A DNA stretch of 64,000 nt from Falseniella ignava CCUG 37419 (GTDB lineage: Bacteria > Bacillota > Bacilli > Lactobacillales > Aerococcaceae). Location of the stretch: contig NZ_JH932301.1 of assembly GCF_000301055.1 (NCBI RefSeq), positions 155,959 through 219,958 of the forward strand. The letters are read 5' to 3'. A model generated the notes under the pieces. The model was not told the origin of the DNA and made no database searches. It worked only from the letters and a program-made list of their open reading frames with translations. Numbering within the stretch: position 1 is the first letter of the stretch; each line of letters opens with the position of its first letter. A program made the position numbers and the translations under genes. Below, piece by piece: positions 1 through 64,000 of this stretch.

Positions 1-4
1 GAGT

Positions 5-36
5 AAAGAAACGGACTGATTCCGTTTCTTTTTTTG
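5..36 (+). terminator. Rho-independent terminator at left edge
   Basis: An inverted repeat (AAAGAAACGGA, short loop, TTCCGTTTCTTT) runs straight into a T tract. It probably ends a gene lying left of the window, which isolates the ABC operon that follows. Confidence 0.75.
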
Positions 37-46
37 TTCAATGAAA

Positions 47-85
47 TTGAAATCAAAAAAGGTATGTGATAACATTAACTTGCAA
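47..85 (+). promoter_or_regulatory. Promoter with 20-nt motif shared with the second ABC operon
   Basis: A TTGAAA box at 47-52 and an extended minus-10 (TGA-TAACAT, hexamer 70-75) are 17 bp apart. The stretch 65-84 reads TGTGATAACATTAACTTGCA. An almost identical stretch (18 of 20 bases) lies at 20009-20028 before the other polar amino-acid ABC operon. Identity continues past the minus-10, so an operator for a common regulator is likely. That regulator is not identifiable here. Confidence 0.55.
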
Positions 86-119
86 TAAAGTTGCGAGCAA
101 ATATATAGGAGGTGGTAAA

Positions 120-146
120 TTGATTAGCATTATTGAGAACAGGTGA
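120..146 (+). CDS. Possible leader peptide (8 codons)
   Basis: A strong AGGAGG (107-112) precedes a TTG start and a tiny frame reading roughly M-ISIIENR before TGA. It lies between the promoter and a long hairpin (186-239), the usual layout of a translation-coupled attenuator. The counterpart leader before the second ABC operon also begins I-S-I after an AGGAGG. Short length makes this tentative, and no amino-acid run hints at the effector. Confidence 0.3.
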   Translation: MISIIENR

Positions 147-185
147 GTCATAGTAAATTGTGGCAGATGTGCCCTATTATCAAAG

Positions 186-239
186 TTACTCTTAGGTTTT
201 AATGAGTTAGAATGATAATTGATTAAAGCCTAAGAGTAA
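186..239 (+). promoter_or_regulatory. Long hairpin in the leader of the ABC operon
   Basis: Arms 186-200 and 225-239 pair over 15 positions (one G-U) around a 24-nt loop. No T tract follows, so it is not a plain terminator. It sits just upstream of the binding-protein ribosome site (about 260) and may act as an mRNA stabiliser, attenuator element or protein site. Confidence 0.5.
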
Positions 240-271
240 TATAAGTTGGAAAGAAAAAAGGAGGAGTTAAA

Positions 272-1150
272 ATGAAAAAAACCTTGAAAATATTTATGAG
301 TTTTATATTATCTGCATTAATGATTAATCCTTTAGGAATTTTTGCTGTAACTAATGTCAATATTGCAACTACCGGTGATAATAAACCATATACTTATGTA
401 GATGAAGATGATCAATTAACAGGATATGACATTGAGCTTGCGCGATTAATTTTCGAAAAATTAGAAGATTATGATATTAATTTTGAAATTACAACATTTG
501 ATAGCTTGTTCACGGGATTATCGTCCGGAGTATATCAAATGGGTGCAAGTATGTTGAGTTATAATGATGAAAGAAGTGAAAATTACTACTATTCGCGTCC
601 TATCAATGAGTCGCCTTACTATTTTGTTTACAGAAAAGGTGATGAAAAACTCGACAATTTAACGCAATTTGCTGAAAAAGGTATGGTATTTTATGGACTG
701 CCAGGTATATCGGCATCTATTATGATGGAAAATTGGAATGCATCTCAAGATGATGATAAAAAAATTGAAATTTATTATATCGATGGATCTGGAGGTCAAA
801 CCTTCTTGGGCGCTTTAGATAATGGGATTATTGATTTTACAGTATTTGAAGCACAATTATTAAATAACTTTAGGGCTTCTAATGAGAAGGTTGATGAAAA
901 AGTAGATTATACTCTAATTGACGATAAAGTTTTAGAGGGATTACCTCAAGAAAAGATTGATGAGTTCGTAGGAAATGCGCAGACTTATTTTGTATTTCCT
1001 AAAACAGAAGAAGGTAAAAAATTGCGTGATGCAGTGGATGAAATTTTATTAGAGTTTTATAAAGATGGGACGCTTGAAAAGCTCCAAGAAGATATTTTAA
1101 AAGAAAATCAGCTTCCAAAACCAGAAAATATGGAAAAACAAACGAATTAA
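272..1150 (+). CDS. Polar amino-acid ABC transporter substrate-binding protein
   Basis: This 292-residue extracellular solute-binding protein of the family 3 (PAAT) type follows a strong AAAGGAGGAG site. A hydrophobic signal segment covers about residues 5-26. The mature part opens with the family pattern of a short beta strand, then K-P-Y-T-Y and G-Y-D-I-E-L-A. The signal contains no cysteine, so there is no lipobox; retention at the surface of a Gram-positive cell would need another means. The permease and ATPase follow, separated by an intercistronic hairpin. The sulfurtransferase at the operon end suggests a sulfur-containing amino-acid ligand (cystine-like). That is an inference. Confidence 0.85.
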   Translation: MKKTLKIFMSFILSALMINPLGIFAVTNVNIATTGDNKPYTYVDEDDQLTGYDIELARLIFEKLEDYDINFEITTFDSLFTGLSSGVYQMGASMLSYNDERSENYYYSRPINESPYYFVYRKGDEKLDNLTQFAEKGMVFYGLPGISASIMMENWNASQDDDKKIEIYYIDGSGGQTFLGALDNGIIDFTVFEAQLLNNFRASNEKVDEKVDYTLIDDKVLEGLPQEKIDEFVGNAQTYFVFPKTEEGKKLRDAVDEILLEFYKDGTLEKLQEDILKENQLPKPENMEKQTN

Positions 1151-1168
1151 TTATGTTAAAAATAAATG

Positions 1169-1198
1169 AGGTGCCATTCTAAACTATGGCACCTTTAT
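1169..1198 (+). terminator. Intercistronic hairpin between binding protein and permease
   Basis: AGGTGCCAT (1169-1177) pairs with ATGGCACCT (1186-1194), followed by a short T-rich run. It probably attenuates transcription so that more binding protein is made than permease. The same arrangement recurs at 20977 and 41708. Confidence 0.6.
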
Positions 1199-1211
1199 TT
1201 AGGAGGAAATA

Positions 1212-1931
1212 ATGAGTAGTTTTTTTGATATAGGATCTGTATTTTCACAAATGCCACTATTATTGGAGTATCTTGGTACCACTATAGTGTTAGCGGTTTT
1301 GTCTATGATACTAGGTATAGTATTAGGTTTTATTATAGCTATAGTTCGACAGAAAAAAATTCCGATTTTAAATACCTTATCAATAGTATATGTATCTTTT
1401 GTAAGAGGAACCCCAATTATTATTCAATTATACATTGCCTATTTTGGGATACCTATTTTTTTAAGATATATTAACTATAAACTGGGCTTGGAGCTTCAAC
1501 TTGGAGGCATACCGCATATGTTTTATGCCATTACGGCATTAGGAATTAATCAATCGGCTTATTTATCCGAGAGTTTTAGATCAGCACTATTATCGGTGGA
1601 CCAGGGCTCAATTGAAGCAGGTTTGACAATTGGTATGAGTAATGTACAAGTTGCTAGAAGGATTATTATACCAGAAGCGCTCTCAGTTGCTTTGCCGAAT
1701 ATAGGTAATTCATTCATCAGTCTTTTAAAAGGAACATCGTTAGCTTTTTCGAGTGGAGTAATTGAAATGACTGCAGCGGCAAAGATAATTGGTGGAAGAA
1801 CGTATCGATTCATTGAAGCTTACGTTGCATTAGCAATCATTTATTGGATTTTAACAATAATTTTAGAGCTAATATTTTCATTTATAGAAAAGAAAATATC
1901 GATACCGGAAGAGTCTCCTGATATTCTTTAA
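1212..1931 (+). CDS. Amino-acid ABC transporter permease
   Basis: A 239-residue integral membrane protein of the HisM/GlnP-type permease family with about five hydrophobic segments. The EAA-like coupling loop is visible near residues 133-155 (S-I-E-A-G-L-T-I-G-M-S, then I-I-P-E-A-L). The conserved S-F-V-R-G-T-P segment near residue 60 is also present. It has an AGGAGGAAAT site and is followed 18 bp later by its ATPase. It forms the membrane channel for the upstream binding protein. Confidence 0.88.
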   Translation: MSSFFDIGSVFSQMPLLLEYLGTTIVLAVLSMILGIVLGFIIAIVRQKKIPILNTLSIVYVSFVRGTPIIIQLYIAYFGIPIFLRYINYKLGLELQLGGIPHMFYAITALGINQSAYLSESFRSALLSVDQGSIEAGLTIGMSNVQVARRIIIPEALSVALPNIGNSFISLLKGTSLAFSSGVIEMTAAAKIIGGRTYRFIEAYVALAIIYWILTIILELIFSFIEKKISIPEESPDIL

Positions 1932-1949
1932 GAAGAGAGGTAATTTCAG

Positions 1950-2690
1950 ATGATAAAGGTTGAGCATTTAACAAAAAAATTTGGTAATACTGTTATTTTA
2001 GATGATTTATCATTTGAAGTAAAAGAAGGAGAAATCATCGGAATTATTGGATCTTCAGGTTCTGGTAAATCAACATTATTAAGGTGCTTAAATCTGTTAG
2101 AAAAACCACAAAATGGATATTTGACTATTGATAATGAAAAATTTAATTTAGCAAATCTTCAAGAAAAAGATACTTTGAGGTTACGGAAGAAAATGTCAAT
2201 GGTTTTCCAAAGTTTTAATTTATTCAACAAAAAAACAGCTTTGGAAAATGTGACTGAGGGTCTAATCATTGTGCAGCGGATGGAGAAAAAAGCAGCAACA
2301 GAGAAAGCAATAAAATACTTAAGCCAAGTAGGGATGAAAGATTACGCACAGTTTTATCCAGCGCATCTATCTGGCGGGCAAAAGCAAAGGGTAGCAATTG
2401 CAAGAGCGCTTGCTTTAGAACCAGAAATAATCCTATTTGATGAGCCAACTTCTGCGCTGGATCCCGAGTTGGTAAATGAGGTGCTTAAGGTTATTCGCGA
2501 AATAAGTCAAACGCATGATTTTACAATGTTTTTAGTTTCTCATGAGATGGAATTTATTAAGTCTATATCAGATCGAGTAATGTTTTTGCACAATGGTTCA
2601 ATATTAGAGTTTGCTAATCCTGAAAATATCTTTACTAACTCAAGGCATGATCGTATCCGCTCGTTTTTATCACAAATGGAACGAGAGTAG
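1950..2690 (+). CDS. Amino-acid ABC transporter ATP-binding protein
   Basis: A 246-residue ATPase of the polar amino-acid uptake (GlnQ-like) subfamily. Walker A is G-S-S-G-S-G-K-S-T near residue 33, the signature is L-S-G-G-Q-K-Q-R near 139, and Walker B with D-loop is I-L-F-D-E-P-T-S-A-L-D near 160. The switch histidine is in V-S-H-E. It energises the transporter formed with the two preceding genes. Confidence 0.9.
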   Translation: MIKVEHLTKKFGNTVILDDLSFEVKEGEIIGIIGSSGSGKSTLLRCLNLLEKPQNGYLTIDNEKFNLANLQEKDTLRLRKKMSMVFQSFNLFNKKTALENVTEGLIIVQRMEKKAATEKAIKYLSQVGMKDYAQFYPAHLSGGQKQRVAIARALALEPEIILFDEPTSALDPELVNEVLKVIREISQTHDFTMFLVSHEMEFIKSISDRVMFLHNGSILEFANPENIFTNSRHDRIRSFLSQMERE

Positions 2691-2772
2691 AAAAATTAAA
2701 TTCATGCGATCCTGTTTGAATAAATCAAGGATGGATTTACTAATAATTTTATATCTATAGAAGGAGAAAAAT

Positions 2773-3777
2773 ATGATTAACTATGGGATATCATTGGGAA
2801 AAAGTAATAATGTTAATTCAAATGATTTCTTTGTTACAGCCGATTGGCTCCACAAAAAAATTGAAGAAGGCGGACAAGATATAGTTATCTTAGACTTCTC
2901 TTACAATAATTCAATTCAAAATGAAGATGCAAGAAAAAAACTATCTCAGATGGATGCCTCGCATCCTTTCCATCGAAAGTATGAAGAAAAGCATATACCA
3001 ACAGCAATACCCATTTTTATTGGAGAGATAGAAGATAAGGAAACTTTTAATATTAAGGATGCAAATATTATAAAAGAAGTTTTGCAAAATAAAGGTATTT
3101 CAACTGACAAAACAGTCGTAGTATATTCGGATGACCAATGCATAGCAGCATATGTTGTTTTCATTATTTATTGGTTAGGAATTGATAATGTTAAATTTTT
3201 AGACGGTGGTCTCATAGGTTGGGAGGAAAAGGGCTACAATTTTGAAGAAGGAATAAATGTTGCAGCTGAACCTGGGAAGATTGATATTCAAGTACCTAAA
3301 AGACCTAATATTTTATTAAAAACACCGGATGATCTTTTAAAAGCAAAACAACAGAATCCTGATATAATCATTGCATCTGTAAGAAATTGGCAAGAATATT
3401 TGAATGAAATAAGTGGATATTCTTATGTGACAACTAGCGATAACATGGAGGTGGCAGGCGCGGTATATGCGAAGTCAAGTTATCATAATGACTGTGCATA
3501 TTTCGTAAACAAAGAATTTGTTTATGACTCTCCTGAAGCAATGAAATCATGGCGTGAATGGGGAATCAATCCTAGTGAAGAAATTGTATTTTATTGTGGA
3601 GGAGGATATCGAGCAGCTCTTGTGTTTTTCATTGCTAAAACATTAGGATTCGATAAAGTTCGAATGTTTCAAGGCGGATCATTTCAATGGAATAAATATC
3701 ATCGAATTAATCCTAAAAAATATCCTGTTCAAGTGGGGGATCCGCGAACCAATAAATTTAAAATAATTGATGGTTAG
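2773..3777 (+). CDS. Two-domain rhodanese-type sulfurtransferase
   Basis: A 334-residue tandem rhodanese protein of the thiosulfate / 3-mercaptopyruvate sulfurtransferase family. The N-terminal domain carries L-D-G-G-L-I-G-W near 143 but no active cysteine loop. The C-terminal domain has the persulfide loop C-G-G-G-Y-R-A, with its cysteine near residue 275, then F-Q-G-G-S-F-Q-W. The enzyme moves sulfane sulfur from mercaptopyruvate or thiosulfate to an acceptor. It begins 82 bp after the ABC ATPase with an AGAAGGAGA site and no obvious terminator between, so it is probably in the same operon. This links the transporter to sulfur compound uptake (inference). Confidence 0.85.
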   Translation: MINYGISLGKSNNVNSNDFFVTADWLHKKIEEGGQDIVILDFSYNNSIQNEDARKKLSQMDASHPFHRKYEEKHIPTAIPIFIGEIEDKETFNIKDANIIKEVLQNKGISTDKTVVVYSDDQCIAAYVVFIIYWLGIDNVKFLDGGLIGWEEKGYNFEEGINVAAEPGKIDIQVPKRPNILLKTPDDLLKAKQQNPDIIIASVRNWQEYLNEISGYSYVTTSDNMEVAGAVYAKSSYHNDCAYFVNKEFVYDSPEAMKSWREWGINPSEEIVFYCGGGYRAALVFFIAKTLGFDKVRMFQGGSFQWNKYHRINPKKYPVQVGDPRTNKFKIIDG

Positions 3778-4137
3778 TTGTTATTATTTATAAGTATTTG
3801 AATAAAAAAACATATATGCTTATGACTCAAGAGAGAAATTAAAAACTTGGGGTTCTATAATGTGATGAAAGTTCTAAAAGACAGGGAAGAGATTTTATAA
3901 ATCATTTGCTGTTATGATGTGTAAAAATACGTTATAGAAGATGTTGAGGAAAGAACAGCTATTTTGGATGATACTTAGGCTAATAATACTCATTATCATA
4001 ATAGATACTCGGTGATATTTTTATATCATCGAGCTTTTTTGTATATTCCATAACTTGAGAGCTAGACTCAACTATTTTTTTATAACCACAATTCATGTAC
4101 AATACAATTAACAGTCAAAATGAAGGAGGTTGCATGC
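3778..4137. other. Intergenic region, no intact gene
   Basis: Only short broken frames are seen, for example a 12-codon GTG frame at 3861. It may be a degraded gene. The only clear element is the hairpin at 4008-4041. A TACAAT hexamer at 4098-4103 with a preceding TG could be the pucR-type minus-10, but no good minus-35 is visible. Confidence 0.5.
4008..4041 (+). terminator. Rho-independent terminator
   Basis: An 11-bp stem (CTCGGTGATAT / ATATCATCGAG, one G-U) with a TTTT loop is followed by CTTTTTT. It separates the ABC/sulfurtransferase operon from the regulator gene. Confidence 0.8.
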
Positions 4138-5754
4138 ATGGTTTTACTTAGAGAAATTTTTAGTCATCCTTTTTTTGATAAAATTGATATTGCGACAGAT
4201 CGCAATGTTACATTGAATAAAGAAGTAACATCGGTTGTTTTGTCAGAAGTTCCCGACATTGAGAAATTTATTAAGCCGGGCGTCGTAGTAGTAACTACAG
4301 GAATTATTTATAAAGATATGCCTGATGAAATGATGAAGCTGATTGATTCGCTTAAGCGAGTGCATGCGGTGGCGCTAGGCTTTAAGGTTGGGCGTTTCTT
4401 TGATGAGATCCCACAAAATATTGTCGACTATGCCGATGAACAAGGATTGTTAGTCTTTCGCGTGCCCGAAGGGATCTTCTTAATTGATGTAGTAAATCAA
4501 ATTCAAAATATGATTCAAGGTACCGATGATTTGAGCTTTGCTTTGAATATTCAGAAGCAGTTGACTGATTTGATTTTCCGAGAAGCGTCGCAGCAATTTA
4601 TTATTGATCGTTTTGCAGAAATTGTTGGTACACCGGTTCTATTAATTTCGCCTTATTATTCGTTGGAATATGCTTCAAAAGATATTAATAAGGGGAAAAA
4701 CAAATCGATCATCGATCGCGTTTTATCATTTCTTCGTGATCAAAAAATTGAAAAAGAAATGTCGATTCGTCTCCCCCTTGAAGACTCAGATCAACAAGTC
4801 ATCCGCATTCGGGTTATTTCACTGAAGACCTACCAACATCATCCACATTACTTGGTAATCTTACATCCTGAGCAGTTACCTTATCCAATATCCGCCTTTA
4901 CTTTCGAACAGGTTGCAGTATCCATGTCTTTCGCGCTTTATAAAGATCGCAAAGAAGCAGCCACCGAGCACGCCATTCAGTCAGAGTATTATCGACGCTT
5001 GATGGGCCTATCTAAAGTGGGACGAGTTCCGGATGAATCGCTCTTAACCGATTTAAATTATGGAATTTTGCCGACAAACTACTATCAAGTGATTCGAATT
5101 GGCGATGCCGCATCGCTGGGGTTACCATACAATAGTAGCTATGAAGAAGAGAAGATGGAGATTCTTGCCCAATGGCTACGTACCTATGCCGGTGATTATT
5201 TGAAGGGTACTGTCGTTTTTGAAGATTCGCGCAGTGATAGTCTGTACCTTATTTTACAGCAATATACTAAGAAGCTGAACGCGACACTTCACCAAATTCA
5301 GGAGCGCATTGAGGCAGATTTGAAGATGGATATCTATTTCTGTCTGGGCAATACATATTTAGATTTAAGTAAGTTAGGGTTATCCTGTAATGAAGCTAAT
5401 ATTGTGTATGATGAAGTTCAAAAACGAGCCGCCCACGATATTGTGAACTATCTGGATAACAACGTGTTCTATCATCTATTTGGTGAGGTAAATAGTGATG
5501 TCGTGAAATATTATTGTCAGTCTGTCTTAAAAGAGTTGGCTTATCCGAAAGACAAGCAAATGATTGAATTGCGCAATACATTGAAGACGTATTTAGGCAA
5601 TCAATGTGAAATTTCTACTACCGCTAAAGAGTTATTTGTTCATCGCAACACAGTGATTTACCGGATTCAGAAATGTGAAGAAATGCTAGAGTACTCCGTT
5701 TCGGCGCCTCGGAACTCCTTAAATATCCGATTGGCTTTAGAGCTAAGTGAATAG
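4138..5754 (+). CDS. PucR-family transcriptional regulator
   Basis: A 538-residue regulator. The N-terminal PucR purine-catabolism-type domain covers about residues 5-120 (V-V-V-T-T-G-I, then G-F-K-V-G-R). A middle GGDEF-like/CdaR region follows, with the PucR C-terminal helix-turn-helix at the end (T-A-K-E-L-F-V-H-R-N-T-V-I-Y-R). The start at 4138 is preferred over the ATG at 4120 because AAGGAGG at 4123 sits correctly before it. Family members control purine, allantoin and related nitrogen catabolism. The downstream ureide-like cluster on the same strand is the likely target (inference). Confidence 0.85.
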   Translation: MVLLREIFSHPFFDKIDIATDRNVTLNKEVTSVVLSEVPDIEKFIKPGVVVVTTGIIYKDMPDEMMKLIDSLKRVHAVALGFKVGRFFDEIPQNIVDYADEQGLLVFRVPEGIFLIDVVNQIQNMIQGTDDLSFALNIQKQLTDLIFREASQQFIIDRFAEIVGTPVLLISPYYSLEYASKDINKGKNKSIIDRVLSFLRDQKIEKEMSIRLPLEDSDQQVIRIRVISLKTYQHHPHYLVILHPEQLPYPISAFTFEQVAVSMSFALYKDRKEAATEHAIQSEYYRRLMGLSKVGRVPDESLLTDLNYGILPTNYYQVIRIGDAASLGLPYNSSYEEEKMEILAQWLRTYAGDYLKGTVVFEDSRSDSLYLILQQYTKKLNATLHQIQERIEADLKMDIYFCLGNTYLDLSKLGLSCNEANIVYDEVQKRAAHDIVNYLDNNVFYHLFGEVNSDVVKYYCQSVLKELAYPKDKQMIELRNTLKTYLGNQCEISTTAKELFVHRNTVIYRIQKCEEMLEYSVSAPRNSLNIRLALELSE

Positions 5755-5785
5755 AACTAAATAATGCTGGAACAATCCAATTTTT

Positions 5786-5813
5786 CCCGAAGATGATGCA
5801 TCTTCGGGTTTTT
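5786..5813 (+). terminator. Rho-independent terminator after the PucR regulator
   Basis: A 10-bp perfect stem (CCCGAAGATG / CATCTTCGGG) with a 3-nt loop is followed by TTTTT. Confidence 0.88.
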
Positions 5814-5827
5814 GTGTGGCGTCGAAC

Positions 5828-6237
5828 TTCATCTGGATTGCTGGAGGTGCAGTTCTGGTTTGGATAACTTCATCTCGTTCGCTTGAGATGTAGTTTTGGT
5901 TCGGTTAACTTCATCTGGGTTGCTTGAGATGTAGTTCTGTCTCAGTTAACTTCATCTCCGTTCATTGAGTTGAACAAACTCCGTGCGAAAGTTCATCTCA
6001 TCCCATTGAGTTGAACAACCTCAGTGTGAAAGTTCGTCTCCGTTCATTGAGTTGAACAAACTCCGCCACAAAGTCCATCTCCACCCCCTGAGTTGAACAA
6101 TCTCCGCCACAAAGTTCATCTCCGCTCATTGAGCTGAACAAACTCCGCACGAAAGTTCATCTTCACTCATTGAGTTGAACAACCTCAGCGCGAAAGTTCA
6201 TCTCCGCCCCTTGAGCTGAACAAATTCAGCGCGAATA
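5828..6237. repeat. 41-bp tandem repeat, ten copies
   Basis: TTCATCT or a one-base variant recurs at 5828, 5869, 5910, 5951, 5992, 6033, 6074, 6115, 6156 and 6197: exactly 41 bp each time. Each unit is internally palindromic. Units 1-3 pair AACTTCATCTC with GAGATGTAGTT-like arms. Later units pair GTTCATCTC with GAGTTGAAC. The arms have therefore changed together while the hairpin is kept. A further partial copy is at 63974-64000, so the element is dispersed. It fills most of the gap between the regulator and the catabolic operon. Confidence 0.92.
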
Positions 6238-6303
6238 GACTTTAATCATATCAAGAGCTAACTCTAACAATATATGCTGTTAAACCATTTTAGTTAAAAC
6301 AAC

Positions 6304-6317
6304 TAAAAACGTTTTCG
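6304..6317 (+). promoter_or_regulatory. Candidate cre (CcpA) site, weaker copy
   Basis: TAAAAACGTTTTCG matches 12 of 14 positions of the cre consensus TGWAANCGNTNWCA. It lies about 150 bp before the short-chain dehydrogenase start, close to a better match at 6351. Confidence 0.35.
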
Positions 6318-6350
6318 TTTTTTGTGCGCGGGTTGCCTAGGATAAGTTCA

Positions 6351-6364
6351 TGATAACGATTACA
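6351..6364 (+). promoter_or_regulatory. Candidate cre (CcpA) site
   Basis: TGATAACGATTACA matches 13 of 14 positions of TGWAANCGNTNWCA. It lies about 90 bp upstream of the catabolic operon, which fits carbon catabolite repression of the cluster. Confidence 0.5.
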
Positions 6365-6452
6365 GTATGAGGTGTAGATTAAGTAGGCGAGTAGGCCGAG
6401 TCATCGGATTTGGCTAAAAGCGGGGTTTAACAATAAAAGGAGGAAGATGTAA

Positions 6453-7205
6453 ATGTTGAAGGATAAGGTCATTATCGTTACAGGTACAGCAGGTGGGTTA
6501 GGTCGATCGATGGCGATTGAATTTGCAAGTCAAGGTGCTAAAGTTGTTATTAACGACGTGCAAGAAGAAGGAATGAAAGAAACCGAACAAATGATTCTCG
6601 ACAACGGCAGGACAGTTAAGTCGATTCTTGCTGACGTTTCAAGCAAAGCAGAAGGTGAAAAAATCATTGATACAGCGGTTAAAGAATTCGGTACGGTAGA
6701 TGTCATCGTGAATAACGCTGCGTTATTAGCGGACTTCAAGCCGTCATTAGGCATTTCAGAAGAAGAATGGGATCGCATTATGGCCGTAAACTTGAAGGGT
6801 GTTTACTTAATGACCAACACCGCTTTACCATTAATGTTAGAAAAAGGAGCAGGAACCTTTATTAACATTTGTTCAATTGGTGGATCTATTGCGGGTGTAG
6901 GTGACGCAGCTTATATTACTGCAAAGCACGGAGTGATTGGTTATACGAAACAATTAGCCTTTAACTATGCGAACAAGGGTATCCGTGCAGTAACCCTAAG
7001 TCCTGGTTTAACGGATACACCAATGGTACGCTACGCAATTGATGCGGGACGTGAAGAAGTAATGCGTCAAATCGAAGCAACTCCAGCAGGAAATATCGGT
7101 AAAGCAGAAGATGTTGCATATTTAGCAGCATTCTTAGCAAGTGACCGTGCACGCCATATTAACGGTGTGGACTACAAGATTGACGGAGCACAATCTGTCC
7201 TTTAA
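6453..7205 (+). CDS. Short-chain dehydrogenase/reductase
   Basis: A 250-residue classical SDR. The cofactor motif T-G-T-A-G-G-L-G is near residue 10, N-N-A near 88, the catalytic serine is in I-C-S-I-G-G near 140, and Y-I-T-A-K gives the Tyr-Lys pair near 153. It is preceded by an AAAGGAGGAAG site. It heads the catabolic operon and probably oxidises or reduces a hydroxyl/carbonyl intermediate with NAD(P). The family is too broad to fix the substrate. In known allantoin catabolism a different dehydrogenase (AllD) makes oxalurate; whether this SDR fills that role is speculation. Confidence 0.85.
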   Translation: MLKDKVIIVTGTAGGLGRSMAIEFASQGAKVVINDVQEEGMKETEQMILDNGRTVKSILADVSSKAEGEKIIDTAVKEFGTVDVIVNNAALLADFKPSLGISEEEWDRIMAVNLKGVYLMTNTALPLMLEKGAGTFINICSIGGSIAGVGDAAYITAKHGVIGYTKQLAFNYANKGIRAVTLSPGLTDTPMVRYAIDAGREEVMRQIEATPAGNIGKAEDVAYLAAFLASDRARHINGVDYKIDGAQSVL

Positions 7206-7239
7206 TTCATCGCATGACATTATAGAAAGAGAGAGAAAC

Positions 7240-8502
7240 ATGAGTAATTTATTAATTAGAAACGCACATATTAAAGACAACGAATCCGATAAAGATATTA
7301 AAGTCATTGACGGCATTATTGCTGAAATCGGAGAAAACTTAACGAACGAAGAAAAATTCGAAGAAATTGACTTGCAAGGTCAATCAATTCTACCGACACT
7401 GATTGAAAGTCATATCCATCCCGATAAAGCTTTCTTAGAAGAGCGTAAACCAAACGTCTCAGGGACACTTGACGAGGCGATGCGTAACACCGCTGAATTG
7501 AAATCAAAATACACTTATGAAGATGTATATAGCCGTGCAGAGCGTGTTATCCGCTGGTGTATTATGAATGGTTCAACGATTATGCGCGCGATTCCAGACG
7601 TGGACCCATTTGAGAAAACACTCGGCGTTCAAGTATTAGCAGATTTACGTGAAAAATATAAAGATGTGCTAGATATGCAAATTTGCTGCTTCCCACAAGA
7701 AGGAATCGTTCGTCACCCAGGTGTTTACGAAATGATGGAAGAATCGATTAAAATGGGTGCGGACGTTGTGGGGGGATGCCCTTATGCAGAAGATAACTTC
7801 GAAGGAACGAAGAAACATTTAGAAATGGTCTTTGACTTAGCACAAAAATATGACTTACCAATCGATATGCACGCAGACTTCGGTACGGATCCGAATGACC
7901 CAATGAACAACGTAGTAGAACTGATTGCCGATATGACCATCGAACGTGGTTGGGAAGGCCGTGTTTCATTAGGTCACGTAACCACTTTAGGTTCAGTTGA
8001 TGTAGACCGTGCAGCGCATATTTTCGATAAGTTAGCGAAAGCTCAAATTACAATTGTGCCACTTCCTGCAACCGATATGTTTATGAACGGTCAAGCAGAG
8101 CCAGTGAATACACCAAGAGCAATGGCTCCTGTTAAACGTATGCTAGCGAAAGGTGTCAACGTTGCATACTCTACGAACAATATTCGTAATGCCTTTACAC
8201 CTTTCAACAACGCAGACTTAATGGCGATTGGGTACTTACTTCAAGTTACACAACAAATGGGTTCAGCAACTGAACGTACAGCAGTCCTTGATATGGCAAC
8301 GTACAACCCAGCGAAGACCTTAGGCCTTCAAGATACTTACGGTATTGAAGTTGGTAAGAATGCGGACTTTGTTGTTTATGATAACAAAGACCTAAGTAAC
8401 TTAATTAACGATCAGCCGTTATTGAAATACGTTATTAAAAAAGGTGAAATTTTAGTTCAAAACGACCTAACAAGTAAGTTAGCACCAATTTTAGTAGACT
8501 AA
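7240..8502 (+). CDS. Cytosine-deaminase-like metal-dependent amidohydrolase
   Basis: A 420-residue TIM-barrel amidohydrolase. Visible metal-site elements are H-I-H-P-D-K near residue 62, D-M-H-A-D-F near 207 and L-G-H-V-T near 245. The position that carries the metal/catalytic Asp in E. coli cytosine deaminase appears here within Y-S-T-N-N-I-R-N, with Asn instead, so the chemistry may differ from classical deamination. The start at 7240 is chosen because it follows GAAAGAGAGAG and begins M-S-N-L-L-I-R-N, the usual N-terminus. It lies 34 bp after the SDR. It probably deaminates or opens an N-heterocycle imported by the NCS1 permease (inference). Confidence 0.8.
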   Translation: MSNLLIRNAHIKDNESDKDIKVIDGIIAEIGENLTNEEKFEEIDLQGQSILPTLIESHIHPDKAFLEERKPNVSGTLDEAMRNTAELKSKYTYEDVYSRAERVIRWCIMNGSTIMRAIPDVDPFEKTLGVQVLADLREKYKDVLDMQICCFPQEGIVRHPGVYEMMEESIKMGADVVGGCPYAEDNFEGTKKHLEMVFDLAQKYDLPIDMHADFGTDPNDPMNNVVELIADMTIERGWEGRVSLGHVTTLGSVDVDRAAHIFDKLAKAQITIVPLPATDMFMNGQAEPVNTPRAMAPVKRMLAKGVNVAYSTNNIRNAFTPFNNADLMAIGYLLQVTQQMGSATERTAVLDMATYNPAKTLGLQDTYGIEVGKNADFVVYDNKDLSNLINDQPLLKYVIKKGEILVQNDLTSKLAPILVD

Positions 8503-8529
8503 GAAATTTAACAGAAAGTAGGAAAAAAT

Positions 8530-9765
8530 TTGGTTGAAACGTTACTTAATAACAAAAAATTGACCGTTTCACCACATCCGCCTTATGATGCGCTTCAAGC
8601 ATTTGTTCGCGAGAACCATATTGCGCTAGAAGGTGCCGCTGAAGGGCCATTGAAAGGAATGGCCTTCGCGGTGAAGGATGTATTCGATATTGTTGGAAGT
8701 ACTTATTCGAATGGACATCCGATGTGGCTTCAAACGCATGAACCAGCTACTGAAACATCTAGTTTTATTGTGAACATGTTAGAAGCTGGAGCGGATTTAG
8801 TGGGGAAAACAATTTGTGATGAATTGTGCTACAGCATTAGTGGCGAGAATTGGAACTATGGGTCGCCATTAAACCCGCACGACCCACGCCGTTATTGCGG
8901 TGGATCATCAAGTGGGACAGGAGCTGCAGTAGCTGGCGGTTATGTGGACGTTGCTTTTGGTAGTGACTGCCTTGGATCCGTACGTGTTCCCGCAGCTTAC
9001 AACGGCGTCTTAGGCATCCGCCCGACACTTTATCGAGTAGATAATAGTGGTGAAGCTCCTTACTGCAAGTCGATGGATGTGTTAGGTTATGTCGCGCAAG
9101 ATCCAGACGTGTTCGAACAAGTATCTGAATTTATCTTAGGTGAAGACCAACATCAACAATCATTGAAGCGTCTCTTTATCCCGGTTGATTTATTAGATGT
9201 AGTAGATGACAATGTCCGCGAACATCTGAAATCGAGTATCGGGCGCATTAAAGGTTACTTCGATGAAGTGGTTGAAGGTAAGATTTGTCCAGGCGACTTG
9301 CAAGATTGGGTTAAAGTATTCCAGCATATTCAAGGCTATGAAGTGTGGGAGAGTTATGGAGGGTGGTACCGTAAGTATCGTCCGCAACTTTCTGAAGGAC
9401 CGGGAAGCCGTTTAGAATGGGCTTCAACTATTACTTACGCGCAGTATCAAGCGGCTCTTGAAGCGCGCGAAGAAATTATTAAGCAAGTGGATCAAGTGAT
9501 TACCGAGGATACAGTGGTTGTATTACCAACGGCAGCATCGATTGCACCGCTAAGAACAGATAGTGAAGAATCCATTAATCATACACGACTGCAATCAAGT
9601 CAGTTGCTCTGTATTTCACCACTATCAGGCGTTCCGCAAGTGACGCTACCGATTGCGACAATGGAAGAAGTTCCACTCGGAGTCTCATTATTGAGTCCAA
9701 GACACAGTGATTTACAACTAGTGAAGCTAGCTTGCCAAATCACACAAGATTACTTAAAAACTTAA
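8530..9765 (+). CDS. Amidase (amidase-signature family)
   Basis: A 411-residue amidase. The catalytic Lys lies in A-V-K-D-V-F-D near 50. The Ser-rich signature is G-G-S-S-S-G-T-G-A-A near 126, and the nucleophile region is G-S-D-C-L-G-S-V-R-V-P-A near 149. It starts with TTG after AGTAGGAAAA; no ATG lies close by. Length is slightly short for the family. It hydrolyses a linear amide or carbamoyl amide. Its place between the amidohydrolase and the permease suggests it acts on the ring-opened product. Confidence 0.82.
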   Translation: MVETLLNNKKLTVSPHPPYDALQAFVRENHIALEGAAEGPLKGMAFAVKDVFDIVGSTYSNGHPMWLQTHEPATETSSFIVNMLEAGADLVGKTICDELCYSISGENWNYGSPLNPHDPRRYCGGSSSGTGAAVAGGYVDVAFGSDCLGSVRVPAAYNGVLGIRPTLYRVDNSGEAPYCKSMDVLGYVAQDPDVFEQVSEFILGEDQHQQSLKRLFIPVDLLDVVDDNVREHLKSSIGRIKGYFDEVVEGKICPGDLQDWVKVFQHIQGYEVWESYGGWYRKYRPQLSEGPGSRLEWASTITYAQYQAALEAREEIIKQVDQVITEDTVVVLPTAASIAPLRTDSEESINHTRLQSSQLLCISPLSGVPQVTLPIATMEEVPLGVSLLSPRHSDLQLVKLACQITQDYLKT

Positions 9766-9811
9766 AAATAAAGTGCCTTTGTGGCATCGATGAGAGAAGT
9801 GAGGAATTTAT

Positions 9812-11269
9812 ATGACATCACGTGAAACCATCATCACCCAAGAGATGATTCAAGAATATCAACGTCGTGGTTACACGACGGAGGAGTTACTTCCGAAGAC
9901 GTCCGAAAAACGTAACATGGACAAGAAGAACTTCTTTACATTATGGATGGGGAATCTCCACAATATTCCAAACTATGCTTCAGCTGGAGGCTTCCTAGTA
10001 TTAGGGATTGCGCCATTTAATATTATGTTAGCTCTTGTACTTGGAGCTATTTTAGCGGGGCTAGTGTTAGCGCTGAATGGTCGCGCCAGTGCCAAATATG
10101 GGATTCCATTTTCAATGCGGCTGCGTGCAACCTATGGGGATAAAGGAGCGAAGTTACCGGGAGCGCTCCGGGGAATCGTTGTTGCGATTGCTTGGTTTGC
10201 ACTGCAGACATTTACCGGATCACAAGCACTCCTAATTCTAGTGGCTAAATTATGGCCAGGTGTGATGAATATCGGGGGTGGAGCATCCTTCTTGGGATTA
10301 TCTGTCCCAGGTTGGATTATGTTTATCTTATTCTGGCTAGCGAACTTATGGATTGGTCTGAGCGGAGGCGAATTTTTAAATAAATTCAACACCATCTTAA
10401 CCATCCTAATTTACGTTCTATTTATCGGAATGGGAATTTGGGGATTTGTCGTTGGCGGAGGCTTCGGTCCAATAATGAGCTATGCGGTTGAAAACGCAGC
10501 GGCAGCACCGAAAACAACCTTCGGTTATCTACTCATTATGAATGCGGTACTGGCATTCTGGGCGGCACCGACGGTAAGTGTAGGGGACTTTGCCCAACAT
10601 GCAACGTCTGACGAAGCACAATTTAAAGGGCAAATCTTAGGTTTGGTAGTTGGCTACATTGTCTTTGCCTTTACAAGTATGTTTATCTTTATTGGAAGTG
10701 CCATCCATTATGGTGTAGCACAATGGGATGTTTTAGGCGTAATTAACTCATGGGATAGTTTACCAGCCGCAGTATTGGCTTCACTAATCTTACTACTGAT
10801 TACTGTGAACTCGAACGCGGTTGCGAATATTATTCCAGCGGCTTATCAATTAGTAGCCTTATTCCCACAAAAAATTAATTACCGTTCAGGTGTAATCATT
10901 GCAAGTATTCTAGCGGTTGTGATTATGCCATGGAAACTCATGGAAAATCCAGACAGTATTTATACATTTTTAAATGCAATTGGAGCCATCTTAGGTCCAG
11001 TAACAGGGGTCATGTTATACCAATACTATGGTATTGATAAGCAAGAGATCGACTTAGATCAATTATACTTTGAAACAGGTCAACCATCGAAGTATCGCGG
11101 AACCAATGTCAAAGCGTATATTGCAACACTCGTAGGACTGATTGTCTCGCTAAGTGGAATGTTTATCCCAGCATTGAGCCTCTTCACCGAACTATCATGG
11201 TTCTCAGGCTTTATTGTAGCAGGGTTCGTGTATGCTATCCTTTCAATGAATCAAAAAGAAACAATCTAA
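9812..11269 (+). CDS. NCS1-family nucleobase/allantoin permease
   Basis: A 485-residue multi-spanning protein with about twelve hydrophobic segments, of the purine-cytosine / allantoin permease family. A conserved N-terminal stretch after about residue 40 has L-W-M-G-N-L-H-N-I-P-N-Y, and helix 3 carries the small-residue-rich pattern with F-A-L-Q-T-F-T-G. NCS1 proteins are cation or proton symporters for cytosine, allantoin, hydantoins and related compounds. This fits import of the cluster's substrate, whose identity cannot be read from the sequence. Confidence 0.85.
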   Translation: MTSRETIITQEMIQEYQRRGYTTEELLPKTSEKRNMDKKNFFTLWMGNLHNIPNYASAGGFLVLGIAPFNIMLALVLGAILAGLVLALNGRASAKYGIPFSMRLRATYGDKGAKLPGALRGIVVAIAWFALQTFTGSQALLILVAKLWPGVMNIGGGASFLGLSVPGWIMFILFWLANLWIGLSGGEFLNKFNTILTILIYVLFIGMGIWGFVVGGGFGPIMSYAVENAAAAPKTTFGYLLIMNAVLAFWAAPTVSVGDFAQHATSDEAQFKGQILGLVVGYIVFAFTSMFIFIGSAIHYGVAQWDVLGVINSWDSLPAAVLASLILLLITVNSNAVANIIPAAYQLVALFPQKINYRSGVIIASILAVVIMPWKLMENPDSIYTFLNAIGAILGPVTGVMLYQYYGIDKQEIDLDQLYFETGQPSKYRGTNVKAYIATLVGLIVSLSGMFIPALSLFTELSWFSGFIVAGFVYAILSMNQKETI

Positions 11270-11294
11270 AAATAATATTATGGAGGAATTAACT

Positions 11295-12233
11295 ATGAAA
11301 ATCGCAATTGTCGGCGCAGGTGCTATGGGTGCACTATATGGTGTTGTCTTACAAGATAAAGGGCACGACGTATACTTAATCGATACCGATCAAGCGCATG
11401 TTGATGCAATGAATAAAAATGGCGTTGTCTTCAACCACGTTATTGATCATGAAGTTAAGACTTATCCGGTTAAAGCTTTCTCAGATTCAAAAGACATCCA
11501 AGAAAAAATTGACTTGCTTATCATCTTAGTTAAAGGCTATGTTACAGATGTCGCGATGGAAGCGAACAAGCACTTAATCGATGAAAATACGATTGTGTTA
11601 ACTTTACAAAATGGGGCAGGAAACATCGAGAAAATCGAAAAATACGTTCCAAGAGAGCAAATCTTGGCAGGAACGACTTCAACAGCTGGATTTATTACTG
11701 AACCAGGCCATATTGACCATACAGGTAATGGTGGAACGCATATTGGAGAAATTAACGGTGGACGTACAGAGCGAATCGAAAAAATCCAAGAATTATTTGT
11801 AGATCCACGCTTAGGTGAATCCATTGTTGATGAGAACGTTATGAGCTTAATTTGGGAAAAACTTATTGCGAACAGTGGTATTAACTCAGTCGGTTCATTA
11901 ACTTACTTGAAGAACGGTGAAGCGTTAGATTCTGACGAGAAGAACTGGTTATTCGATCGCATTACTGAAGAAGCATTAGCAGTAGCAGATAAAGAAGGTA
12001 TTAAGTTAAGCTTCAATGACTCTGAAGGAATTAAGAAAGTATGTCGCGCGACCGCAGAAAACCGTACATCCATGATGATTGACGTGTTGAACAAGCGTAA
12101 GACAGAAATTGATTCCATTAACGGTGAAATTGTACGTCAAGGACGCAAGCATAATATTCCAACACCAATTAACGAAGCATTAGTGAACTTAGTACACTTA
12201 AAAGAGAAAAGTTATTTAGAGTTTGGTGAGTAA
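11295..12233 (+). CDS. Ketopantoate-reductase-like (ApbA/PanE) protein
   Basis: A 312-residue protein with an N-terminal Rossmann motif (I-A-I-V-G-A-G-A-M-G) and the PanE-type C-terminal helical domain (W-E-K-L-I-A-N-S-G-I-N-S). The start at 11295 follows TATGGAGGAA. Bona fide PanE reduces ketopantoate with NADPH. Within a nitrogen-heterocycle cluster it more likely reduces another 2-oxo acid intermediate (inference). It lies between the permease and a metal chaperone. Confidence 0.78.
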   Translation: MKIAIVGAGAMGALYGVVLQDKGHDVYLIDTDQAHVDAMNKNGVVFNHVIDHEVKTYPVKAFSDSKDIQEKIDLLIILVKGYVTDVAMEANKHLIDENTIVLTLQNGAGNIEKIEKYVPREQILAGTTSTAGFITEPGHIDHTGNGGTHIGEINGGRTERIEKIQELFVDPRLGESIVDENVMSLIWEKLIANSGINSVGSLTYLKNGEALDSDEKNWLFDRITEEALAVADKEGIKLSFNDSEGIKKVCRATAENRTSMMIDVLNKRKTEIDSINGEIVRQGRKHNIPTPINEALVNLVHLKEKSYLEFGE

Positions 12234-12275
12234 TCACTAGATTATTAAAAACATCCATAGAAAGGAGTCTGCACA

Positions 12276-13280
12276 GTGAATCCAATTCCTGTTACGTTAT
12301 TAAGTGGATTTTTAGGTTCGGGTAAGACCACACTACTCAATCAAATTATTAAAACCAATCAATCCGACCAGATTTTTGTGATTATGAATGAATTTGGTGA
12401 GATTAGTATTGATTCTCAATTATTGTATGAGATTGACGAGACACAAGTATTTCAGCTCAACAATGGCTGTATGTGCTGTGTTGCCAATAATGAGATGAAA
12501 AGTACTTTTGCCAAAATTATGACCTTAATCGATCAACAACAAGTTCAGATTGATCAAATTGTGATTGAACTGAGTGGATTAGCGGATCCTGAACCGGTGA
12601 TTCAGACGATTACGGAGACACCTTTCTTATGTGATTATTTCTATTTGGATTCAGTCTATACCTTAATTGATTCGCAAAATGGCGCTCATCAATTGGATGA
12701 GTATGAAGAATTAACTTCTCAAATTCTCTATGCGGACAAGTTACTTTTTACGAAAAATCATCCGAATGATTTGGAAAAATTAGTCGAACGAATTCGTCAA
12801 ATTAATCCCTTTGTTCCAATGGAGACAGTGGAGTTAAATAGTCAAACGGCGAAGCATTACTTACACCGAAATTTATTTGGACAAAAACCAGTGGAGTTTG
12901 ATGCGCATTTGAATCAATGGCTAGAAAATTATCACCAACATGCTGACGATCATGGCCATCATCACCATCACAGTGATTTGACTAGCTTTGCAATTGAAGT
13001 TGAGGAAGGCTTGACAGCCACCCAAGTGGAACAATGGTTGGAGTACTTAATCAATCGATATGGTAAGGACTTAGTTCGTTATAAAGGGTTTATAGCTGTA
13101 GAGTCTTTTGAGCATCAGTTGATTGTTCAAGGGGTCCATCAATGGTTCCAACTTGATCGAGGAAGATTATGGGAGCCAGAGGAGCCACGCGTGAGTCGGA
13201 TGGTCTTTATTGGACGGCAACTCGATCCAGACCATATCAAGCAAACGCTGTTAGATCCAACGTTAATCGAAGTCAAATAG
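12276..13280 (+). CDS. CobW/G3E-family metallochaperone GTPase
   Basis: A 334-residue protein with a GTG start after AGAAAGGAG. Walker A is G-F-L-G-S-G-K-T-T near residue 11. The metal-binding C-x-C-C motif lies in N-G-C-M-C-C near 64, and a histidine-rich segment (H-G-H-H-H-H-H) near 227 precedes the CobW C-terminal domain. Such GTPases deliver Zn or other metals to client enzymes. The nearby amidohydrolase is the obvious metal-requiring candidate (inference). Confidence 0.85.
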   Translation: MNPIPVTLLSGFLGSGKTTLLNQIIKTNQSDQIFVIMNEFGEISIDSQLLYEIDETQVFQLNNGCMCCVANNEMKSTFAKIMTLIDQQQVQIDQIVIELSGLADPEPVIQTITETPFLCDYFYLDSVYTLIDSQNGAHQLDEYEELTSQILYADKLLFTKNHPNDLEKLVERIRQINPFVPMETVELNSQTAKHYLHRNLFGQKPVEFDAHLNQWLENYHQHADDHGHHHHHSDLTSFAIEVEEGLTATQVEQWLEYLINRYGKDLVRYKGFIAVESFEHQLIVQGVHQWFQLDRGRLWEPEEPRVSRMVFIGRQLDPDHIKQTLLDPTLIEVK

Positions 13281-13292
13281 AAGGGAATCCAG

Positions 13293-13901
13293 ATGAAAAA
13301 GACAAAGATTCCAACCACTTGTTGGTCGGACGCAACAAAAGGTCAAGGGAATTTACCGAGTGCAATCCAGGCGCTAGATCCAACAACTTATCTGGAAGGA
13401 CCGGCTTATCCAGTCCAACTAGTCAAAGGTGATAATTTAGATTTAATCGAAGCGATTTTACAAGCACCTACGGGTAGTGTATTGGTGGTGAATGCTGCCG
13501 AGAATACTTCCACGGCGATCATTGGAGACAACTATGCCGCCGCAGCGAAAGCGCTAGGGATCGCAGGGATCGTTACTGATGGCCTTGTTAGAGATTATCA
13601 AGAGATTATCGATTTGAATCTCCCTATTTTTTGTATAGGGCACTGCGCTCGTTCACCGAAGAAACAAGGTGGTGGTCAGCAAAATAGGGCGATTGTGATC
13701 GGAGATGTTGACATTCATCCTGGAGATTATATTGTCGGAGACTGCAATGGGGTGATAGTTATTCCGCCAGATCAAGTTGAGACGGTTAGAGAACAAGCCC
13801 AACTGAAGGATCAGCGTGATGAAGCAACGAGTCAACGAATCCAAGATAATCCGCAAGCAGCACAAGCTTATTTAGAAGAGCTCGTTGCAAAATTCCGCTA
13901 A
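13293..13901 (+). CDS. RraA-family aldolase/decarboxylase-like protein
   Basis: A 202-residue RraA/demethylmenaquinone-methyltransferase-like fold. The key segment G-I-V-T-D-G-L-V-R-D near residues 91-100 carries the Asp/Arg residues that bind metal and pyruvate-type substrates in 4-hydroxy-4-methyl-2-oxoglutarate aldolases. G-D-Y-I-V-G-D near 149 is also typical. It starts 12 bp after the CobW gene and is the last gene before a bidirectional terminator. It probably cleaves or decarboxylates a 2-oxo acid made by the pathway; RNase E inhibition is not relevant here. Confidence 0.8.
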   Translation: MKKTKIPTTCWSDATKGQGNLPSAIQALDPTTYLEGPAYPVQLVKGDNLDLIEAILQAPTGSVLVVNAAENTSTAIIGDNYAAAAKALGIAGIVTDGLVRDYQEIIDLNLPIFCIGHCARSPKKQGGGQQNRAIVIGDVDIHPGDYIVGDCNGVIVIPPDQVETVREQAQLKDQRDEATSQRIQDNPQAAQAYLEELVAKFR

Positions 13902-13930
13902 TAAGATTCCATAAAAATTAAAATTAAAAA

Positions 13931-13965
13931 CGTTCTGAATGGAAATCCGTTCAGAACGCTTTTTT
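13931..13965. terminator. Bidirectional terminator between convergent operons
   Basis: A 12-bp stem (CGTTCTGAATGG / CCGTTCAGAACG, one G-U) with an AAAT loop has T tracts in both directions. It lies between the RraA-like gene and the convergent allH gene. Confidence 0.88.
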
Positions 13966-13977
13966 ATTTAGTCTGAT

Positions 13978-14835
13978 TCAACTTGCGATCAGTTCGGTCA
14001 AATAGAAAGCAGCTCCCGCTAACATATCGTAACCGGACGTATGACCGTAGTGTTGAATGTGTTGAATGGCTTGTTGTAGTTGATTGGTGTCATTCTTTTG
14101 AATGGCTAGCATTAGCTGAATCCAAGGTCGACTCGCTTGCCCTGCTAGGACTGCTCGATAATAGGCCGAACTAACAGAGGTCGTCTGTCGTTCTTTCGAA
14201 GCTACTCGAACGGCAGATTGAAAGACGGGCGGTTGGTTCAGAGCTTGTTCAAAAATCAGTATCCCTTGTAAAAAGTCATCCCCGGAAGGGGTTAACCCTA
14301 TCCCAGCTCCGATAAAAGGTAAGACCGCTGCTTGCCTCTGCTCTTGTGTTTCGGCACTCTTTAATGCATCCAACATTCCATCAAGTTGTTCCAAGGGTAG
14401 TCCTGTTGATTCGAGCGCTATTTGCGCGTTTAAGCGACTACTCACTTCAGTTTGAGCCAATTGTTTAAAAGTTAAGGTAGGAATGGACAGTGATTCAACC
14501 ATTGTTTCGCGAATAATCAGTTGAATCGGTTGAGGACGTCGATACAACGTCCACTGATGTGGCTCGCACTTAATGAGCATCCCTGGCTTGATATAATCGA
14601 TCAGCGAACGCGAATGTGTGAGTGCAACTTGACAGCCAATCGGTGATAATTGATCTGGCTGCATGGCTGAGACATAGATGAGCTGTTGTTGGATGTTCAG
14701 ATTAAAGCCATTTTGGAAGATGGATCCCACCTTGCCAACCCAACCGGACTGAGTCAATGGATGAATCCACTGACTCAGTAGGATTTGGGCTTCAATCTTA
14801 GAGTGCGTCAACATCGATGCCGAGGTGTTCAGCAT
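13978..14835 (-). CDS. allH: AllH-like subunit (DUF2877), oxamate carbamoyltransferase
   Basis: A 285-residue DUF2877 protein. Recognisable features are the G-I-G-L-T-P-S-G-D-D-F-L-Q-G stretch near residue 185 and a G-H-T-S-G-Y-D-M-L segment near the C-terminus. In E. coli, AllH (YlbF) works with AllF (FdrA) and AllG (YlbE) as oxamate carbamoyltransferase, converting oxalurate and phosphate to oxamate and carbamoyl phosphate. The gene overlaps the end of the AllF-AllG fusion by 38 bp (start 14835; an alternative at 14814 also overlaps), which indicates translational coupling. Confidence 0.75.
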   Translation of the reverse strand: MLNTSASMLTHSKIEAQILLSQWIHPLTQSGWVGKVGSIFQNGFNLNIQQQLIYVSAMQPDQLSPIGCQVALTHSRSLIDYIKPGMLIKCEPHQWTLYRRPQPIQLIIRETMVESLSIPTLTFKQLAQTEVSSRLNAQIALESTGLPLEQLDGMLDALKSAETQEQRQAAVLPFIGAGIGLTPSGDDFLQGILIFEQALNQPPVFQSAVRVASKERQTTSVSSAYYRAVLAGQASRPWIQLMLAIQKNDTNQLQQAIQHIQHYGHTSGYDMLAGAAFYLTELIAS

Positions 14836-17809
14836 AAGCGATCAACGCTTTCTCAAAAGCAGCCACTGGCGCTGTTACGGTACCTGCACCGACTTGACCG
14901 ACACCCGCTTTCTTATGAGCAATCCCCGTATTAATAATCGGCTCGATGCCGGTTTCTATGACTTTACGAATATCAATTCCTAAGTTAGCCCCTCGGAAGT
15001 CCCAAGTTGGAATCGACCAGTTCGGGTTTTGACCAACGACAATTTTAGCTTGTTCGTTCGAGATACGTACCGCATCCTCGAAACCACCCGCTCCGATAAA
15101 GCGTGTAACACCCGGTGCGGCAATCATCGCAGAACCACCTAGACCGATGGTCTCAGTAATCGCAGAGTCTCCAATATCCGCGTTAGCATCTTCTTCGCTG
15201 TATCCCGTAAAGAAGAGACCGTTCGGCGTATTAACTGGGGCAGTAAACCATTGATCCCCTAGCGCCGCAATGCGGATTCCAAAGTTCTCGCCGTTACGTG
15301 CCATCGTCGTAACTACCGTTCCTTTTTGAACTTTACGGGCATAATCAACCACAACTTTACCAGTGGCCATTGCAATGTTCAAGAAGAATTGATCCGTATC
15401 CGCTAAGAATTGTAACGTATCTTGCTTGTCTTTTTCATCAATATCAAGTTGGGTAATGATGGGTGCCACTTCTTTCAAGAAGACAAGTGAAGCCGCGATA
15501 TTACGTTGGTGGAACTCATCTCCCATACCAATCGCACGGGCAATCATAATACTTGTATTCAAGCCGCCATCAATCGCACGTAGCGCTTGTCCTAATACTG
15601 GACCTAAGACATCGCGCATCCACTCGAGCCGCGTAATAACTTCTTCGTTATTAGCACCGAAGCGTAATACGTTTCCGATACCTTCGTTCATAATACAGTA
15701 GCCTTCCGTGTCGTCCAAGGCATTTTGTACGACAAAGACAGGGAAGTTTTGGGTCGTAATTCCCCCCATTGGACCGACAGCATTCACATGGTGACATGGC
15801 ATAAATTCTACTTCGCCAGACTCAAGTTGTCTTAATGCATCCGCTTGATCCGTTGCCCAACCTTCGAAGAGCATCGCACCAATACATGAACCTTGCATTG
15901 GTCCCGTCATATTTTCGAATTTAATCGGTGGACCGGCATGTAAGATAATTTTCTTACCATGACTTAGTTCTGGAATGACTTCCTTAGCGTATTTCACGTC
16001 AACTAAGTTAGGTTGAGCTTCACGCATCCGTTGAACAATCTCTTCGTTCGCTTCATCGATTGCTTCAGCATGTGCATCGAGCGCATCGAGAACTTTAATT
16101 AATTTTACATTGCCGCCGGCACGTGGACGCCAGTCGTATTGAACGACTTTACCACCAAATTCTTGAATGGATTCTGAGAAACCTTCTAAACCAATATTAA
16201 TCACGCGCGGTTGCGTTGTAATTAAGTCCATCACTTGCTCACTTGGTGTAGGTAAGCTTACTTTCTCACCTTGGTAGTCCACAAATGAACGATCAGGAAG
16301 TTTGTAATCAATTCCCATTAATTCAAGTGCGAGTCTAACCGCACGGGCATTGGTTGTTTCGACTAAGACTCCAGCCGCTTTCAAATCTTGAATCGCTTGC
16401 GAGTAGCTTTGTGGGTCAGAATCTGTACCAACCACTGTTGCAATTAGGTGCAATTCACGGTTGTTTGCTTTCGCATGGTCTAGTGCTTCGGTAATTTGTG
16501 GAATTAACGCATTCACCATATCTGGGTGAGATCCATAACCTAAGACCACATCGAATAAGACAATACCTGTTGTTTCGTCTTGTAGGACTTCTTTTAACTT
16601 GTTAATTCGAACAGATGGATCAATCATTGGGTGTGGCTTCCCTTGTGTATAGAAGTCATCGCCTAAGTCCATCACTTCGAATCCATTCGCATTTAAAATA
16701 TAGCCTTGTTCATTTTGGATGTCGCCTAAGTCTAATGCGTCAGCAATCAACATCGCCGCTTCGTTAGCTAGCGTACCCCCAGAGTAGAGTCCTTTCACCG
16801 TCTTGCCATCGAGTGCTTTTTCTACGTGATTATCTAAAGCTTCGTTATAGTTTACTTTTAATGTCTCACCATTGGCTAGGTCGACCGACATACGCGCAGC
16901 TTCTTCCAATGTATAAGCAAAGGCAACGTTCCCTGCATGTTCCATTGGTTTTTCACCAAGGAAAATCGCTACAACCGGTTTGGTAATCGATTGTAAGATT
17001 TCAACCACGTTATCACGGATTGTTTTGGCAGGTGGTTTCGAAATCACACAGATAACATCGGTGGTCGGATGGGCTTCGAGTGCTAAAATCGCATCGATCA
17101 TGGTCCGTGCGCCCACCTCTTCATTCAGGTCGCGTCCCCCGGTACCAATCTCATTGACAACCCCGCCACCTAGACGGTCAATAATCGTTGTTACTTCTTG
17201 GATTCCGGTTCCTGAAGCCCCAACAATACCGATATTACCGGGTCTAACCACGTTGGTAAAGGCTAATGGAATACCGGAAATAATCCCCGTTCCGCAGTCT
17301 GGTCCCATTAAGAGTAAGCCAGCTTCATGCGCTTTATTTTTAAGACGGACTTCATCTTCTAAAGCTACGTTATCTGAGAAAGAGAAGACGTGTAAACCTT
17401 GATTGAGTGCATGCTCAATCTCACGTGCTGCATATTGACCTGGAATTGAGATTAATGCTAAGTTCGCTTCAGGAAGTGCCTCAAGCGCCTCTTGCCAATG
17501 AGAAACATTTTGTTGGGTTGTCTGTGATTTTTTCGAGCTGAGATCATTTAAGAAACTCTCAACTCGCTCTAAGACGACCTCCATTACGGATTCATCATCG
17601 GATTCAACGACAATCGCCATATCATTCGCGCCTGCGGCCATCAATTCATCGGTGGATAAGCCTGCACCAGCGAAGATATCTTTATTAGCATCCGTCGCCA
17701 TCATCACTTGCGCTTGTTTCACACCGGGCATATTATTTAATTCGGCCGATAGTAACATTAAGTTAATGGAGTCTTGATAATTGCCTTTTTGAATATTGGT
17801 AAATAACAT
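14798..17809 (-). CDS. Fused AllF-AllG (FdrA + DUF1116), oxamate carbamoyltransferase
   Basis: A 1003-residue fusion. Residues about 1-510 are FdrA-like, with CoA-ligase-type folds: G-I-V-G-A-S-G-T-G near 200 and G-L-Y-S-G-G-T-L near 340. Residues about 540-1000 are DUF1116/YlbE-like (G-P-P-I-K-F-E-N-M-T-G-P, M-N-E-G-I-G). E. coli has these as two genes. With AllH next door, all three subunits of oxamate carbamoyltransferase are present in two genes. No carbamate kinase or AllD is found in the window, so the carbamoyl phosphate must be used elsewhere or the natural substrate differs from oxalurate. Transcribed divergently from the hydrolase. Confidence 0.8.
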   Translation of the reverse strand: MLFTNIQKGNYQDSINLMLLSAELNNMPGVKQAQVMMATDANKDIFAGAGLSTDELMAAGANDMAIVVESDDESVMEVVLERVESFLNDLSSKKSQTTQQNVSHWQEALEALPEANLALISIPGQYAAREIEHALNQGLHVFSFSDNVALEDEVRLKNKAHEAGLLLMGPDCGTGIISGIPLAFTNVVRPGNIGIVGASGTGIQEVTTIIDRLGGGVVNEIGTGGRDLNEEVGARTMIDAILALEAHPTTDVICVISKPPAKTIRDNVVEILQSITKPVVAIFLGEKPMEHAGNVAFAYTLEEAARMSVDLANGETLKVNYNEALDNHVEKALDGKTVKGLYSGGTLANEAAMLIADALDLGDIQNEQGYILNANGFEVMDLGDDFYTQGKPHPMIDPSVRINKLKEVLQDETTGIVLFDVVLGYGSHPDMVNALIPQITEALDHAKANNRELHLIATVVGTDSDPQSYSQAIQDLKAAGVLVETTNARAVRLALELMGIDYKLPDRSFVDYQGEKVSLPTPSEQVMDLITTQPRVINIGLEGFSESIQEFGGKVVQYDWRPRAGGNVKLIKVLDALDAHAEAIDEANEEIVQRMREAQPNLVDVKYAKEVIPELSHGKKIILHAGPPIKFENMTGPMQGSCIGAMLFEGWATDQADALRQLESGEVEFMPCHHVNAVGPMGGITTQNFPVFVVQNALDDTEGYCIMNEGIGNVLRFGANNEEVITRLEWMRDVLGPVLGQALRAIDGGLNTSIMIARAIGMGDEFHQRNIAASLVFLKEVAPIITQLDIDEKDKQDTLQFLADTDQFFLNIAMATGKVVVDYARKVQKGTVVTTMARNGENFGIRIAALGDQWFTAPVNTPNGLFFTGYSEEDANADIGDSAITETIGLGGSAMIAAPGVTRFIGAGGFEDAVRISNEQAKIVVGQNPNWSIPTWDFRGANLGIDIRKVIETGIEPIINTGIAHKKAGVGQVGAGTVTAPVAAFEKALIAYAEHLGIDVDAL

Positions 17810-18035
17810 TCTATACTTCCTTTCTAAATTTATTCAGCGGTTTTCTGGGTCTACACACCCTAATTTGGTGTTTTTGAAAGAGACAAAGATTCACCATAAG
17901 CCTATTGTACTGCAATATGAAAGCACTTTTAAGGATAAAACAAACAAACAAATTCACTCCCTTTGGTTATTGTGGCCAATTCAATTTTGAAGGTAAGTGC
18001 TATACTGAAGAAGCTAGGATGAATAGGGTGAAATC
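17810..18035. promoter_or_regulatory. Divergent intergenic region between the AllFG fusion and the hydrolase
   Basis: This 226-bp stretch must hold promoters for both divergent units. No convincing minus-35/minus-10 pair or palindromic operator could be singled out by eye. A weak cre-like stretch (TGAAAGCACTTTTA) is near 17918. Confidence 0.35.
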
Positions 18036-18890
18036 ATGAAAGAAAAACAATTAACAATCCCACTTCAGGGGTTACCGTATGTCAAGGACGTGGGAGCCAC
18101 CTACTATTACGGAACAACGCATCGTGGAACGATTCTTTACTTACACGGTGGTGGGTTCTTGTTCGGACAACGCGAAGATTTACCTCAACCATATTTGGAG
18201 CGCTTGATCGGTCAAGGCTATCATATATTGGCGCTGGATTATCCACTTGCTCCTCAGGTGAGCTTGTCACAGATTATGACCGCCATTAGACAATCGGTTG
18301 ATTGGTTTGAGACAACAGGGTACCGTGAACTCGGCTTATCAGATAATAAATATTTCTTGTTCGGACGATCAGCCGGTGCTTATGCGGCGTTACTTTTAGC
18401 GAGTCATCAGTCGTCCGACCATCTACGTGGTGTAGCTAGCTTTTATGGTTATACAACGTTACAAGATGCTGCATTCAGTTATCCAAGTCGTGACTATTTG
18501 AAGTTACCTGCCGTACCGCAGACCGTCGCACAACAACTACAGCAATCGCCCGTCGTTACCCAAGATGCGACCCAACAGCGCTACTTGCTGTATGTGTATG
18601 CTCGACAAACCGGTCAGTGGCTATCATTATTAGGTATTTCAACAGAAGATTTGGCGCATTCATTCACTGTGCAAAGTGACCAAATTACTTGCCCATTATT
18701 TATCACCCATGCGCGCCGTGACCCGGATGTTCCGTTTCGACAATCAAGTCGTTTAGCGCAAGCGGTCGAGGACGCAACCTTTATTCCCGTTGAAAGTGAT
18801 AGGCATGATTTCGACCGAGTAGATATCGAAGGACTCGGTATGTCCATTTATGAACAATTCATTCAATGGTTAGATCAATATTCAAGATAA
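18036..18890 (+). CDS. Alpha/beta hydrolase (HSL/esterase-lipase type)
   Basis: A 284-residue hydrolase. The oxyanion motif H-G-G-G lies in L-Y-L-H-G-G-G-F-L-F near residue 35. The nucleophile elbow G-R-S-A-G is near 110. The acid is likely the Asp in R-R-D-P-D-V-P near 229, and the base the His in S-D-R-H-D-F near 253. Family members cleave carboxyl esters or amides of small molecules. It lies 13 bp before the AEC transporter gene, so the two are probably co-transcribed. The substrate is unknown. Confidence 0.82.
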   Translation: MKEKQLTIPLQGLPYVKDVGATYYYGTTHRGTILYLHGGGFLFGQREDLPQPYLERLIGQGYHILALDYPLAPQVSLSQIMTAIRQSVDWFETTGYRELGLSDNKYFLFGRSAGAYAALLLASHQSSDHLRGVASFYGYTTLQDAAFSYPSRDYLKLPAVPQTVAQQLQQSPVVTQDATQQRYLLYVYARQTGQWLSLLGISTEDLAHSFTVQSDQITCPLFITHARRDPDVPFRQSSRLAQAVEDATFIPVESDRHDFDRVDIEGLGMSIYEQFIQWLDQYSR

Positions 18891-18903
18891 GAGAGGTGTA
18901 CGT

Positions 18904-19842
18904 ATGCAATTAGATTTCTTTATGACGTTGCAGCGTGTTTTAGTTTTATTTCTATTAATTGTTATTGGCTTTATCTCGGGGAAAGTCGGCTTAATCTCGA
19001 AAAAAGGACAAAAAGATATTACGAACTTAGTTCTATATGTTACGATGCCGGCAACCATCTTTACTGCCATGCAGATGGAGTTGAATACCGAACGGATGCA
19101 GACTGCTGGAACGATTGCCCTGATTGTTGCCGCTGGATATGTTTTAATGTTTATCATTGGTTTAGTTAGCTCGAAGTTTTCATTTTTAGGCTTTGATGAT
19201 GCGCAACAAGGTGTTTACCGAACATCACTCCTATTATCTAATACGTCATTTATGGGCTATCCGATTGTAGCGAGTCTTTTAGGGGAAGAAGCCTTATTCT
19301 ATGCCGTTCTGGGAGCTGGCTTTATTTTCGAAGTCGTCTCTTGGTCGGTTGGAATCTACCTGATGGGACGTCGTGGGCAAGGCGTAGTCAACTTCAACTG
19401 GAAGAAGATTGTCTTCAGTCCAGGTATTCTATCGATTGTCGTCGGGTTGATTTTCTTCTTTGGGCAATGGACGGTCATGGCACCATTCTCGAATGTAATC
19501 GATACGTTAGCACCAGCTACCTCGCCATTAGCGATGATTGTCGTTGGACTGATCTTATCGCAATCAGATATTCAAGCGACATTCCAAAATAAAGTACTCT
19601 ATTTTCAAGCGGCTATTAAGTTATTGGTGGTTCCGTTAATCCTATTGATGATTCTGAAGATGTTAAATATGACGGGTGCACAATTATTAATTCCAGTTAT
19701 TATGTTAAGTATGCCAACCGCTTCTTATGTCGCAATGTTCGCATCCAACTATCAAAATAATGCGGAGTTAGCAAGTCAAATTGTCTTTATGACGTCGTTA
19801 CTTTCAATTATCACGATTCCAATTATTACCTTATTCTTCTAA
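18904..19842 (+). CDS. AEC-family transporter
   Basis: A 312-residue membrane protein with about ten hydrophobic segments, of the auxin-efflux-carrier family. It opens with the family's F-I-S-G-K-V-G-L-I and N-L-V-L-Y-V-T-M-P-A pattern and carries an S-N-T-S-F-M-G-Y-P segment mid-protein. Bacterial members export or import organic acids such as malate, malonate or oxamate-like compounds. With the carbamoyltransferase nearby, efflux of a carboxylate end product is plausible (inference). It has a GAGAGGTG ribosome site and ends in a hairpin at 19856-19885. Confidence 0.82.
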   Translation: MQLDFFMTLQRVLVLFLLIVIGFISGKVGLISKKGQKDITNLVLYVTMPATIFTAMQMELNTERMQTAGTIALIVAAGYVLMFIIGLVSSKFSFLGFDDAQQGVYRTSLLLSNTSFMGYPIVASLLGEEALFYAVLGAGFIFEVVSWSVGIYLMGRRGQGVVNFNWKKIVFSPGILSIVVGLIFFFGQWTVMAPFSNVIDTLAPATSPLAMIVVGLILSQSDIQATFQNKVLYFQAAIKLLVVPLILLMILKMLNMTGAQLLIPVIMLSMPTASYVAMFASNYQNNAELASQIVFMTSLLSIITIPIITLFF

Positions 19843-19846
19843 TGGA

Positions 19847-19902
19847 TCTATTCAACCAACCTGTAATCAAACAGGTTGGTTTTTTGTTGGAATAGAAAAG
19901 AC
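19847..19902 (+). repeat. Direct repeat copy 1 (contains a terminator)
   Basis: This 56-bp stretch recurs at 24992-25048 with two loop mismatches and one extra T. It contains the hairpin CCAACCTG / CAGGTTGG followed by TTTTTT, the terminator of the AEC gene. The two copies bracket the AT-rich block holding the second ABC transporter, the C-S lyase and the UroD-like gene. Confidence 0.88.
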
Positions 19903-19991
19903 TTACTTAAAATTACTAAAGGAAGTTTGAAGTAAAAAATACTAATTTATAATTATAACTATCAAAATATTGATTAATTTTACATTTGTTG

Positions 19992-20029
19992 TTGTAATAG
20001 CAAAAGTTTGTGATAAAATTAACTTGAAG
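19992..20029 (+). promoter_or_regulatory. Promoter with 20-nt motif shared with the first ABC operon
   Basis: A TTGTAA box (19992-19997) and an extended minus-10 (TGA-TAAAAT, hexamer 20014-20019) are 16 bp apart. The stretch 20009-20028 is TGTGATAAAATTAACTTGAA, 18 of 20 identical to 65-84. An AGGAGG follows at 20056-20061, ahead of a frame reading I-S-I-K-I-I-K-E-H without a standard start codon. That frame may be a leader peptide with a non-canonical start, and it runs to 20164, just before the binding-protein gene. Confidence 0.5.
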
Positions 20030-20166
20030 TGTATATTTGGTTACATTAGACGAGAAGGAGGAATAATTTCAATCAAAATAATCAAAGAACACAAAAAATT
20101 ACACTTCTTTTTTAAGAAAATGAAGTCTGAAAAGAATAGTTTGTTTTATTTAATTGGAGGTTAATA

Positions 20167-20970
20167 ATGAAAACATGTAAAAAACTTGTTAGAATTGTGA
20201 TGTTCTTGTCTCTTATATTTGGTTTTGTTTTTTCACCGGGTATTTATGTCCAAGCAGAAGAACAAAAAGTAGTAACTTTAGGAGCCTTAGGCAATCATCC
20301 ACCTTTCAACTTCACAGATGAAGAAGGAAAGTTAGTTGGCTATGAGGTAGATGTATGGGAAGAAATAGCAAAAAGAAATAATTTCAAATTAGAATATCAA
20401 ACCGCAACCTTTGACGGGTTGTTCCAAATGTTAGATCAAGGTAAGATAGATACTATTCTTTCACAAATTTCTATTACTCCTGATCGAGAAGAAAAATACG
20501 ACTTTACTGAAACTTATATGTATAGTCCAGGTGGATGGTTTATCAGAGAAGATGCTGAAGAAGTTAAAAGCTTTGAAGACTTACACGGGAAAAAAGTAGC
20601 CATTGTACCTGGCGGTGCTGATGAAAAAATGTATGAAAAAAATGACCCTGATAAAAAAATCGAAGTAGTCCCTTTTAAAGATAATCAAGTAGGTATTCAA
20701 GCCGTGGCGGAAGGAAAAATTGATGCAACAGGTACCTCTATTCCTGGCGGAGCTTATTTATTAAAAGAAAATCCTGATTTAAAACTAAAAATTTCTGGAT
20801 ACAATGGTATAACTGAACATAACGCATTTCCTATGAATAAAGATAGAGATGATGATTTGGTGGAAGTTGTTTCTAATACTCTTAAAGAGATGAAAGAAGA
20901 TGGAACATTAAAAAAATTGGCAGAGAAATGGTTTGGAATTGATGTAACTGTTGAAGACCAGACTGAATAA
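20167..20970 (+). CDS. Polar amino-acid ABC transporter substrate-binding protein
   Basis: A 267-residue family 3 solute-binding protein. The signal segment spans about residues 8-31. The mature part has the ligand-binding pattern H-P-P-F-N-F, then G-Y-E-V-D-V-W, and T-F-D-G-L-F-Q near 75. I-S-I-T-P-D-R-E is the conserved hinge segment. There is no cysteine at the end of the signal, so it is not a lipoprotein. It has a TTGGAGGT ribosome site. The neighbouring C-S lyase suggests a thioether or sulfur amino acid as ligand (inference). Confidence 0.85.
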   Translation: MKTCKKLVRIVMFLSLIFGFVFSPGIYVQAEEQKVVTLGALGNHPPFNFTDEEGKLVGYEVDVWEEIAKRNNFKLEYQTATFDGLFQMLDQGKIDTILSQISITPDREEKYDFTETYMYSPGGWFIREDAEEVKSFEDLHGKKVAIVPGGADEKMYEKNDPDKKIEVVPFKDNQVGIQAVAEGKIDATGTSIPGGAYLLKENPDLKLKISGYNGITEHNAFPMNKDRDDDLVEVVSNTLKEMKEDGTLKKLAEKWFGIDVTVEDQTE

Positions 20971-20976
20971 TTTTTT

Positions 20977-21008
20977 AACCAAAATCCTTTATAGGATTTT
21001 GGTTTTTT
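20977..21008 (+). terminator. Intercistronic terminator after the binding protein
   Basis: A perfect 12-bp stem (AACCAAAATCCT / AGGATTTTGGTT) with a TTAT loop is followed by TTTTTT. It should sharply lower expression of permease and ATPase relative to the binding protein. Confidence 0.85.
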
Positions 21009-21022
21009 GAAAGGTTAATTTT

Positions 21023-21697
21023 ATGGATATCGAATTAATAAAAGTATATTTTTTTAATATTTTAAAAGGTACTCAGATCACTATATTCTTAGCAATAATT
21101 TCGTTGGTTATATCCCTAGTATTAGGGATATTGTTTGGATTTATAAAATTTTATAGGATTCCAATATTAAATCCATTTCTTAAAATATATACATCGTTTT
21201 TTAGAGGAACACCTGCCATGGCTCAAATTCTTTTGGTATACTTTGTTATATTTGGAATGAATGACTTCACCTCAAAGCTTAGACCAGAATATGCAGCAGT
21301 CACGACTTTGTCACTAAATGCTGCGGCATATTTAAGTGAGACTTTTCTGGGTGCTTTTAATTCTGTTAGTAAAGGGCAGATTGATGCGGGGTTATCTGTA
21401 GGAATGACTAACATAAAAATTATGGAAAAGATTATTTTCCCTCAGGCAATGGAAGCAGCATTGCCATCTCTCTTAAATACATTAATAGACTTAATAAAAG
21501 GAACTTCTATAGCATTTATGATAGGAGTGCCTGAAATGATGGCTGTTGCGAGTTTTGAAGGAAGTCGGCGTTTTGATTATGGAATCATTTATATTATTGT
21601 ATCTGCGATATATTGGGCTCTCTCACTAATTCTTACAAATTTTCAAAGACATGTTTCTAAGAAAAGAAAACTAATACATGTTAGGAGAGTTAAGTAA
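21023..21697 (+). CDS. Amino-acid ABC transporter permease
   Basis: A 224-residue HisM/GlnP-type permease with about five hydrophobic segments. The conserved F-F-R-G-T-P is near residue 60. The coupling loop near 115-140 has I-D-A-G-L-S-V-G-M-T, then I-I-F-P-Q-A-M. It starts 14 bp after the intercistronic terminator and is directly followed by the ATPase gene. Confidence 0.87.
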   Translation: MDIELIKVYFFNILKGTQITIFLAIISLVISLVLGILFGFIKFYRIPILNPFLKIYTSFFRGTPAMAQILLVYFVIFGMNDFTSKLRPEYAAVTTLSLNAAAYLSETFLGAFNSVSKGQIDAGLSVGMTNIKIMEKIIFPQAMEAALPSLLNTLIDLIKGTSIAFMIGVPEMMAVASFEGSRRFDYGIIYIIVSAIYWALSLILTNFQRHVSKKRKLIHVRRVK

Positions 21698-21698
21698 T

Positions 21699-22442
21699 AT
21701 GATAACGATTCAAAATTTATCGCTAAGTTATGATGATGAAAAATTCATATTAAACAATATTAATATGGAAATTGGGGAAAAAGAAATTGTTGCAATCTTG
21801 GGACCATCAGGTGCTGGGAAATCGTCACTATTAAGAAGCATTAACTTTTTAAATAAGCCAAATAGTGGGAATGTAATTATTGATGGAGTGAAAGTAGATG
21901 CTTCGAACTCTTCTAAAAAATCGATTCTTGAATTAAGAAAAAAAACTGCGATGGTTTTTCAAAATTATAACTTGTTTAAGAACATGACAGTTTTAGATAA
22001 TTTAATTGTTTCACTTACAGAAGGACGTGGAATAGGTAAGAAAAAAGCCAATGAGATTGCGTTAGAACATTTAAAAAAAGTATCTATGTCGCCTTACGTC
22101 GATTATTATCCGGATGAACTTTCTGGAGGACAACAACAAAGGGTGGGAATCGCAAGAGCTATTTCTCTGAGCCCTAAGGTATTACTATTGGACGAGCCTA
22201 CTTCTGCACTAGACCCGCAACTTGTAAATGAAATAAAAAATGTAATACAAACTTTAATCCAAAGCAATAAAAGCATGACGATACTCCTAGTTACCCATGA
22301 TATAGATTTTGCGATGAAGTTAGCAGACAGAATATTATTTATAGATGAAGGGCACATTCTCTTCGATGGATCTAAAGATGAGTTTTTAAATGTAAATGAT
22401 GTGAATATAAGTAAGTTTATGAATCGCTTGAAAAGCAGTTAA
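21699..22442 (+). CDS. Amino-acid ABC transporter ATP-binding protein
   Basis: A 247-residue GlnQ-like ATPase. Walker A is G-P-S-G-A-G-K-S-S near residue 32, the signature L-S-G-G-Q-Q-Q-R near 140, and Walker B L-L-L-D-E-P-T-S-A-L-D near 160. The start at 21699 follows TTAGGAGAG inside the end of the permease gene. It completes the second polar amino-acid transporter. Confidence 0.89.
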   Translation: MITIQNLSLSYDDEKFILNNINMEIGEKEIVAILGPSGAGKSSLLRSINFLNKPNSGNVIIDGVKVDASNSSKKSILELRKKTAMVFQNYNLFKNMTVLDNLIVSLTEGRGIGKKKANEIALEHLKKVSMSPYVDYYPDELSGGQQQRVGIARAISLSPKVLLLDEPTSALDPQLVNEIKNVIQTLIQSNKSMTILLVTHDIDFAMKLADRILFIDEGHILFDGSKDEFLNVNDVNISKFMNRLKSS

Positions 22443-22452
22443 AGGAGGAACC

Positions 22453-23634
22453 ATGAAATATAATTTTACAGAAGTTGTTGATAGAACGGATATGATTGGT
22501 AGTAGATGGCAAGAAATGTATGAGCTTAAGGGAAATATTCCTCCAGGTACGGTTCCTATTTCATCAGCTGATATGGATTTCGAATTAGCACCAGAAATTG
22601 TAGATGGCTTAAAAAATCATATTAACCATACAGTTTTTGGATATACAGAACCCAACATAGCGTATTTCGATTCAGTAGTAAGATGGATGAAAAGTAAACA
22701 TAACTGGCAAATTGATTCGAATTGGGTTGTACCAATGCCAGGAATCGTTGCAGCGTTAGCAGTGTTTATACAGGAATTTAGTAAACCTGGCGATGGGGTT
22801 ATTATTATGGATCCAGTCTGGCCAATGTTCAATGAAATTCCGCAGAGGTACTCAAGAAAAGTAGTAAAAAACTCATTGATTATCGAGGATAATGAATACA
22901 GGATTGATTTTAAAAATTTAGAAAAGAACGCTGCTAAAAAAGAAAATAAGATTTTATTATTTAATAATCCTCATAATCCAGTAGGTAGAGTTTGGACTGA
23001 GAAAGAATTGATAAAATTAGCACAAGTATGTGAAGAGCATAATTTGCTTGTGTTTTGTGATGAAGTCCATGAGGACTTGATATATCCAGGACATACTCAT
23101 GTAAAATTATGTGAAGTCTCTGATTATATGAGAGCTCATACCATTGTTGCGACTTCTCCAAGTAAAGCATTTAATTTATCAGGACTTTGTGTTTCTAACA
23201 TAATAATATCTAACTGTGACTTGTTAGAAAGATTTAAGAAAAAAGCTGAATTTTTAGTGTTAAATAAGGTTAACGCAATGGGATTAGAAGCTGGGAAATT
23301 AGCATATAATAAGGCAGAACCATGGTTAAATAATTTGTTGAATTTAATTAATATTAATAGGGGATTGTTGAATGAGATCATAAGTAGTGAATTACCCAAA
23401 GCTGTAGTTTATCCTCTTGAAGGAACATACTTGCAATGGATTAATTTAAATGAATATCAGTTAAGTTCAAAAAAAATACATGAGAAAAATATTGAAAATA
23501 ATGTTTTTCTTACTGAAGGTGATATTTTCGGTGATATCGGTGAAGGATTTAATCGAATTAATATTGCCACTTCTACTGATAAGTTAACAGAAACATTGGA
23601 AAGATATACAAAAGGAATCAGCGAATTGATTTAA
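22453..23634 (+). CDS. MalY/PatB-type PLP C-S lyase (aminotransferase class I/II fold)
   Basis: A 393-residue fold-type I PLP enzyme of the MalY/PatB subgroup. N-N-P-H-N-P-V-G-R near 177 and F-C-D-E-V-H-E-D near 204 bind PLP. The Schiff-base lysine is in T-S-P-S-K-A-F-N near 237. Members of this subgroup are typically cystathionine or cysteine-conjugate beta-lyases giving thiol, pyruvate and ammonia. It lies 10 bp after the ATPase, with an AAAGGAGG site, so the transported compound is probably cleaved here. Aminotransferase activity is an alternative. Confidence 0.85.
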   Translation: MKYNFTEVVDRTDMIGSRWQEMYELKGNIPPGTVPISSADMDFELAPEIVDGLKNHINHTVFGYTEPNIAYFDSVVRWMKSKHNWQIDSNWVVPMPGIVAALAVFIQEFSKPGDGVIIMDPVWPMFNEIPQRYSRKVVKNSLIIEDNEYRIDFKNLEKNAAKKENKILLFNNPHNPVGRVWTEKELIKLAQVCEEHNLLVFCDEVHEDLIYPGHTHVKLCEVSDYMRAHTIVATSPSKAFNLSGLCVSNIIISNCDLLERFKKKAEFLVLNKVNAMGLEAGKLAYNKAEPWLNNLLNLININRGLLNEIISSELPKAVVYPLEGTYLQWINLNEYQLSSKKIHEKNIENNVFLTEGDIFGDIGEGFNRINIATSTDKLTETLERYTKGISELI

Positions 23635-23646
23635 ATGAGGGAGAAA

Positions 23647-24699
23647 ATGAAATTAAAAAAGAATTTTCATGATGAAATGACCCCAGTAGAAAGAAGAAGA
23701 GCCATTCAACAGGGGAAAGAAATTGATAGAATACCTGTGGATTTACTTATAGTTGATAATAAAGCTCAGTTAGTTAATTGTAATGTCCGAGATCTTTTTT
23801 TTGATAGGAAAATAATGGTAGAAGCCGAGTTAAAAACCTACGAGAGATTTGGTGTAGACTGGTTATCTTGTTCACCGAACTCAAAAGCAATTTCCCAAAG
23901 TTTAGGGGGTAACTTTATTTTTCCTGAAAATAAAAGCGCATATTGTGGCGATCCAATATTGAAGGATTACAGTTATTTAGAGATGCTAGAGCCTAAAGAA
24001 GTGAGTCAAGATGATAGATTAAAACTATATTATGAAGTTGCTGAAGATTTAGCAGAAATAATTTATAATGAAGTGAATATGCATATCTATATTGGAGGCC
24101 CCCTAACCATTGCATCATATTTAAGAGGTGTCGAAAATGTGATGAAAGATATGAGAAAGCATCCAGAAAATTTACATAAACTGTTAAAGATAGTGACTGA
24201 ATCCATGAAAAAGGTCATTAACGCATTTTCTGAAATTGATGGAATTGTATTTGCTCTAGCAGATCCAGTATCAAGCTGTGACATTACTTCCCCAAAAAAT
24301 TTTAATGAGTTTTCTTATCCATATTTAAAAGAAGTATGTGATTATGCATTTGAAAAGACCGGCGAAAAACCATACATTCATATTTGCGGCAAAACAGAAA
24401 AAATATGGGATCAAATCATAAAATTAAAATTAAGCACATTTAGTATTGATAACGAATGTAATCTAAGAGAGGCTGTTCTTTATTTTGGAGATAAAATTGG
24501 CATTACGGGAAATATTCCCCCGTATAGCGTAATGGCTAGAGGCACTCATGAAGATATAAAAAGAAGCTACGAATCTTGCTTGGAAAACGGGTACAGATTG
24601 AATAAAAATTATATTTTAGGTCTAGGCTGTGATTACCCTCTGGGTTCTGATTTGACAAATATAGATTATCTAATGCATCTAGTTAGATCTTATCATTGA
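23647..24699 (+). CDS. UroD-superfamily (MtaA/CmuA-like) protein
   Basis: A 350-residue uroporphyrinogen-decarboxylase-fold protein. It begins M-K-L-K-K-N-F and then has T-P-V-E-R-R-R. Zinc-type ligands seen in methyl-corrinoid:thiol methyltransferases are present: H-I-C-G near residue 250 and a C-terminal G-L-G-C-D near 327. It is therefore more likely a methyltransferase-type protein than a haem enzyme; no haem genes are near. The start at 23647 follows GAGGGAG; the ATG at 23635 lacks a site. No corrinoid protein gene is in the window. With the C-S lyase next door, methyl transfer to or from a thiol is a reasonable guess. Confidence 0.75.
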   Translation: MKLKKNFHDEMTPVERRRAIQQGKEIDRIPVDLLIVDNKAQLVNCNVRDLFFDRKIMVEAELKTYERFGVDWLSCSPNSKAISQSLGGNFIFPENKSAYCGDPILKDYSYLEMLEPKEVSQDDRLKLYYEVAEDLAEIIYNEVNMHIYIGGPLTIASYLRGVENVMKDMRKHPENLHKLLKIVTESMKKVINAFSEIDGIVFALADPVSSCDITSPKNFNEFSYPYLKEVCDYAFEKTGEKPYIHICGKTEKIWDQIIKLKLSTFSIDNECNLREAVLYFGDKIGITGNIPPYSVMARGTHEDIKRSYESCLENGYRLNKNYILGLGCDYPLGSDLTNIDYLMHLVRSYH

Positions 24700-24991
24700 T
24701 AAGTAAAATACTGATATTGTCATTGGTCTAAAATAATATACAGCTGTTGTTTTATGTATTTTAATAAGAAATAACATCAATAAAACGTCTTCTTTAAAAA
24801 TATTTACACAAAATTTTGATTCAAGAAAGTCATTTTTTAGTTCCTTTTTTATGTCTTCGTGAAATGTACATATTAAGTACTATGGTGGATGTGATGATAA
24901 TCCCGATAATCTTTTTTATCATGATATTCTTGTTTTTGAATATAACGATAGAGTCTGAAAAAATCGTTAATTTTATTTATTGTACAATCAT
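24700..24991. other. AT-rich intergenic stretch after the UroD-like gene
   Basis: Very AT-rich sequence. An 80-codon frame at 24816-25058 has no good ribosome site and runs through the downstream terminator repeat, so it is not accepted as a gene. Nothing else is recognisable. Confidence 0.5.
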
Positions 24992-25048
24992 TCTATTCAA
25001 CCAACCTGTAATCATGCAGGTTGGTTTTTTTGTTGGAATAGAAAAGAC
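24992..25048 (+). repeat. Direct repeat copy 2 (contains a terminator)
   Basis: This is a 57-bp near copy of 19847-19902. Its hairpin CCAACCTG / CAGGTTGG plus T tract terminates the UroD-like gene. After it, sequence quality returns to the less AT-rich style, as seen before copy 1. Confidence 0.88.
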
Positions 25049-25068
25049 CCTGGAATAAATTCAGGGTC
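25040..25068 (-). terminator. Terminator of the alcohol dehydrogenase gene
   Basis: Read on the minus strand, GACCCTG pairs with CAGGGTC around a 9-nt loop, followed by TTTTCT. It lies just past the stop codon of the dehydrogenase and overlaps the end of direct repeat copy 2. Confidence 0.7.
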
Positions 25069-25082
25069 GATGTGAGGTACAA

Positions 25083-26129
25083 TTATTTAGGTGAAACTAA
25101 GATCTTCACTTGAGATTTGTCTTTTGTTAATTCGATAAAGCCTTCTTCGACAATATCAGCTAATTTAATTTCTTTTGTAACGAGTTTGTCAGCTGGGAAG
25201 TAGCCATTTTCCATTAATTCAAGCACTTTCGGGAAGACATGACGGTAACCAATAATTCCTTTCATAGTCTTTTCACCAATAGCGAATTCATTAGGATGTA
25301 AGCTTGCTTCTTGTTCCCAGATTGAAACGATCATCGCTTCACCGGCTTTACGTACTGCTTCAATCGATTGTTTCAAGACAACAGGGACACCTGTTACTTC
25401 ATAAGAAACATCGACACCACCGCCATTGATGCGATGTAATGCTTCAACAATACTTTCGTCGCCTTCTGGACGAACAACAATTGCGCCTAATTCTTCAGCT
25501 TTTGCTTGACGCTCTTCAGATAATTCAATCGCATAAATCTTAGAAGCACCTGCTGCTTTAAGCGCTTCGATGACTAATAAACCGATTGGACCGCAACCAA
25601 AGACAGCGGCAGTATCACCTGCTTGAAGGGCTGATTGACGAACAGCATAAAGAGCAACCGCTGCAGGTTCAGTTAACGCTGCTTGTTCATAAGATAATCC
25701 TTCAGGGATAATATGTCCTAGCTCTGCGTCACAAACACAGAATTCTGCGAAACCACCGTCAGCTGCAAGACCGACGAAGTTCAAGTTCGGGTCTAAGTTA
25801 TAATCTCCAATTAAGCCATGTTCTGCAATAATTGGTTCGATTACAACGCGGTCACCAGGCTTAACATTTTCCACGCCTTCACCAACTTCAACAACTTCCC
25901 CACAGAACTCATGACCTAAAGTAATCGGCGCTTGATCTCCTGAAAGTGGATGTGGTTGACCTTGAGGGACGAAGATAGGTCCTGCTAAGTATTCATGTAA
26001 GTCCGTTCCACAAATCCCTGAATAAGCTACGGCAACTTTCATTTGCCCAGGGCCTACCTCTGGAATATCAACTTCTTCTACACGAACATCTTCGGCATTA
26101 TGCCATCTTGCTGCGTGCATTTTCGTCAT
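25083..26129 (-). CDS. Zinc-dependent alcohol dehydrogenase, butanediol-dehydrogenase-like
   Basis: A 348-residue medium-chain dehydrogenase. The catalytic zinc site is C-G-T-D-L-H-E-Y near 37 with G-H-E-F-C-G-E near 70. The Rossmann motif is F-G-C-G-P-I-G near 178. The structural-zinc cysteine cluster is missing: the segment after G-D-R-V-V-I-E-P lacks the four Cys, as in 2,3-butanediol/sorbitol-type members. The start at 26129 follows AGAAGGAG; the longer frame lacks a site. Probable substrates are acetoin/2,3-butanediol or a polyol. It is monocistronic and lies between two accessory blocks. Confidence 0.85.
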   Translation of the reverse strand: MTKMHAARWHNAEDVRVEEVDIPEVGPGQMKVAVAYSGICGTDLHEYLAGPIFVPQGQPHPLSGDQAPITLGHEFCGEVVEVGEGVENVKPGDRVVIEPIIAEHGLIGDYNLDPNLNFVGLAADGGFAEFCVCDAELGHIIPEGLSYEQAALTEPAAVALYAVRQSALQAGDTAAVFGCGPIGLLVIEALKAAGASKIYAIELSEERQAKAEELGAIVVRPEGDESIVEALHRINGGGVDVSYEVTGVPVVLKQSIEAVRKAGEAMIVSIWEQEASLHPNEFAIGEKTMKGIIGYRHVFPKVLELMENGYFPADKLVTKEIKLADIVEEGFIELTKDKSQVKILVSPK

Positions 26130-26455
26130 AGTATCACTCCTTCTATATATTGACTCTATGATAAAAAGTTCACAAGGAAATGTCAACTAAAAACAACTGG
26201 GAGGGGGATAAATTTTCATTTTGTTTTCAGGAGGGGAGGAACTTTATTATTTTGTTTAAAATTTAAATTTATGTAAAGTCCAATGTGTCTTTGATTTACA
26301 CAAGCTAATTGTACTCAATTATATTTGTAATCGCTTTTGTTTAGTGTATTCTTAAAGTAGAAAGAATATTCATTTGATCGAATCAATTCTAAAATTGCAT
26401 AATATATTAATTGTTTTGAAATAAACTTGTGAAATAGCAAGGAAGGAGGGGGTTC
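26130..26455. promoter_or_regulatory. Divergent intergenic region before the PTS regulator
   Basis: An AT-rich spacer between the dehydrogenase and the PRD regulator. The only recognisable element is the cre-like site at 26326-26339. Confidence 0.4.
26326..26339 (+). promoter_or_regulatory. Candidate cre (CcpA) site
   Basis: TGTAATCGCTTTTG matches 12 of 14 positions of TGWAANCGNTNWCA. It lies about 115 bp before the PRD regulator gene, as expected for a catabolite-repressed PTS operon. Confidence 0.4.
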
Positions 26456-28294
26456 ATGACAAATCAAATATATAATGCCGATCAACGACAAAAAATGATT
26501 TATTTAATGCTATTTGTCAAAGAAAACAACTCAAGTTTATTTCATATACAAGATGTATTAGAGGTAAGTAAAAATACAATTATCAATGACATGAATAATT
26601 TAAAGAATAATTTGCGAAAAGCTGGTTCACAGACACAAATCGTCTATTCTAGAAAAGAAGGTTATCGATTAAAGGGTAACGCAGTACAAGTCAGATCTGA
26701 AGTATTTGATTGTATTGATAAGCTTTTGCACGAAATAAGTATCGATATTATTATTCAAAATATCGTGGATGAAGATGTGGTATTTTTATCTAACTTCAGA
26801 GAAATGTTCAAGAAGATTACCTGTGAAATCACCGTTGTTCCATCGAGAAGAGATCGAGTTTTTCTATTCCTGTATTGTTTATTTCTACATTTAGATAGAA
26901 ATGGAATCGGATTGGATAGTTCTAATCAATCCAAATTCAGTGTATCGAATAAAATCCAACAGATTGTTACCGAATTACTGATAAATATTGATAGGGCATA
27001 TGAAGATATTGAAAAAGAATATATAGCTGGCGTACTTTTAACGATGAGCAATAATCAGTTTTTGATGGAAGATTTTCCAACCATTTCAAACGTAGCTAGG
27101 GAGATAGTGAAAGAAGTTGAACGGATTTCAGCGGTAAGGTTCGAGGAACGAGAAAAGTTAATTTCTGATTTATACAACCATCTAATCCCAGCCTATTATC
27201 GAATCGTTTTAGAACTAAAATTTGAGAATACTTTATTAAATAAAATCAAAAATGAGTATTTAGAAATGTTTAACATTGTTAGTTTAGGGCTGAAACCTCT
27301 CAAGCAATTTATAGATTGTGATATCCCTGAAGATGAGGTTGGATTTTTAACTTTATTATTCGTTGGTTACTCAAAACGGAAACGGATTGTTGACACGCTG
27401 AACGCTATTGTTGTTTGTCCAAACGGTTTTAGCTCCTCATTAATAATGAAATCAACTCTTATTCAATTATTTCCTAATATAAATTTCATAGCAACGCACA
27501 ATCATGAATTAACTGAGAGTATGATTATCGAAAATAGAATCGATGCTATTTTTTCAAATGTTCCGATTAATTTGGGAGTAAAGAATTATGTTGTAAGCCC
27601 GTTGATGAGCGAACTAGAAAAAAGAGAATTATATAATAATATTCAAAATGATTTTTTCTTTAAAAATCAGGGGACACTTTTAATTGAACAAGTTATTGAT
27701 AGTGTAATGCCTTATATAGTAATTAAAGACAATCTAACTAGAGGAGACTTAATTAATAGAGTTACAGAACAATTAAGCCTAGAAAAAGAATCAAGAGGTG
27801 ATGATAAACCAATGTTAACAGACTTATTAACTACCGATAAAATTGTAATAGTCGATCAAGAAATGGATTGGGAACAGAGTATCGCGAGTGCAGCAAATCC
27901 ATTACTTGAAAAAGAGTTCATAACGCAAGAGTATATTCAATCAATGATAGATGTTGTGAAGGAAATGGGCCCTTATATTGTTTTAGCCCCCCAAGTTGCT
28001 CTAGCGCACTCACGCCCAGAGAATGGGGTGAAAGAACTTGGAATTAGTCTCTTAATCAATAAGAAACCTATTGATTATAATGAAGCAAGTCAAGAGGAAT
28101 TTGATGAAGATCGACTGGTCCAGCTTGTATTTGTTTTAGCTGCAATTGATAATGAAACTCATTTAACAGCCTTAATTCAGTTATCGCAAATAATGGATGA
28201 CGAATCAACCGTTGCGAAATTGTTAGAGGCTAGCAATAGTGAAGAGGCATTAAAAATTATAACAAAAAAATTAAAGGAGGAAGGAAATGATTAA
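26456..28294 (+). CDS. PRD-containing transcriptional activator/antiterminator with EIIB and EIIA domains
   Basis: A 612-residue modular regulator. The N-terminal helix-turn-helix is at about 10-70. PRD regions follow; the second contains N-H-L-I-P-A-Y-Y-R near 240. A GatB-like EIIB domain has V-V-C-P-N-G-F-S-S-S with its cysteine near 320. A C-terminal fructose/mannitol-type EIIA domain has its phosphorylatable His in A-L-A-H-S-R-P near 516. The PTS phosphorylates such proteins to tune operon expression. The adjacent operon has no separate EIIA gene, so the C-terminal domain may also donate phosphate to the EIIB that follows. The stop overlaps the next start by 8 bp. Confidence 0.85.
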   Translation: MTNQIYNADQRQKMIYLMLFVKENNSSLFHIQDVLEVSKNTIINDMNNLKNNLRKAGSQTQIVYSRKEGYRLKGNAVQVRSEVFDCIDKLLHEISIDIIIQNIVDEDVVFLSNFREMFKKITCEITVVPSRRDRVFLFLYCLFLHLDRNGIGLDSSNQSKFSVSNKIQQIVTELLINIDRAYEDIEKEYIAGVLLTMSNNQFLMEDFPTISNVAREIVKEVERISAVRFEEREKLISDLYNHLIPAYYRIVLELKFENTLLNKIKNEYLEMFNIVSLGLKPLKQFIDCDIPEDEVGFLTLLFVGYSKRKRIVDTLNAIVVCPNGFSSSLIMKSTLIQLFPNINFIATHNHELTESMIIENRIDAIFSNVPINLGVKNYVVSPLMSELEKRELYNNIQNDFFFKNQGTLLIEQVIDSVMPYIVIKDNLTRGDLINRVTEQLSLEKESRGDDKPMLTDLLTTDKIVIVDQEMDWEQSIASAANPLLEKEFITQEYIQSMIDVVKEMGPYIVLAPQVALAHSRPENGVKELGISLLINKKPIDYNEASQEEFDEDRLVQLVFVLAAIDNETHLTALIQLSQIMDDESTVAKLLEASNSEEALKIITKKLKEEGND

Positions 28295-28568
28295 AGTTGT
28301 AACGGTGTGTGGTAATGGTATTGGAAGTAGTTTGCTTTTGAAGTTAAAAATCGAAGAAATTTGTAGAGAAGAAGGGATTGAAGTAGAAGCACAGTCGATT
28401 GACTCCGGTAATGCAGTCGGTGTACCCGCTGATTTATATGTCACGACTAAAGAATTGTCATCAATTTTTCCATCATCAGCCAATGTAGCTATTATTCGTT
28501 CATATACTAATAAGAAGAAAATTATCGAAGACGTGTTACCCGAATTACAGCGGTTAGCTAATAAATAA
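28287..28568 (+). CDS. PTS EIIB component, ascorbate (Ula/Sga) type
   Basis: A 93-residue EIIB. The phosphorylated cysteine is in V-T-V-C-G-N-G-I-G-S-S (Cys8). It starts inside the end of the regulator gene with AAAGGAGGAAGG. It passes phosphate to the sugar moved by the following UlaA-type EIIC. Confidence 0.85.
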   Translation: MIKVVTVCGNGIGSSLLLKLKIEEICREEGIEVEAQSIDSGNAVGVPADLYVTTKELSSIFPSSANVAIIRSYTNKKKIIEDVLPELQRLANK

Positions 28569-28584
28569 ATAAGGAGAGAGAAAA

Positions 28585-29949
28585 ATGGAAGCAATATTAC
28601 AGTTTATTCAGGATATTATTTCAGAACCGGCATTTCTAATGGGGCTCATTGCCTTTGTTGGTTTAGTTGCTTTGAGAGAAAAACCTCATAAAATTTTAAC
28701 GGGTACCTTAGGTCCAATTTTAGGTTACTTAATGCTATCTGCCGGAGCAGGCGTTATTGTTAGCAATTTAGACCCACTTGCTCAAATGATCGAGCATGGA
28801 TTTAATATTACCGGCGTTGTACCAAATAATGAGGCTGTTGTTTCAGTTGCTCAAGAGATTTTAGGTGTTGAGACAATGACGGTTTTAGTTGTGGGGTTGA
28901 TAGTTAACCTCCTCATTGCTCGATTCACCCGCTTCAAGTATGTATTTTTAACAGGTCACCACAGTTTCTTCATGGCTTGCTTGCTAGCTGCGGTATTAGG
29001 AGCGATTGGAATTCAAGGGATTGAGTTAATTCTCTTAGGTGGATTCTTCTTAGGAGCATGGAGTGCAATCTCTCCAGCAATTGGTCAGCGAATGACTTTA
29101 CAAGTGACAGACGGCGAAGATTTAGCGATGGGTCACTTTAGTTCACTGGGCTACTATGTTTCAGGGTTAATTGGTAAGTTAGTAGGTAAAGGAAGTGCTT
29201 CTACCGAAGATATCGAAGTTCCTGAAAAATGGTCATTCTTAAGAAATACAACGATCAGTACGGCTCTAACAATGTTAATTTTCTATCTTTTAGCAGCACT
29301 TGTAGCAGGTCCTCAATTTGTTAACGAATTATCAGGTGGAAAAAACTATATTGTTTACGCAATTATTTGTGGACTTAACTTTGCGGTAGGTGTTGCAATT
29401 GTCTACGCAGGGGTACGAATGATTCTTGCCGACTTAATTCCAGCATTCCAAGGTATTGCCTCAAGAGTAATTCCGAATGCGGTTCCTGCTGTTGACTGTG
29501 CGGTATTCTTTACATTTGCACCAACGGCGGTGATTATCGGATTTATTAGTTCATTTATCGGCGGTATTGTTGGGATGTTAATCTTAGGATTCACCGGAGG
29601 AGTTTTAATTATTCCAGGTATGGTTCCTCACTTCTTCTGTGGTGCAACTGCAGGTATTTATGGTAATGCTACAGGAGGACGACGTGGTGCTACAATCGGT
29701 GCTTTTGTGAATGGTTTATTATTATCATTTATCCCTGCACTATTACTTCCGGTACTAGGTCAGTTAGGATTTGCTAACACTACCTTTGGTGATACAGACT
29801 TTGGTGCAATTGGTATCTTATTAGGACGATTAGGTAATTCAATGGGTAATACAGGCATTTATATTATTGCTGCGATTACTTTATTGGTCTTAATCATTCC
29901 TAACTTTTTAAGCAAATCAAATATCGCAATTAATAATGTAGAAGAATAG
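28585..29949 (+). CDS. PTS EIIC component, UlaA/SgaT family
   Basis: A 454-residue multi-spanning permease of the ascorbate-type PTS EIIC family with about eleven hydrophobic segments. F-L-T-G-H-H-S-F-F-M-A and H-F-F-C-G-A-T-A-G-I-Y-G-N-A-T-G-G-R-R-G are typical. Family members translocate L-ascorbate or related sugars and hand them over as phosphates. The operon lacks UlaD/E/F decarboxylase and epimerases and instead ends with a transaldolase-like protein, so the sugar is probably not ascorbate. Confidence 0.85.
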   Translation: MEAILQFIQDIISEPAFLMGLIAFVGLVALREKPHKILTGTLGPILGYLMLSAGAGVIVSNLDPLAQMIEHGFNITGVVPNNEAVVSVAQEILGVETMTVLVVGLIVNLLIARFTRFKYVFLTGHHSFFMACLLAAVLGAIGIQGIELILLGGFFLGAWSAISPAIGQRMTLQVTDGEDLAMGHFSSLGYYVSGLIGKLVGKGSASTEDIEVPEKWSFLRNTTISTALTMLIFYLLAALVAGPQFVNELSGGKNYIVYAIICGLNFAVGVAIVYAGVRMILADLIPAFQGIASRVIPNAVPAVDCAVFFTFAPTAVIIGFISSFIGGIVGMLILGFTGGVLIIPGMVPHFFCGATAGIYGNATGGRRGATIGAFVNGLLLSFIPALLLPVLGQLGFANTTFGDTDFGAIGILLGRLGNSMGNTGIYIIAAITLLVLIIPNFLSKSNIAINNVEE

Positions 29950-29963
29950 AAAGAGAGTGTAGT

Positions 29964-30671
29964 ATGGATTTAAAAATAGATATTTATGCAGATGGCGCAA
30001 ATATTGATCAAATGCAACATGCGTTTGATAATTTAAATGTTGATGGTTTTACCACAAATCCTTCTTTAATGAAAAAAGCGGGGATCACTGATTATGAGCA
30101 ATTCGCAATCGATGTGTTAAAACGATTCCCTGATTTACCCGTTTCATTTGAAGTTTTTGCGGATGATATTGAAACGATGGAACTGGAAGCACGTAAAATT
30201 GCCAGTTTAGGTGAAAATGTTTTTGTAAAAATTCCGGTAGTGAATTCTAAAGGTGAGTCTACTGCAGAATTAATTCAAAAATTATCTAAAGATGGAATCA
30301 AATTGAATGTGACCGCTGTTTTTACCGTTGAACAAGTTAAACAGGTTGTTGACGCCTTAGAAGAAGGTGTGGATAGTATTGTTTCTGTCTTTGCAGGAAG
30401 AATTGCTGACACTGGAGTGGATCCAACAGATATTATGAAACAATCTGCTGAGATATGTCATACTAAGGAAAAATGTAAACTATTGTGGGCTTCTCCACGA
30501 GAAGTGCTAAACATTATTCAAGCTCAAGAGGTAGAGTGTGATATTATTACCTGTACCCCAGAGTTGATTGAAAAAACCAAATTATTTGGAAAAGACCTCG
30601 AAGAATATTCTAAAGAAACAGTCCAAGGTTTTGTGAAAGACAGCCAACTTCTAGGATTTTCGATTCTGTAA
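29964..30671 (+). CDS. Transaldolase-like / fructose-6-phosphate aldolase family protein
   Basis: A 235-residue small transaldolase-fold protein. It opens with I-Y-A-D-G-A-N and G-F-T-T-N-P-S-L-M. The Schiff-base lysine is in V-F-V-K-I-P-V near 91. It begins 14 bp after EIIC and ends before a perfect terminator. It is expected to split or transfer a dihydroxyacetone unit of the incoming ketose phosphate. Confidence 0.82.
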   Translation: MDLKIDIYADGANIDQMQHAFDNLNVDGFTTNPSLMKKAGITDYEQFAIDVLKRFPDLPVSFEVFADDIETMELEARKIASLGENVFVKIPVVNSKGESTAELIQKLSKDGIKLNVTAVFTVEQVKQVVDALEEGVDSIVSVFAGRIADTGVDPTDIMKQSAEICHTKEKCKLLWASPREVLNIIQAQEVECDIITCTPELIEKTKLFGKDLEEYSKETVQGFVKDSQLLGFSIL

Positions 30672-30709
30672 AAGCTCTTGGTCAAATAGGATCAATAAAA
30701 CACTTTTGG

Positions 30710-30745
30710 GAATTAAGCTACGGTTTGTAGCTTAATTCCTTTTTT
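30710..30745 (+). terminator. Rho-independent terminator
   Basis: A perfect 12-bp stem (GAATTAAGCTAC / GTAGCTTAATTC) with a GGTTT loop precedes a T run. A near-identical hairpin lies at 51725-51753. Confidence 0.9.
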
Positions 30746-30915
30746 GCGTAAGGGGCTTGATACTATGTGTTCATATACTTTATGAAAGATAAGAGAGTCA
30801 TAGTCTATTAATCAATATGCACGTATCTTATTTTATTATATTTACTTCGTGCTTTTAATATGAAGGACATCATTGTTTAATCAAGATAAAGAAAAGGTTG
30901 ATGAAAATTGTGTCA
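30746..30915. other. Intergenic spacer
   Basis: AT-rich sequence between the terminator and the 3' end of the frameshifted lipoprotein gene. No gene or clear signal is seen. Confidence 0.4.
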
Positions 30916-31850
30916 TCAGTCAAAATTAATTTGAGTCCCATTTTTTGAAATTTGAATACCAGAAAAACTAGGTATATCGTTAAGGTCGAATCCGCTAGAT
31001 ACTGCAAAGACATGAATGTTATCTTTTATTTTTAACTCATCGTTAGGAATTGGAACCCATATTTTTCCGTATGGGCAGGGTTATTATTTAAATACCCAGT
31101 CAACTCTGTTTGAGAAATATAATCTTCAATTTCGCATATTTCAAAATCAAATTCAAAGTATTTATTTTTAAAGCCATCTTCACTATTCATTATATCCTCG
31201 TATGATGTATCATACGCTAATTCTTGGCGACCTTTTTCGGTCTCATTTAAAAGTAACGACGAGGAATATCCTGCTTCTGTTAAACTCAAAAAGTCAACTT
31301 GAATATTTAATAATGTTTCATCAGAATTATCTGGACCGTATTTTGTCACAATAAGTTCCCGGGCATTTCTGTCAATAGTGCATGAGCTTGTCTGACCTTC
31401 CTCAATCTCAGACCCGATAACACTGTAAAATTCAGCTAATTCCTCTTCAGACAAGTTTGGCATAAATTTATTTGAAATTAATTTAACTAATTCTAGTAGC
31501 TGAATATTTTGCCAATGTTTTTTGAATTCAACTGATAAAGTGGCACCATCCCATGAATTCCTCTCTGTTGAAATGAAAATATATTGATTAGAATAACTTG
31601 TTATAGGAGGAAATAAATATACAGAATCAGGAATTTGATTCCCTTGATAAAGAGTTGAAATCTTAGATACATCAAAACTACTCTCATTATCAATTGTGTG
31701 CACTAATCTATTAATCCACGCACTATCTACATATTTATTATAATCGTGTGAATATTTTTCACTGAAAATATCATCTTTTCTATATGAAGAGCATCCTAAC
31801 ATACTAATAATAGCTAATGACGCAAATATAATTTTCTTTAATTTATTCAT
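30916..31850 (-). pseudogene. Lipoprotein of unknown function, frameshifted near the 3' end
   Basis: The intact part (31032-31850) encodes a 272-residue protein with a signal peptide ending S-M-L-G-C, a true lipobox, then an acidic, Tyr/Ser-rich body with no known domain. After A-H-T-E-K the frame stops early. The next frame continues with sensible coding (W-V-P-I-P-N-D-E-L-K, then F-A-V-S-S-G-F-D) to a stop at 30916. Adding one T to the T5 run at 31062-31066 (an A on the coding strand) restores a frame of about 311 codons. It stands alone on the minus strand between two PTS operons. The function is not recognised. Confidence 0.6.
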
Positions 31851-32151
31851 TTAATCACCTCTCTTGACATTAATTATACCCTACAGATTTAGCAACTCAA
31901 TAGAATCGTGGAATAGGTTACGGTATAAAGGATTTTATATAAATATGTAAAAGTAATAAAAAAGAACAGATAAAATTACAATTTTTCAGTTAGCTGTAAT
32001 TTATAAAAAAATTAGCAAAATCAAAGTGTTATTTTAACTTTAAGACATAAAATAAAATATATTTTCATGACATCAATAATAGTTCAAAACTCTTGCGAAA
32101 GAGGTTTCAGTGGAGTATTCTTTTATATAAAGATATTAGGGAGGGTTTTCA
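31851..32151. promoter_or_regulatory. Divergent intergenic region before the gat-type operon
   Basis: An AT-rich 301-bp spacer expected to contain promoters for the lipoprotein gene and the aldolase operon. A small imperfect hairpin (ACTCTT-GCGA-AAGAGG) is near 32090. No clear promoter hexamers were picked out. Confidence 0.35.
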
Positions 32152-32991
32152 ATGAAAGTAAACTCTAATAAGGTTTTACCAGCAGTGCAGAAATTAGGTT
32201 TTGCAATACCGGCAACAAATTTTATTGATTTAGATTCTGCAAGAACTTTTGTAAAAGTCGCTGAAGAAAGAAAGTTACCACTGATTTTAGCTTTTGCTGA
32301 ATCACATCGACATATTATTTCGCTTGAAGAAGCAGCGTTGATTGGGAATTACTTTGTTGATAACGCATCAGTGCCAATTGTGTTACATCTTGATCATGGG
32401 ACGAACCCAGAATTTATTTTTAAAGCAATCGAACTAGGTTTTAGTTCGGTAATGATTGATGCGTCACAAAAAGAATTTGAAGAGAACATCAAAATTACTA
32501 AAGAAATAGTTGATTATGCGCATAAACACAATGTTTCAGTTGAAGCCGAGTTAGGTCATGTAGGGTCTGAGGACTTGACTGAAGCATACGAATTAAGTGA
32601 TTCGATTTACACTGAAGTAAAAGATGTCATCGAATTTGTTGACCGAACAAATGTAGACTCACTTGCAATATCGATAGGTACTGCTCACGGTGTCTATAAA
32701 GGAGAACCTAAGATTAATTTTGAAAGATTGGAAGAAATAAAAGAAATATCAAAAGTTCCATTAGTGCTTCATGGCGGGTCTTCATCTGGTGATGAGAATC
32801 TATCGAAATGTGCAGCAAATGGCATTTCAAAAATTAATATTTTTACAGACTTTATTAATGGTGCACTACATAAAATTGAAGAAGGGCATCCTAAAAACTA
32901 CCTAGTTTTAAAAGAATTAGCTAATTTAGGCATGGAAGAAGTTTTGAATCACTATTATGACGTTTTTGGCACTCAGTCTATTGAAATATAG
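32152..32991 (+). CDS. Class II ketose-bisphosphate aldolase
   Basis: A 279-residue zinc aldolase of the fructose/tagatose-bisphosphate family. Zinc ligands and catalytic residues are visible in V-L-H-L-D-H-G near 78-84 (the usual Asp-His pair), A-H-G-V-Y-K-G near 178 and L-H-G-G-S-S near 204. It is similar in length to GatY/KbaY. The GGAGGG site is good. It begins an operon with a triosephosphate isomerase and a galactitol-type PTS, so it should cleave a ketose (bis)phosphate to triose units. No separate 6-phosphate kinase for a tagatose pathway is in this operon. Confidence 0.85.
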   Translation: MKVNSNKVLPAVQKLGFAIPATNFIDLDSARTFVKVAEERKLPLILAFAESHRHIISLEEAALIGNYFVDNASVPIVLHLDHGTNPEFIFKAIELGFSSVMIDASQKEFEENIKITKEIVDYAHKHNVSVEAELGHVGSEDLTEAYELSDSIYTEVKDVIEFVDRTNVDSLAISIGTAHGVYKGEPKINFERLEEIKEISKVPLVLHGGSSSGDENLSKCAANGISKINIFTDFINGALHKIEEGHPKNYLVLKELANLGMEEVLNHYYDVFGTQSIEI

Positions 32992-33001
32992 GAGAGATGA
33001 A

Positions 33002-33712
33002 ATGACAGATAAAGTAAAAGCGCCTTTTTTTGTTTTTAATCCAAAGTCATATCTTTATGGGGATACATTGCTAGAGATGGCAATTGAAGCGGATCAGTTA
33101 GCTGGAAAGCATCCTGAATGCACTTTTTTTGTAACCTGTCCATATTCAGACATACAAAATATTGCTAAGCATACTGAAAATATTATTGTGACTGCTCAGC
33201 ATTTGGATGGAATAAGTCCGGGTAGAGGAATGGGTAAAGTCTTGCCTGACTCCATCTATAATGCAGGAGCGAGAGCTACATTTTTAAATCACGCAGAGAA
33301 TCCATTATCTTTCTCAGAACTTGTCCAATCGATTAATAAGGCAGATGAATTGAATATCATTACGATTGTCTGTGCTGATTCTATAAAAGAAGCAAAGGCT
33401 ATAGCCACGTTAGAACCTGACATTATTCTATGTGAACCAACTGAGTTAATTGGAACAGGTCAAACAAGTGATAAAGAATATGTATTAACTACTAATAAGA
33501 TTGTGAAGGATATTAGTCCAAATATATTAGTGATGCAAGCAGCAGGTATCAGTAGTGCTCAAGATGTATATGATGTAATCAAGTTGGGTGCTGATGGAAC
33601 AGGATGCACTAGTGGCATTGTAAAAGCTCCAGATCCTAAAGCGATGTTGAAAGATATGTTTGAAGCAGCGATAAAAGCATACCAAGAGGGGGATTCAGAT
33701 GGCAGTATATAA
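33002..33712 (+). CDS. Triosephosphate-isomerase-like protein, archaeal type
   Basis: A 236-residue TIM barrel. Catalytic residues are in place: Lys15 (F-N-P-K-S-Y), His97 (L-N-H-A-E-N) and Glu145 (C-E-P-T-E-L-I-G-T-G). The N-H-A-E and E-P-T-E-L-I-G-T patterns resemble archaeal TIM and bacterial TIM-like sugar-phosphate isomerases (for example tetrulose-phosphate isomerases) more than housekeeping TpiA with its G-H-S-E-R-R. It is short. The start at 33002 follows AGGAGAGATG. It may isomerise a triose or tetrulose phosphate released by the aldolase. The last codons overlap the YjbQ gene. Confidence 0.8.
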   Translation: MTDKVKAPFFVFNPKSYLYGDTLLEMAIEADQLAGKHPECTFFVTCPYSDIQNIAKHTENIIVTAQHLDGISPGRGMGKVLPDSIYNAGARATFLNHAENPLSFSELVQSINKADELNIITIVCADSIKEAKAIATLEPDIILCEPTELIGTGQTSDKEYVLTTNKIVKDISPNILVMQAAGISSAQDVYDVIKLGADGTGCTSGIVKAPDPKAMLKDMFEAAIKAYQEGDSDGSI

Positions 33713-34220
33713 AAAAACAATAGAGTTAGATACAAAGGAAAAAATTGTAACCTATGTTGACGTGACACCCGAAATAAGAAAAGCCATTGAAGAGAGTGGT
33801 ATCGAAAATGGTATCTGTGCGGTGGTTACACCTCATACTACGTGTGCTGTATTCTTTGAAGAGTATGCCCATGATAAAAATGAAGATGGACTCGATACAT
33901 TGCAGCAAGATTTAAATAATGTTCTCTCGAAGATAATTCCTGCTCATGATTCTGCAGAAGTGTATAATTATCCGGGAGAGGAACATTATCAAGTCGTAGA
34001 AGCATGGGATAATGCCGCTGAATATTTACCGGGAGGTGATAGAAGAGCACTGTGGAATGGTGATGCGCATTTAAAATCAACCCTCATTGGAACCAGTGAG
34101 GTATTAAGTGTTGAAGACAATAAGTTGGCTGTAGGAAGTACAGGCTATGTCTACTTCGTTGACTTTGATGTGACAAGGGATAGAGTTCGAAAATGTTCAA
34201 TCACCATTATAGGAGAGTAA
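33699..34220 (+). CDS. YjbQ family protein (UPF0047)
   Basis: A 173-residue YjbQ/UPF0047 protein. Recognisable are G-I-C-A-V-V-T-P-H-T-T-C-A-V near residue 40 and a later H-L-K-S-T-L-I-G-T-S near 125, conserved histidine segments of the family. YjbQ has been linked to thiamine-phosphate-synthase-like activity, but its physiological role is unclear. The start overlaps the isomerase end and uses a GGGGG site. Its repeated occurrence inside a sugar PTS operon, as here, hints at a role in phospho-sugar chemistry. Confidence 0.82.
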   Translation: MAVYKKTIELDTKEKIVTYVDVTPEIRKAIEESGIENGICAVVTPHTTCAVFFEEYAHDKNEDGLDTLQQDLNNVLSKIIPAHDSAEVYNYPGEEHYQVVEAWDNAAEYLPGGDRRALWNGDAHLKSTLIGTSEVLSVEDNKLAVGSTGYVYFVDFDVTRDRVRKCSITIIGE

Positions 34221-34243
34221 TTAAATGAAGGAGAATTATATCG

Positions 34244-34696
34244 ATGAGTAATTTTAGTTTATTAAATAAAGATTTAATCTTTCTAAATAAGGAATTTGCA
34301 AATACAGATGAGCTTTTTGGATTTATTTCAGATAAAGGATTAGAGTTAGGGTTTTCGAAACCTTCGTTCGAAGACGCCCTCAAAACACGAGAACAAAACT
34401 TTCCTACAGGGCTAAAACTAAATGAATATAGTGTAGCAATACCTCATGCTGATGCTGAACACATAAAAGAAGAATTCATTTCACTCATTACCTTAAAGTC
34501 ACCGATAACTTTCAAATCTATGGAGGATCCGAAGCAATCGGTGGAAGTGAATTTGGTATTTGTTCTAGGGTTAATTAACCCTGACAATCAGCTTGAGACT
34601 TTACAAAGTGTTGTTGAATTAATGCAGAATACTGACAAAGTAAGAGCTTTGTTAGATGCACAATCGATTGAAAAGATTGAAGAGATTATCAAATAA
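34244..34696 (+). CDS. gatA: PTS EIIA component, galactitol/fructose type
   Basis: A 150-residue EIIA of the fructose/mannitol superfamily. The phosphorylated histidine is His68 in V-A-I-P-H-A-D. It is followed by the matching EIIC and EIIB genes, giving a complete GatABC-type transporter in the order A-C-B. The substrate may be galactitol or another polyol or ketose; no polyol-phosphate dehydrogenase lies beside it. Confidence 0.83.
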   Translation: MSNFSLLNKDLIFLNKEFANTDELFGFISDKGLELGFSKPSFEDALKTREQNFPTGLKLNEYSVAIPHADAEHIKEEFISLITLKSPITFKSMEDPKQSVEVNLVFVLGLINPDNQLETLQSVVELMQNTDKVRALLDAQSIEKIEEIIK

Positions 34697-34720
34697 AATT
34701 TTTAAAAGAAATGAGGTATT

Positions 34721-36052
34721 ATGATGTTTGATTTTGTTCAGAAGTTTATTGACTTAGGACCATCCATTGTCCTTCCAATATTAATTTTTATCTTTGCGTT
34801 AATCCTCGGAACAGCACCTCGTCGTGCTTTCAAAGCTGGTTTAACGGTAGGTGTTGGTTTTATCGGGCTTAATCTTGTAACAGGATTATTAGGAGATAGT
34901 ATCGGTCCAGCTGCTCAACAAATGGTTGAAAGATTTGGTCTTTCTCTAAACGTAGTCGATGTGGGTTGGCCAGCAGCATCCGCTATTTCATACGGTACCG
35001 TACTAGGAAGTTTAGCAATCCCAGTTGGTATTGGAGTTAATATTATTTTATTATTATTTGGTCTAACTAAGACACTGATGGTTGATATTTGGAACTTTTG
35101 GCATGCTGCGTTTGTGGCTTCATTAGTTTTTGCTGTAACAAATAATTTCTCACAAAGTCTTTATGCAATGGTTGCGTATTTAGTCATGATTTATTTATTA
35201 GGGGATCTTATTGCACCGACAATTGGAGAATTTTACCAATTCCCAAATATTACTTTCCCACACGGAACATCTGCGCCTGGATTCATTATTGCATTACCAC
35301 TTAACTGGTTATTTGATAGAATACCAGGCTTGAATAAAATTGAAGCAAGCCCAGAAACAATTCAAGAAAAATTCGGAATTTTTGGTGATACAACGGTTAT
35401 GGGCTTAATGATTGGTATTGTAATGGGGTTACTTGCAAACTATTCAATTGGCGATTCATTACAACTAGGTGTACAGCTTGCAGCGGTAATGGTGCTGTTA
35501 CCACGTATGGTTGCTTTATTAATGGAAGGTCTTGCACCCATTTCTGAATCAGCGAATGAGTTCGTACAGAAAAGATTCCCTGGTCGAGAGCTTAATATCG
35601 GGATGGACTCTGCATTATCTGTAGGTCATTCGGCAGTATTATCTAGTTCATTATTACTAGTGCCAATCACAATTCTTTTAGCATTTATCTTACCAGGAAA
35701 TAAAGTAATTCCATTTGGAGACTTAGCGACAATTCCATATGCTGTGTGTTTAATGGCAGCAGTATTTAAAGGGAATATTGTTCGAACTGTATTGGGTGGT
35801 ACTTTATATATGGCATCAATCCTATACATTACTTCTTGGGCAGCTCCGCTTGTAACAGCAGCAGCTAAAGCAGCAAACTTTGGTATGGGGAATAACGAAA
35901 GCATCACTGCGATGATCGAAGGTGGACTATGGCCAACATGGTTATTCATTACTGCCGCTAAAGTTAATGTATGGCTTATTATTACAATTGTATTAGTTGC
36001 TTCCTTAGCAGGACTATACTATGTAAATAAAGTGAAAACAAAAGCAAAATAA
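34721..36052 (+). CDS. gatC: PTS EIIC component, galactitol family
   Basis: A 443-residue membrane permease of the GatC family with about ten hydrophobic segments. The N-terminal L-G-T-A-P-R-R-A-F-K-A-G and central F-P-H-G-T-S-A-P-G motifs are typical. Two adjacent ATG codons (34721 and 34724) could start it. It forms the channel of the GatA/GatB phosphotransferase. Confidence 0.85.
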   Translation: MMFDFVQKFIDLGPSIVLPILIFIFALILGTAPRRAFKAGLTVGVGFIGLNLVTGLLGDSIGPAAQQMVERFGLSLNVVDVGWPAASAISYGTVLGSLAIPVGIGVNIILLLFGLTKTLMVDIWNFWHAAFVASLVFAVTNNFSQSLYAMVAYLVMIYLLGDLIAPTIGEFYQFPNITFPHGTSAPGFIIALPLNWLFDRIPGLNKIEASPETIQEKFGIFGDTTVMGLMIGIVMGLLANYSIGDSLQLGVQLAAVMVLLPRMVALLMEGLAPISESANEFVQKRFPGRELNIGMDSALSVGHSAVLSSSLLLVPITILLAFILPGNKVIPFGDLATIPYAVCLMAAVFKGNIVRTVLGGTLYMASILYITSWAAPLVTAAAKAANFGMGNNESITAMIEGGLWPTWLFITAAKVNVWLIITIVLVASLAGLYYVNKVKTKAK

Positions 36053-36082
36053 TAATATTGTAGTTAATTAGGAGGAAATTCA

Positions 36083-36367
36083 ATGAAAAAGTTACTAGTA
36101 ATGTGTGGCTCAGGAATTGCCACATCAACAGTCGTGATGAATAAAGTAAAAGATTGGCTAAAAGCTGAAGGGTTAGATAAAGAAGTCTCATTATTCCAAT
36201 CCAAAGTAGCAGAGGAAGCGAACCGTCTTGATGATTACGATGTCGTTATCTCTACAACAGCAGTACCAGACAATCTAAAAGATAAAGTAATTATGGCTGT
36301 TCCATTACTTACAGGTATTGGTGCAGATAAAGTATTTGAAGAAATCAAAGCAGAGTTAAGTAAATAA
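36083..36367 (+). CDS. gatB: PTS EIIB component, galactitol type
   Basis: A 94-residue EIIB. The phosphocysteine is Cys8 in V-M-C-G-S-G-I-A-T-S-T. The AGGAGGAAA site is strong. It is the last gene of the operon and is followed by a hairpin at 36387. Confidence 0.85.
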   Translation: MKKLLVMCGSGIATSTVVMNKVKDWLKAEGLDKEVSLFQSKVAEEANRLDDYDVVISTTAVPDNLKDKVIMAVPLLTGIGADKVFEEIKAELSK

Positions 36368-36386
36368 AAAACAATAATTAAAAGAA

Positions 36387-36417
36387 AGGGTTGATGAAAA
36401 AATCGTCAACCCTATTT
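36387..36417 (+). terminator. Probable terminator of the gat-type operon
   Basis: AGGGTTGA (36387-36394) pairs with TCAACCCT (36406-36413), followed by a short T-rich ATTTATT tail. Confidence 0.6.
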
Positions 36418-36524
36418 ATTATAGAATCAGTTATAAAAATTATGAAATGAAAATTGTGTTTACAAATGATAAAAATCTTCACCAACTTAATTATTAAAAA
36501 ATTGAAATTCGTAGAATATTAATA

Positions 36525-37274
36525 CTATTGGTAGATATTAATACCTTTACTTTTATATTTTTGAAATATTTCTTTGGACAAGTCATGTGTAAATATATTT
36601 AAGTTTCTGATATCAGAATCGATGATAAAATTACTGATAGTTTCAAATTTATCCGATGTAACAATTGAAAAAATAGATTCTGATCGTTCCATCATTAATC
36701 TTTTTATATTTGCTTCTTCAAATGTTGGTACAGAGGTGCCTAATGTAGAATCAACATGATAAATACCATTAATAAAAATATCAAAATTCATATTTCGAAT
36801 GATTTCAAAAGTCGAAGCCCCTACATTAATCATGGGTTTCTTATATAGCTTTCCACCGACCACGATAATTTCACTTGATTCTAATTTTGCTAACTCAGTA
36901 GCGATGGGAGGGCAGTTTGTAACAAAAGTAGCATTAAAATTTGGTGGGAGCAATTTTACTAGTTCTAAGTTACTAGTGCTTCCGTCAATTAATATTGTCT
37001 TGTGTTGTGATATATAAGGAAGAATTTTTTTGGAAATCAATCTTTTAACATGGGTGTTAACAGAGCATCTATATTCAAAGCTTGTTACAGCTGGACCAAT
37101 TCTAACAGCTCCTGACCTTATTCTTTTTAACATTTTTTGGTTTTCTAATTCTACTAAATCACGACGTACTGTATCTTCGCTAACATTTAATTTCGATGAT
37201 AAATCAATAATGTTAACTTTACCTTCTATACTAATCATTTCCACAATCGTCTGGTGTCTTTTTTCTTTATTCAT
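36525..37274 (-). CDS. DeoR-family transcriptional repressor
   Basis: A 249-residue DeoR/GlpR-type regulator. The N-terminal helix-turn-helix is visible as N-I-I-D-L-S-S-K-L-N-V-S-E-D-T-V-R-R-D-L near 20-40. The DeoR sensor domain follows (T-I-L-I-D-G-S-T-S-N, then V-V-G-G-K-L-Y). The start at 37274 gives the standard M-N-K-E-K-R-H-Q start; the longer upstream frame is not needed. It lies convergent to the gat-type operon and divergent from the hexulose-phosphate operon, and could control either. DeoR members usually sense phosphosugars. Confidence 0.85.
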   Translation of the reverse strand: MNKEKRHQTIVEMISIEGKVNIIDLSSKLNVSEDTVRRDLVELENQKMLKRIRSGAVRIGPAVTSFEYRCSVNTHVKRLISKKILPYISQHKTILIDGSTSNLELVKLLPPNFNATFVTNCPPIATELAKLESSEIIVVGGKLYKKPMINVGASTFEIIRNMNFDIFINGIYHVDSTLGTSVPTFEEANIKRLMMERSESIFSIVTSDKFETISNFIIDSDIRNLNIFTHDLSKEIFQKYKSKGINIYQ

Positions 37275-37381
37275 TGTCCTCACCTTGTTACTATTTATTT
37301 TTATGCCTACAATAGAATCATTTATTAGTACTTTTCTTGCATTAATTTGCAGAATATGTGCAAATAGGTGCAAAAAAAGTA

Positions 37382-37410
37382 TTGACCCTTTTATTGTTTG
37401 CGGTTACAAT
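37382..37410 (+). promoter_or_regulatory. Sigma-A promoter of the hexulose-phosphate operon
   Basis: TTGACC (37382-37387), a 17-bp spacer and TACAAT (37405-37410). The position, between the divergent DeoR gene and the first SIS-domain gene, makes it the likely main promoter of the long operon. Confidence 0.65.
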
Positions 37411-37491
37411 TGAATTATGACTTAATAATAAAGAAAAATCAAATTTATCTAAAAATAGCTATGAGATTTCAATATGGGGGGAAGAATTTTA

Positions 37492-38052
37492 ATGGGCGGA
37501 TTTGAAAACGCTTATACAACAGTTCTAGAAGAACTTAAAGCTACTTTTGAATCAATAAATGAGAGTGAAATAGAAGAATTAATAACAATCATTACAAACT
37601 CAGACCAAGTTTTTTTTGTAGGGGTAGGAAGAGTGCTATTATCTTTAAAATCAATAGCGAAAAGATGGTCACATTTAGGGATTAAATGTGTAGTTGTAGG
37701 AGACATAACAGAACCAGCTATCAAAAAAAATGATGTACTTATCGTTGGATCAGGGAGTGGTGAAAGTATAATCCCTCTCGAAATTGCGAAGAAAGCGAAA
37801 GACTTGCAAGCGGTAGTTGTTCATATAGGATCTAATGGGGAGAGTTCTATCTCCAAATTAAGTGATTTATTTGTTAGAATCCCCGTACAAACTAAATTGT
37901 ATTTAGACGACGAAATACCGTCATCACAACCAATGACAAGTCTATTTGAACAAATGTTATTGCTTCTGGGGGATGTCGTGGGATTAATGATTATTAAAGA
38001 AAAAAGTATTAATCTAGATTCTCTATGGGAATTTCATGCAAATTTAGAGTGA
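37492..38052 (+). CDS. 6-phospho-3-hexuloisomerase-like SIS protein
   Basis: A 186-residue single SIS-domain protein of the HxlB/PHI family. Typical segments are V-F-F-V-G-V-G-R near 42, G-D-I-T-E-P-A near 76, G-S-G-S-G-E-S near 88, and the terminal F-H-A-N-L-E. PHI interconverts D-arabino-3-hexulose 6-phosphate and fructose 6-phosphate. The start at 37492 follows GGGGGGAAG. A second paralogue is at 39445, next to the synthase. The two may act on different 3-hexulose phosphates or form a hetero-oligomer. Confidence 0.8.
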   Translation: MGGFENAYTTVLEELKATFESINESEIEELITIITNSDQVFFVGVGRVLLSLKSIAKRWSHLGIKCVVVGDITEPAIKKNDVLIVGSGSGESIIPLEIAKKAKDLQAVVVHIGSNGESSISKLSDLFVRIPVQTKLYLDDEIPSSQPMTSLFEQMLLLLGDVVGLMIIKEKSINLDSLWEFHANLE

Positions 38053-38123
38053 TATTTTTCGAATTAAGTAACTTAAAAATTATATTTAAACAATTAAAGA
38101 AACAGTACTAAAGAGGTGATTTA

Positions 38124-38798
38124 ATGAAATTGATACTTGATACAGCTGATATAAGAAAAATAGAGCGCTATTTGGAATATTTACCAGTATACGGAGTGAC
38201 AACAAATCCAAGCATAATCAAAAAATCAAATCCGAATTCATTTGAAACGAGCATGAAAAATATTAAATCGTTATTAAGCAAAGAACAGAGCTTGCATATA
38301 CAAACAGTTTCTTCAGATTTTAATGCTATCATTCGTGAGGCTGAATATATTATCGATAAAATAGGAAACGATACTTATATAAAGGTCCCAGTAACAATAG
38401 AAGGATTAAAAGCAATTAAATATTTGAAAGACAATAGTTTTAACGTTACGGCTACAGCAATATACAACGAAATACAAGCTCAGCTAGCCATTGGATATAA
38501 TGTGGATTTTTTAGCTCCATATGTGAATAGAATGTTAAATTTAGATACGGATCCCTTTCGAATAATTTCTAGGATCAACAGTACAATTGTAAGAGAAAAT
38601 AAAAGCACTGAAATTTTAGGCGCTAGCTTTAAAAATATTACTCAGGTGTTAAATGCATATCATGCGGGAGCGAATTACCTAACTGTGGGTGTGGATGTAG
38701 TTGATAAATTTCTAGATGATAAAAATATTAATTATGCTGTCGAAGCATTTGCCTCAGATTGGAAAGAGTATTATGGTAACCAAACTTTTGATTTTTAG
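38124..38798 (+). CDS. Fructose-6-phosphate aldolase / transaldolase-like protein
   Basis: A 224-residue small transaldolase-family protein. It opens L-I-L-D-T-A-D and G-V-T-T-N-P-S-I-I. The Schiff-base lysine is in Y-I-K-V-P-V near 87. FSA-type enzymes reversibly cleave F6P to dihydroxyacetone and glyceraldehyde 3-phosphate. It is distinct in sequence from the copy at 29964. It lies between the first PHI-like gene and the hexulose-phosphate synthase. Confidence 0.8.
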   Translation: MKLILDTADIRKIERYLEYLPVYGVTTNPSIIKKSNPNSFETSMKNIKSLLSKEQSLHIQTVSSDFNAIIREAEYIIDKIGNDTYIKVPVTIEGLKAIKYLKDNSFNVTATAIYNEIQAQLAIGYNVDFLAPYVNRMLNLDTDPFRIISRINSTIVRENKSTEILGASFKNITQVLNAYHAGANYLTVGVDVVDKFLDDKNINYAVEAFASDWKEYYGNQTFDF

Positions 38799-38810
38799 GA
38801 GGGGATAAAT

Positions 38811-39455
38811 ATGAAACTTCAGGTTGCAATAGATGATGTATCTTATGAAGAAGCTTTGGATATAGTAAGAGATCTCCATCCATATTTAGATATTATTGAA
38901 GTTGGGACACCTATGATAATAAAATATGGATTAAAACTAGTAAGTGAAATTAGAAAAAAACACCCAAACATAGAAATATTAGCGGATTGTAAAATTATGG
39001 ATGGTGGAGCTCTGGAGACAGAAATGTCACTCAAAGCTGGGGCTGACATAGTGACAGTTATGGGAATAACGGATGACTCAACTATAAAAGATTCAATCCA
39101 AGTGGCTCACAAGTTTGGCAAGAAGATTATGGTTGATATGCTTTGTGTAAACAATGTTAAGGTGAGAGCTACTGAGTTGGAAAGAATGGGAGCTGATATA
39201 CTGTCTATTCATACTGGTGTGGATCAGCAATCTTCAGGGAAAAACTCATTAAAAGGATTAATAGAATTAAAAGAAGTAATTTCTTCTTCAAAAGTCGCGG
39301 TAGCAGGAGGAATAAATTTAAAAACCTTGTCCGAATATAAAGTTTTATCTCCAGATATCATTATTGTAGGAGGGGGAATAATAAAAGCTAATGATAGGAT
39401 ATCAGAGTGTCAAAAAATTTATGAAAGTATAAAAGGTATTACAAATGAATACTGA
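38811..39455 (+). CDS. 3-hexulose-6-phosphate synthase (HPS/KGPDC family)
   Basis: A 214-residue barrel of the OMP-decarboxylase suprafamily. Diagnostic segments are I-I-E-V-G-T-P near 29, A-D-C-K-I-M-D-G-G near 61 with its metal/catalytic Asp and Lys, and H-T-G-V-D-Q-Q near 139. The last is more like HPS than keto-gulonate-phosphate decarboxylase. HPS joins formaldehyde and ribulose 5-phosphate, or runs in reverse to supply Ru5P. The gene overlaps a PHI-like gene, the classic RuMP pair. No formaldehyde-producing enzyme is visible, so the reverse direction or a novel aldol substrate should be considered. Confidence 0.8.
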   Translation: MKLQVAIDDVSYEEALDIVRDLHPYLDIIEVGTPMIIKYGLKLVSEIRKKHPNIEILADCKIMDGGALETEMSLKAGADIVTVMGITDDSTIKDSIQVAHKFGKKIMVDMLCVNNVKVRATELERMGADILSIHTGVDQQSSGKNSLKGLIELKEVISSSKVAVAGGINLKTLSEYKVLSPDIIIVGGGIIKANDRISECQKIYESIKGITNEY

Positions 39456-40002
39456 GAATAACTTTAAATTAATTATTGGAGAGATACAAGAGTATTTAGA
39501 ATTAATCAACTTTCAACAAATAGAAGAAATAGTTGATTATATAATGACTTCAGAAAAAATTTATATTGCTGGGGCAGGCCGGTCCGGAGTATTTTTAAAG
39601 GGTTTTGCAAATCGTCTAATGCACTTGGGAAAAAAAGTTTACTTTATTGGAGATATAACCACCCCTGCGGCAAAAGAGAATGATTTGTTATTAATAACAT
39701 CAGGTTCTGGATTAACTGAAACAATGGTAACTTTAGCTAAGAAAGCTAAGAAGTTAAAGGTTAATATTGCGTTGTTAACTATGAATGATGAGTCTGAACT
39801 AGCGAAAATTTCGAATGTTTTTGCTACGATACCTGGTAAAACACCGAGACTTGAAGGCCTGGGGTATAAATCAAGTCAGCCAATGGCAACTATTTTTGAG
39901 CAATTATCAGGTTTACTATATGATGCCATGATTTTAACATTAATGGATAAAATGGGAGTTTCTGAGAAAGAAATGTATAACAGACATGCTAATTTGGAGT
40001 GA
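39445..40002 (+). CDS. 6-phospho-3-hexuloisomerase (SIS domain)
   Basis: A 185-residue PHI-type protein. It has I-Y-I-A-G-A-G-R-S-G near 43, G-D-I-T-T-P-A near 73, S-G-S-G-L-T-E near 88 and the terminal R-H-A-N-L-E. A-G-A-G-R-S-G is the canonical PHI motif, which the paralogue at 37492 has altered. Its start lies inside the HPS gene, so the pair is translationally coupled. It should convert the HPS product to F6P or the reverse. Confidence 0.84.
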   Translation: MNTENNFKLIIGEIQEYLELINFQQIEEIVDYIMTSEKIYIAGAGRSGVFLKGFANRLMHLGKKVYFIGDITTPAAKENDLLLITSGSGLTETMVTLAKKAKKLKVNIALLTMNDESELAKISNVFATIPGKTPRLEGLGYKSSQPMATIFEQLSGLLYDAMILTLMDKMGVSEKEMYNRHANLE

Positions 40003-40016
40003 AAGGAGGATTAGAT

Positions 40017-40493
40017 ATGGGAGAAATTATTAAAGGAATTGATTTGAAAGTATATAGTCCATTAAAAGGTAAATTAATTATGCTTTCCGATGTTGATGAT
40101 GAAGTTTTTGCAACTAAGGCATTAGGAGATGGTGTAGCAATTATCCCAGAAATTGGAGAGGTATATGCACCTTTTAGTGGAAAAGTTGAATCGATTTTTA
40201 CAACAGGACATGCGATTAGTATTAAAAGTGAAACTGGAGCGGACTTATTGATTCACATAGGTGTCAACACTGTTGAATTAGATGGACAAGGTTTTGAATG
40301 CTTTGTAACTGAGGGAGATTTAATTGAAAAAGGTCAATTCTTGATTCGATTCGATATAGAATATATAAAAAGTAAAGGACTAGATACAGTTACTTCTCTT
40401 GTTGTTCCAAATCATACAAAGTTTAAGGAAATCGAATATGAAAAATCACAAAATGTAGAAGTGGGACAATTAATTATGAAAATAGAGTCATAA
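40017..40493 (+). CDS. PTS EIIA component, glucose (Crr) type
   Basis: A 158-residue EIIA-Glc domain. The phosphorylation site is the His in L-I-H-I-G-V-N-T near 77, with the second active-site His in G-H-A-I-S-I near 63. The start at 40017 follows AAAGGAGGATTAG. There is no cognate EIIBC in the operon. It may serve an EIIBC elsewhere, or act as a regulatory EIIA on the neighbouring ABC importer. Confidence 0.84.
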   Translation: MGEIIKGIDLKVYSPLKGKLIMLSDVDDEVFATKALGDGVAIIPEIGEVYAPFSGKVESIFTTGHAISIKSETGADLLIHIGVNTVELDGQGFECFVTEGDLIEKGQFLIRFDIEYIKSKGLDTVTSLVVPNHTKFKEIEYEKSQNVEVGQLIMKIES

Positions 40494-40639
40494 TCTGAAA
40501 TGATTGAGAATTATAACTAGACACCATTAGAGATGTTGCTAGGATAATGAGATCTTAATACATCTTAGATGAAGGGAGGAAAAATTTATTTTTTTGTTAG
40601 TATTAAAAAATTTTATAGATTAAATGGAGGAATAAAAAA

Positions 40640-41692
40640 ATGAAAAAAATAATGAAGTTTTTGGCGGTATTATTAATGGTATTTGGTCTAATGAGTCATA
40701 GTGCTGTAGCTCTTGCATCAGGTTTAGACTATGATCCAGCTACTTTTAAATCAGATAAAGACCGGTCTGAATGGACGATAGGTGTTGTAACTAAAGATAA
40801 TACATCAGCTTGGTTTATGCGTATGGAAGATGGTATTGAGCAATTTAGGAAAGATACGGGAATTAATGTTATTTCACGCGGGCCAGCTAGCCCAGATGCT
40901 GCTTCTCAGGTTCAAGTTATTGAAGACTTGATTGCACAGGGTGTTGATGCGTTGTTGGTTGTTCCACTTGACCCACAAGCCTTAGAATCAACATTAAAAA
41001 ATGCGCTTGATCAAGGAATTGTAGTAATTACACATGAAGCCTCAAATCAAGAAAATACATTATATGACGTTGAAGCATTTACATCAGATATGTTTGGTTC
41101 AACAATTATGGATGAGTTGGCTAATGCAATGGATAAAAAAGGCAAATATGCAATGATGGTAGGTTATACAACATCTACAACACATATGGAATATGCGAAT
41201 GCTCAGCATGAAAGACAAGAAGAGGAATATCCAGAGATGGAGCTTATTAATGGAGAAGTACCTAGTGCTGAGTCAGAAGAAAGTATTAATACAGCATACG
41301 AAAAAGCAAGAGAAATATTAAGTGTTAACCCAGATTTAAGAGGGTTTACTGGAGTTGCTTCAACTGACTGTCCGGGTATAGCAAATGCGGTTGAAGAATT
41401 AGGACTACAGGAACAAGTAGCAATTGTAGGAGTAGGTACTCCAAATGAATTCAGACCATATATTGAGAGTGGAACAATCAATAAGTTATTATTATGGGAT
41501 CCCGCGGATGCAGGTTATGCCATGCTACAAACAGCTGTCAAGGTGTTAAACGGTGAATTAATTGAGAATGAGTCAGATTTAGGTGTAACTGGCTATGAAA
41601 AGGTTGAAGTTTCAGAAAAAACAAACAGAATTATTATTGGTAATGCACCACTGATTATTGATTCAGAAAATATCGGAGATTACGATTTCTAA
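40640..41692 (+). CDS. Sugar ABC transporter substrate-binding protein (ribose/allose type)
   Basis: A 350-residue periplasmic-binding-protein-like domain 4 protein. The signal segment is at about residues 5-28, ending A-L-A-S without a lipobox cysteine. The mature part starts the sugar-binding domain W-T-I-G-V-V-T-K and has G-V-D-A-L-L-V-V-P near 113. It belongs to the RbsB/AlsB/RhaS class. It is followed by a terminator-like hairpin and then the ATPase and two permeases. The RpiB and AlsE-like genes downstream favour an allose/allulose or ribose-type ligand. Confidence 0.84.
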   Translation: MKKIMKFLAVLLMVFGLMSHSAVALASGLDYDPATFKSDKDRSEWTIGVVTKDNTSAWFMRMEDGIEQFRKDTGINVISRGPASPDAASQVQVIEDLIAQGVDALLVVPLDPQALESTLKNALDQGIVVITHEASNQENTLYDVEAFTSDMFGSTIMDELANAMDKKGKYAMMVGYTTSTTHMEYANAQHERQEEEYPEMELINGEVPSAESEESINTAYEKAREILSVNPDLRGFTGVASTDCPGIANAVEELGLQEQVAIVGVGTPNEFRPYIESGTINKLLLWDPADAGYAMLQTAVKVLNGELIENESDLGVTGYEKVEVSEKTNRIIIGNAPLIIDSENIGDYDF

Positions 41693-41707
41693 TACAGATT
41701 TTAGCAT

Positions 41708-41753
41708 GAAAGCGTCATATCGATTAAGGTCGAATCTATGACGCTTTCTTTTT
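41708..41753 (+). terminator. Intercistronic hairpin after the sugar-binding protein
   Basis: A 12-bp stem (GAAAGCGTCATA / TATGACGCTTTC) with a 17-nt loop is followed by TTTTT. It is the third case in this window of an attenuating hairpin placed directly after a binding-protein gene. Confidence 0.75.
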
Positions 41754-41770
41754 ATAGAAGAGGTGAGGAA

Positions 41771-43249
41771 ATGGTACAAAAATTTATTTCAATGGAGAAC
41801 ATATGCAAAAACTTTGGTGGTGTAAAAGCTTTAAAAGGAGCCTCATTACAAATAAATAAAGGGGAGGTTCATTGTTTAGCTGGTGAAAATGGAAGTGGTA
41901 AATCAACAATTATTAAAGTTTTATCTGGTGTTCATAAACCAGAAAGTGGAAAAATAATTATTGATGACCAAGAATATACAGAAATGAAACCAAGTGAGGC
42001 TATTAAACAAGGAATACAAATTATTTATCAAGATTTTTCTATATTCCCTAATTTAACGGTTAGAGAAAATTTAGCGCTAAATAAGATATTATTAGACGGG
42101 AAGAAATTAGTAACCAAAAAAGATTTTGATGTTATAGCGAAAGAAGCGATTGCCAAAATAGGATTTGAAGTTGACCTTGACGAACTAGTTGAAAATCTTT
42201 CAGTGGCTGATAAACAACTTGTAGCGATTTCTAGAGCTCTACTGGATGATGCAAAATTAATAGTTATGGATGAACCAACAACAGCTTTGACAAAAAAAGA
42301 AGTTGACAGATTATTTGATATAATCCGCCGACTAGTAGCGGAAGATGTAACGATCCTATTTGTTTCACATAAATTAGATGAAGTGTTTGAAATTTGTGAT
42401 AGAATTACTGTTTTTAGAAATGGTGAAAATGTAATAACACTCCCGATTTCTGATATGACAGAAGAAAAATTTTCATTTTATATGACAGGTCGTGATTTAA
42501 AATATGAACAATCTCACTACGAAAAGAATATTGGAGATACAGTACTTGAGTTAAAAGGACTTACAGGAAAGAACTTTTCGGATATAGATTTCTCTATTAA
42601 AAAAGGAGAAATTGTAGGGATAACTGGTCACTTAGGAAATGGACGCTCTGAATTGACACAGACACTTTTTGGTTTATTACAACCTACTTCAGGAGAGGTA
42701 TATATTGATGGAGAAAAGGTAATAATAGAGAATCCAAAGCGTGCACAGGATTTAGGAATTGCTTTGGTACCTGAAGATCGTTTAACAGAAGGATTATTTT
42801 TACCTATGTCAATAAAAACAAATGCGACTGCTGCTATGATTGATAAATATGCCAATTCATTAGGAATAATAAATAGAAAAAAAGTTATAGAAAAATCAAG
42901 AGAGGCAATAAATCAGTTTTCAATTGCAACAACAGATGAAGATCAAGCAGTAGGAGCTCTTTCAGGGGGTAACCAGCAAAAGGTCTTATTATCTAGATGG
43001 ATAGATACCCAACCGAAAATTTTAATTTTAAATGGGCCAACTGCAGGTGTAGATATTGGAGCGAAGCATGATATATATAAAGTATTAAAAACTCTATCTC
43101 TTGCTGGCGTGGCTATAATTATAGGTTCGGATGATATGCGAGAAATAACACAAAATTGTGACAGAGTAGAAGTGATGACTGATGGAAAAATAATAACGAC
43201 TCTACAAAAAGAGGAATTAACACCAGAAATATTATCAAACTATATGTAG
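41771..43249 (+). CDS. Sugar ABC transporter ATP-binding protein (RbsA-like, double ATPase)
   Basis: A 492-residue protein with two fused ATPase domains. The first has Walker A G-E-N-G-S-G-K-S-T near 37 and Walker B V-M-D-E-P-T-T-A-L near 163. In the second, the degenerate Walker A is G-H-L-G-N-G-R-S-E near 286, with signature L-S-G-G-N-Q-Q-K near 397, as is usual for RbsA. The start at 41771 follows AGAGGTGAGG; the longer frame runs through the terminator. It powers the permeases that follow. Confidence 0.87.
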   Translation: MVQKFISMENICKNFGGVKALKGASLQINKGEVHCLAGENGSGKSTIIKVLSGVHKPESGKIIIDDQEYTEMKPSEAIKQGIQIIYQDFSIFPNLTVRENLALNKILLDGKKLVTKKDFDVIAKEAIAKIGFEVDLDELVENLSVADKQLVAISRALLDDAKLIVMDEPTTALTKKEVDRLFDIIRRLVAEDVTILFVSHKLDEVFEICDRITVFRNGENVITLPISDMTEEKFSFYMTGRDLKYEQSHYEKNIGDTVLELKGLTGKNFSDIDFSIKKGEIVGITGHLGNGRSELTQTLFGLLQPTSGEVYIDGEKVIIENPKRAQDLGIALVPEDRLTEGLFLPMSIKTNATAAMIDKYANSLGIINRKKVIEKSREAINQFSIATTDEDQAVGALSGGNQQKVLLSRWIDTQPKILILNGPTAGVDIGAKHDIYKVLKTLSLAGVAIIIGSDDMREITQNCDRVEVMTDGKIITTLQKEELTPEILSNYM

Positions 43250-43265
43250 AAGGAGCTGATAATAA

Positions 43266-44267
43266 ATGAATATGAAAAGTAAAATGAATAAGTTGTTTTT
43301 TAAGTCAGAGTTTTTCGTGTTTCTGATTATAATTATCTTTGCATTGCTTGTTCAGGTTAGGTCTGGTCAATTTTTTTCAAATACTAATATGATCAATTTG
43401 CTCAGATCAATGACTGTACCGTTAATATATGGTTTATGTGCATATCTAGGTTTTATTAGTACTGGAGCCGATATTTCTTTTCCGCTAATTGCTGCTTTAA
43501 GTACTTATATGGGTACCATATTTGTTACCAATATGGGAATGACGGTGGGAACATTGGGAGCGTTTATTATTTCGATTTTATTTGGTCTTTTATTGGGTTT
43601 TCTAAATGGCTTTTTAATTTCTAACTATGATTTTCCTTCTCTTATTGTGACTCTAGGAACTTCAACAATATTTAGTGGTATTTTATTTGGGGTTTTAAAT
43701 GCGGGACGAGTACTTTTACCTACAGAAATAATGAGTTTCGTTGAAAAACCATTAATCAGTGTTACGAATCCAACTACTAATATTAGTGCAGCTTTGCCCA
43801 AAACATTCATAATTGCATTATTACTGTATTTAGCTGTGTATTTAGTTCTAAATTATACTATTGCTGGAAGAGGAGTTTTTGCAATTGGTGGTGATTCTTC
43901 ATCCGCTGAGCGTGCAGGCTTTAATGTAAAATTGATTCGTACAAGTCTCTTTACAATAAGTGGTGGGATTGCGGCGATTGCAGGTATGTGCTATGCGCTT
44001 GAAACTAAATATTTCTTACCAACAGAATATGTCGGAGGAGAAATGACTGTTATTGCTGCTGTGGTACTAGGCGGTACAAGTATGGCTTCTGGGAAGGGAA
44101 GTTTGACGGGAGTTTTTCTAGGTACTTTGTTACTAACAATGGTATCCAATAGTTTGATGCTTATAGGGGTTCCAATATATTGGCAACGAGCAATTGTTGG
44201 TTTAATAATAGTTGTTGGTACTGCAATATCGGTACTTGACATTTCAAAACTTCGTTTTGCTAAGTGA
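43266..44267 (+). CDS. Sugar ABC transporter permease 1 (RbsC-like)
   Basis: A 333-residue branched-chain/ribose-type permease with about nine hydrophobic segments. F-P-S-L-I-V-T-L-G-T near 119 and the C-terminal V-V-L-G-G-T-S-M-A-S-G-K-G-S-L-T-G-V-F-L-G are signatures. It pairs with a second, different permease gene, so the channel is probably a heterodimer as in LsrCD or RhaPQ-type importers. Confidence 0.86.
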   Translation: MNMKSKMNKLFFKSEFFVFLIIIIFALLVQVRSGQFFSNTNMINLLRSMTVPLIYGLCAYLGFISTGADISFPLIAALSTYMGTIFVTNMGMTVGTLGAFIISILFGLLLGFLNGFLISNYDFPSLIVTLGTSTIFSGILFGVLNAGRVLLPTEIMSFVEKPLISVTNPTTNISAALPKTFIIALLLYLAVYLVLNYTIAGRGVFAIGGDSSSAERAGFNVKLIRTSLFTISGGIAAIAGMCYALETKYFLPTEYVGGEMTVIAAVVLGGTSMASGKGSLTGVFLGTLLLTMVSNSLMLIGVPIYWQRAIVGLIIVVGTAISVLDISKLRFAK

Positions 44268-44282
44268 AAGAGGTGTAATAGT

Positions 44283-45248
44283 ATGAATAAGGGTAAATAT
44301 AATAATCACATATCACGACTAATATTGATTTTAATTGGGATATTGCTACTAGCATTTATCATAAAAGGAGATTCTTTTTATAAGACTACAAATTTTATAT
44401 CTATGCAAAGACAAATGGTTGAATACGGCTTGATGGCTTTGGGTGTATCAGTTGCTATGATTTCAGGTGGAATTGATTTGTCAACTGTTTATATTGCAAA
44501 CCTCAGCGCGATTATAGCTGGATTAATTATGATGAACTATTCGGGAATAACAGGAATCGTTTTAGCTGTGGTCTGTGCTATTGGTATTGGAGTAATTTGT
44601 GGTACTTTAAATGGGGTATTAGTGTCTAAAATCAATATTCCTCCAATGCTTGCTACTTTAGGTACAATGCAATTGTTCATGGGAATAGCGATTATAATAA
44701 CAGCAGGACGAGGTTTAAGCGGCGTTTCTGACATATTTCCAGTCATTAGCAAAGTAACTTTATTTAATTTTATTCCATTATCATTTGTTATCTATTTATT
44801 TCTAGTAGCTTTAATAGCTTATATTTTTGATCGCACAACCTTTGGTTTGAAGGTATATTCTGTTGGAACTAATAGTTTGGCATCAAGATATACAGGGTAT
44901 AATGTATCTAAAATTCTAATAAAAACTTATCTTATCTCAGGTATTTTGTCATCAGTAGCAGGATTAATTAGTTTATCTAGGATTAATTCAGCTAAAGCAG
45001 ACTTCGGATCCAGCTATACAATGCAAACAATTTTGATAGCAGTATTAGGAGGATTAAACCCTAATGGAGGATCAGGTAAAATATTAGGAGTATTTCTCGC
45101 TACAATTATAGTCCAAGTACTATCATCATTACTTAATTTATTCCCTAATATCAATAATTTTTACAGAGATTTAATATGGGGAGGGGCCTTAATTTTCGTA
45201 CTTCTTTTAAATTACTATGTAGATAATAAAAAAAGAAGGAGCTCATAA
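44283..45248 (+). CDS. Sugar ABC transporter permease 2 (RbsC-like)
   Basis: A 321-residue permease of the same family as its neighbour, with about nine hydrophobic segments. I-P-P-M-L-A-T-L-G-T near 119 and V-L-G-G-L-N-P-N-G-G-S-G-K near 260 are the signatures. It lies 15 bp after permease 1, with an AAAGAGGTG site, and is abutted by the kinase gene. Confidence 0.86.
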   Translation: MNKGKYNNHISRLILILIGILLLAFIIKGDSFYKTTNFISMQRQMVEYGLMALGVSVAMISGGIDLSTVYIANLSAIIAGLIMMNYSGITGIVLAVVCAIGIGVICGTLNGVLVSKINIPPMLATLGTMQLFMGIAIIITAGRGLSGVSDIFPVISKVTLFNFIPLSFVIYLFLVALIAYIFDRTTFGLKVYSVGTNSLASRYTGYNVSKILIKTYLISGILSSVAGLISLSRINSAKADFGSSYTMQTILIAVLGGLNPNGGSGKILGVFLATIIVQVLSSLLNLFPNINNFYRDLIWGGALIFVLLLNYYVDNKKRRSS

Positions 45249-46178
45249 ATGAAAAAAATTGTAGTGATAGGAAGTATAAATATTGATTTATTTATTTATG
45301 GAATAGAAAGGATACCGAGATTAAACGAGGCAGTATTAGGAGAATCATATGAATACGGATATGGTGGAAAAGCAGCTAATCAAGCTATAGCATTGAATAA
45401 AATGGATATAAAAACATACTTGATTGGTTCTGTTGGAAAAGATGAATACGGCAGTAACTATCTGAATTACTTAGATGGATTAAATATAAACACTGACCAC
45501 CTAAAAGTAGTTGAAAAAGAGAAAACAGGAACTGCAGTAATAAACATTATGAATAATGGAGAATATTTTTCAACGACTATCCCTGGAGCTAACCACTATG
45601 TAGACGTAAGTGAGTTAGAAAAAATAATTACTGAAATAAATCCTGATTTTGTATTGATTCAATTTGAAATTTTAAAAGAAACTATATATTCAATTGCTGA
45701 AATCTGTAATTCTATGAATGTAAAATTAGTAGTAGATGCAGGTCCACCTTTACCTGGACTAGATTTAAATAAATTAGGAAAGATATTTATACTGTCACCT
45801 AATCAAAGTGAAGCAGAATTTTTAACCGGAATAAAAATTGAATCAGAACAATCGATTTATGAAACCGCGCTAACCCTTTATGAAAATAGCAATTCAGAAT
45901 ATATCCTATTAAAATTAGGGGAACAAGGTTCCTATCTATATGATGGACAAAAAGGTGAGTTGTTCCCGTCATATAAGGTGAATGCGGTTGATACCACTGC
46001 CGCAGGCGATACTTTTATAGCGAGTTTTCTTAAGAGATATTTAGAAACGCAAGATATACCTAAATCAATTGATTTTGCATCATACGCATCCTCGATTTGT
46101 GTAACGAAAAAAGGAGCTGCTGAATCAATACCTTCCTATAAAGAGGTTATGGACGGATACCAAAAAATGGAGGAATAG
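45249..46178 (+). CDS. PfkB-family carbohydrate kinase (ribokinase-like)
   Basis: A 309-residue ribokinase-fold kinase. The substrate motif is G-Y-G-G-K-A-A-N-Q-A near 36, and the catalytic base motif D-T-T-A-A-G-D-T-F near 250 (usually G-A-G-D; here A-A-G-D). It should phosphorylate the imported sugar on its terminal hydroxyl. The next genes (RpiB, AlsE-like) fit D-allose or D-ribose as substrate. E. coli uses a ROK kinase (AlsK) for allose, so this would be a non-orthologous replacement if allose is correct. Confidence 0.84.
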   Translation: MKKIVVIGSINIDLFIYGIERIPRLNEAVLGESYEYGYGGKAANQAIALNKMDIKTYLIGSVGKDEYGSNYLNYLDGLNINTDHLKVVEKEKTGTAVINIMNNGEYFSTTIPGANHYVDVSELEKIITEINPDFVLIQFEILKETIYSIAEICNSMNVKLVVDAGPPLPGLDLNKLGKIFILSPNQSEAEFLTGIKIESEQSIYETALTLYENSNSEYILLKLGEQGSYLYDGQKGELFPSYKVNAVDTTAAGDTFIASFLKRYLETQDIPKSIDFASYASSICVTKKGAAESIPSYKEVMDGYQKMEE

Positions 46179-46181
46179 AAA

Positions 46182-46628
46182 ATGGGAAAAAAGATTGCCA
46201 TAGGAAATGACCATGGTGGATACGAACTTAAAAATCAAATAGTGACATTCTTGAAGGAAAATGGCTATGAAGTCCTTGATTTTGGTTGTCATTCGCCCGA
46301 GAGTGTAGATTTTCCAGGGTATATAAAAAAAGTTACAGACTCTATTCAAAATCAAACAGCAAATAAAGGCATTATTATATGTGGCACAGGAATTGGTGTT
46401 TCAATAGCTGCTAATCGAAATCCAGGAATCCGGGCGGCATTATGTACTAATGAGTACATGGCTAGAAAATCAAGAGAACACAATGATGCGAATATATTAG
46501 CTTTAGGAGCAAGAGTTGTTGGAACAGATTTAGCACTTAGTATTATTAAAGCTTTTTTAGATACAGATTTTACTTCTGAAAGTAGACACGTTAGACGTAT
46601 GAATAAGATGGAAGAATTAAACAAGTAA
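46182..46628 (+). CDS. rpiB: RpiB/AlsB-type sugar-phosphate isomerase
   Basis: A 148-residue isomerase. I-A-I-G-N-D-H-G-G-Y near 5-14 and the catalytic cysteine in I-I-C-G-T-G-I-G near 66 are diagnostic. S-R-E-H-N-D-A-N near 98 and the C-terminal R-H-V-R-R-M are also typical. RpiB enzymes interconvert ribose 5-phosphate and ribulose 5-phosphate; several also handle allose 6-phosphate to allulose 6-phosphate. The adjacent AlsE-like epimerase favours the latter. Confidence 0.87.
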   Translation: MGKKIAIGNDHGGYELKNQIVTFLKENGYEVLDFGCHSPESVDFPGYIKKVTDSIQNQTANKGIIICGTGIGVSIAANRNPGIRAALCTNEYMARKSREHNDANILALGARVVGTDLALSIIKAFLDTDFTSESRHVRRMNKMEELNK

Positions 46629-46645
46629 TATAAAAGGTGATGATA

Positions 46646-47323
46646 ATGGAATATAAAATGTCTGCTTCTCTAATGTGTATGGATTTTTTAGATTTTAAAC
46701 AACAATTAGAGATTTTAGATAAATATATGGATCTATTTCATATTGATATTATTGATGGAGTGTACAGTAAGAACTTGTCTCTATCACCGACACTAATGGA
46801 ATATTTTAATAAAGTGATCACAAAGCCTATGGATGTTCACTTGGCTACTCTATATCCGGAGGATTGGATAGAGTTATCTGCAAAAGCAGGGGCAAAGTAT
46901 ATTTCATTACAATATGACGTGATTCAAAATCAAGCATTCAGATTATTTCAAAAAATTAGAGATTATAATTGTTTGCCAGGACTAGTAATAAATCCTGCCA
47001 TAACTGTTGAACAATCATTTAACTGTTTATCAAAGATTGATTTATTGACTATAATGATGGTGGATCCCGGATTTCCAGGACAAAAATTTGTGTATGAAAG
47101 TTTAAAAAATATAGAGGAAGCAGCAAACGTACGTGAAAAAAATAATTTTTCATATAAAATCCAAGTGGATGGATCAGTGAATCAGAACACATATAAGTCA
47201 CTAATTGACGCTGGAGCAGATATTTTTGTGTTGGGTTCTTCTGGATTATTTAACTTAGATCAAGATATAAACAATGCTTGTGAAATTCAAAAAAAGGACT
47301 TCTTAAATGCTATTAAAAAGTGA
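46646..47323 (+). CDS. alsE: D-allulose-6-phosphate 3-epimerase-like (AlsE) protein
   Basis: A 225-residue ribulose-phosphate-epimerase-fold protein. It is closer to E. coli AlsE than to Rpe: S-L-M-C-M-D near 8, L-S-L-S-P near 47, Q-A-F-R-L-F near 97, V-D-P-G-F-P-G-Q near 138 and the N-Q-N-T-Y region near 174 match AlsE from memory. Metal/catalytic residues H-I-D-I-I-D and V-D-G-S are present. Start options are 46640 and 46646; 46646 fits the AAAGGTG site best. It would yield fructose 6-phosphate from allulose 6-phosphate. Confidence 0.75.
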   Translation: MEYKMSASLMCMDFLDFKQQLEILDKYMDLFHIDIIDGVYSKNLSLSPTLMEYFNKVITKPMDVHLATLYPEDWIELSAKAGAKYISLQYDVIQNQAFRLFQKIRDYNCLPGLVINPAITVEQSFNCLSKIDLLTIMMVDPGFPGQKFVYESLKNIEEAANVREKNNFSYKIQVDGSVNQNTYKSLIDAGADIFVLGSSGLFNLDQDINNACEIQKKDFLNAIKK

Positions 47324-47933
47324 TACCAAAAAAAATATTGAAAATGTTATTAGAGTTCATACTGAAAATATAAAAATGTTATTAACAGATGATGTAAATA
47401 TGCAATCAAATAAATTAGTAAAATTAATTCAAAATAATTCTGGGTTTATTTTTTGCTTGGGTTCAGGGACATCAAGTATTCTAGCGCAAAAAGTTGTCCA
47501 TTCTTTAAATTGTATTGAATATAGTAGTGTATATTTATCATCTTCGCGCACATTACACGGAGGAATTGGCTGTATCAAGGAAAAAGATTTAGTATTGTTT
47601 TTTTCTCGAGGGGGAGAAACACAAGAATTGATAAAAGCAGCCCAGATTTTAAAAGAGAAAAAAGTCGAGCTAGTAGTTATTACTGAAAATGAAGATTCTA
47701 CACTTGCATCTATATGCCAAGAAGTAATTTTGCTTCCAAAAAGTGAAGAAATAGATAGAGATAATCTCTTAGCCACTGGAAGTTTTGTAATGACATGTGT
47801 TTTTATGGATACCACTATAAATATGCTTGCTGAGTTATCAGGCTTTAATAAAAGCTCATTTAAAAAGAATCACCCCGGAGGTTTTGTCGGGCTAAAACTG
47901 AATCAAATGGATGAGGAGGATAAAAATGAGTAA
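47307..47933 (+). CDS. SIS-domain sugar-phosphate isomerase (KpsF/GutQ-like, no CBS)
   Basis: A 208-residue single SIS domain. G-S-G-T-S-S near 51, F-F-S-R-G-G-E-T near 93 and the closing N-H-P-G-G near 190 are hallmarks of arabinose-5-phosphate isomerases such as KpsF and GutQ, but the CBS domains of those proteins are absent. It may interconvert arabinose 5-phosphate and ribulose 5-phosphate, or another aldose/ketose phosphate. Its start lies within the AlsE-like gene with only a weak site, suggesting coupling. Confidence 0.72.
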   Translation: MLLKSDTKKNIENVIRVHTENIKMLLTDDVNMQSNKLVKLIQNNSGFIFCLGSGTSSILAQKVVHSLNCIEYSSVYLSSSRTLHGGIGCIKEKDLVLFFSRGGETQELIKAAQILKEKKVELVVITENEDSTLASICQEVILLPKSEEIDRDNLLATGSFVMTCVFMDTTINMLAELSGFNKSSFKKNHPGGFVGLKLNQMDEEDKNE

Positions 47934-49626
47934 ATACACGATAGGGATTGATTTTGGGACATTATCAGGTCGCGCAGTACTAATAAGAATTAGTGATGGA
48001 AAACAAATATCTTCTGCAGAAATGAAGTATCCTCATGGTGTTATGGATGAAACATTACCTGATGGACAACTTTTACCAATTGACTGGGCTTTACAACACC
48101 CTCAAGATTATTTAGATGTTCTTGAATATACTTTCAAAAAAGTTATTTGTGATTCTGCGGTTAATCCAAGTGATATTATTGGGATAGGTGTGGACTTTAC
48201 AGCTTGCACAATATTACCAGTTAAAAAAGATGGGACGCCACTTTGTTTTTTAGATGAATTTAAAAATAATAGGAATGCGTACGTTAAATTATGGAAACAT
48301 CACTCTGCTCAAGATAAAGCCGATATTATTAATGAGTTAGCTAATAAAGACAATGAATTATGGGTAAAAAGGTTTGGAGGTAAAATTTCCTCGGAATGGT
48401 TAATTCCAAAGGTGTGGCAAACGTTAGAAGAGGCACCTGAAGTATATGATGCAGCGGATTATTTTATCGAGGGTGGAGATTGGATAGTGTGGCAATTGAC
48501 AGGGAATCACACTAGAAACGCTTGTACTGCAGGTTTTAAAGCTAATTGGCATAAGGGAGAAGGTTATCCTCCAATTGAGTTTCTAAATAAATTAGATCCT
48601 AGACTTAATGAATTGGTGACACATAAAATAAATATGCCTATTTCAAGTGTTGGAGAAAAGGCAGGGGGACTAACTGAGAATTTAAGTAGAAAAACGGGTC
48701 TTCAAACGGGAACATCAGTTGCAGTAGCCCATGCTGATGCACACGTAGCTTTTCCAGGTGTAAAGATAACTAAGCCAGGGGTGATGCTAGATATCATTGG
48801 AACGTCAAGCTGTCATTTAATTATGGATGAAGAAGAATATCTAATCCCAGGAATTAGTGGTGTAGTTGCGGATGGTATTATACCAGGATACTATAGTTAT
48901 GAAGCAGGACAAAATGGAGTGGGCGATACATTTCACTGGTTCACAAGTAGAATGATTAACGAATCATATATTAATGAGTCAAAAGAAAGAGAAATTTCTA
49001 TTCACGATTTATTAATAGAAAAAGCAAAAAAACTAGAACCTGGTGAATCAGGATTAGTAATGCTAGAGTGGCTTAACGGTAATAGATCAACATTGAATGA
49101 TTCGAATTTATCAGGGTTGATAGTAGGATTGAATATTAGTACAACACCTGAAGAAATATATTTAGCTATCTGTGAAGCAACAGCTTTTGGAACAAAAGTA
49201 ATAGTGGATAATTTTGTGGATAATGGTGTGAAAGTGAACGAATTTGTTGCCTCTGGGGGCATCGCTAATAAAAATCCATTTTTAATGCAGATATATGCTG
49301 ACGTATTGAATATGCCAATCAAAATAGGTGGTAGCACGCAAGGACCAGCACATTCTAGTGCAATTTTTGCGGCTGTTGCAGCAGGAAAAAATAACGGAGG
49401 ATATGATAGTATAGTAGAAGCTAGTGAAAAAATGGGTACAGAATATAGCGCAGTGTACCATCCTAATCCTGAAAAAGTTCAAAAATACGAAACTCTTTAT
49501 TCAATTTATAAAGAGCTCTACGATATCTTTGGTAGAGAGAATAAAATAATGAATGAACTAAAAGAAATTAGGCTTAGAGAAAAGAAAGCAAAAGATTTAA
49601 CTAGTGAGGTCAAGGATAATGAATAA
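47926..49626 (+). CDS. AraB-like ribulokinase (FGGY family)
   Basis: A 566-residue FGGY carbohydrate kinase of the ribulokinase group. I-G-I-D-F-G-T-L-S-G-R-A near 5-16 and G-V-D-F-T-A-C-T near 87 are typical. G-G-D-W-I-V-W-Q-L-T-G near 185 and F-V-A-S-G-G-I-A-N-K near 440 are family signatures. The start at 47926 follows GAGGAGG. No AraA or AraD is present; the next gene is a pentulose/hexulose 3-epimerase. Its substrate may therefore be D-ribulose or another 2-ketose rather than L-ribulose in an arabinose pathway. Confidence 0.84.
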   Translation: MSKYTIGIDFGTLSGRAVLIRISDGKQISSAEMKYPHGVMDETLPDGQLLPIDWALQHPQDYLDVLEYTFKKVICDSAVNPSDIIGIGVDFTACTILPVKKDGTPLCFLDEFKNNRNAYVKLWKHHSAQDKADIINELANKDNELWVKRFGGKISSEWLIPKVWQTLEEAPEVYDAADYFIEGGDWIVWQLTGNHTRNACTAGFKANWHKGEGYPPIEFLNKLDPRLNELVTHKINMPISSVGEKAGGLTENLSRKTGLQTGTSVAVAHADAHVAFPGVKITKPGVMLDIIGTSSCHLIMDEEEYLIPGISGVVADGIIPGYYSYEAGQNGVGDTFHWFTSRMINESYINESKEREISIHDLLIEKAKKLEPGESGLVMLEWLNGNRSTLNDSNLSGLIVGLNISTTPEEIYLAICEATAFGTKVIVDNFVDNGVKVNEFVASGGIANKNPFLMQIYADVLNMPIKIGGSTQGPAHSSAIFAAVAAGKNNGGYDSIVEASEKMGTEYSAVYHPNPEKVQKYETLYSIYKELYDIFGRENKIMNELKEIRLREKKAKDLTSEVKDNE

Positions 49627-50272
49627 AATATATCTGTGTCCATCTATGATGTGTGCAAATTTTGATGACTTAAAAAGTGAAGTAAATAAATTAGATTTAG
49701 CGGGTGTAGATATATTTCATATTGATATAATGGACGGAACTTTCGTGCCCAACTTTGCAATGGGAATAGGAGATATAGAGGCTGTAAGACGAAATACAAC
49801 GAAGCCATTAGATGTTCACTTAATGGTTTCAAATCCTGGACGATATATCGATTTATTTTTGAACATGGGTGTAGATATTATTTATGTTCATCCTGAGTCA
49901 GATCCGTATATTGTTAGAACTATACAAAAGATTAAGCAAAGTGGGGTTAAAGTTGGTATTGCTCTTAATCCTGAAACTAGCATAGAAAGTGTGCAGTATT
50001 TATTGCCAATGGTTGATATAGTCTTAATAATGACAGTTCCACCTGGTTTTTCAGGTCAGAAGTATTTAAATTATATTGATGAAAAGATAAAATATGTTGC
50101 TAAGTATAAGGCAAAACATGATTTTAAAATTTTTGTTGATGGAGCAATTTCCGCAAATAAAATTAAGACATTAAGAAAAATAGGTGTAGACGGCTTTGTA
50201 TTAGGTACATCAGCCTTGTTCAATAAAGAGGAAGATTATTCGGAATTAATTGAACAATATAGAAAGTATTAA
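49619..50272 (+). CDS. Ribulose-phosphate 3-epimerase family protein
   Basis: A 217-residue epimerase barrel. H-I-D-I-M-D-G-T-F-V-P near 36, D-V-H-L-M-V near 66, P-G-F-S-G-Q-K near 141 and F-V-D-G-A near 174 carry the metal-binding and catalytic Asp/His residues. It overlaps the end of the kinase gene by 8 bp and closes the operon. It probably epimerises the ketose 5-phosphate made by the upstream kinase. The S-M-M-C-A-N start makes the AlsE subgroup also possible. Confidence 0.82.
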   Translation: MNKIYLCPSMMCANFDDLKSEVNKLDLAGVDIFHIDIMDGTFVPNFAMGIGDIEAVRRNTTKPLDVHLMVSNPGRYIDLFLNMGVDIIYVHPESDPYIVRTIQKIKQSGVKVGIALNPETSIESVQYLLPMVDIVLIMTVPPGFSGQKYLNYIDEKIKYVAKYKAKHDFKIFVDGAISANKIKTLRKIGVDGFVLGTSALFNKEEDYSELIEQYRKY

Positions 50273-50351
50273 TCTATTACTCTGAATTTTTTGCTAGTTT
50301 TTAGAATTTTATTTAATAATAATGTTTATGTTTAGCAAAAAGTTATTACGA

Positions 50352-50359
50352 AGCGGATC
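50352..50359 (+). repeat. Left 8-bp target-site duplication of the IS256-type element
   Basis: AGCGGATC directly abuts the left end and recurs exactly at the right end (51685-51692). Confidence 0.85.
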
Positions 50360-51684
50360 AGTCAAGTCCACAATCCTGTGTAAAATACTATACAATGTTT
50401 TACCGGTCACTCATTGATCAAACTTAATATATTTTCTTGTAGAACTGAGCCATTCATCATGAAGGTCCATAAGGACAGCTCCAATTAATCGATTGGCGGA
50501 CGATCGGTTGGGAAAGATACGAATAATCTTTTCTCTTCTGCGGACTTCCTGGTTCAGTCGTTCAAGAAGGTTGGTGCTTTTTAGCCGATTGTGGCCATTT
50601 CCGATGACCGTGTATTGAAAGGCATCTTCGAAGCCATTATCCAATGTTTCGCATGCTTTTGTATATTTGGACTGGTCAATATATTCACCGACTAAGGCAT
50701 TCTTAGCTGTTCGAGCGAGTTCAATATCCGTAAACTTAAAGATCGCTTTTACTGCTTCTCTAAACGGTTTTGAATTCTTTTTTGGAATGGAACTGAAGAT
50801 ATTTCTTAAAAAATGGACCTGACATCTCTGCCAACTTGCGTTGGTAAAGGACTTACGAATCGCAGACACTAGGCCTTTATGGGCATCAGAAATGATGAGT
50901 TCTGTCCCCTGTAGACCGCGTTCTTTTAAGTAGTCAAAGAAGATGGACCATGTGTCATCACTTTCTTCATTTTGGATCATGAAGCCAATGATTTCACGAT
51001 CACCCCCTTCTGTTATCCCGATCGCAATATGGCAGCTTTTAGAAAGCACTCGATGGTCCTCACGGACTTTTATGTAGAGAACATCAGTCATCAGATAAGG
51101 ATAATTCGTACCTGAGAGCGAACGGTTCTGCCATTCGTTGACCATCGGGTCTAACTGTTCAGTCAGGCTAGAAACAAAAGATTTCGATACCGATTTTCCA
51201 CAGAGCTTTTCAACAATCTTTGAAACTTTACGTGTCGAAACGCCTGAAACATACATCTCAAGCATTGAAGCGAGCAGTGCCTTTTCATTTCGCTGATAAC
51301 GCTCAAACACCGTCGGTGAAAATTCACCATCACGTGTTCTAGGCACTTTTAATTCGAGTGTGCCCACACGAGTCGTAAAGTCTCGCTCATAATAGCCATT
51401 TCTTTGACTCTGACGACTTTCTGAACGTTCATAGTCATCGGCTTGAATATATTCTGTTCGTTGATTTTCCATCAATTGGTTGAAAACAGTGGTCAAAATA
51501 TTTTTAGACACATCATCTTTAACGGAATGTTCAATAATACTTTGAACCTCTTCGTTGTTCAGTGTAAAATGTACTTGGGTCATGTAACGTCCTCCTGGGT
51601 ATGTTTTTAGTGGTTAAAAACATTGTACCGTAAAAGGGCTGTTACATGGCCTTTTAACTTTTACACAATTATATGGACTTTATC
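50360..51684 (-). mobile_element. IS256-family insertion sequence (1325 bp)
   Basis: The element has a single transposase gene, imperfect 26-bp terminal inverted repeats and an 8-bp duplication of AGCGGATC. The repeats share A-A-G-T-C-C-A and T-G-T-G-T-A-A-A-A at matching positions. Size and duplication length match the IS256 family. The intact ends, open reading frame and exact duplication indicate a recent insertion. It separates the last epimerase gene from the hairpin at 51725 that was probably its terminator. Confidence 0.9.
50411..51583 (-). CDS. IS256-family transposase
   Basis: A 390-residue full-length mutator-type (Transposase_mut) transposase. Recognisable segments are R-N-G-Y-Y-E-R near 62, V-P-R-T-R-D-G near 79, the first catalytic Asp in L-M-T-D-V-L-Y near 166, I-S-D-A-H-K-G-L near 233 and W-Q-R-C-Q-V-H-F near 253. 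The C-terminal glutamate lies in L-L-E-R-L-N-Q-E. The frame is intact, so the element may be active. Confidence 0.92.
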   Translation of the reverse strand: MTQVHFTLNNEEVQSIIEHSVKDDVSKNILTTVFNQLMENQRTEYIQADDYERSESRQSQRNGYYERDFTTRVGTLELKVPRTRDGEFSPTVFERYQRNEKALLASMLEMYVSGVSTRKVSKIVEKLCGKSVSKSFVSSLTEQLDPMVNEWQNRSLSGTNYPYLMTDVLYIKVREDHRVLSKSCHIAIGITEGGDREIIGFMIQNEESDDTWSIFFDYLKERGLQGTELIISDAHKGLVSAIRKSFTNASWQRCQVHFLRNIFSSIPKKNSKPFREAVKAIFKFTDIELARTAKNALVGEYIDQSKYTKACETLDNGFEDAFQYTVIGNGHNRLKSTNLLERLNQEVRRREKIIRIFPNRSSANRLIGAVLMDLHDEWLSSTRKYIKFDQ

Positions 51685-51692
51685 AGCGGATC
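51685..51692 (+). repeat. Right 8-bp target-site duplication
   Basis: An exact copy of AGCGGATC at 50352-50359, immediately outside the right inverted repeat. Confidence 0.85.
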
Positions 51693-51724
51693 TTTATCAA
51701 ATAATATTTATAATTGTTCTTTAG

Positions 51725-51760
51725 GAATTAAGTTACCTTTCGTAGCTTAATTCTTATTTT
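51725..51760 (+). terminator. Terminator displaced from its operon by the IS
   Basis: GAATTAAGTTAC pairs with GTAGCTTAATTC (one G-U) around a CTTTC loop, followed by a T-rich tail. It is nearly the same as the hairpin at 30710. Before the insertion it would have followed the last epimerase gene closely. Confidence 0.7.
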
Positions 51761-51871
51761 ATTTATGAAAAGATATTTTTGCTGATTAAAATTCAACTTC
51801 AACACATATTGAATCTCAATATAACAATGTATATAATATTCATAATTAAATTTAGTTCAGGAGGTATCTTT

Positions 51872-52075
51872 ATGAGCATAAGTTACAATAATTTGTGGAA
51901 GAACATGATTGATTTAGGAATAAATAAAAAGCAATTAGCGGAAATGACAGGCATTTCACCAACAACCATTACTAATATGGCAAAGAACCAATTTGTTCAC
52001 TTAGAAACTATTTACCGAATTAGTATCGAGTTAGATTTAAATATTGAAGATATAGTAACGTTTAATTATAATTAA
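51872..52075 (+). CDS. XRE/Cro-type small DNA-binding regulator
   Basis: A 67-residue helix-turn-helix protein: N-K-K-Q-L-A-E-M-T-G-I-S-P-T-T-I-T-N-M near 19-37. It follows a CAGGAGGTA site; the longer frame starting at 51779 is not supported. It lies just upstream of the endonuclease and methyltransferase genes, so it is a likely controller of the restriction-modification cassette. Confidence 0.8.
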   Translation: MSISYNNLWKNMIDLGINKKQLAEMTGISPTTITNMAKNQFVHLETIYRISIELDLNIEDIVTFNYN

Positions 52076-52229
52076 ATAATTTAAAAATAATTGAGGTAAA
52101 GAGAAGATTTTCATAGTAGTAAGTTTATGTGGTCAGAATACTAAAACATAAGGAAGTATTTTTATTAAATTAGGTTATTACTTCAAAAAATGTTACAATT
52201 TCAAAGAATAATATTTGAAGGTGACTACA

Positions 52230-53400
52230 ATGCAACATAGCTTCTTTACACAACAAAATAAATATGAAATAGACATTTATGTAGAACTTTTAGAGATCAC
52301 AGGATCGTTATCAAACCTTTTCTCTGAAAGTATAAACCCATTTATATACTATAGAGCAATGGAAAAATATTTTTTGTAAAGCATTTAATGCGGAAAACTT
52401 ATCAAGATCAGATATTTCTGCCGATGCAAGTAAAGATGGAATAGGAATAGGATTAAAGACCTTTGTTCAAGGGAATGGAAATACTTTTCAGAAAGTCGCA
52501 GAATTTAATAAAGATTTGTCTACCCTAAAAAACTTGACGGATAAAGAATTTATTCGCAAAGTGTCAGAATTAAGAAATGAACGCATAAGAGCTACAATGA
52601 GAATTTGTAATCTAGATGCTATGATATATCACTTATTAACAAGAAGTGAAAAATATTTTGGTATATATGAAGAAGACATGGATTTTGTTGATACAGAAAA
52701 TATAAAAATTATAAAGAATACGGATAAAACAATTTATTTTGTAGATGGAATTAATGAATATAATTTCAATTTTTCAAAAAGTACTCTTTTAAAAAGATTT
52801 AATACAACTGATACTAAAATGCTTTATGGCTTTAATGTTAATATTTTGAAAGACCCTTTTGATTTTTTGTTAGCAACTAGAACTTCTATAAACGAAGCGA
52901 ATTTAAAGTTTCCGCAAGGTTCTGAAGATAAACTTATAGATTACATTATACTCCCATTATACAGCCCTAGAAGTAGGGTTGTGGAATTAAGATCTGGTTT
53001 AAATCAATGGAATGCTTCTGGAAGAAAAAGGAATCAAGATGAAGTCTATATACCAATTCCAAGTTGGATACATCAAAAAAAGAAAGGATTTTTTGATTAT
53101 AGTACATCAGATTACAAAACAGATCCTTTTGATGTGAAGTTGCCAAGTGGGGAAGTACTAAGCATGAAAGTTGCTCAACAGGGCGGAAAGGCATTAATGA
53201 GCAATCCAAATTCTGATTTAGGTAAATGGATACTTAGAGATATACTTCAATTAAAGCCAGGTGAAATTGTAACCATCAATCAATTACAAACGATAGGGAT
53301 TGATAGTGTCATGTTAGGGAAAACTAATGAAGGTAAATATACATTAGATTTCTTAAAACAAGGAAGTTTTGATGATTTTGAGGAAATAATTAATAGATAG
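52230..53400 (+). pseudogene. Type II restriction endonuclease, frameshifted in a T run
   Basis: The first frame starts at 52230 (M-Q-H-S-F-F-T-Q-Q-N) and stops at 52379. The next frame continues at once with A-F-N-A-E-N-L-S-R-S-D and a D-x-x-x-D-G-I-G-I-G-L-K-T-F segment, to 53400. Removing one T from the T6 run at 52370-52375 joins them as Y-F-C-K-A-F, a protein of about 389 residues. C-terminal features such as G-R-K-R-N-Q-D-E-V-Y-I-P-I-P resemble NgoFVII/PLD-type endonucleases. That assignment is from memory and moderate. The cognate methyltransferase is next. Confidence 0.68.
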
Positions 53401-53464
53401 ATTTTAGCAGAGCTTAACATTGAAGGACTGATTTTCTTCAAAGCGAGGATAGTGGGAGGTAACA

Positions 53465-54435
53465 ATGAAGGTAGCAGGACTTTTTTCAGGAGTCGGAGGA
53501 ATAGAACTAGGTTTTGAACAAGCGGGTTTCAATGTTATCTGGGGGAATGAGATAGACCTAAAAGCTAGTGAAACCTATAAACTTAATCACGAAAGTAAAC
53601 TTATAGTAGATGATATACATAATATTCAAAGTGATGATATTCCTGATGTTGATGTTATAGTAGGTGGCTTTCCTTGCCAAGCTTTTTCTGTAGCCGGGTA
53701 TAGAAAAGGATTTGAGGATGAAAGAGGAGAAGTTTTTTTCAGATGGCTAGAATTATTAAAGATAAAAAGCCTAGGATTGTATTCATTGAAAATGTAAAAA
53801 ATCTACTTGGTCATGATAAAGGAAATACATATAAAGTAATAAAAGAAACATTAGAAAGTTATGGATACTTCTTGAAAACCATGGTATTAAATGCTAGCGA
53901 ATATGGTAATATACCACAAAACAGAGAGAGGATTTATATTATTGGTTTTTTAAATGAAGATGACTTTAAAAATTTTAGAGAGATAGAGCCAATTGAGCTT
54001 AAGACAACAATCAAAGATATAGTTAAATCAGAAGAAAAAGTAGATGATAAATACTATTACACAAAAGATAAAACTAAATTTTATGATGAGTTAGAAAAAG
54101 AAATTACTAATCCAGATACTCTATATCAGTGGAGAAGAGTATGTGTTAGAGAGAATAAATCGAATTTATGCCCGACATTAACAGCGAACATGGGAACTGG
54201 AGGTCATAATGTACCATTAATATTAACAAAATATGGTATACGGAAATTGACTCCACAAGAATGTTTTCTATTTCAAGGATATCCAAAGGATTTTCAGCTT
54301 CCAAACTTAGCTCAAAGTCATTTATACAAACAAGCGGGTAATTCTGTGGTTGTTCCTGTTATCTATAGATTAGCTAAGGAAATAAAAAATGCTATCGAAA
54401 AGACAGATAAGCAGAATATTAAAATTTCAAAATAA
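53465..54435 (+). pseudogene. DNA cytosine-5 methyltransferase, frameshifted in a T run
   Basis: Frame one (53465-53797) has motif I (L-F-S-G-V-G-G-I-E-L-G-F) and the catalytic P-C-Q in G-G-F-P-C-Q-A-F-S. Frame two (from 53743) has I-E-N-V-K-N-L-L, Q-N-R-E-R motif VIII, and the closing motifs Q-A-G-N-S-V. Adding one T to the T7 run at 53733-53739 fuses them as V-F-F-Q-M-A-R-I-I in a protein of about 323 residues, the usual size. As written, neither half is a functional enzyme. The recognition sequence cannot be inferred here. Its start follows GGGAGGTAAC. Confidence 0.82.
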
Positions 54436-54450
54436 AAAGGAGCTTAGATA

Positions 54451-54873
54451 ATGAACCGATCTAAAGAGCTACAAGAAGCGCTTGAGGCGAGCTATGCTAC
54501 GTTGAAGCAGGTGGATATCGCATTGGCTGCGCTGAAGCGAGCTTCGAGATGGGGTTGGATTGACTTATGGAAAGGCAAGAGACTGTCTAGTTATCTGAAA
54601 CGTCGTAAAATTCGGCAGGCGAATCGAGCGATTGAGGCCATGGAAAGATCAGTAACACGGTTACAGTCTGAATTAGCGGATGTAGCATTAGTGATACCAA
54701 GTGCCGTAAGTGATCGTCTCCGTGATCATTTCTGGGATATATGGGTCGATAATACTTTTATAGACTTGAGTGTGCAGTCGAAGATCAAGCGAGGGCAACA
54801 AGAACTGAAGGCCTTTCGTAAAGAAATCTTGGCGCTAATTGAACAATTGAAAGATGAATTAAAGCAACGTTAA
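54451..54873 (+). CDS. Conserved-looking coiled-coil protein, unknown function
   Basis: A 140-residue protein rich in Lys, Arg, Leu and Glu, with predicted long helices. A middle segment W-G-W-I-D-L-W-K-G-K (near 34-43) precedes a basic helix. No signal peptide or membrane segment is seen. It has an AAAGGAGC site, is less AT-rich than the preceding methyltransferase, and is followed by a strong terminator. I do not recognise a characterised family. Confidence 0.65.
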   Translation: MNRSKELQEALEASYATLKQVDIALAALKRASRWGWIDLWKGKRLSSYLKRRKIRQANRAIEAMERSVTRLQSELADVALVIPSAVSDRLRDHFWDIWVDNTFIDLSVQSKIKRGQQELKAFRKEILALIEQLKDELKQR

Positions 54874-54878
54874 ACGCA

Positions 54879-54899
54879 AATAAAAATTGTGAGTCACTC
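54879..54899. repeat. Direct repeat (left) flanking the metal-ATPase pair
   Basis: This 21-bp stretch recurs at 57428-57448 with one mismatch. Each copy forms the 5' half of a terminator hairpin, one before and one after the DUF6110-like/P-type ATPase pair. Confidence 0.6.
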
Positions 54900-54921
54900 G
54901 AACGAGTGCTCACAGTTTTTT
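54889..54921 (+). terminator. Rho-independent terminator
   Basis: GTGAG-T-CACTCG pairs with CGAGTGCTCAC (one bulged T, AA loop), followed by TTTTTT. Confidence 0.85.
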
Positions 54922-54997
54922 GTAGCTATAATCATCCTCTTTTTATTTAGATTAAGGTATAATTAATATTAACAAAAATAAGTAAGGAGGAAAAATT

Positions 54998-55285
54998 ATG
55001 AAGTTAAAAACTATTTTAAAAGGGACAAAAGGTGTAGGTTTATTTGCTGGAGGCGCAATATTCGCTAGTCTGGCCCGTCAAGTATTAGGAAGTCAAGGTG
55101 CCCGTGAAATATACGTAAATGCATTGGCTAAAGGAATGCATGCGGTTGATGGTGTAAATACGGTTGTATCTAATGTTAAACAAGAAGCTGAAGATTTATA
55201 TGAAGAGGCTAAAGACGTATATGCGCATGAGAAGCAACTTGAGGCGATTGAGCAATTAGATGAAGATGATGAGTGGAGTGAATAA
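54998..55285 (+). CDS. DUF6110-like small protein next to a metal ATPase
   Basis: A 95-residue protein with one hydrophobic N-terminal segment (G-L-F-A-G-G-A-I-F-A-S-L-A near 15-27) and an acidic helical tail (E-D-L-Y-E-E-A-K-D-V). It resembles YtxH/DUF6110-type membrane-anchored proteins found beside P-type ATPases. It has an AAGGAGGA site. The ATPase frame opens within its last codons, indicating coupling. A role as partner or metal-buffering tail of the ATPase is conjecture. Confidence 0.7.
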   Translation: MKLKTILKGTKGVGLFAGGAIFASLARQVLGSQGAREIYVNALAKGMHAVDGVNTVVSNVKQEAEDLYEEAKDVYAHEKQLEAIEQLDEDDEWSE

Positions 55286-57353
55286 AGGAATTAAGTGGCT
55301 TATCCTAAGGGAGAATACTGGCCGCATCCGTCTTGAAGTTTCTTTTAAATGTACTCCCGCTGTTCAAAGTTATTTACATGAATTGGCACAACAACATTCT
55401 GCGATTCAACGCGTGAAGTTCTATTTGAATGAGCATCGTCTATCTGTATACTACGAACCAGGGGAACGCGATGAAGTCCTGGCTTGGTTAGATTGCATCA
55501 ATGTGGACGAGCTGTACCATATCTATCAAGATAAGCAAGAATTTACAGCTTTGAATCCCGGAAAGATCGTGACGAGTCAGCTATGTAAGCGCTGGGTCTA
55601 TCTACTCTGTGTACCTAAATCGCTAAGAATTTATTGGACACTCGGTAAAAGTACTCTATATTTACTGGAAGCATGGCGTTATTTGAGACGGGGTCAATTA
55701 ACAATGGAAGTGCTAGACTGTGCAGCGGTATTTGCCTCTATTGGATTAGGTGAAGTAGCATCAGCGGGTCGAATTATGTTTATTTTAGAATTAGGTGAAC
55801 GACTGGACGAGTGGACCATATCGAAGTCAATTCACGACTTAACTTCCAGTTTAGATCAAGAGCACCTTCTAATTTGGGTAGAGAATGAGCAAGGTCGACG
55901 TTACCAAGTTATGACCCAGCATATTCAAGTTGGTGATCATATTGTAGTTCAAGAAGGTGAGCAAATTCACTTTGATGGACGAATTATTCGCGGGAGTGGA
56001 TCAACTCAAGAAAGTAATTTAACTGGAGAACCGTTCCCGGTGCCGAGACAAGTTGGCGATGAAGTTTATTCTAATACGACGCTAGAATCTGGCGAGATTG
56101 TTGTAGAAGTCACAGATGCGGTCTTTAATAGTCGTCTTGAGGAGCTGGTAAAAGCAATCCATCAATCGTTGGGAGCGCAATCCGCCAATCAAGCAAGACT
56201 CTATCATCGTGCAGACAGCCTCGTAAAATATAATTTTCTAGGATTAGCGATCACCTACTTCCTTACCCAGAATTGGGGCAAGGCGTTATCATTCTTGCTG
56301 GTCGACTTCTCGTGTGCCATCAAACTGTCAACGTCTGTGACATACTTGACGGCACTTCGTGAAGCTATGGAAGCGGGAGTGATTATTAAGGGATCAAATA
56401 ATCTTGATTTATATGGAAAGATTGATACCTTTGTCTTTGATAAGACGGGGACGCTCACAGAGTCTAAATTATCTATAGCGAAAGTTGCACCATTTGCAGG
56501 GCATAGTTATCAAGAAGTTCTTTCGATTGGGGCCTGTCTGGAAGAACATCTCTATCATCCGATTGCACAAGCGGTGGTTGATAAAGCACGTGATGAAGGT
56601 ATTACTCACGAAGAGATGCATGGACCCCTGGTACATATAGCATCACGAGGAATCAAATCTTCCATTGATGGCGATGAAGTTTTAATTGGAAGTGAAGCGT
56701 TTATCCATTCCGAAGGGGTCTGTTTAACTCAAGAGCAGATAGAATTTGCAGATGATTATCGAGATTTGTATAATTTACTGTATTTAGCTCGAGCAAAAGA
56801 GTTAATTGCGATCTTCTGCATCGATACGCCACTGCGTGAGAATGCAATAGAGGTCTTGTCACAACTAAAATCTGAGGGCAAGCGGATTGTGCTATTAACC
56901 GGAGATACTCCTGAAAGGTCGAGATTATTACAAGAGTCCGTAGATTTTGATGAGGTCAAAACACAGGTCACGCCACAAGATAAAGTAACCTATATAACGA
57001 CAGCTCAGCAGGCCGGACATAATGTATTAATGATCGGGGACGGTCTGAATGATTCAATTGCTATTACGCAGGCGGATATAGGTGTAGTGATGGGAGATGC
57101 ATCTGATATTGCTCGTCAAGTTAGCGATATAATCTTTATCAATGATGATTTATCTTCCCTTTACACTTTGAAGGACTTGAATCAACGCCTCGACCATCAA
57201 CTATCTCGCAACTTACATCGAGCGATTGGGATTAATACATCCTTAATTGGGCTTGGTTTGATGGGGTGGATGTCAGGGTCTATGTTAGCAACCTTACATA
57301 ATCTATCTACTGTTTTGATTGTGGCGGATAGTTTTAAGTTAGAAGCTAAGTAA
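55260..57353 (+). CDS. P1B-type (heavy-metal) translocating ATPase
   Basis: A 697-residue P-type ATPase. The N-terminal region of about 80 residues is ferredoxin-like but lacks a C-x-x-C metal motif. The actuator T-G-E-P is near 255, the phosphorylated Asp in D-K-T-G-T-L-T near 393, and hinge G-D-G-L-N-D near 594. In the membrane helix just before D-K-T-G, the usual C-P-C is replaced by F-S-C-A (in V-D-F-S-C-A-I-K-L-S), so the metal specificity is unusual. The start is uncertain (55260, 55266 or 55269); the gene overlaps the preceding one. It probably exports a transition metal. Confidence 0.85.
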   Translation: MKMMSGVNKGIKWLILRENTGRIRLEVSFKCTPAVQSYLHELAQQHSAIQRVKFYLNEHRLSVYYEPGERDEVLAWLDCINVDELYHIYQDKQEFTALNPGKIVTSQLCKRWVYLLCVPKSLRIYWTLGKSTLYLLEAWRYLRRGQLTMEVLDCAAVFASIGLGEVASAGRIMFILELGERLDEWTISKSIHDLTSSLDQEHLLIWVENEQGRRYQVMTQHIQVGDHIVVQEGEQIHFDGRIIRGSGSTQESNLTGEPFPVPRQVGDEVYSNTTLESGEIVVEVTDAVFNSRLEELVKAIHQSLGAQSANQARLYHRADSLVKYNFLGLAITYFLTQNWGKALSFLLVDFSCAIKLSTSVTYLTALREAMEAGVIIKGSNNLDLYGKIDTFVFDKTGTLTESKLSIAKVAPFAGHSYQEVLSIGACLEEHLYHPIAQAVVDKARDEGITHEEMHGPLVHIASRGIKSSIDGDEVLIGSEAFIHSEGVCLTQEQIEFADDYRDLYNLLYLARAKELIAIFCIDTPLRENAIEVLSQLKSEGKRIVLLTGDTPERSRLLQESVDFDEVKTQVTPQDKVTYITTAQQAGHNVLMIGDGLNDSIAITQADIGVVMGDASDIARQVSDIIFINDDLSSLYTLKDLNQRLDHQLSRNLHRAIGINTSLIGLGLMGWMSGSMLATLHNLSTVLIVADSFKLEAK

Positions 57354-57427
57354 TGAGCTTTGTTGTATGAATGGAATTAGCAGAAGTATCCTGTCAAGGA
57401 TACCCAGGGCAAGTGTATTTGACTAAG

Positions 57428-57448
57428 AATAAAAACTGTGAGTCACTC
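57428..57448. repeat. Direct repeat (right) flanking the metal-ATPase pair
   Basis: A 21-bp near-copy of 54879-54899 (one mismatch), again forming the 5' arm of a terminator. Confidence 0.6.
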
Positions 57449-57467
57449 AATTGAGGATTCGCAGTTT
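57433..57467. terminator. Bidirectional terminator
   Basis: AAACTG pairs with CAGTTT, and inner TGAGTC and CTC pair with GATTCG and GAG around an AATT loop. T-rich tails lie on both sides. It separates the ATPase gene from the convergent HAD gene. Confidence 0.7.
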
Positions 57468-57477
57468 CTTACTATAA

Positions 57478-58188
57478 TTAATTAATTTGTGATGCTTCAA
57501 AAATTTGTTCAATACAACTTTTAATTTCTTGATAATTTTTTGCTTGGTATGGATAATCACCTTCTTGATGATCGGTATACCAGATGGCTTCCCAACCGGC
57601 TTGAGTACTTCCCTCGACGTCATTCGGCCAACTGTCTCCAATATAGAGGATTTCGTCGGGCTTTAAGTTGAGTTGTTGCTCGATCTTCTGGAAGATCATT
57701 GGATCTGGCTTGGAGCATTCAAGTTCATCTGAGATAAAGAGATGTTCAGGGTTAACGTACTGTTCAAGTTGTAAGTATTGAATCTTTGCACGTTGGTCTT
57801 TGCTCGGTCCGTTGGTTAAGATAAATGGAATTAGTCCTTGTTCGCGCACCCATTGAAGAAGTTCCGCAGCCCCATCAACGAATTGAATTTCTTGGCGTAA
57901 TGTCTGATATAAATGTTCGAACGCCATAGCCGTATCAGCTGAAATCGACTTGTCAAAGTGTCGATAAGTACGAATCACCCGGTCTCGCTTATAATCAAGC
58001 TTACTTTTCTCACCTGCCATAAACTTAAAGAATTCATCTTCAGAATAACGCTGGTAGACAGGGTTGAAGTCCTCAAACGGCACTTCCAGTGGAACGTGGT
58101 CCTCTTGCATCGCTTGGAACACATTATGATAAGTATCATAGCGTTCATAGAGCGTGTCATCTAAGTCAAATCCAATTGCACGAATCAA
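57478..58188 (-). CDS. HAD-superfamily hydrolase (YjjG/phosphoglycolate-phosphatase-like)
   Basis: A 236-residue HAD subfamily IA phosphatase. Motif I is G-F-D-L-D-D-T-L-Y near 6-14, motif II L-T-N-G near 124, and motif IV Y-I-G-D-S-W-P-N-D near 183. The cap between motifs I and II is helical. YjjG-like members remove phosphate from nucleoside monophosphates or sugar phosphates and may clean up damaged metabolites. It is monocistronic; the start has GAGGATACC before it. Confidence 0.84.
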   Translation of the reverse strand: MIRAIGFDLDDTLYERYDTYHNVFQAMQEDHVPLEVPFEDFNPVYQRYSEDEFFKFMAGEKSKLDYKRDRVIRTYRHFDKSISADTAMAFEHLYQTLRQEIQFVDGAAELLQWVREQGLIPFILTNGPSKDQRAKIQYLQLEQYVNPEHLFISDELECSKPDPMIFQKIEQQLNLKPDEILYIGDSWPNDVEGSTQAGWEAIWYTDHQEGDYPYQAKNYQEIKSCIEQIFEASQIN

Positions 58189-58315
58189 TGGTATCCTCCT
58201 CGTATAATATAACGGTCGGGCTATTCAGGGCCCTTTCATTTGTTGTAGCATACACCTCTAACATCATATCATGAATTCGCTTAAATGAAAGAAGTCTTTC
58301 ATGGATTATCAATAA

Positions 58316-58356
58316 ATCCCCGAAGCGTTCCTAAATTGAGGAATCGCTTCGGGGAT
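58316..58356 (-). terminator. Terminator after the holin-like gene
   Basis: A long stem: ATCCCCGAAGCG-TTCCT on one side and AGGAATCGCTTCGGGGAT on the other, with one bulge and a 6-nt loop. It lies just past the stop of the minus-strand holin-like gene; the T tail is weak. Confidence 0.65.
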
Positions 58357-58361
58357 GATGG

Positions 58362-58562
58362 TTAGGATTGATGGTAGTGATGGCTAGAGATCTGTAAGAG
58401 GGCGCCGAGAAAGGTCGCCAGTAAGTTAATCGTCTGGACGGCTTGATCGCGATAAGTAATCTGGTAAAGGTCGCCCAAGCCACCGACTAAAACTGCTAAG
58501 GCGGGTAGTAAAATTAAGGCAATCCACTTCAGTGTGTCATAGTGTCGATTATCCAGCAACAT
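58362..58562 (-). CDS. Holin-like protein (phage Dp-1 holin type)
   Basis: A 66-residue protein with two hydrophobic segments: I-A-L-I-L-L-P-A-L-A-V-L near 13-24 and the T-I-N-L-L-A-T-F-L-G-A-L-L region near 44-56. Y-D-T-L-K-W-I-A-L near 8-16 is typical of Dp-1-type holins, which permeabilise the membrane. No lysin or other phage structural gene is near. The start lies 14 bp inside the upstream gene's end, so the two are coupled. Confidence 0.75.
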   Translation of the reverse strand: MLLDNRHYDTLKWIALILLPALAVLVGGLGDLYQITYRDQAVQTINLLATFLGALLQISSHHYHQS

Positions 58563-58743
58563 AATAACAACCTCCTTGTTCGAGTCGATTAATGCGCTCT
58601 GCGTGTTGTTCGACTTGTGTCGTTAATTGGTCGATGCGTAATATCAGCTGATGAATGGCGGTAATCAATTGAATGGCTTTCGTAATAAAAGTAAAGGCTA
58701 CCATCACGGTACTAAGGATGGTGCCGAGTTCAATCCAAGTCAT
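58549..58743 (-). CDS. XhlA-like small membrane/coiled-coil protein
   Basis: A 64-residue protein. A hydrophobic N-terminal helix covers about residues 5-30, followed by a coiled coil (L-I-L-R-I-D-Q-L-T-T-Q-V-E-Q-H-A) and ending near E-Q-G-G-C-Y-Y. The layout resembles haemolysin XhlA-type proteins, which work with holins, but with the membrane part at the other end. The AGGAGG site lies just before the ATG. It overlaps the holin-like gene. Confidence 0.6.
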   Translation of the reverse strand: MTWIELGTILSTVMVAFTFITKAIQLITAIHQLILRIDQLTTQVEQHAERINRLEQGGCYYVAG

Positions 58744-58763
58744 AGTAAAACCTCCTGATAGAA

Positions 58764-58802
58764 AAGACTGTAGGCTACTTCTCTCGGGTAGGCTACAGTC
58801 TT
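58764..58802 (-). terminator. Terminator between DUF2922 and XhlA-like genes
   Basis: On the minus strand AAGACTGTAG pairs with CTACAGTCTT, with further inner pairing (TAC/GTA), followed by TTTTCT. It splits the small-gene cluster into two parts that may be expressed differently. Confidence 0.75.
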
Positions 58803-58865
58803 GGGTTGTGATGTGACTCTCGCTATCATGACGGACGTGTGTCCATTGGGATTAAGGGTAAGGGA

Positions 58866-59099
58866 TTAATTCGTCTGATAAATGGTATCAACTTGACGGG
58901 TGACGTAACGAGCGCCAGCTGGTTCGTGGTAATTCAAGCCATTCTTACCACGGAAGACTTTTTGTTGACTGATCGTCTCGAGTGATGCTTTCGCCGTATC
59001 AGCATTGACACCTTGAGTAGGGTTTTTAATGCTGATTTTGGTTGCTTTACCTAATTCATCTTTGAATTGTAATTCGAGTACGTGTGAAGTAGTTTTCAT
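58866..59099 (-). CDS. DUF2922 family protein
   Basis: A 77-residue protein of the DUF2922 family. It begins with a beta-strand-rich L-E-L-Q-F-K-D-E and contains I-S-I-K-N-P and the end A-R-Y-V-T-R-Q-V-D. It has an AAGGAGGAAG site. DUF2922 and DUF1659 genes commonly sit together; their function is unknown. Here they follow a sigma-factor gene. Confidence 0.82.
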   Translation of the reverse strand: MKTTSHVLELQFKDELGKATKISIKNPTQGVNADTAKASLETISQQKVFRGKNGLNYHEPAGARYVTRQVDTIYQTN

Positions 59100-59118
59100 C
59101 GCGCTTCCTCCTTATATC

Positions 59119-59319
59119 TTATCGGTATTCGTAAGTAACAACGGCAGAGACATTCTCTACGGAATCTTCCGTTAACTGATCGAGTGTGTCACGGATGGCT
59201 TGGACCGCATCCCCTGGAGCATCTTCTGTCAAGTTGTTCAAACTAATGCGACTTTTCTTATCAGTTAGGGGGTTGAGTGTCCCTAAGACTAGACGGCTAT
59301 TTGTGAATTCTCGTTTCAT
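59119..59319 (-). CDS. DUF1659 family protein
   Basis: A 66-residue DUF1659 protein. N-S-R-L-V-L-G near 7-13 is followed by S-R-I-S-L-N-N-L and the C-terminal V-V-T-Y-E-Y-R. It has an AAAGGAGGAA site. It lies between the sigma-factor gene and the DUF2922 gene and resembles the latter in size and predicted beta-strand content. The role is unknown. Confidence 0.82.
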   Translation of the reverse strand: MKREFTNSRLVLGTLNPLTDKKSRISLNNLTEDAPGDAVQAIRDTLDQLTEDSVENVSAVVTYEYR

Positions 59320-59392
59320 TTGAATTCCTCCTTTGAGTTAGTATCAGCTCGAGCTGACATCTATAGAAAGGGTGGCAAGGAATAAAATGGAA

Positions 59393-59956
59393 CTATTTTT
59401 TCAATAAATATTTTAAGGGGTGGAGTTTGCGGCGAAGTTGGATGCGGCGCTTGTAGAGATTTTCGCGCGTAATACCGAGAATTTCAGCAATTTCGGTATA
59501 GGTCCCGACTTCGGTCGTCAGTAATAGGAAGAGTTGATATTCTTCTTCTGAGAGATGATGGCGCGCTTGTTCGATAAAGCGTGTAATGTACATTGATGCG
59601 ATCGATGGGGGTGCTTGATGAATGTTCTCTGGTTCGCTGAGATTTTCAAGAAATGCTTGTAAGTCTTCAGGGGTCTCTTGACGAGCGAGGTCCCGTTGAT
59701 CGCGTCGAATCAAATCAATTAAGTGCCAGTACAGTCCTCGCTGAGCATAGGCGGTGAATCGGTACCGATCATCGTCATTAGTAAGGGGCTGTCCGTCAAA
59801 GTTTTGAGCAATTTGCAAGAGTTTGATACGCAGCTCTTGCCAGTAGTCGTCATAATGGATATGCGCAGAATGAATATTACACCGGGCGAGCGTCTTATAC
59901 ACTAAAGGAGCAAATAAACGTAATAGGTGCTCGTGGTAGTAGTATTGATGATCCAT
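59393..59956 (-). CDS. Sigma-70 family RNA polymerase sigma factor (short, alternative)
   Basis: A 187-residue alternative sigma factor. Region 2 is seen as Y-W-Q-E-L-R-I-K-L-L near 42 and F-T-A-Y-A-Q-R-G-L-Y-W-H near 67. Region 4 helix-turn-helix is T-Y-T-E-I-A-E-I-L-G-I-T-R-E-N-L-Y-K-R near 153-171. There is no region 1.1 or 3 and no anti-sigma gene beside it. It is the first gene of a run of tiny genes that ends with holin-like functions, so those are its likely regulon. It resembles ComX/SigH-like competence sigma factors in size, which is weak evidence of role. Confidence 0.8.
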   Translation of the reverse strand: MDHQYYYHEHLLRLFAPLVYKTLARCNIHSAHIHYDDYWQELRIKLLQIAQNFDGQPLTNDDDRYRFTAYAQRGLYWHLIDLIRRDQRDLARQETPEDLQAFLENLSEPENIHQAPPSIASMYITRFIEQARHHLSEEEYQLFLLLTTEVGTYTEIAEILGITRENLYKRRIQLRRKLHPLKYLLKK

Positions 59957-60259
59957 AGATAACCTCCTGTGATGGTTGTATCGATTAATGTGGTGCGTTG
60001 GGATTGATTTGAGAGAAGTATTATTAATAGAGAAGAGCCTGGGAAGCGTTCGCAGGCTCGGTTGAGGTCATGCGCGAGGAATGCGCACGGACGGGCATTC
60101 TTGTGGATGAAGATTTAGCGAGAACGTCACATCGCAAGATTGGTGTGAGTAGAATGCCGTCTAAATTAAAGGGAAGTACAGCTTGATGATGGTGAAAGCA
60201 TCATAATTCAAAGCAAAGTAAATTACATGCATTGTGCATGTTGCTTTGTGTCAAGGAGA
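59957..60259. other. Intergenic region upstream of the sigma-factor gene
   Basis: A 303-bp stretch without a gene. It has two hairpins: GAGCCTG/CAGGCTC (60035-60059) and a tight ACATGCA-TTG-TGCATGT palindrome (60225-60241) flanked by CAAAG/CTTTG. The sigma-factor promoter should be here; no standard sigma-A hexamers were obvious. Confidence 0.5.
60225..60241. terminator. Hairpin after the XRE gene
   Basis: ACATGCA, loop TTG, TGCATGT. It lies just past the stop codon of the minus-strand XRE gene and could terminate it, though the T tract is poor. An operator is the alternative. Confidence 0.45.
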
Positions 60260-60469
60260 TTAGTTAGCAAAGAATATTTCCTGTATTTCACTATGGGTGA
60301 GCGCGAGCTCGCGGATAATGCAATTCATAAAATCATAGCTTGGATTGCGCTCACCGTTAAAACATCGATAAACTGTTGTTGGGGAATAATGAATAAGTTC
60401 GGCAAGTTGATATTTCGTTAAGTCACACTCTGCAAGTAGTTCTTCTAACCTAACCCAGTCAATATTCAA
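60260..60469 (-). CDS. XRE-family transcriptional regulator (small)
   Basis: A 69-residue helix-turn-helix protein (L-T-K-Y-Q-L-A-E-L-I-H-Y-S-P-T-T-V-Y-R near 17-35). The TTG start at 60469 is chosen because the AGAGGAGG site overlaps the upstream in-frame ATG at 60487. It lies upstream of the sigma-factor cluster on the same strand and may regulate it. Confidence 0.7.
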   Translation of the reverse strand: MNIDWVRLEELLAECDLTKYQLAELIHYSPTTVYRCFNGERNPSYDFMNCIIRELALTHSEIQEIFFAN

Positions 60470-60724
60470 GGTAGTACCTCCTCTCATTTAACTTATCTAA
60501 CTCGTTGAAACTGGTTTCTTAAGACCTATTGTAAGGGTGCGTAAATTGATATGTCAATATAAAAACAACAAAATATTTATTTTTAATAAAATTAAATTTA
60601 ACTTTAGCGATACCATAGGCTTTGATGGGATATTTTTTCTGATTATATGCTCAATATGATGAATGATTCGGGGTGAAGATGAGATATTCAATTTGATAAG
60701 TCAAGCGTGTCGCTAGGCATCTAA
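60470..60724. other. Divergent intergenic region (XRE gene / ctsR)
   Basis: AT-rich spacer. Apart from the XRE ribosome site and the ctsR promoter at its right edge, no further gene or repeat is visible. Confidence 0.4.
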
Positions 60725-60753
60725 TTTGCAAAAGGGATGGAAGATGATATAAT
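60725..60753 (+). promoter_or_regulatory. ctsR-clpC promoter
   Basis: TTTGCA (60725-60730), a 17-bp spacer and TATAAT (60748-60753) with an extended TGA in front. The CtsR operator starts at the next base. Confidence 0.8.
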
Positions 60754-60770
60754 GGTCAAGAAAGGTCAGT
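60754..60770 (+). promoter_or_regulatory. CtsR operator
   Basis: GGTCAAG-AAA-GGTCAGT matches the CtsR direct heptad repeat (GGTCAAA, 3-nt spacer, RGTCAAA) closely. Sitting at the transcription start, it allows heat-sensitive autorepression. Confidence 0.82.
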
Positions 60771-60807
60771 GAATGACTCATCGAAATAATTGGATAGGAG
60801 GGATACA

Positions 60808-61272
60808 ATGGTACGGCGCAGTATGTCGGATGTTATTGAGGCTTATTTGAAAGAAATTCTAGCGAGTCGCTCGACAGTTGAGATTAAGCGGTCAGATATT
60901 GCGGAGCGCTTTGATTGTGTACCTTCGCAAATCAATTATGTGATTAACACTCGCTTTACCCAGGAACACGGTTATATGGTAGAAAGTAAGCGTGGGGGTG
61001 GCGGTTATATCCGTATTTTAAAGGTCGAGGTGATCGACGATGCGCATGCGCTTGAGGAGATGGCAGCCCTGATTGGTTCAGCTATTACCTATCGCAATGC
61101 CACTACGATTATTAATACTTTGCTGGAAGATGAGATTATTGATCAGCGTGAAGCCATCTTAATGTTCTCGATGATTGATCCGGAATTTCTATCGGGGTTA
61201 TCAACGCAAGAGGATGAGTTGCGCGCAATGCTTTTGAGGCAGATGTTGATGCAATTGCGTTATATTTATTAA
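60808..61272 (+). CDS. ctsR: CtsR, repressor of class III heat-shock genes
   Basis: A 154-residue CtsR. R-R-S-M-S-D-V-I-E-A-Y-L starts the winged helix-turn-helix. The R-F-D-C-V-P-S-Q-I-N-Y-V-I-N-T-R-F region and the wing glycines in K-R-G-G-G-G-Y-I-R (near 58-66) are the temperature-sensing DNA-binding loop. The start at 60808 follows AGGAGGG; the TTG at 60790 is not needed. It is in an operon with clpC. mcsA and mcsB are absent, as in many Lactobacillales. Confidence 0.93.
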   Translation: MVRRSMSDVIEAYLKEILASRSTVEIKRSDIAERFDCVPSQINYVINTRFTQEHGYMVESKRGGGGYIRILKVEVIDDAHALEEMAALIGSAITYRNATTIINTLLEDEIIDQREAILMFSMIDPEFLSGLSTQEDELRAMLLRQMLMQLRYIY

Positions 61273-61332
61273 ACCGATACCCTGTTGAAAAGCAGAGGTT
61301 GCAATAACATAAAATCTTAACGAGGTGAGAAC

Positions 61333-63831
61333 ATGTTTGAAGAATTATTTACAGAGAGTGCAAGGCAAGCCATGATTTATGCGGCGGAACAAGCTTATTA
61401 CTTGCGCCACCAAGCGGTAGGAACCGAGCATATTTTGCTTGGTTTAGCGCGCGAAGAACAAGGGATTGCTGGGAATGTGTTGCGTGAAGCAGGCGCAACG
61501 TATGATGTTCTGTTGAAAGAACTAGAGATGATTCATGGCCGGACAGCCATGCCAAGAACTGCCGGTGAGATTGTAATTCCATACAGCCCACGTTCGAAGA
61601 AAATTATTATGAATGCATCAAATGATGCGAAGCGTTTAGGTGTATCTCGTGTGGGTACAGAGCATTTGTTACTTGGTATGTTGAAAGAAGAAGTTCTAGC
61701 AACTGCGATGTTACACAATATAGGGGTTGATTTACAAGATTTACGCAAAGCAATCTACAAAGTGATTGGCCTTGAAGGTCATGGTGAGCATGGGCAAGAA
61801 GGCCGCCGCCAACGTCGTCGTGCGCAAGGGGGTAATGGTTCAAATCAGCGGAATGAAGGGGCAACAAGTGAGTCAACGACGCCGACGTTAGATAGTTTAG
61901 CACGTGATTTAACCGAGTTAGCCCGGTCTGGTAAATTGGACCCGGTCGTAGGACGTAAGAATGAAGTCCGCCGAATGATCCAAATTATTAGTCGTCGTAC
62001 GAAAAATAACCCCGTATTGGTTGGGGAGCCCGGTGTTGGTAAAACAGCAGTCGTTGAAGGGTTTGCGCAACGTTTAGTGGATGGTACCGTGCCGGATAAT
62101 ATTAAGGACAAGCGCCTGATGATGCTCGATACTGGTTCGCTAGTAGCTGGAACGAAGTATCGTGGTGAATTTGAAGAGCGCATGAAGAAGATTATTGAAG
62201 AGATAACCCAAGATGGTCAAGTGATTCTCTTTATCGATGAGATTCATACGCTAATTGGTGCGGGATCGGCTGAAGGCGCGATTGATGCGGCCAATATTTT
62301 GAAACCTGCTTTAGCGCGCGGTGAGATTCAAGTGATTGGCGCGACAACGCTAGATGAATATCAAAAACATATTGAAAAAGATGCCGCACTAGAGCGTCGT
62401 TTCTCTCGAGTTCAGATTGATGAACCGAATGAGGAAGAGTCGATATTAATTATTAATGGTCTGAAAGAGAAATACGAGCAACATCATCAAGTCGAGATTA
62501 CTGAAGAAGCGGTCAATGCAGCGGTGAAGATGAGTATGCGTTACATGACTGACCGTCGTCTGCCGGATAAAGCCATTGACTTAATGGACGAGGCATCAGC
62601 GAAGGTTCGGATTGATGCGACACAAGAAGCGACAGAGTTGACACGTTTGCGTAGCGACTTGAATGACTTGAATACACGGAAAGAAGCGGCGATTTTAGAG
62701 CGTAATTTCGAGAAGGCTCAACAAATTCGTGAACAAGAAAAGAAATTGGAGAAAGATATGGACGGGCTAATCCAAGAAGCGGCTCAAGATCAAGCTTCGC
62801 CTGAAGTGTTGAAAGTCACTAAGGAAGATATTGCTGAAGTGATCTCCTTAGCAACTGGTATCCCAGTTCAGCAGATGGACTTGGCAGAGTCTCAGCGCCT
62901 AATTAATCTTGAAGCTGAGTTGCACGAGCGCGTAATTGGTCAAGATGAGGCTGTCAGTGCGGTCTCTCGTGCGATTCGCCGAGCTTATTCTGGCTTGAAA
63001 AACCCAAATCGTCCGATCGGATCATTCTTATTCCTGGGTCCAACAGGGGTAGGTAAGACTGAGTTAGCCAAAGCGTTAGCTGCGACCATTTTCGGCAGCG
63101 AGGATAATATGATTCGCGTGGACATGTCAGAATATATGGAGAAACATAGCGTATCGAGACTAGTTGGTTCACCTCCAGGTTACGTGGGCTATGATGAAGC
63201 TGGCCAATTGACGGAGAAAGTTCGTAACAAACCTTACTCGGTCATTCTATTGGATGAAGTGGAGAAGGCACATCCGGATGTCTTCAACATCTTGCTACAA
63301 GCTTTTGATGATGGACACATGACCGATGGAAAAGGCCGCCGAGTGGACTTCCGTAACACCATCTTTATTATGACATCAAACTTGGGTGCAACCGCCTTGC
63401 GTGACGACAAATCTGTCGGCTTTGGTGCCGTTGATTATTCGAACGACTACGATGCAATGGCGGCACGAATCCATGAGGAAGTGAAGAAGACGTTCCGTCC
63501 GGAATTTATCAACCGTATTGATGAGACGATTGTCTTCAAACCCCTATCTAAAGAAGAAATTCGTGAAATTGTTAAACTTCAGGCGCAAGAAATTATCAAT
63601 CGTCTTGAAGACCTTGAAATTTCTGCCCGTGTAACTGACACAGCGGTGGATATCATTGCGGATGCTGGCTTCGATCCAGAATACGGTGCCCGTCCAATCC
63701 GTCGCGCGATCCAAAAACAAATCGAAGACGAATTGAGTGAAATGTTATTGAGTGGAGCAATCGAGCTAGGAGACCAAATTACCATTGGCGGCCGCTCCGG
63801 CGCTATTAACATCAATAACCGTTCGAAGTAA
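61333..63831 (+). CDS. clpC: ClpC, AAA+ unfoldase of the Clp protease
   Basis: An 832-residue Hsp100 protein. The N-domain repeats cover about 1-150 (F-T-E-S-A-R-Q-A-M and V-G-T-E-H-I-L-L-G). The first AAA+ module has G-E-P-G-V-G-K-T near 233, and a UVR-like middle domain lies near 445-475. The second module has G-P-T-G-V-G-K-T near 574. The G-F-G loop for ClpP docking appears in S-V-G-F-G near 695. It is in an operon with ctsR and degrades unfolded and specifically tagged proteins with ClpP. Confidence 0.95.
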
Positions 63832-63852
63832 GCGACACTCGAATGTTAGTTG

Positions 63853-63880
63853 AGCCTCAGTGTGAAGCTGGGGCTTTTTT
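63853..63880 (+). terminator. Terminator of the ctsR-clpC operon
   Basis: AGCCTCAG pairs with CTGGGGCT (one G-U) around a 7-nt loop, followed by TTTTT. Confidence 0.85.
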
Positions 63881-63973
63881 ATGTGGGGAAAATTGGTTGG
63901 GGTCACGGAATTTGTGCCAAATGGTAGGTGGAGAGGGTGTGGACAGTCAGTCGGGGGGTGGTTGTTGCCGGCG

Positions 63974-64000
63974 GAACTTCATCTGAGTAGGGCTGAGCTG
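63974..64000. repeat. Partial copy of the 41-bp hairpin repeat at window edge
   Basis: GAACTTCATCT at 63974-63984 and GAGCTG at the end match the unit of the tandem array at 5828-6237. The window stops inside the unit, so more copies may follow. Confidence 0.7.

Follow-up and report, generated by a model that had tools for sequence, protein, structure and literature searches.

A putative ureide gene cluster in Falseniella ignava that places an allantoin-type carbamoyltransferase next to a different front-end operon

Introduction

Oxamic transcarbamylase remained an orphan enzyme up to 2024, when it was identified in the allantoin pathway; AllFGH of Escherichia coli is a proven oxamic transcarbamylase (PMC11326118). 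An oxalurate pathway of Enterococcus faecalis is the subject of two papers, of 1965 and 1986, as worded in their titles, and B. cenocepacia uses parabanic acid as a nitrogen source. In the transporter Mhp1, the hydantoin ring is held by Asn318, Gln121, Gly219, and Trp117, with Gly219 bordering the hydantoin 5-substituent (PMC4195764). We compared these systems with a locus of Falseniella ignava CCUG 37419, numbered by its position in the window, that is, the whole stretch of 64,000 nucleotides analyzed (NZ_JH932301.1, positions 155,959 to 219,958).

Results

Organization of the Locus

A preliminary description had placed an N-heterocycle or ureide catabolic cluster at 6453 to 18890. Profile matches and open reading frame calls recovered all the gene types that it had named, as follows.

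4120 to 5754, plus: PucR-family transcriptional regulator (PF07905 and PF13556 over the cut-off)
6453 to 7205, plus: SDR oxidoreductase, operon gene 1 (TGxxxGxG and YxxxK both present)
7240 to 8502, plus: amidohydrolase of the cytosine deaminase/AtzC fold, termed CDA-NN (N313-N314 where cytosine deaminase has D313-D314; model pLDDT 94.5)
8530 to 9765, plus: amidase-signature hydrolase (NF006169, 413 against 391 bits; Ser-cisSer-Lys triad motifs present)
9812 to 11269, plus: NCS1 permease, hydantoin/allantoin type (F at Mhp1 position 219)
11280 to 12233, plus: PanE/ApbA-like oxidoreductase (TIGR00745, 264 against 141 bits)
12276 to 13280, plus: CobW-family GTPase, putative metal chaperone (PF02492, PF07683; P-loop and CxCC)
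13293 to 13901, plus: RraA-like/aldolase-type protein (PF03737; DGxxRD motif)
13978 to 14835, minus: AllH, oxamate carbamoyltransferase subunit (PF11392, 88.5 against 25 bits)
14798 to 17809, minus: AllF-AllG fusion, oxamate carbamoyltransferase, 1003 aa (PF06545, 297 bits; PF00549, PF02629; PDB 3dmy and 3clq matches; tree)
18036 to 18890, plus: alpha/beta hydrolase (transcribed away from AllFG, an arrangement shared by the allantoin clusters of relatives)
18904 to 19842, plus: AEC-family transporter (after the alpha/beta hydrolase, as in relatives)

The genes from SDR to RraA form a tight seven-gene operon (6453-13901) with intergenic gaps of 10-46 bp. It adjoins a convergent module (13978-17809) in which AllF and AllG are a single fused gene of 1003 codons that overlaps the AllH gene; the partners at 18036-19842, which belong to the AllFG neighborhood in relatives, diverge from this module. 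The earlier outline was therefore correct in the gene types but not in the limits, since the PucR gene lies outside its range and the gene ending at 18890 is the plus-strand alpha/beta hydrolase rather than a terminal carbamoyltransferase. For CDA-NN, an ATG start at 7240 is more likely than the GTG at 7141 in the open reading frame list; it yields the 420-aa protein of the public protein set.

Foreign origin by base composition was considered and rejected: the genes of the block 4120-19842 have a GC content of 0.38-0.46, compared with 0.35-0.41 in five 20-kb stretches elsewhere in the F. ignava genome; AT-richness is instead a feature of the adjoining genes (0.31-0.34). No near DNA match to 6453-19842 was found in plasmids. 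A search for a PucR operator common to the operon and the AllFG unit found none; an inverted repeat, TTTGT...ACAAA, occurs in the AllFG-hydrolase gap of 6/11 relatives and is absent from the window, as it is from its sister by AllFG (G058).

An Intact Carbamoyltransferase without the Allantoin Front End

Homologues of AllF, AllG, and AllH occur together at this locus, and AllF-AllG is 46.8-47.2% identical over nearly its full length to the E. coli AllF and AllG records. In the phylogenetic tree, the window AllFG fell within an allantoin-type fused clade of 13 rows (support 100/99), with the 77% identical protein of G058 as its sister (support 100/99); the AllFG locus of that genome holds AllC, AllE, AllD, and ArcC. 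Both the AllFG and AllH genes are intact, and the end branch of AllFG (0.23) resembles that of its sister (0.21), so there is neither acceleration nor any sign of decay. The earlier description is supported in giving an oxamate-type carbamoyltransferase as the likely last step, and amended in that this enzyme belongs with those of allantoin clusters.

The front end of the allantoin pathway is missing. Searches of F. ignava's own genome (98% complete) returned no match to AllC, AllD (Ldh_2), or AllE at E 0.001 and no AllB over the cut-off: the best match reached 251 bits versus 357.85 and is a D-hydantoinase-type protein encoded outside the cluster (C1:24473). The reported absence of AllB, AllC, and AllD thus holds genome-wide, whereas that of carbamate kinase does not, since a gene over the cut-off is present at C1:630710, far from the window, with none in the stretch 4001-24000. 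Among genes 6453-19842, none was assigned as D-hydantoinase or N-carbamoylase of the HyuA/HyuC route.

That AllFG is intact, allantoin-type, and not decayed although the AllB/C/D/E front end is missing is among the grounds on which we favor, tentatively and at somewhat less than even confidence, the proposal that the cluster allows a hydantoin-ring compound different from allantoin to be used, via oxalurate and ending at AllFGH.

A Hydantoin-Type Permease That Differs next to the Ring

The NCS1 permease scored 655.5 bits, above the NCBI allantoin-permease cut-off of 620. Residues W117, Q121, W220, and N318 of Mhp1 were kept in 6/6 permeases of the core operon and 10/10 permeases of allantoin clusters. 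At Mhp1 position 219, however, all six core-operon permeases have F, compared with V (9) or T (1) in the allantoin-cluster ones, and at position 317 they have A, compared with G (9) or S (1). The permease thus appears to be hydantoin-type by its contact residues, yet unlike allantoin permeases next to the ring; these differences could reflect plain kinship, since 8 further alignment columns also split the two groups.

These data bear on a non-orthologous allantoin pathway, in which NCS1 would import allantoin, CDA-NN would substitute for AllB, the amidase for AllC/AllE, and the SDR or PanE-like enzyme for AllD, with the same AllFGH end. The permease passes the allantoin cut-off, AllFG stems from the allantoin-type clade, and the missing genes are exactly AllB, AllC, AllE, and AllD. 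On the other hand, the permease is unlike 10/10 allantoin-cluster permeases at positions 219 and 317, a distant CDA-NN coexists with AllB and AllC in G050, G060, G066, and G071, and nothing in the sequence points to CDA-NN handling allantoin; we consider this pathway unlikely. A six-membered ureide would involve opening of a dialurate/alloxan or barbiturate-type ring, with AllFGH acting on a longer ureido acid and RraA decarboxylating a keto acid. Relatives of AllFGH do occur in linkage with different ring openers, among them the cyanuric acid amidohydrolase AtzD, and oxaloacetate decarboxylases are among the RraA models; but the contact residues make the permease hydantoin-type, and the window AllFG is allantoin-type and shares only about 42% identity with the AtzD-linked AllFG, which leaves this substrate class highly improbable.

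A Conserved Amidohydrolase Clade with an Altered Active Site

In cytosine deaminase, we take the HxH motif and two further histidines to be metal or catalytic residues, D313 to be a metal ligand, and E217 to be the proton shuttle. We aligned 71 rows, comprising the window protein and 70 of 120 homologues listed from 2861 found, with a 27% identical relative bearing Asp left out. The cytosine deaminase fold is present and H58, H60, H211, and H246 were kept in 71/71 rows; however, the beta8 Asp equivalent to D313 was replaced by Asn in 71/71, and the E217 position, by alignment to cytosine deaminase, was F214 in 70/71 and L in one. The description of a cytosine-deaminase-like hydrolase is therefore apt for the fold and the histidines but not for these two active-site residues. 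With both lost, cytosine deaminase function was rejected and a deaminase role is unlikely, and the predicted active site contradicts the database names "cytosine deaminase" and "N-acyl-D-amino-acid deacylase." Loss of the beta8 Asp also makes the usual amidohydrolase chemistry doubtful for this protein. Beta-proteobacterial homologues were among the matches listed.

Matches to CDA-NN were found in 17/76 genomes. Inspection of the beta8 motif covered 12 regions besides the window (9 NN and 3 HDD), leaving out the matches of G006, G026, G034, and G036 and a second match of G050 (32-35% identical). A second, distant branch, 41-44% identical to the window CDA-NN, occurs within one stretch with a fused AllFG in 7 other genomes from the family, as well as in one E. 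faecalis record. AllG was present in 9/10 genomes with a strong CDA-NN match, including G052 (gene interrupted) and G063 (63% complete), versus 18/66 others (Fisher p 2.5e-4, not corrected for kinship). In G060, G066, and G071, AllB, AllC, and an unfused AllG lie together elsewhere in the genome, besides the CDA-NN/AllFG module; the cluster of G071 was viewed in full. The sole AllG of G050, by comparison, is the fused one, on the same contig as both CDA-NN and AllB/AllC, so a separate role of CDA-NN modules is not general.

Neighborhoods in Other Genomes

The operon core (SDR-CDA-amidase-NCS1, with or without PanE/RraA) recurs in Sporosarcina and Bacillus. AllFGH was absent beside it in 6/6 distinct Bacillales loci (stretches of about 17-21 kb; two repeated loci were counted once), and the operon is therefore not dependent on AllFGH there. 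In 3/7 loci from other genomes of the order, RraA is paired with an amidase where the stretch carries no CDA, NCS1, or AllFGH; this pairing hints at a substrate beyond the hydantoin-to-oxalurate scheme. As judged from these comparisons, the cluster is composed of units with different relatives. In the gene-neighborhood comparison proposed earlier, a distant CDA-NN was linked to AllFG in relatives and the Bacillales core operon stood apart from AllFGH; a ureide/hydantoin-type cluster without the standard allantoin front end is upheld, as several units and not as one assembly.

The Bacillales loci and the RraA-amidase pairs, together with the lack of a detected shared operator and of a local carbamate kinase, are what would be expected if the neighbors were unrelated, the operon breaking down a lactam or an amide by way of amidase, PanE-like enzyme, and RraA aldolase to give a keto acid, and AllH-AllFG being all that is left of an allantoin cluster since lost. 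Against this, AllFG and AllH are intact with no accelerated AllFG branch, the permease keeps its hydantoin contacts, and CDA-NN is linked to AllFGH in other genomes; we regard such a chance association as fairly unlikely. The Bacillales operons without AllFGH, the missing common operator, and the carbamate kinase outside the cluster were also counted against the favored hydantoin-to-oxalurate proposal.

Discussion

Proposed Pathway

Under the favored proposal, the operon is likely to provide a route to nitrogen and energy from a hydantoin-ring compound, and we put forward 5-hydroxyhydantoin (or parabanate) as the candidate substrate. NCS1 would import a hydantoin whose 5-substituent differs from that of allantoin, such as these, and the CDA-NN enzyme would open the ring. 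One oxidation by the SDR and/or PanE-like enzyme, standing in for the missing AllD, would use as substrate either ureidoglycolate or the alcohol on the ring, in the latter case taking 5-hydroxyhydantoin to parabanate. Oxalurate would then pass to AllFGH, yielding with phosphate carbamoyl phosphate and oxamate, and the distant carbamate kinase could convert carbamoyl phosphate to ATP and ammonia. The amidase may free further ammonia from oxamate or oxalurate, and CobW could supply the amidohydrolase with metal. The scheme does not account for the RraA-like protein.

Parabanate, among the substrates suggested in the preliminary description, fits the title of the 1965 paper. In the literature searched, judged by titles and the beginnings of abstracts, we found no gene for the streptococcal conversion of parabanate to oxalurate; our searches found no work on bacterial catabolism of 5-hydroxyhydantoin beyond tuberculosis biomarkers, and none joining these gene types. 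A bolder proposal, which we think quite unlikely, is that the CDA-NN clade, having given up the beta8 metal Asp, is the missing ring opener of the old streptococcal parabanate/oxalurate fermentation, opening parabanate or 5-hydroxyhydantoin and supplying AllFGH as a portable module for "ureide phosphorolysis," which bacteria would combine with varied ring openers (AllB, CDA-NN, AtzD, and BiuH-like). The comparisons do provide evidence that AllFGH may be a terminal module common to several ureide pathways. The cluster also supplies a short set of candidate enzymes suited to expression, and CDA-NN marks out a conserved clade of amidohydrolases with an active site that conflicts with database naming.

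Comparison with Known Systems

CDA-NN differs from cytosine deaminase and AtzC in the Asn and Phe at the positions of D313 and E217. The Sporosarcina/Bacillus operon shares the gene order, at 56-71% identity (RraA, 34-36%), and differs in lacking AllFGH in its stretches; no described function for it was found in the literature that we consulted. The E. faecalis module (NZ_CP143580.1) shares the fused AllFG (63%), AllH, PucR, the alpha/beta hydrolase, and CDA-NN (41%), whereas it carries AllD and ArcC in addition, its transporters are different, and the stretch gave no match to SDR, amidase, NCS1, PanE, CobW, or RraA; neither Pfam nor NCBIfam models matched the transporter beside its CDA-NN gene at the thresholds applied. 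We infer that this module is the oxalurate pathway of the 1986 title. A PucR gene is found in the E. gilvus allantoin cluster as well. With the ALL allantoin pathway of E. coli (PMC11326118), the locus shares AllF, AllG, and AllH homologues (about 47% over AllF and AllG) and an NCS1 permease; it differs in that the F. ignava genome lacks AllC, AllD, AllE, and any AllB over the cut-off, AllF and AllG are fused, carbamate kinase lies elsewhere, and another operon takes the place of the front end.

Organization of the Operon and the AllFGH Unit

ORF calling and family searches recovered the ORFs and gene families on which the preliminary description had based a catabolic cluster for N-heterocycles or ureides, and these genes formed two units.

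Features of the two units and their regulator gene
4120-5754, +, PucR regulator, 698 bp before the first operon gene
6453-7205, +, SDR, first of seven operon genes, SDR motifs present
7240-8502, +, cytosine-deaminase-like amidohydrolase (CDA-NN), second operon gene
8530-9765, +, amidase, third operon gene, amidase motifs present
9812-11269, +, NCS1 permease, fourth operon gene
11280-12233, +, PanE-like, fifth operon gene
12276-13280, +, CobW, sixth operon gene, CobW motifs present
13293-13901, +, RraA-like, seventh operon gene
13978-14835, -, AllH, convergent with the operon
14798-17809, -, AllF-AllG fusion, convergent with the operon
18036-18890, +, alpha/beta hydrolase, divergent from AllFG
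18904-19842, +, AEC transporter, divergent from AllFG

The operon genes, from SDR through RraA-like, are separated by 34, 27, 46, 10, 42, and 12 bp. Between PucR and the operon lie 41-bp tandem repeats (5825-6235) of two related units, in 3.4 and 7 copies. At 22453-24699, ABC-transporter genes precede genes for a PatB-type C-S lyase and then an MtaA/URO-D-family methyltransferase-like protein.

An Allantoin-Type Terminal Module without a Front End

AllG was present in 27 of the 76 genomes of the host's family, its own included. We fetched the neighbourhoods of fused AllFG genes, and 15 fused loci had no CDA-NN gene in the stretch; AllC was found in 11 of these, an alpha/beta hydrolase divergent from AllFG in 12, and an AEC transporter in 8, while in genome G058 the hydrolase is divergent from an AllD gene that sits ahead of AllFG. 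Judged from gene content, the 11 AllC-holding loci are allantoin clusters, with AllB, AllE, AllD, ArcC, and NCS1 in varying completeness within 20 kb. The AllH-AllFG/hydrolase-AEC block has the same arrangement in the window as in these clusters, and a tree placed the window AllFG within the allantoin-cluster clade of 13 rows (support 100/99), with the G058 fusion as its sister (77% identical; end branches 0.23 for the window and 0.21 for G058).

Genome-wide searches of the own genome gave no match for AllC, AllE, or AllD (Ldh_2), and no AllB match reached the cut-off; thus, the allantoin terminal module stands without a front end. This genome does encode a carbamate kinase, at C1:630710, directly preceded by two putative ornithine-cyclodeaminase-variant genes (C1:628416-631633; L081:6417-9634).

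Relatives of the Operon and Their Linkage to AllFGH

SDR, CDA, and amidase occurred in the same order in all six distinct Bacillales loci (L002, L003, L004, L065, L066, and L067), with NCS1 in five, a PanE-like gene in three, an RraA-like gene in two, and AllFGH in the fetched stretch of none. Within the genus of G360, a CDA homologue of approximately 70% identity was found in 5 of 68 genomes and one of 56-58% in 10 more; in the one annotated locus of the latter kind (L072:9197-13810), a 57% CDA-NN homologue has a Rieske oxygenase gene and a gene for a permease of xanthine/uracil type as neighbours. Only two of the class's 398 genomes, the own included, passed E 1e-120. The amidase was found in 8 of the order's 395 genomes, again including the own, and in three of seven fetched loci of the order an RraA-like gene adjoined it as the sole further gene of the operon. 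Another member of the family, G052, has internal stop codons in both its CDA and its amidase gene; they lie near an RraA-like gene (L027), a decaying partial operon copy.

CDA-NN shared a stretch with fused AllFG in G050, G051, G054, G060, G063, G066, and G071 (41-44% identical to the window's), each stretch with a transporter gene and most with PucR, ArcC, and hydrolase genes; in E. faecalis NZ_CP143580.1, it stands with fused AllFG, AllD, and ArcC. Ten family genomes gave a strong CDA-NN match; with the window's counted, CDA-NN and AllFG were in one stretch in eight of them, the exceptions being G003, which has them on different contigs, and G052, without AllG. AllG was present in 9 of these 10 genomes versus 18 of the 66 others (p 2.5e-4; 76 genomes, kinship uncorrected). 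G060, G066, and G071 carry, elsewhere in the genome, AllB and AllC over the cut-off and an unfused AllG no more than 15 kb apart (L098 in G071); therefore, the module with CDA-NN seems to serve a separate, second pathway in these genomes. In contrast, G050 has CDA-NN, AllB, AllC, and its sole, fused AllG on one contig. The window CDA belongs to the Bacillales branch (approximately 70% to Bacillales members, 41-44% to AllFG-linked family members), and the pairing with AllFGH therefore probably arose twice. It is mainly because this pairing recurs that we connect the operon with the AllFGH unit; that they are mere neighbours, a reading favoured by the operon's occurrence without AllFGH in the fetched Bacillales stretches, seems somewhat less likely.

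Permease Specificity and Proposed Route

The NCS1 permease passes the allantoin-permease model and also matches Mhp1, whose contacts W117, Q121, W220, and N318 are kept in 6/6 operon and 10/10 allantoin-cluster permeases. At position 219, the six operon permeases all carry Phe and the ten allantoin-cluster permeases Val or Thr, and at position 317 Ala stands against Gly or Ser; in Mhp1, Gly219 touches hydantoin and flanks the 5-substituent pocket (PMC4195764). We infer that the substrate may be a hydantoin ring with a 5-substituent other than allantoin's ureido group, although kinship alone could account for the differences, since 8 further alignment columns also split the two groups. A replacement allantoin route, with which the model match and the AllFG clade are compatible and from which the residues at 219 and 317 point away, seems less likely.

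We proposed that 5-hydroxyhydantoin (or parabanate) would be taken up through NCS1, opened by CDA-NN, and oxidized by the SDR and/or PanE-like enzyme in place of the missing AllD; AllFGH would cleave oxalurate to oxamate and carbamoyl phosphate, the latter being taken up by the distant carbamate kinase, and the amidase may use oxamate or oxalurate. The formulae balance (5-hydroxyhydantoin + water = ureidoglycolate; parabanate + water = oxalurate), and oxalurate is described as usable for energy via oxamic transcarbamylase (PMC3282769). This scheme accounts poorly for RraA and CobW. Counting against it, no operator common to the operon and the AllFG unit was found, and the AllFG-hydrolase inverted repeat of 6/11 relatives is missing from the window and its sister G058; moreover, the operon occurs elsewhere without AllFGH nearby, and the cluster itself lacks a carbamate kinase gene.

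Elsewhere in the own genome, C1:23118-28228 (L078:19119-19532 and L079:471-4228) carries GrdX-like (by eye), D-hydantoinase-type, GrdG, and GrdB-type genes. The GrdG gene is of sarcosine-reductase type, with a score under the cut-off, and the GrdB-type gene ends at a TGA after VILTST, the expected site of the GrdB selenocysteine. Fermentation of N-methylhydantoin or creatinine is a possible function.

Comparison with Known Systems

AllFGH was also observed with other ring openers. One stretch of NZ_CP042536.1 (L040:6281-13923) holds an AtzD-type cyanuric acid amidohydrolase (581 bits against a cut-off of 360), an NCS2 permease, AllH, AllF, and AllG. Of 49 records matching the 6660-base plasmid stretch from AtzD to AllG, 47, from Citrobacter, Klebsiella, Enterobacter, and other hosts, cover 80% or more of it, and a carbamate kinase adjoins the stretch in the one record annotated; perhaps cyanurate is used via carbamoyl phosphate. 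An E. coli plasmid (NZ_MW800638.1; L077:8354-15564) carries in a row a BiuH-like hydrolase (280 bits, under the 370 cut-off), AllH, AllF, AllG, carbamate kinase, an allophanate-hydrolase C-terminal domain protein, and a cytosine permease, and a published survey reports that allFGHK lies beside biuH in nitrifiers (PMC12625717). Thus, AllFGH seems to act as a terminal module that can be combined with different ring openers, and the window cluster would add a new variant.

A third AllF/AllG/AllH set in G060 (L096:9298-16905; AllF and AllG 40-42% identical) adjoins two PRK06846-type amidohydrolases and an ankyrin/TPR protein. Three further loci (L082, L092, and L095) hold AllFG with MFS and dicarboxylate-type transporters, AllD in two of the three, and no recognised ring opener within the stretch; ureidoglycolate or oxalurate itself is perhaps imported there.

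The window CDA shares the fold of cytosine deaminase but departs from it at the active site, N313-N314 replacing D313-D314. The anaerobic allantoin pathway as such is not present in the own genome, the four enzymes tested (AllB, AllC, AllD, and AllE) being missing, whereas the window's AllH and AllFG are, on gene content, a putative oxamic transcarbamylase of the AllFGH type.
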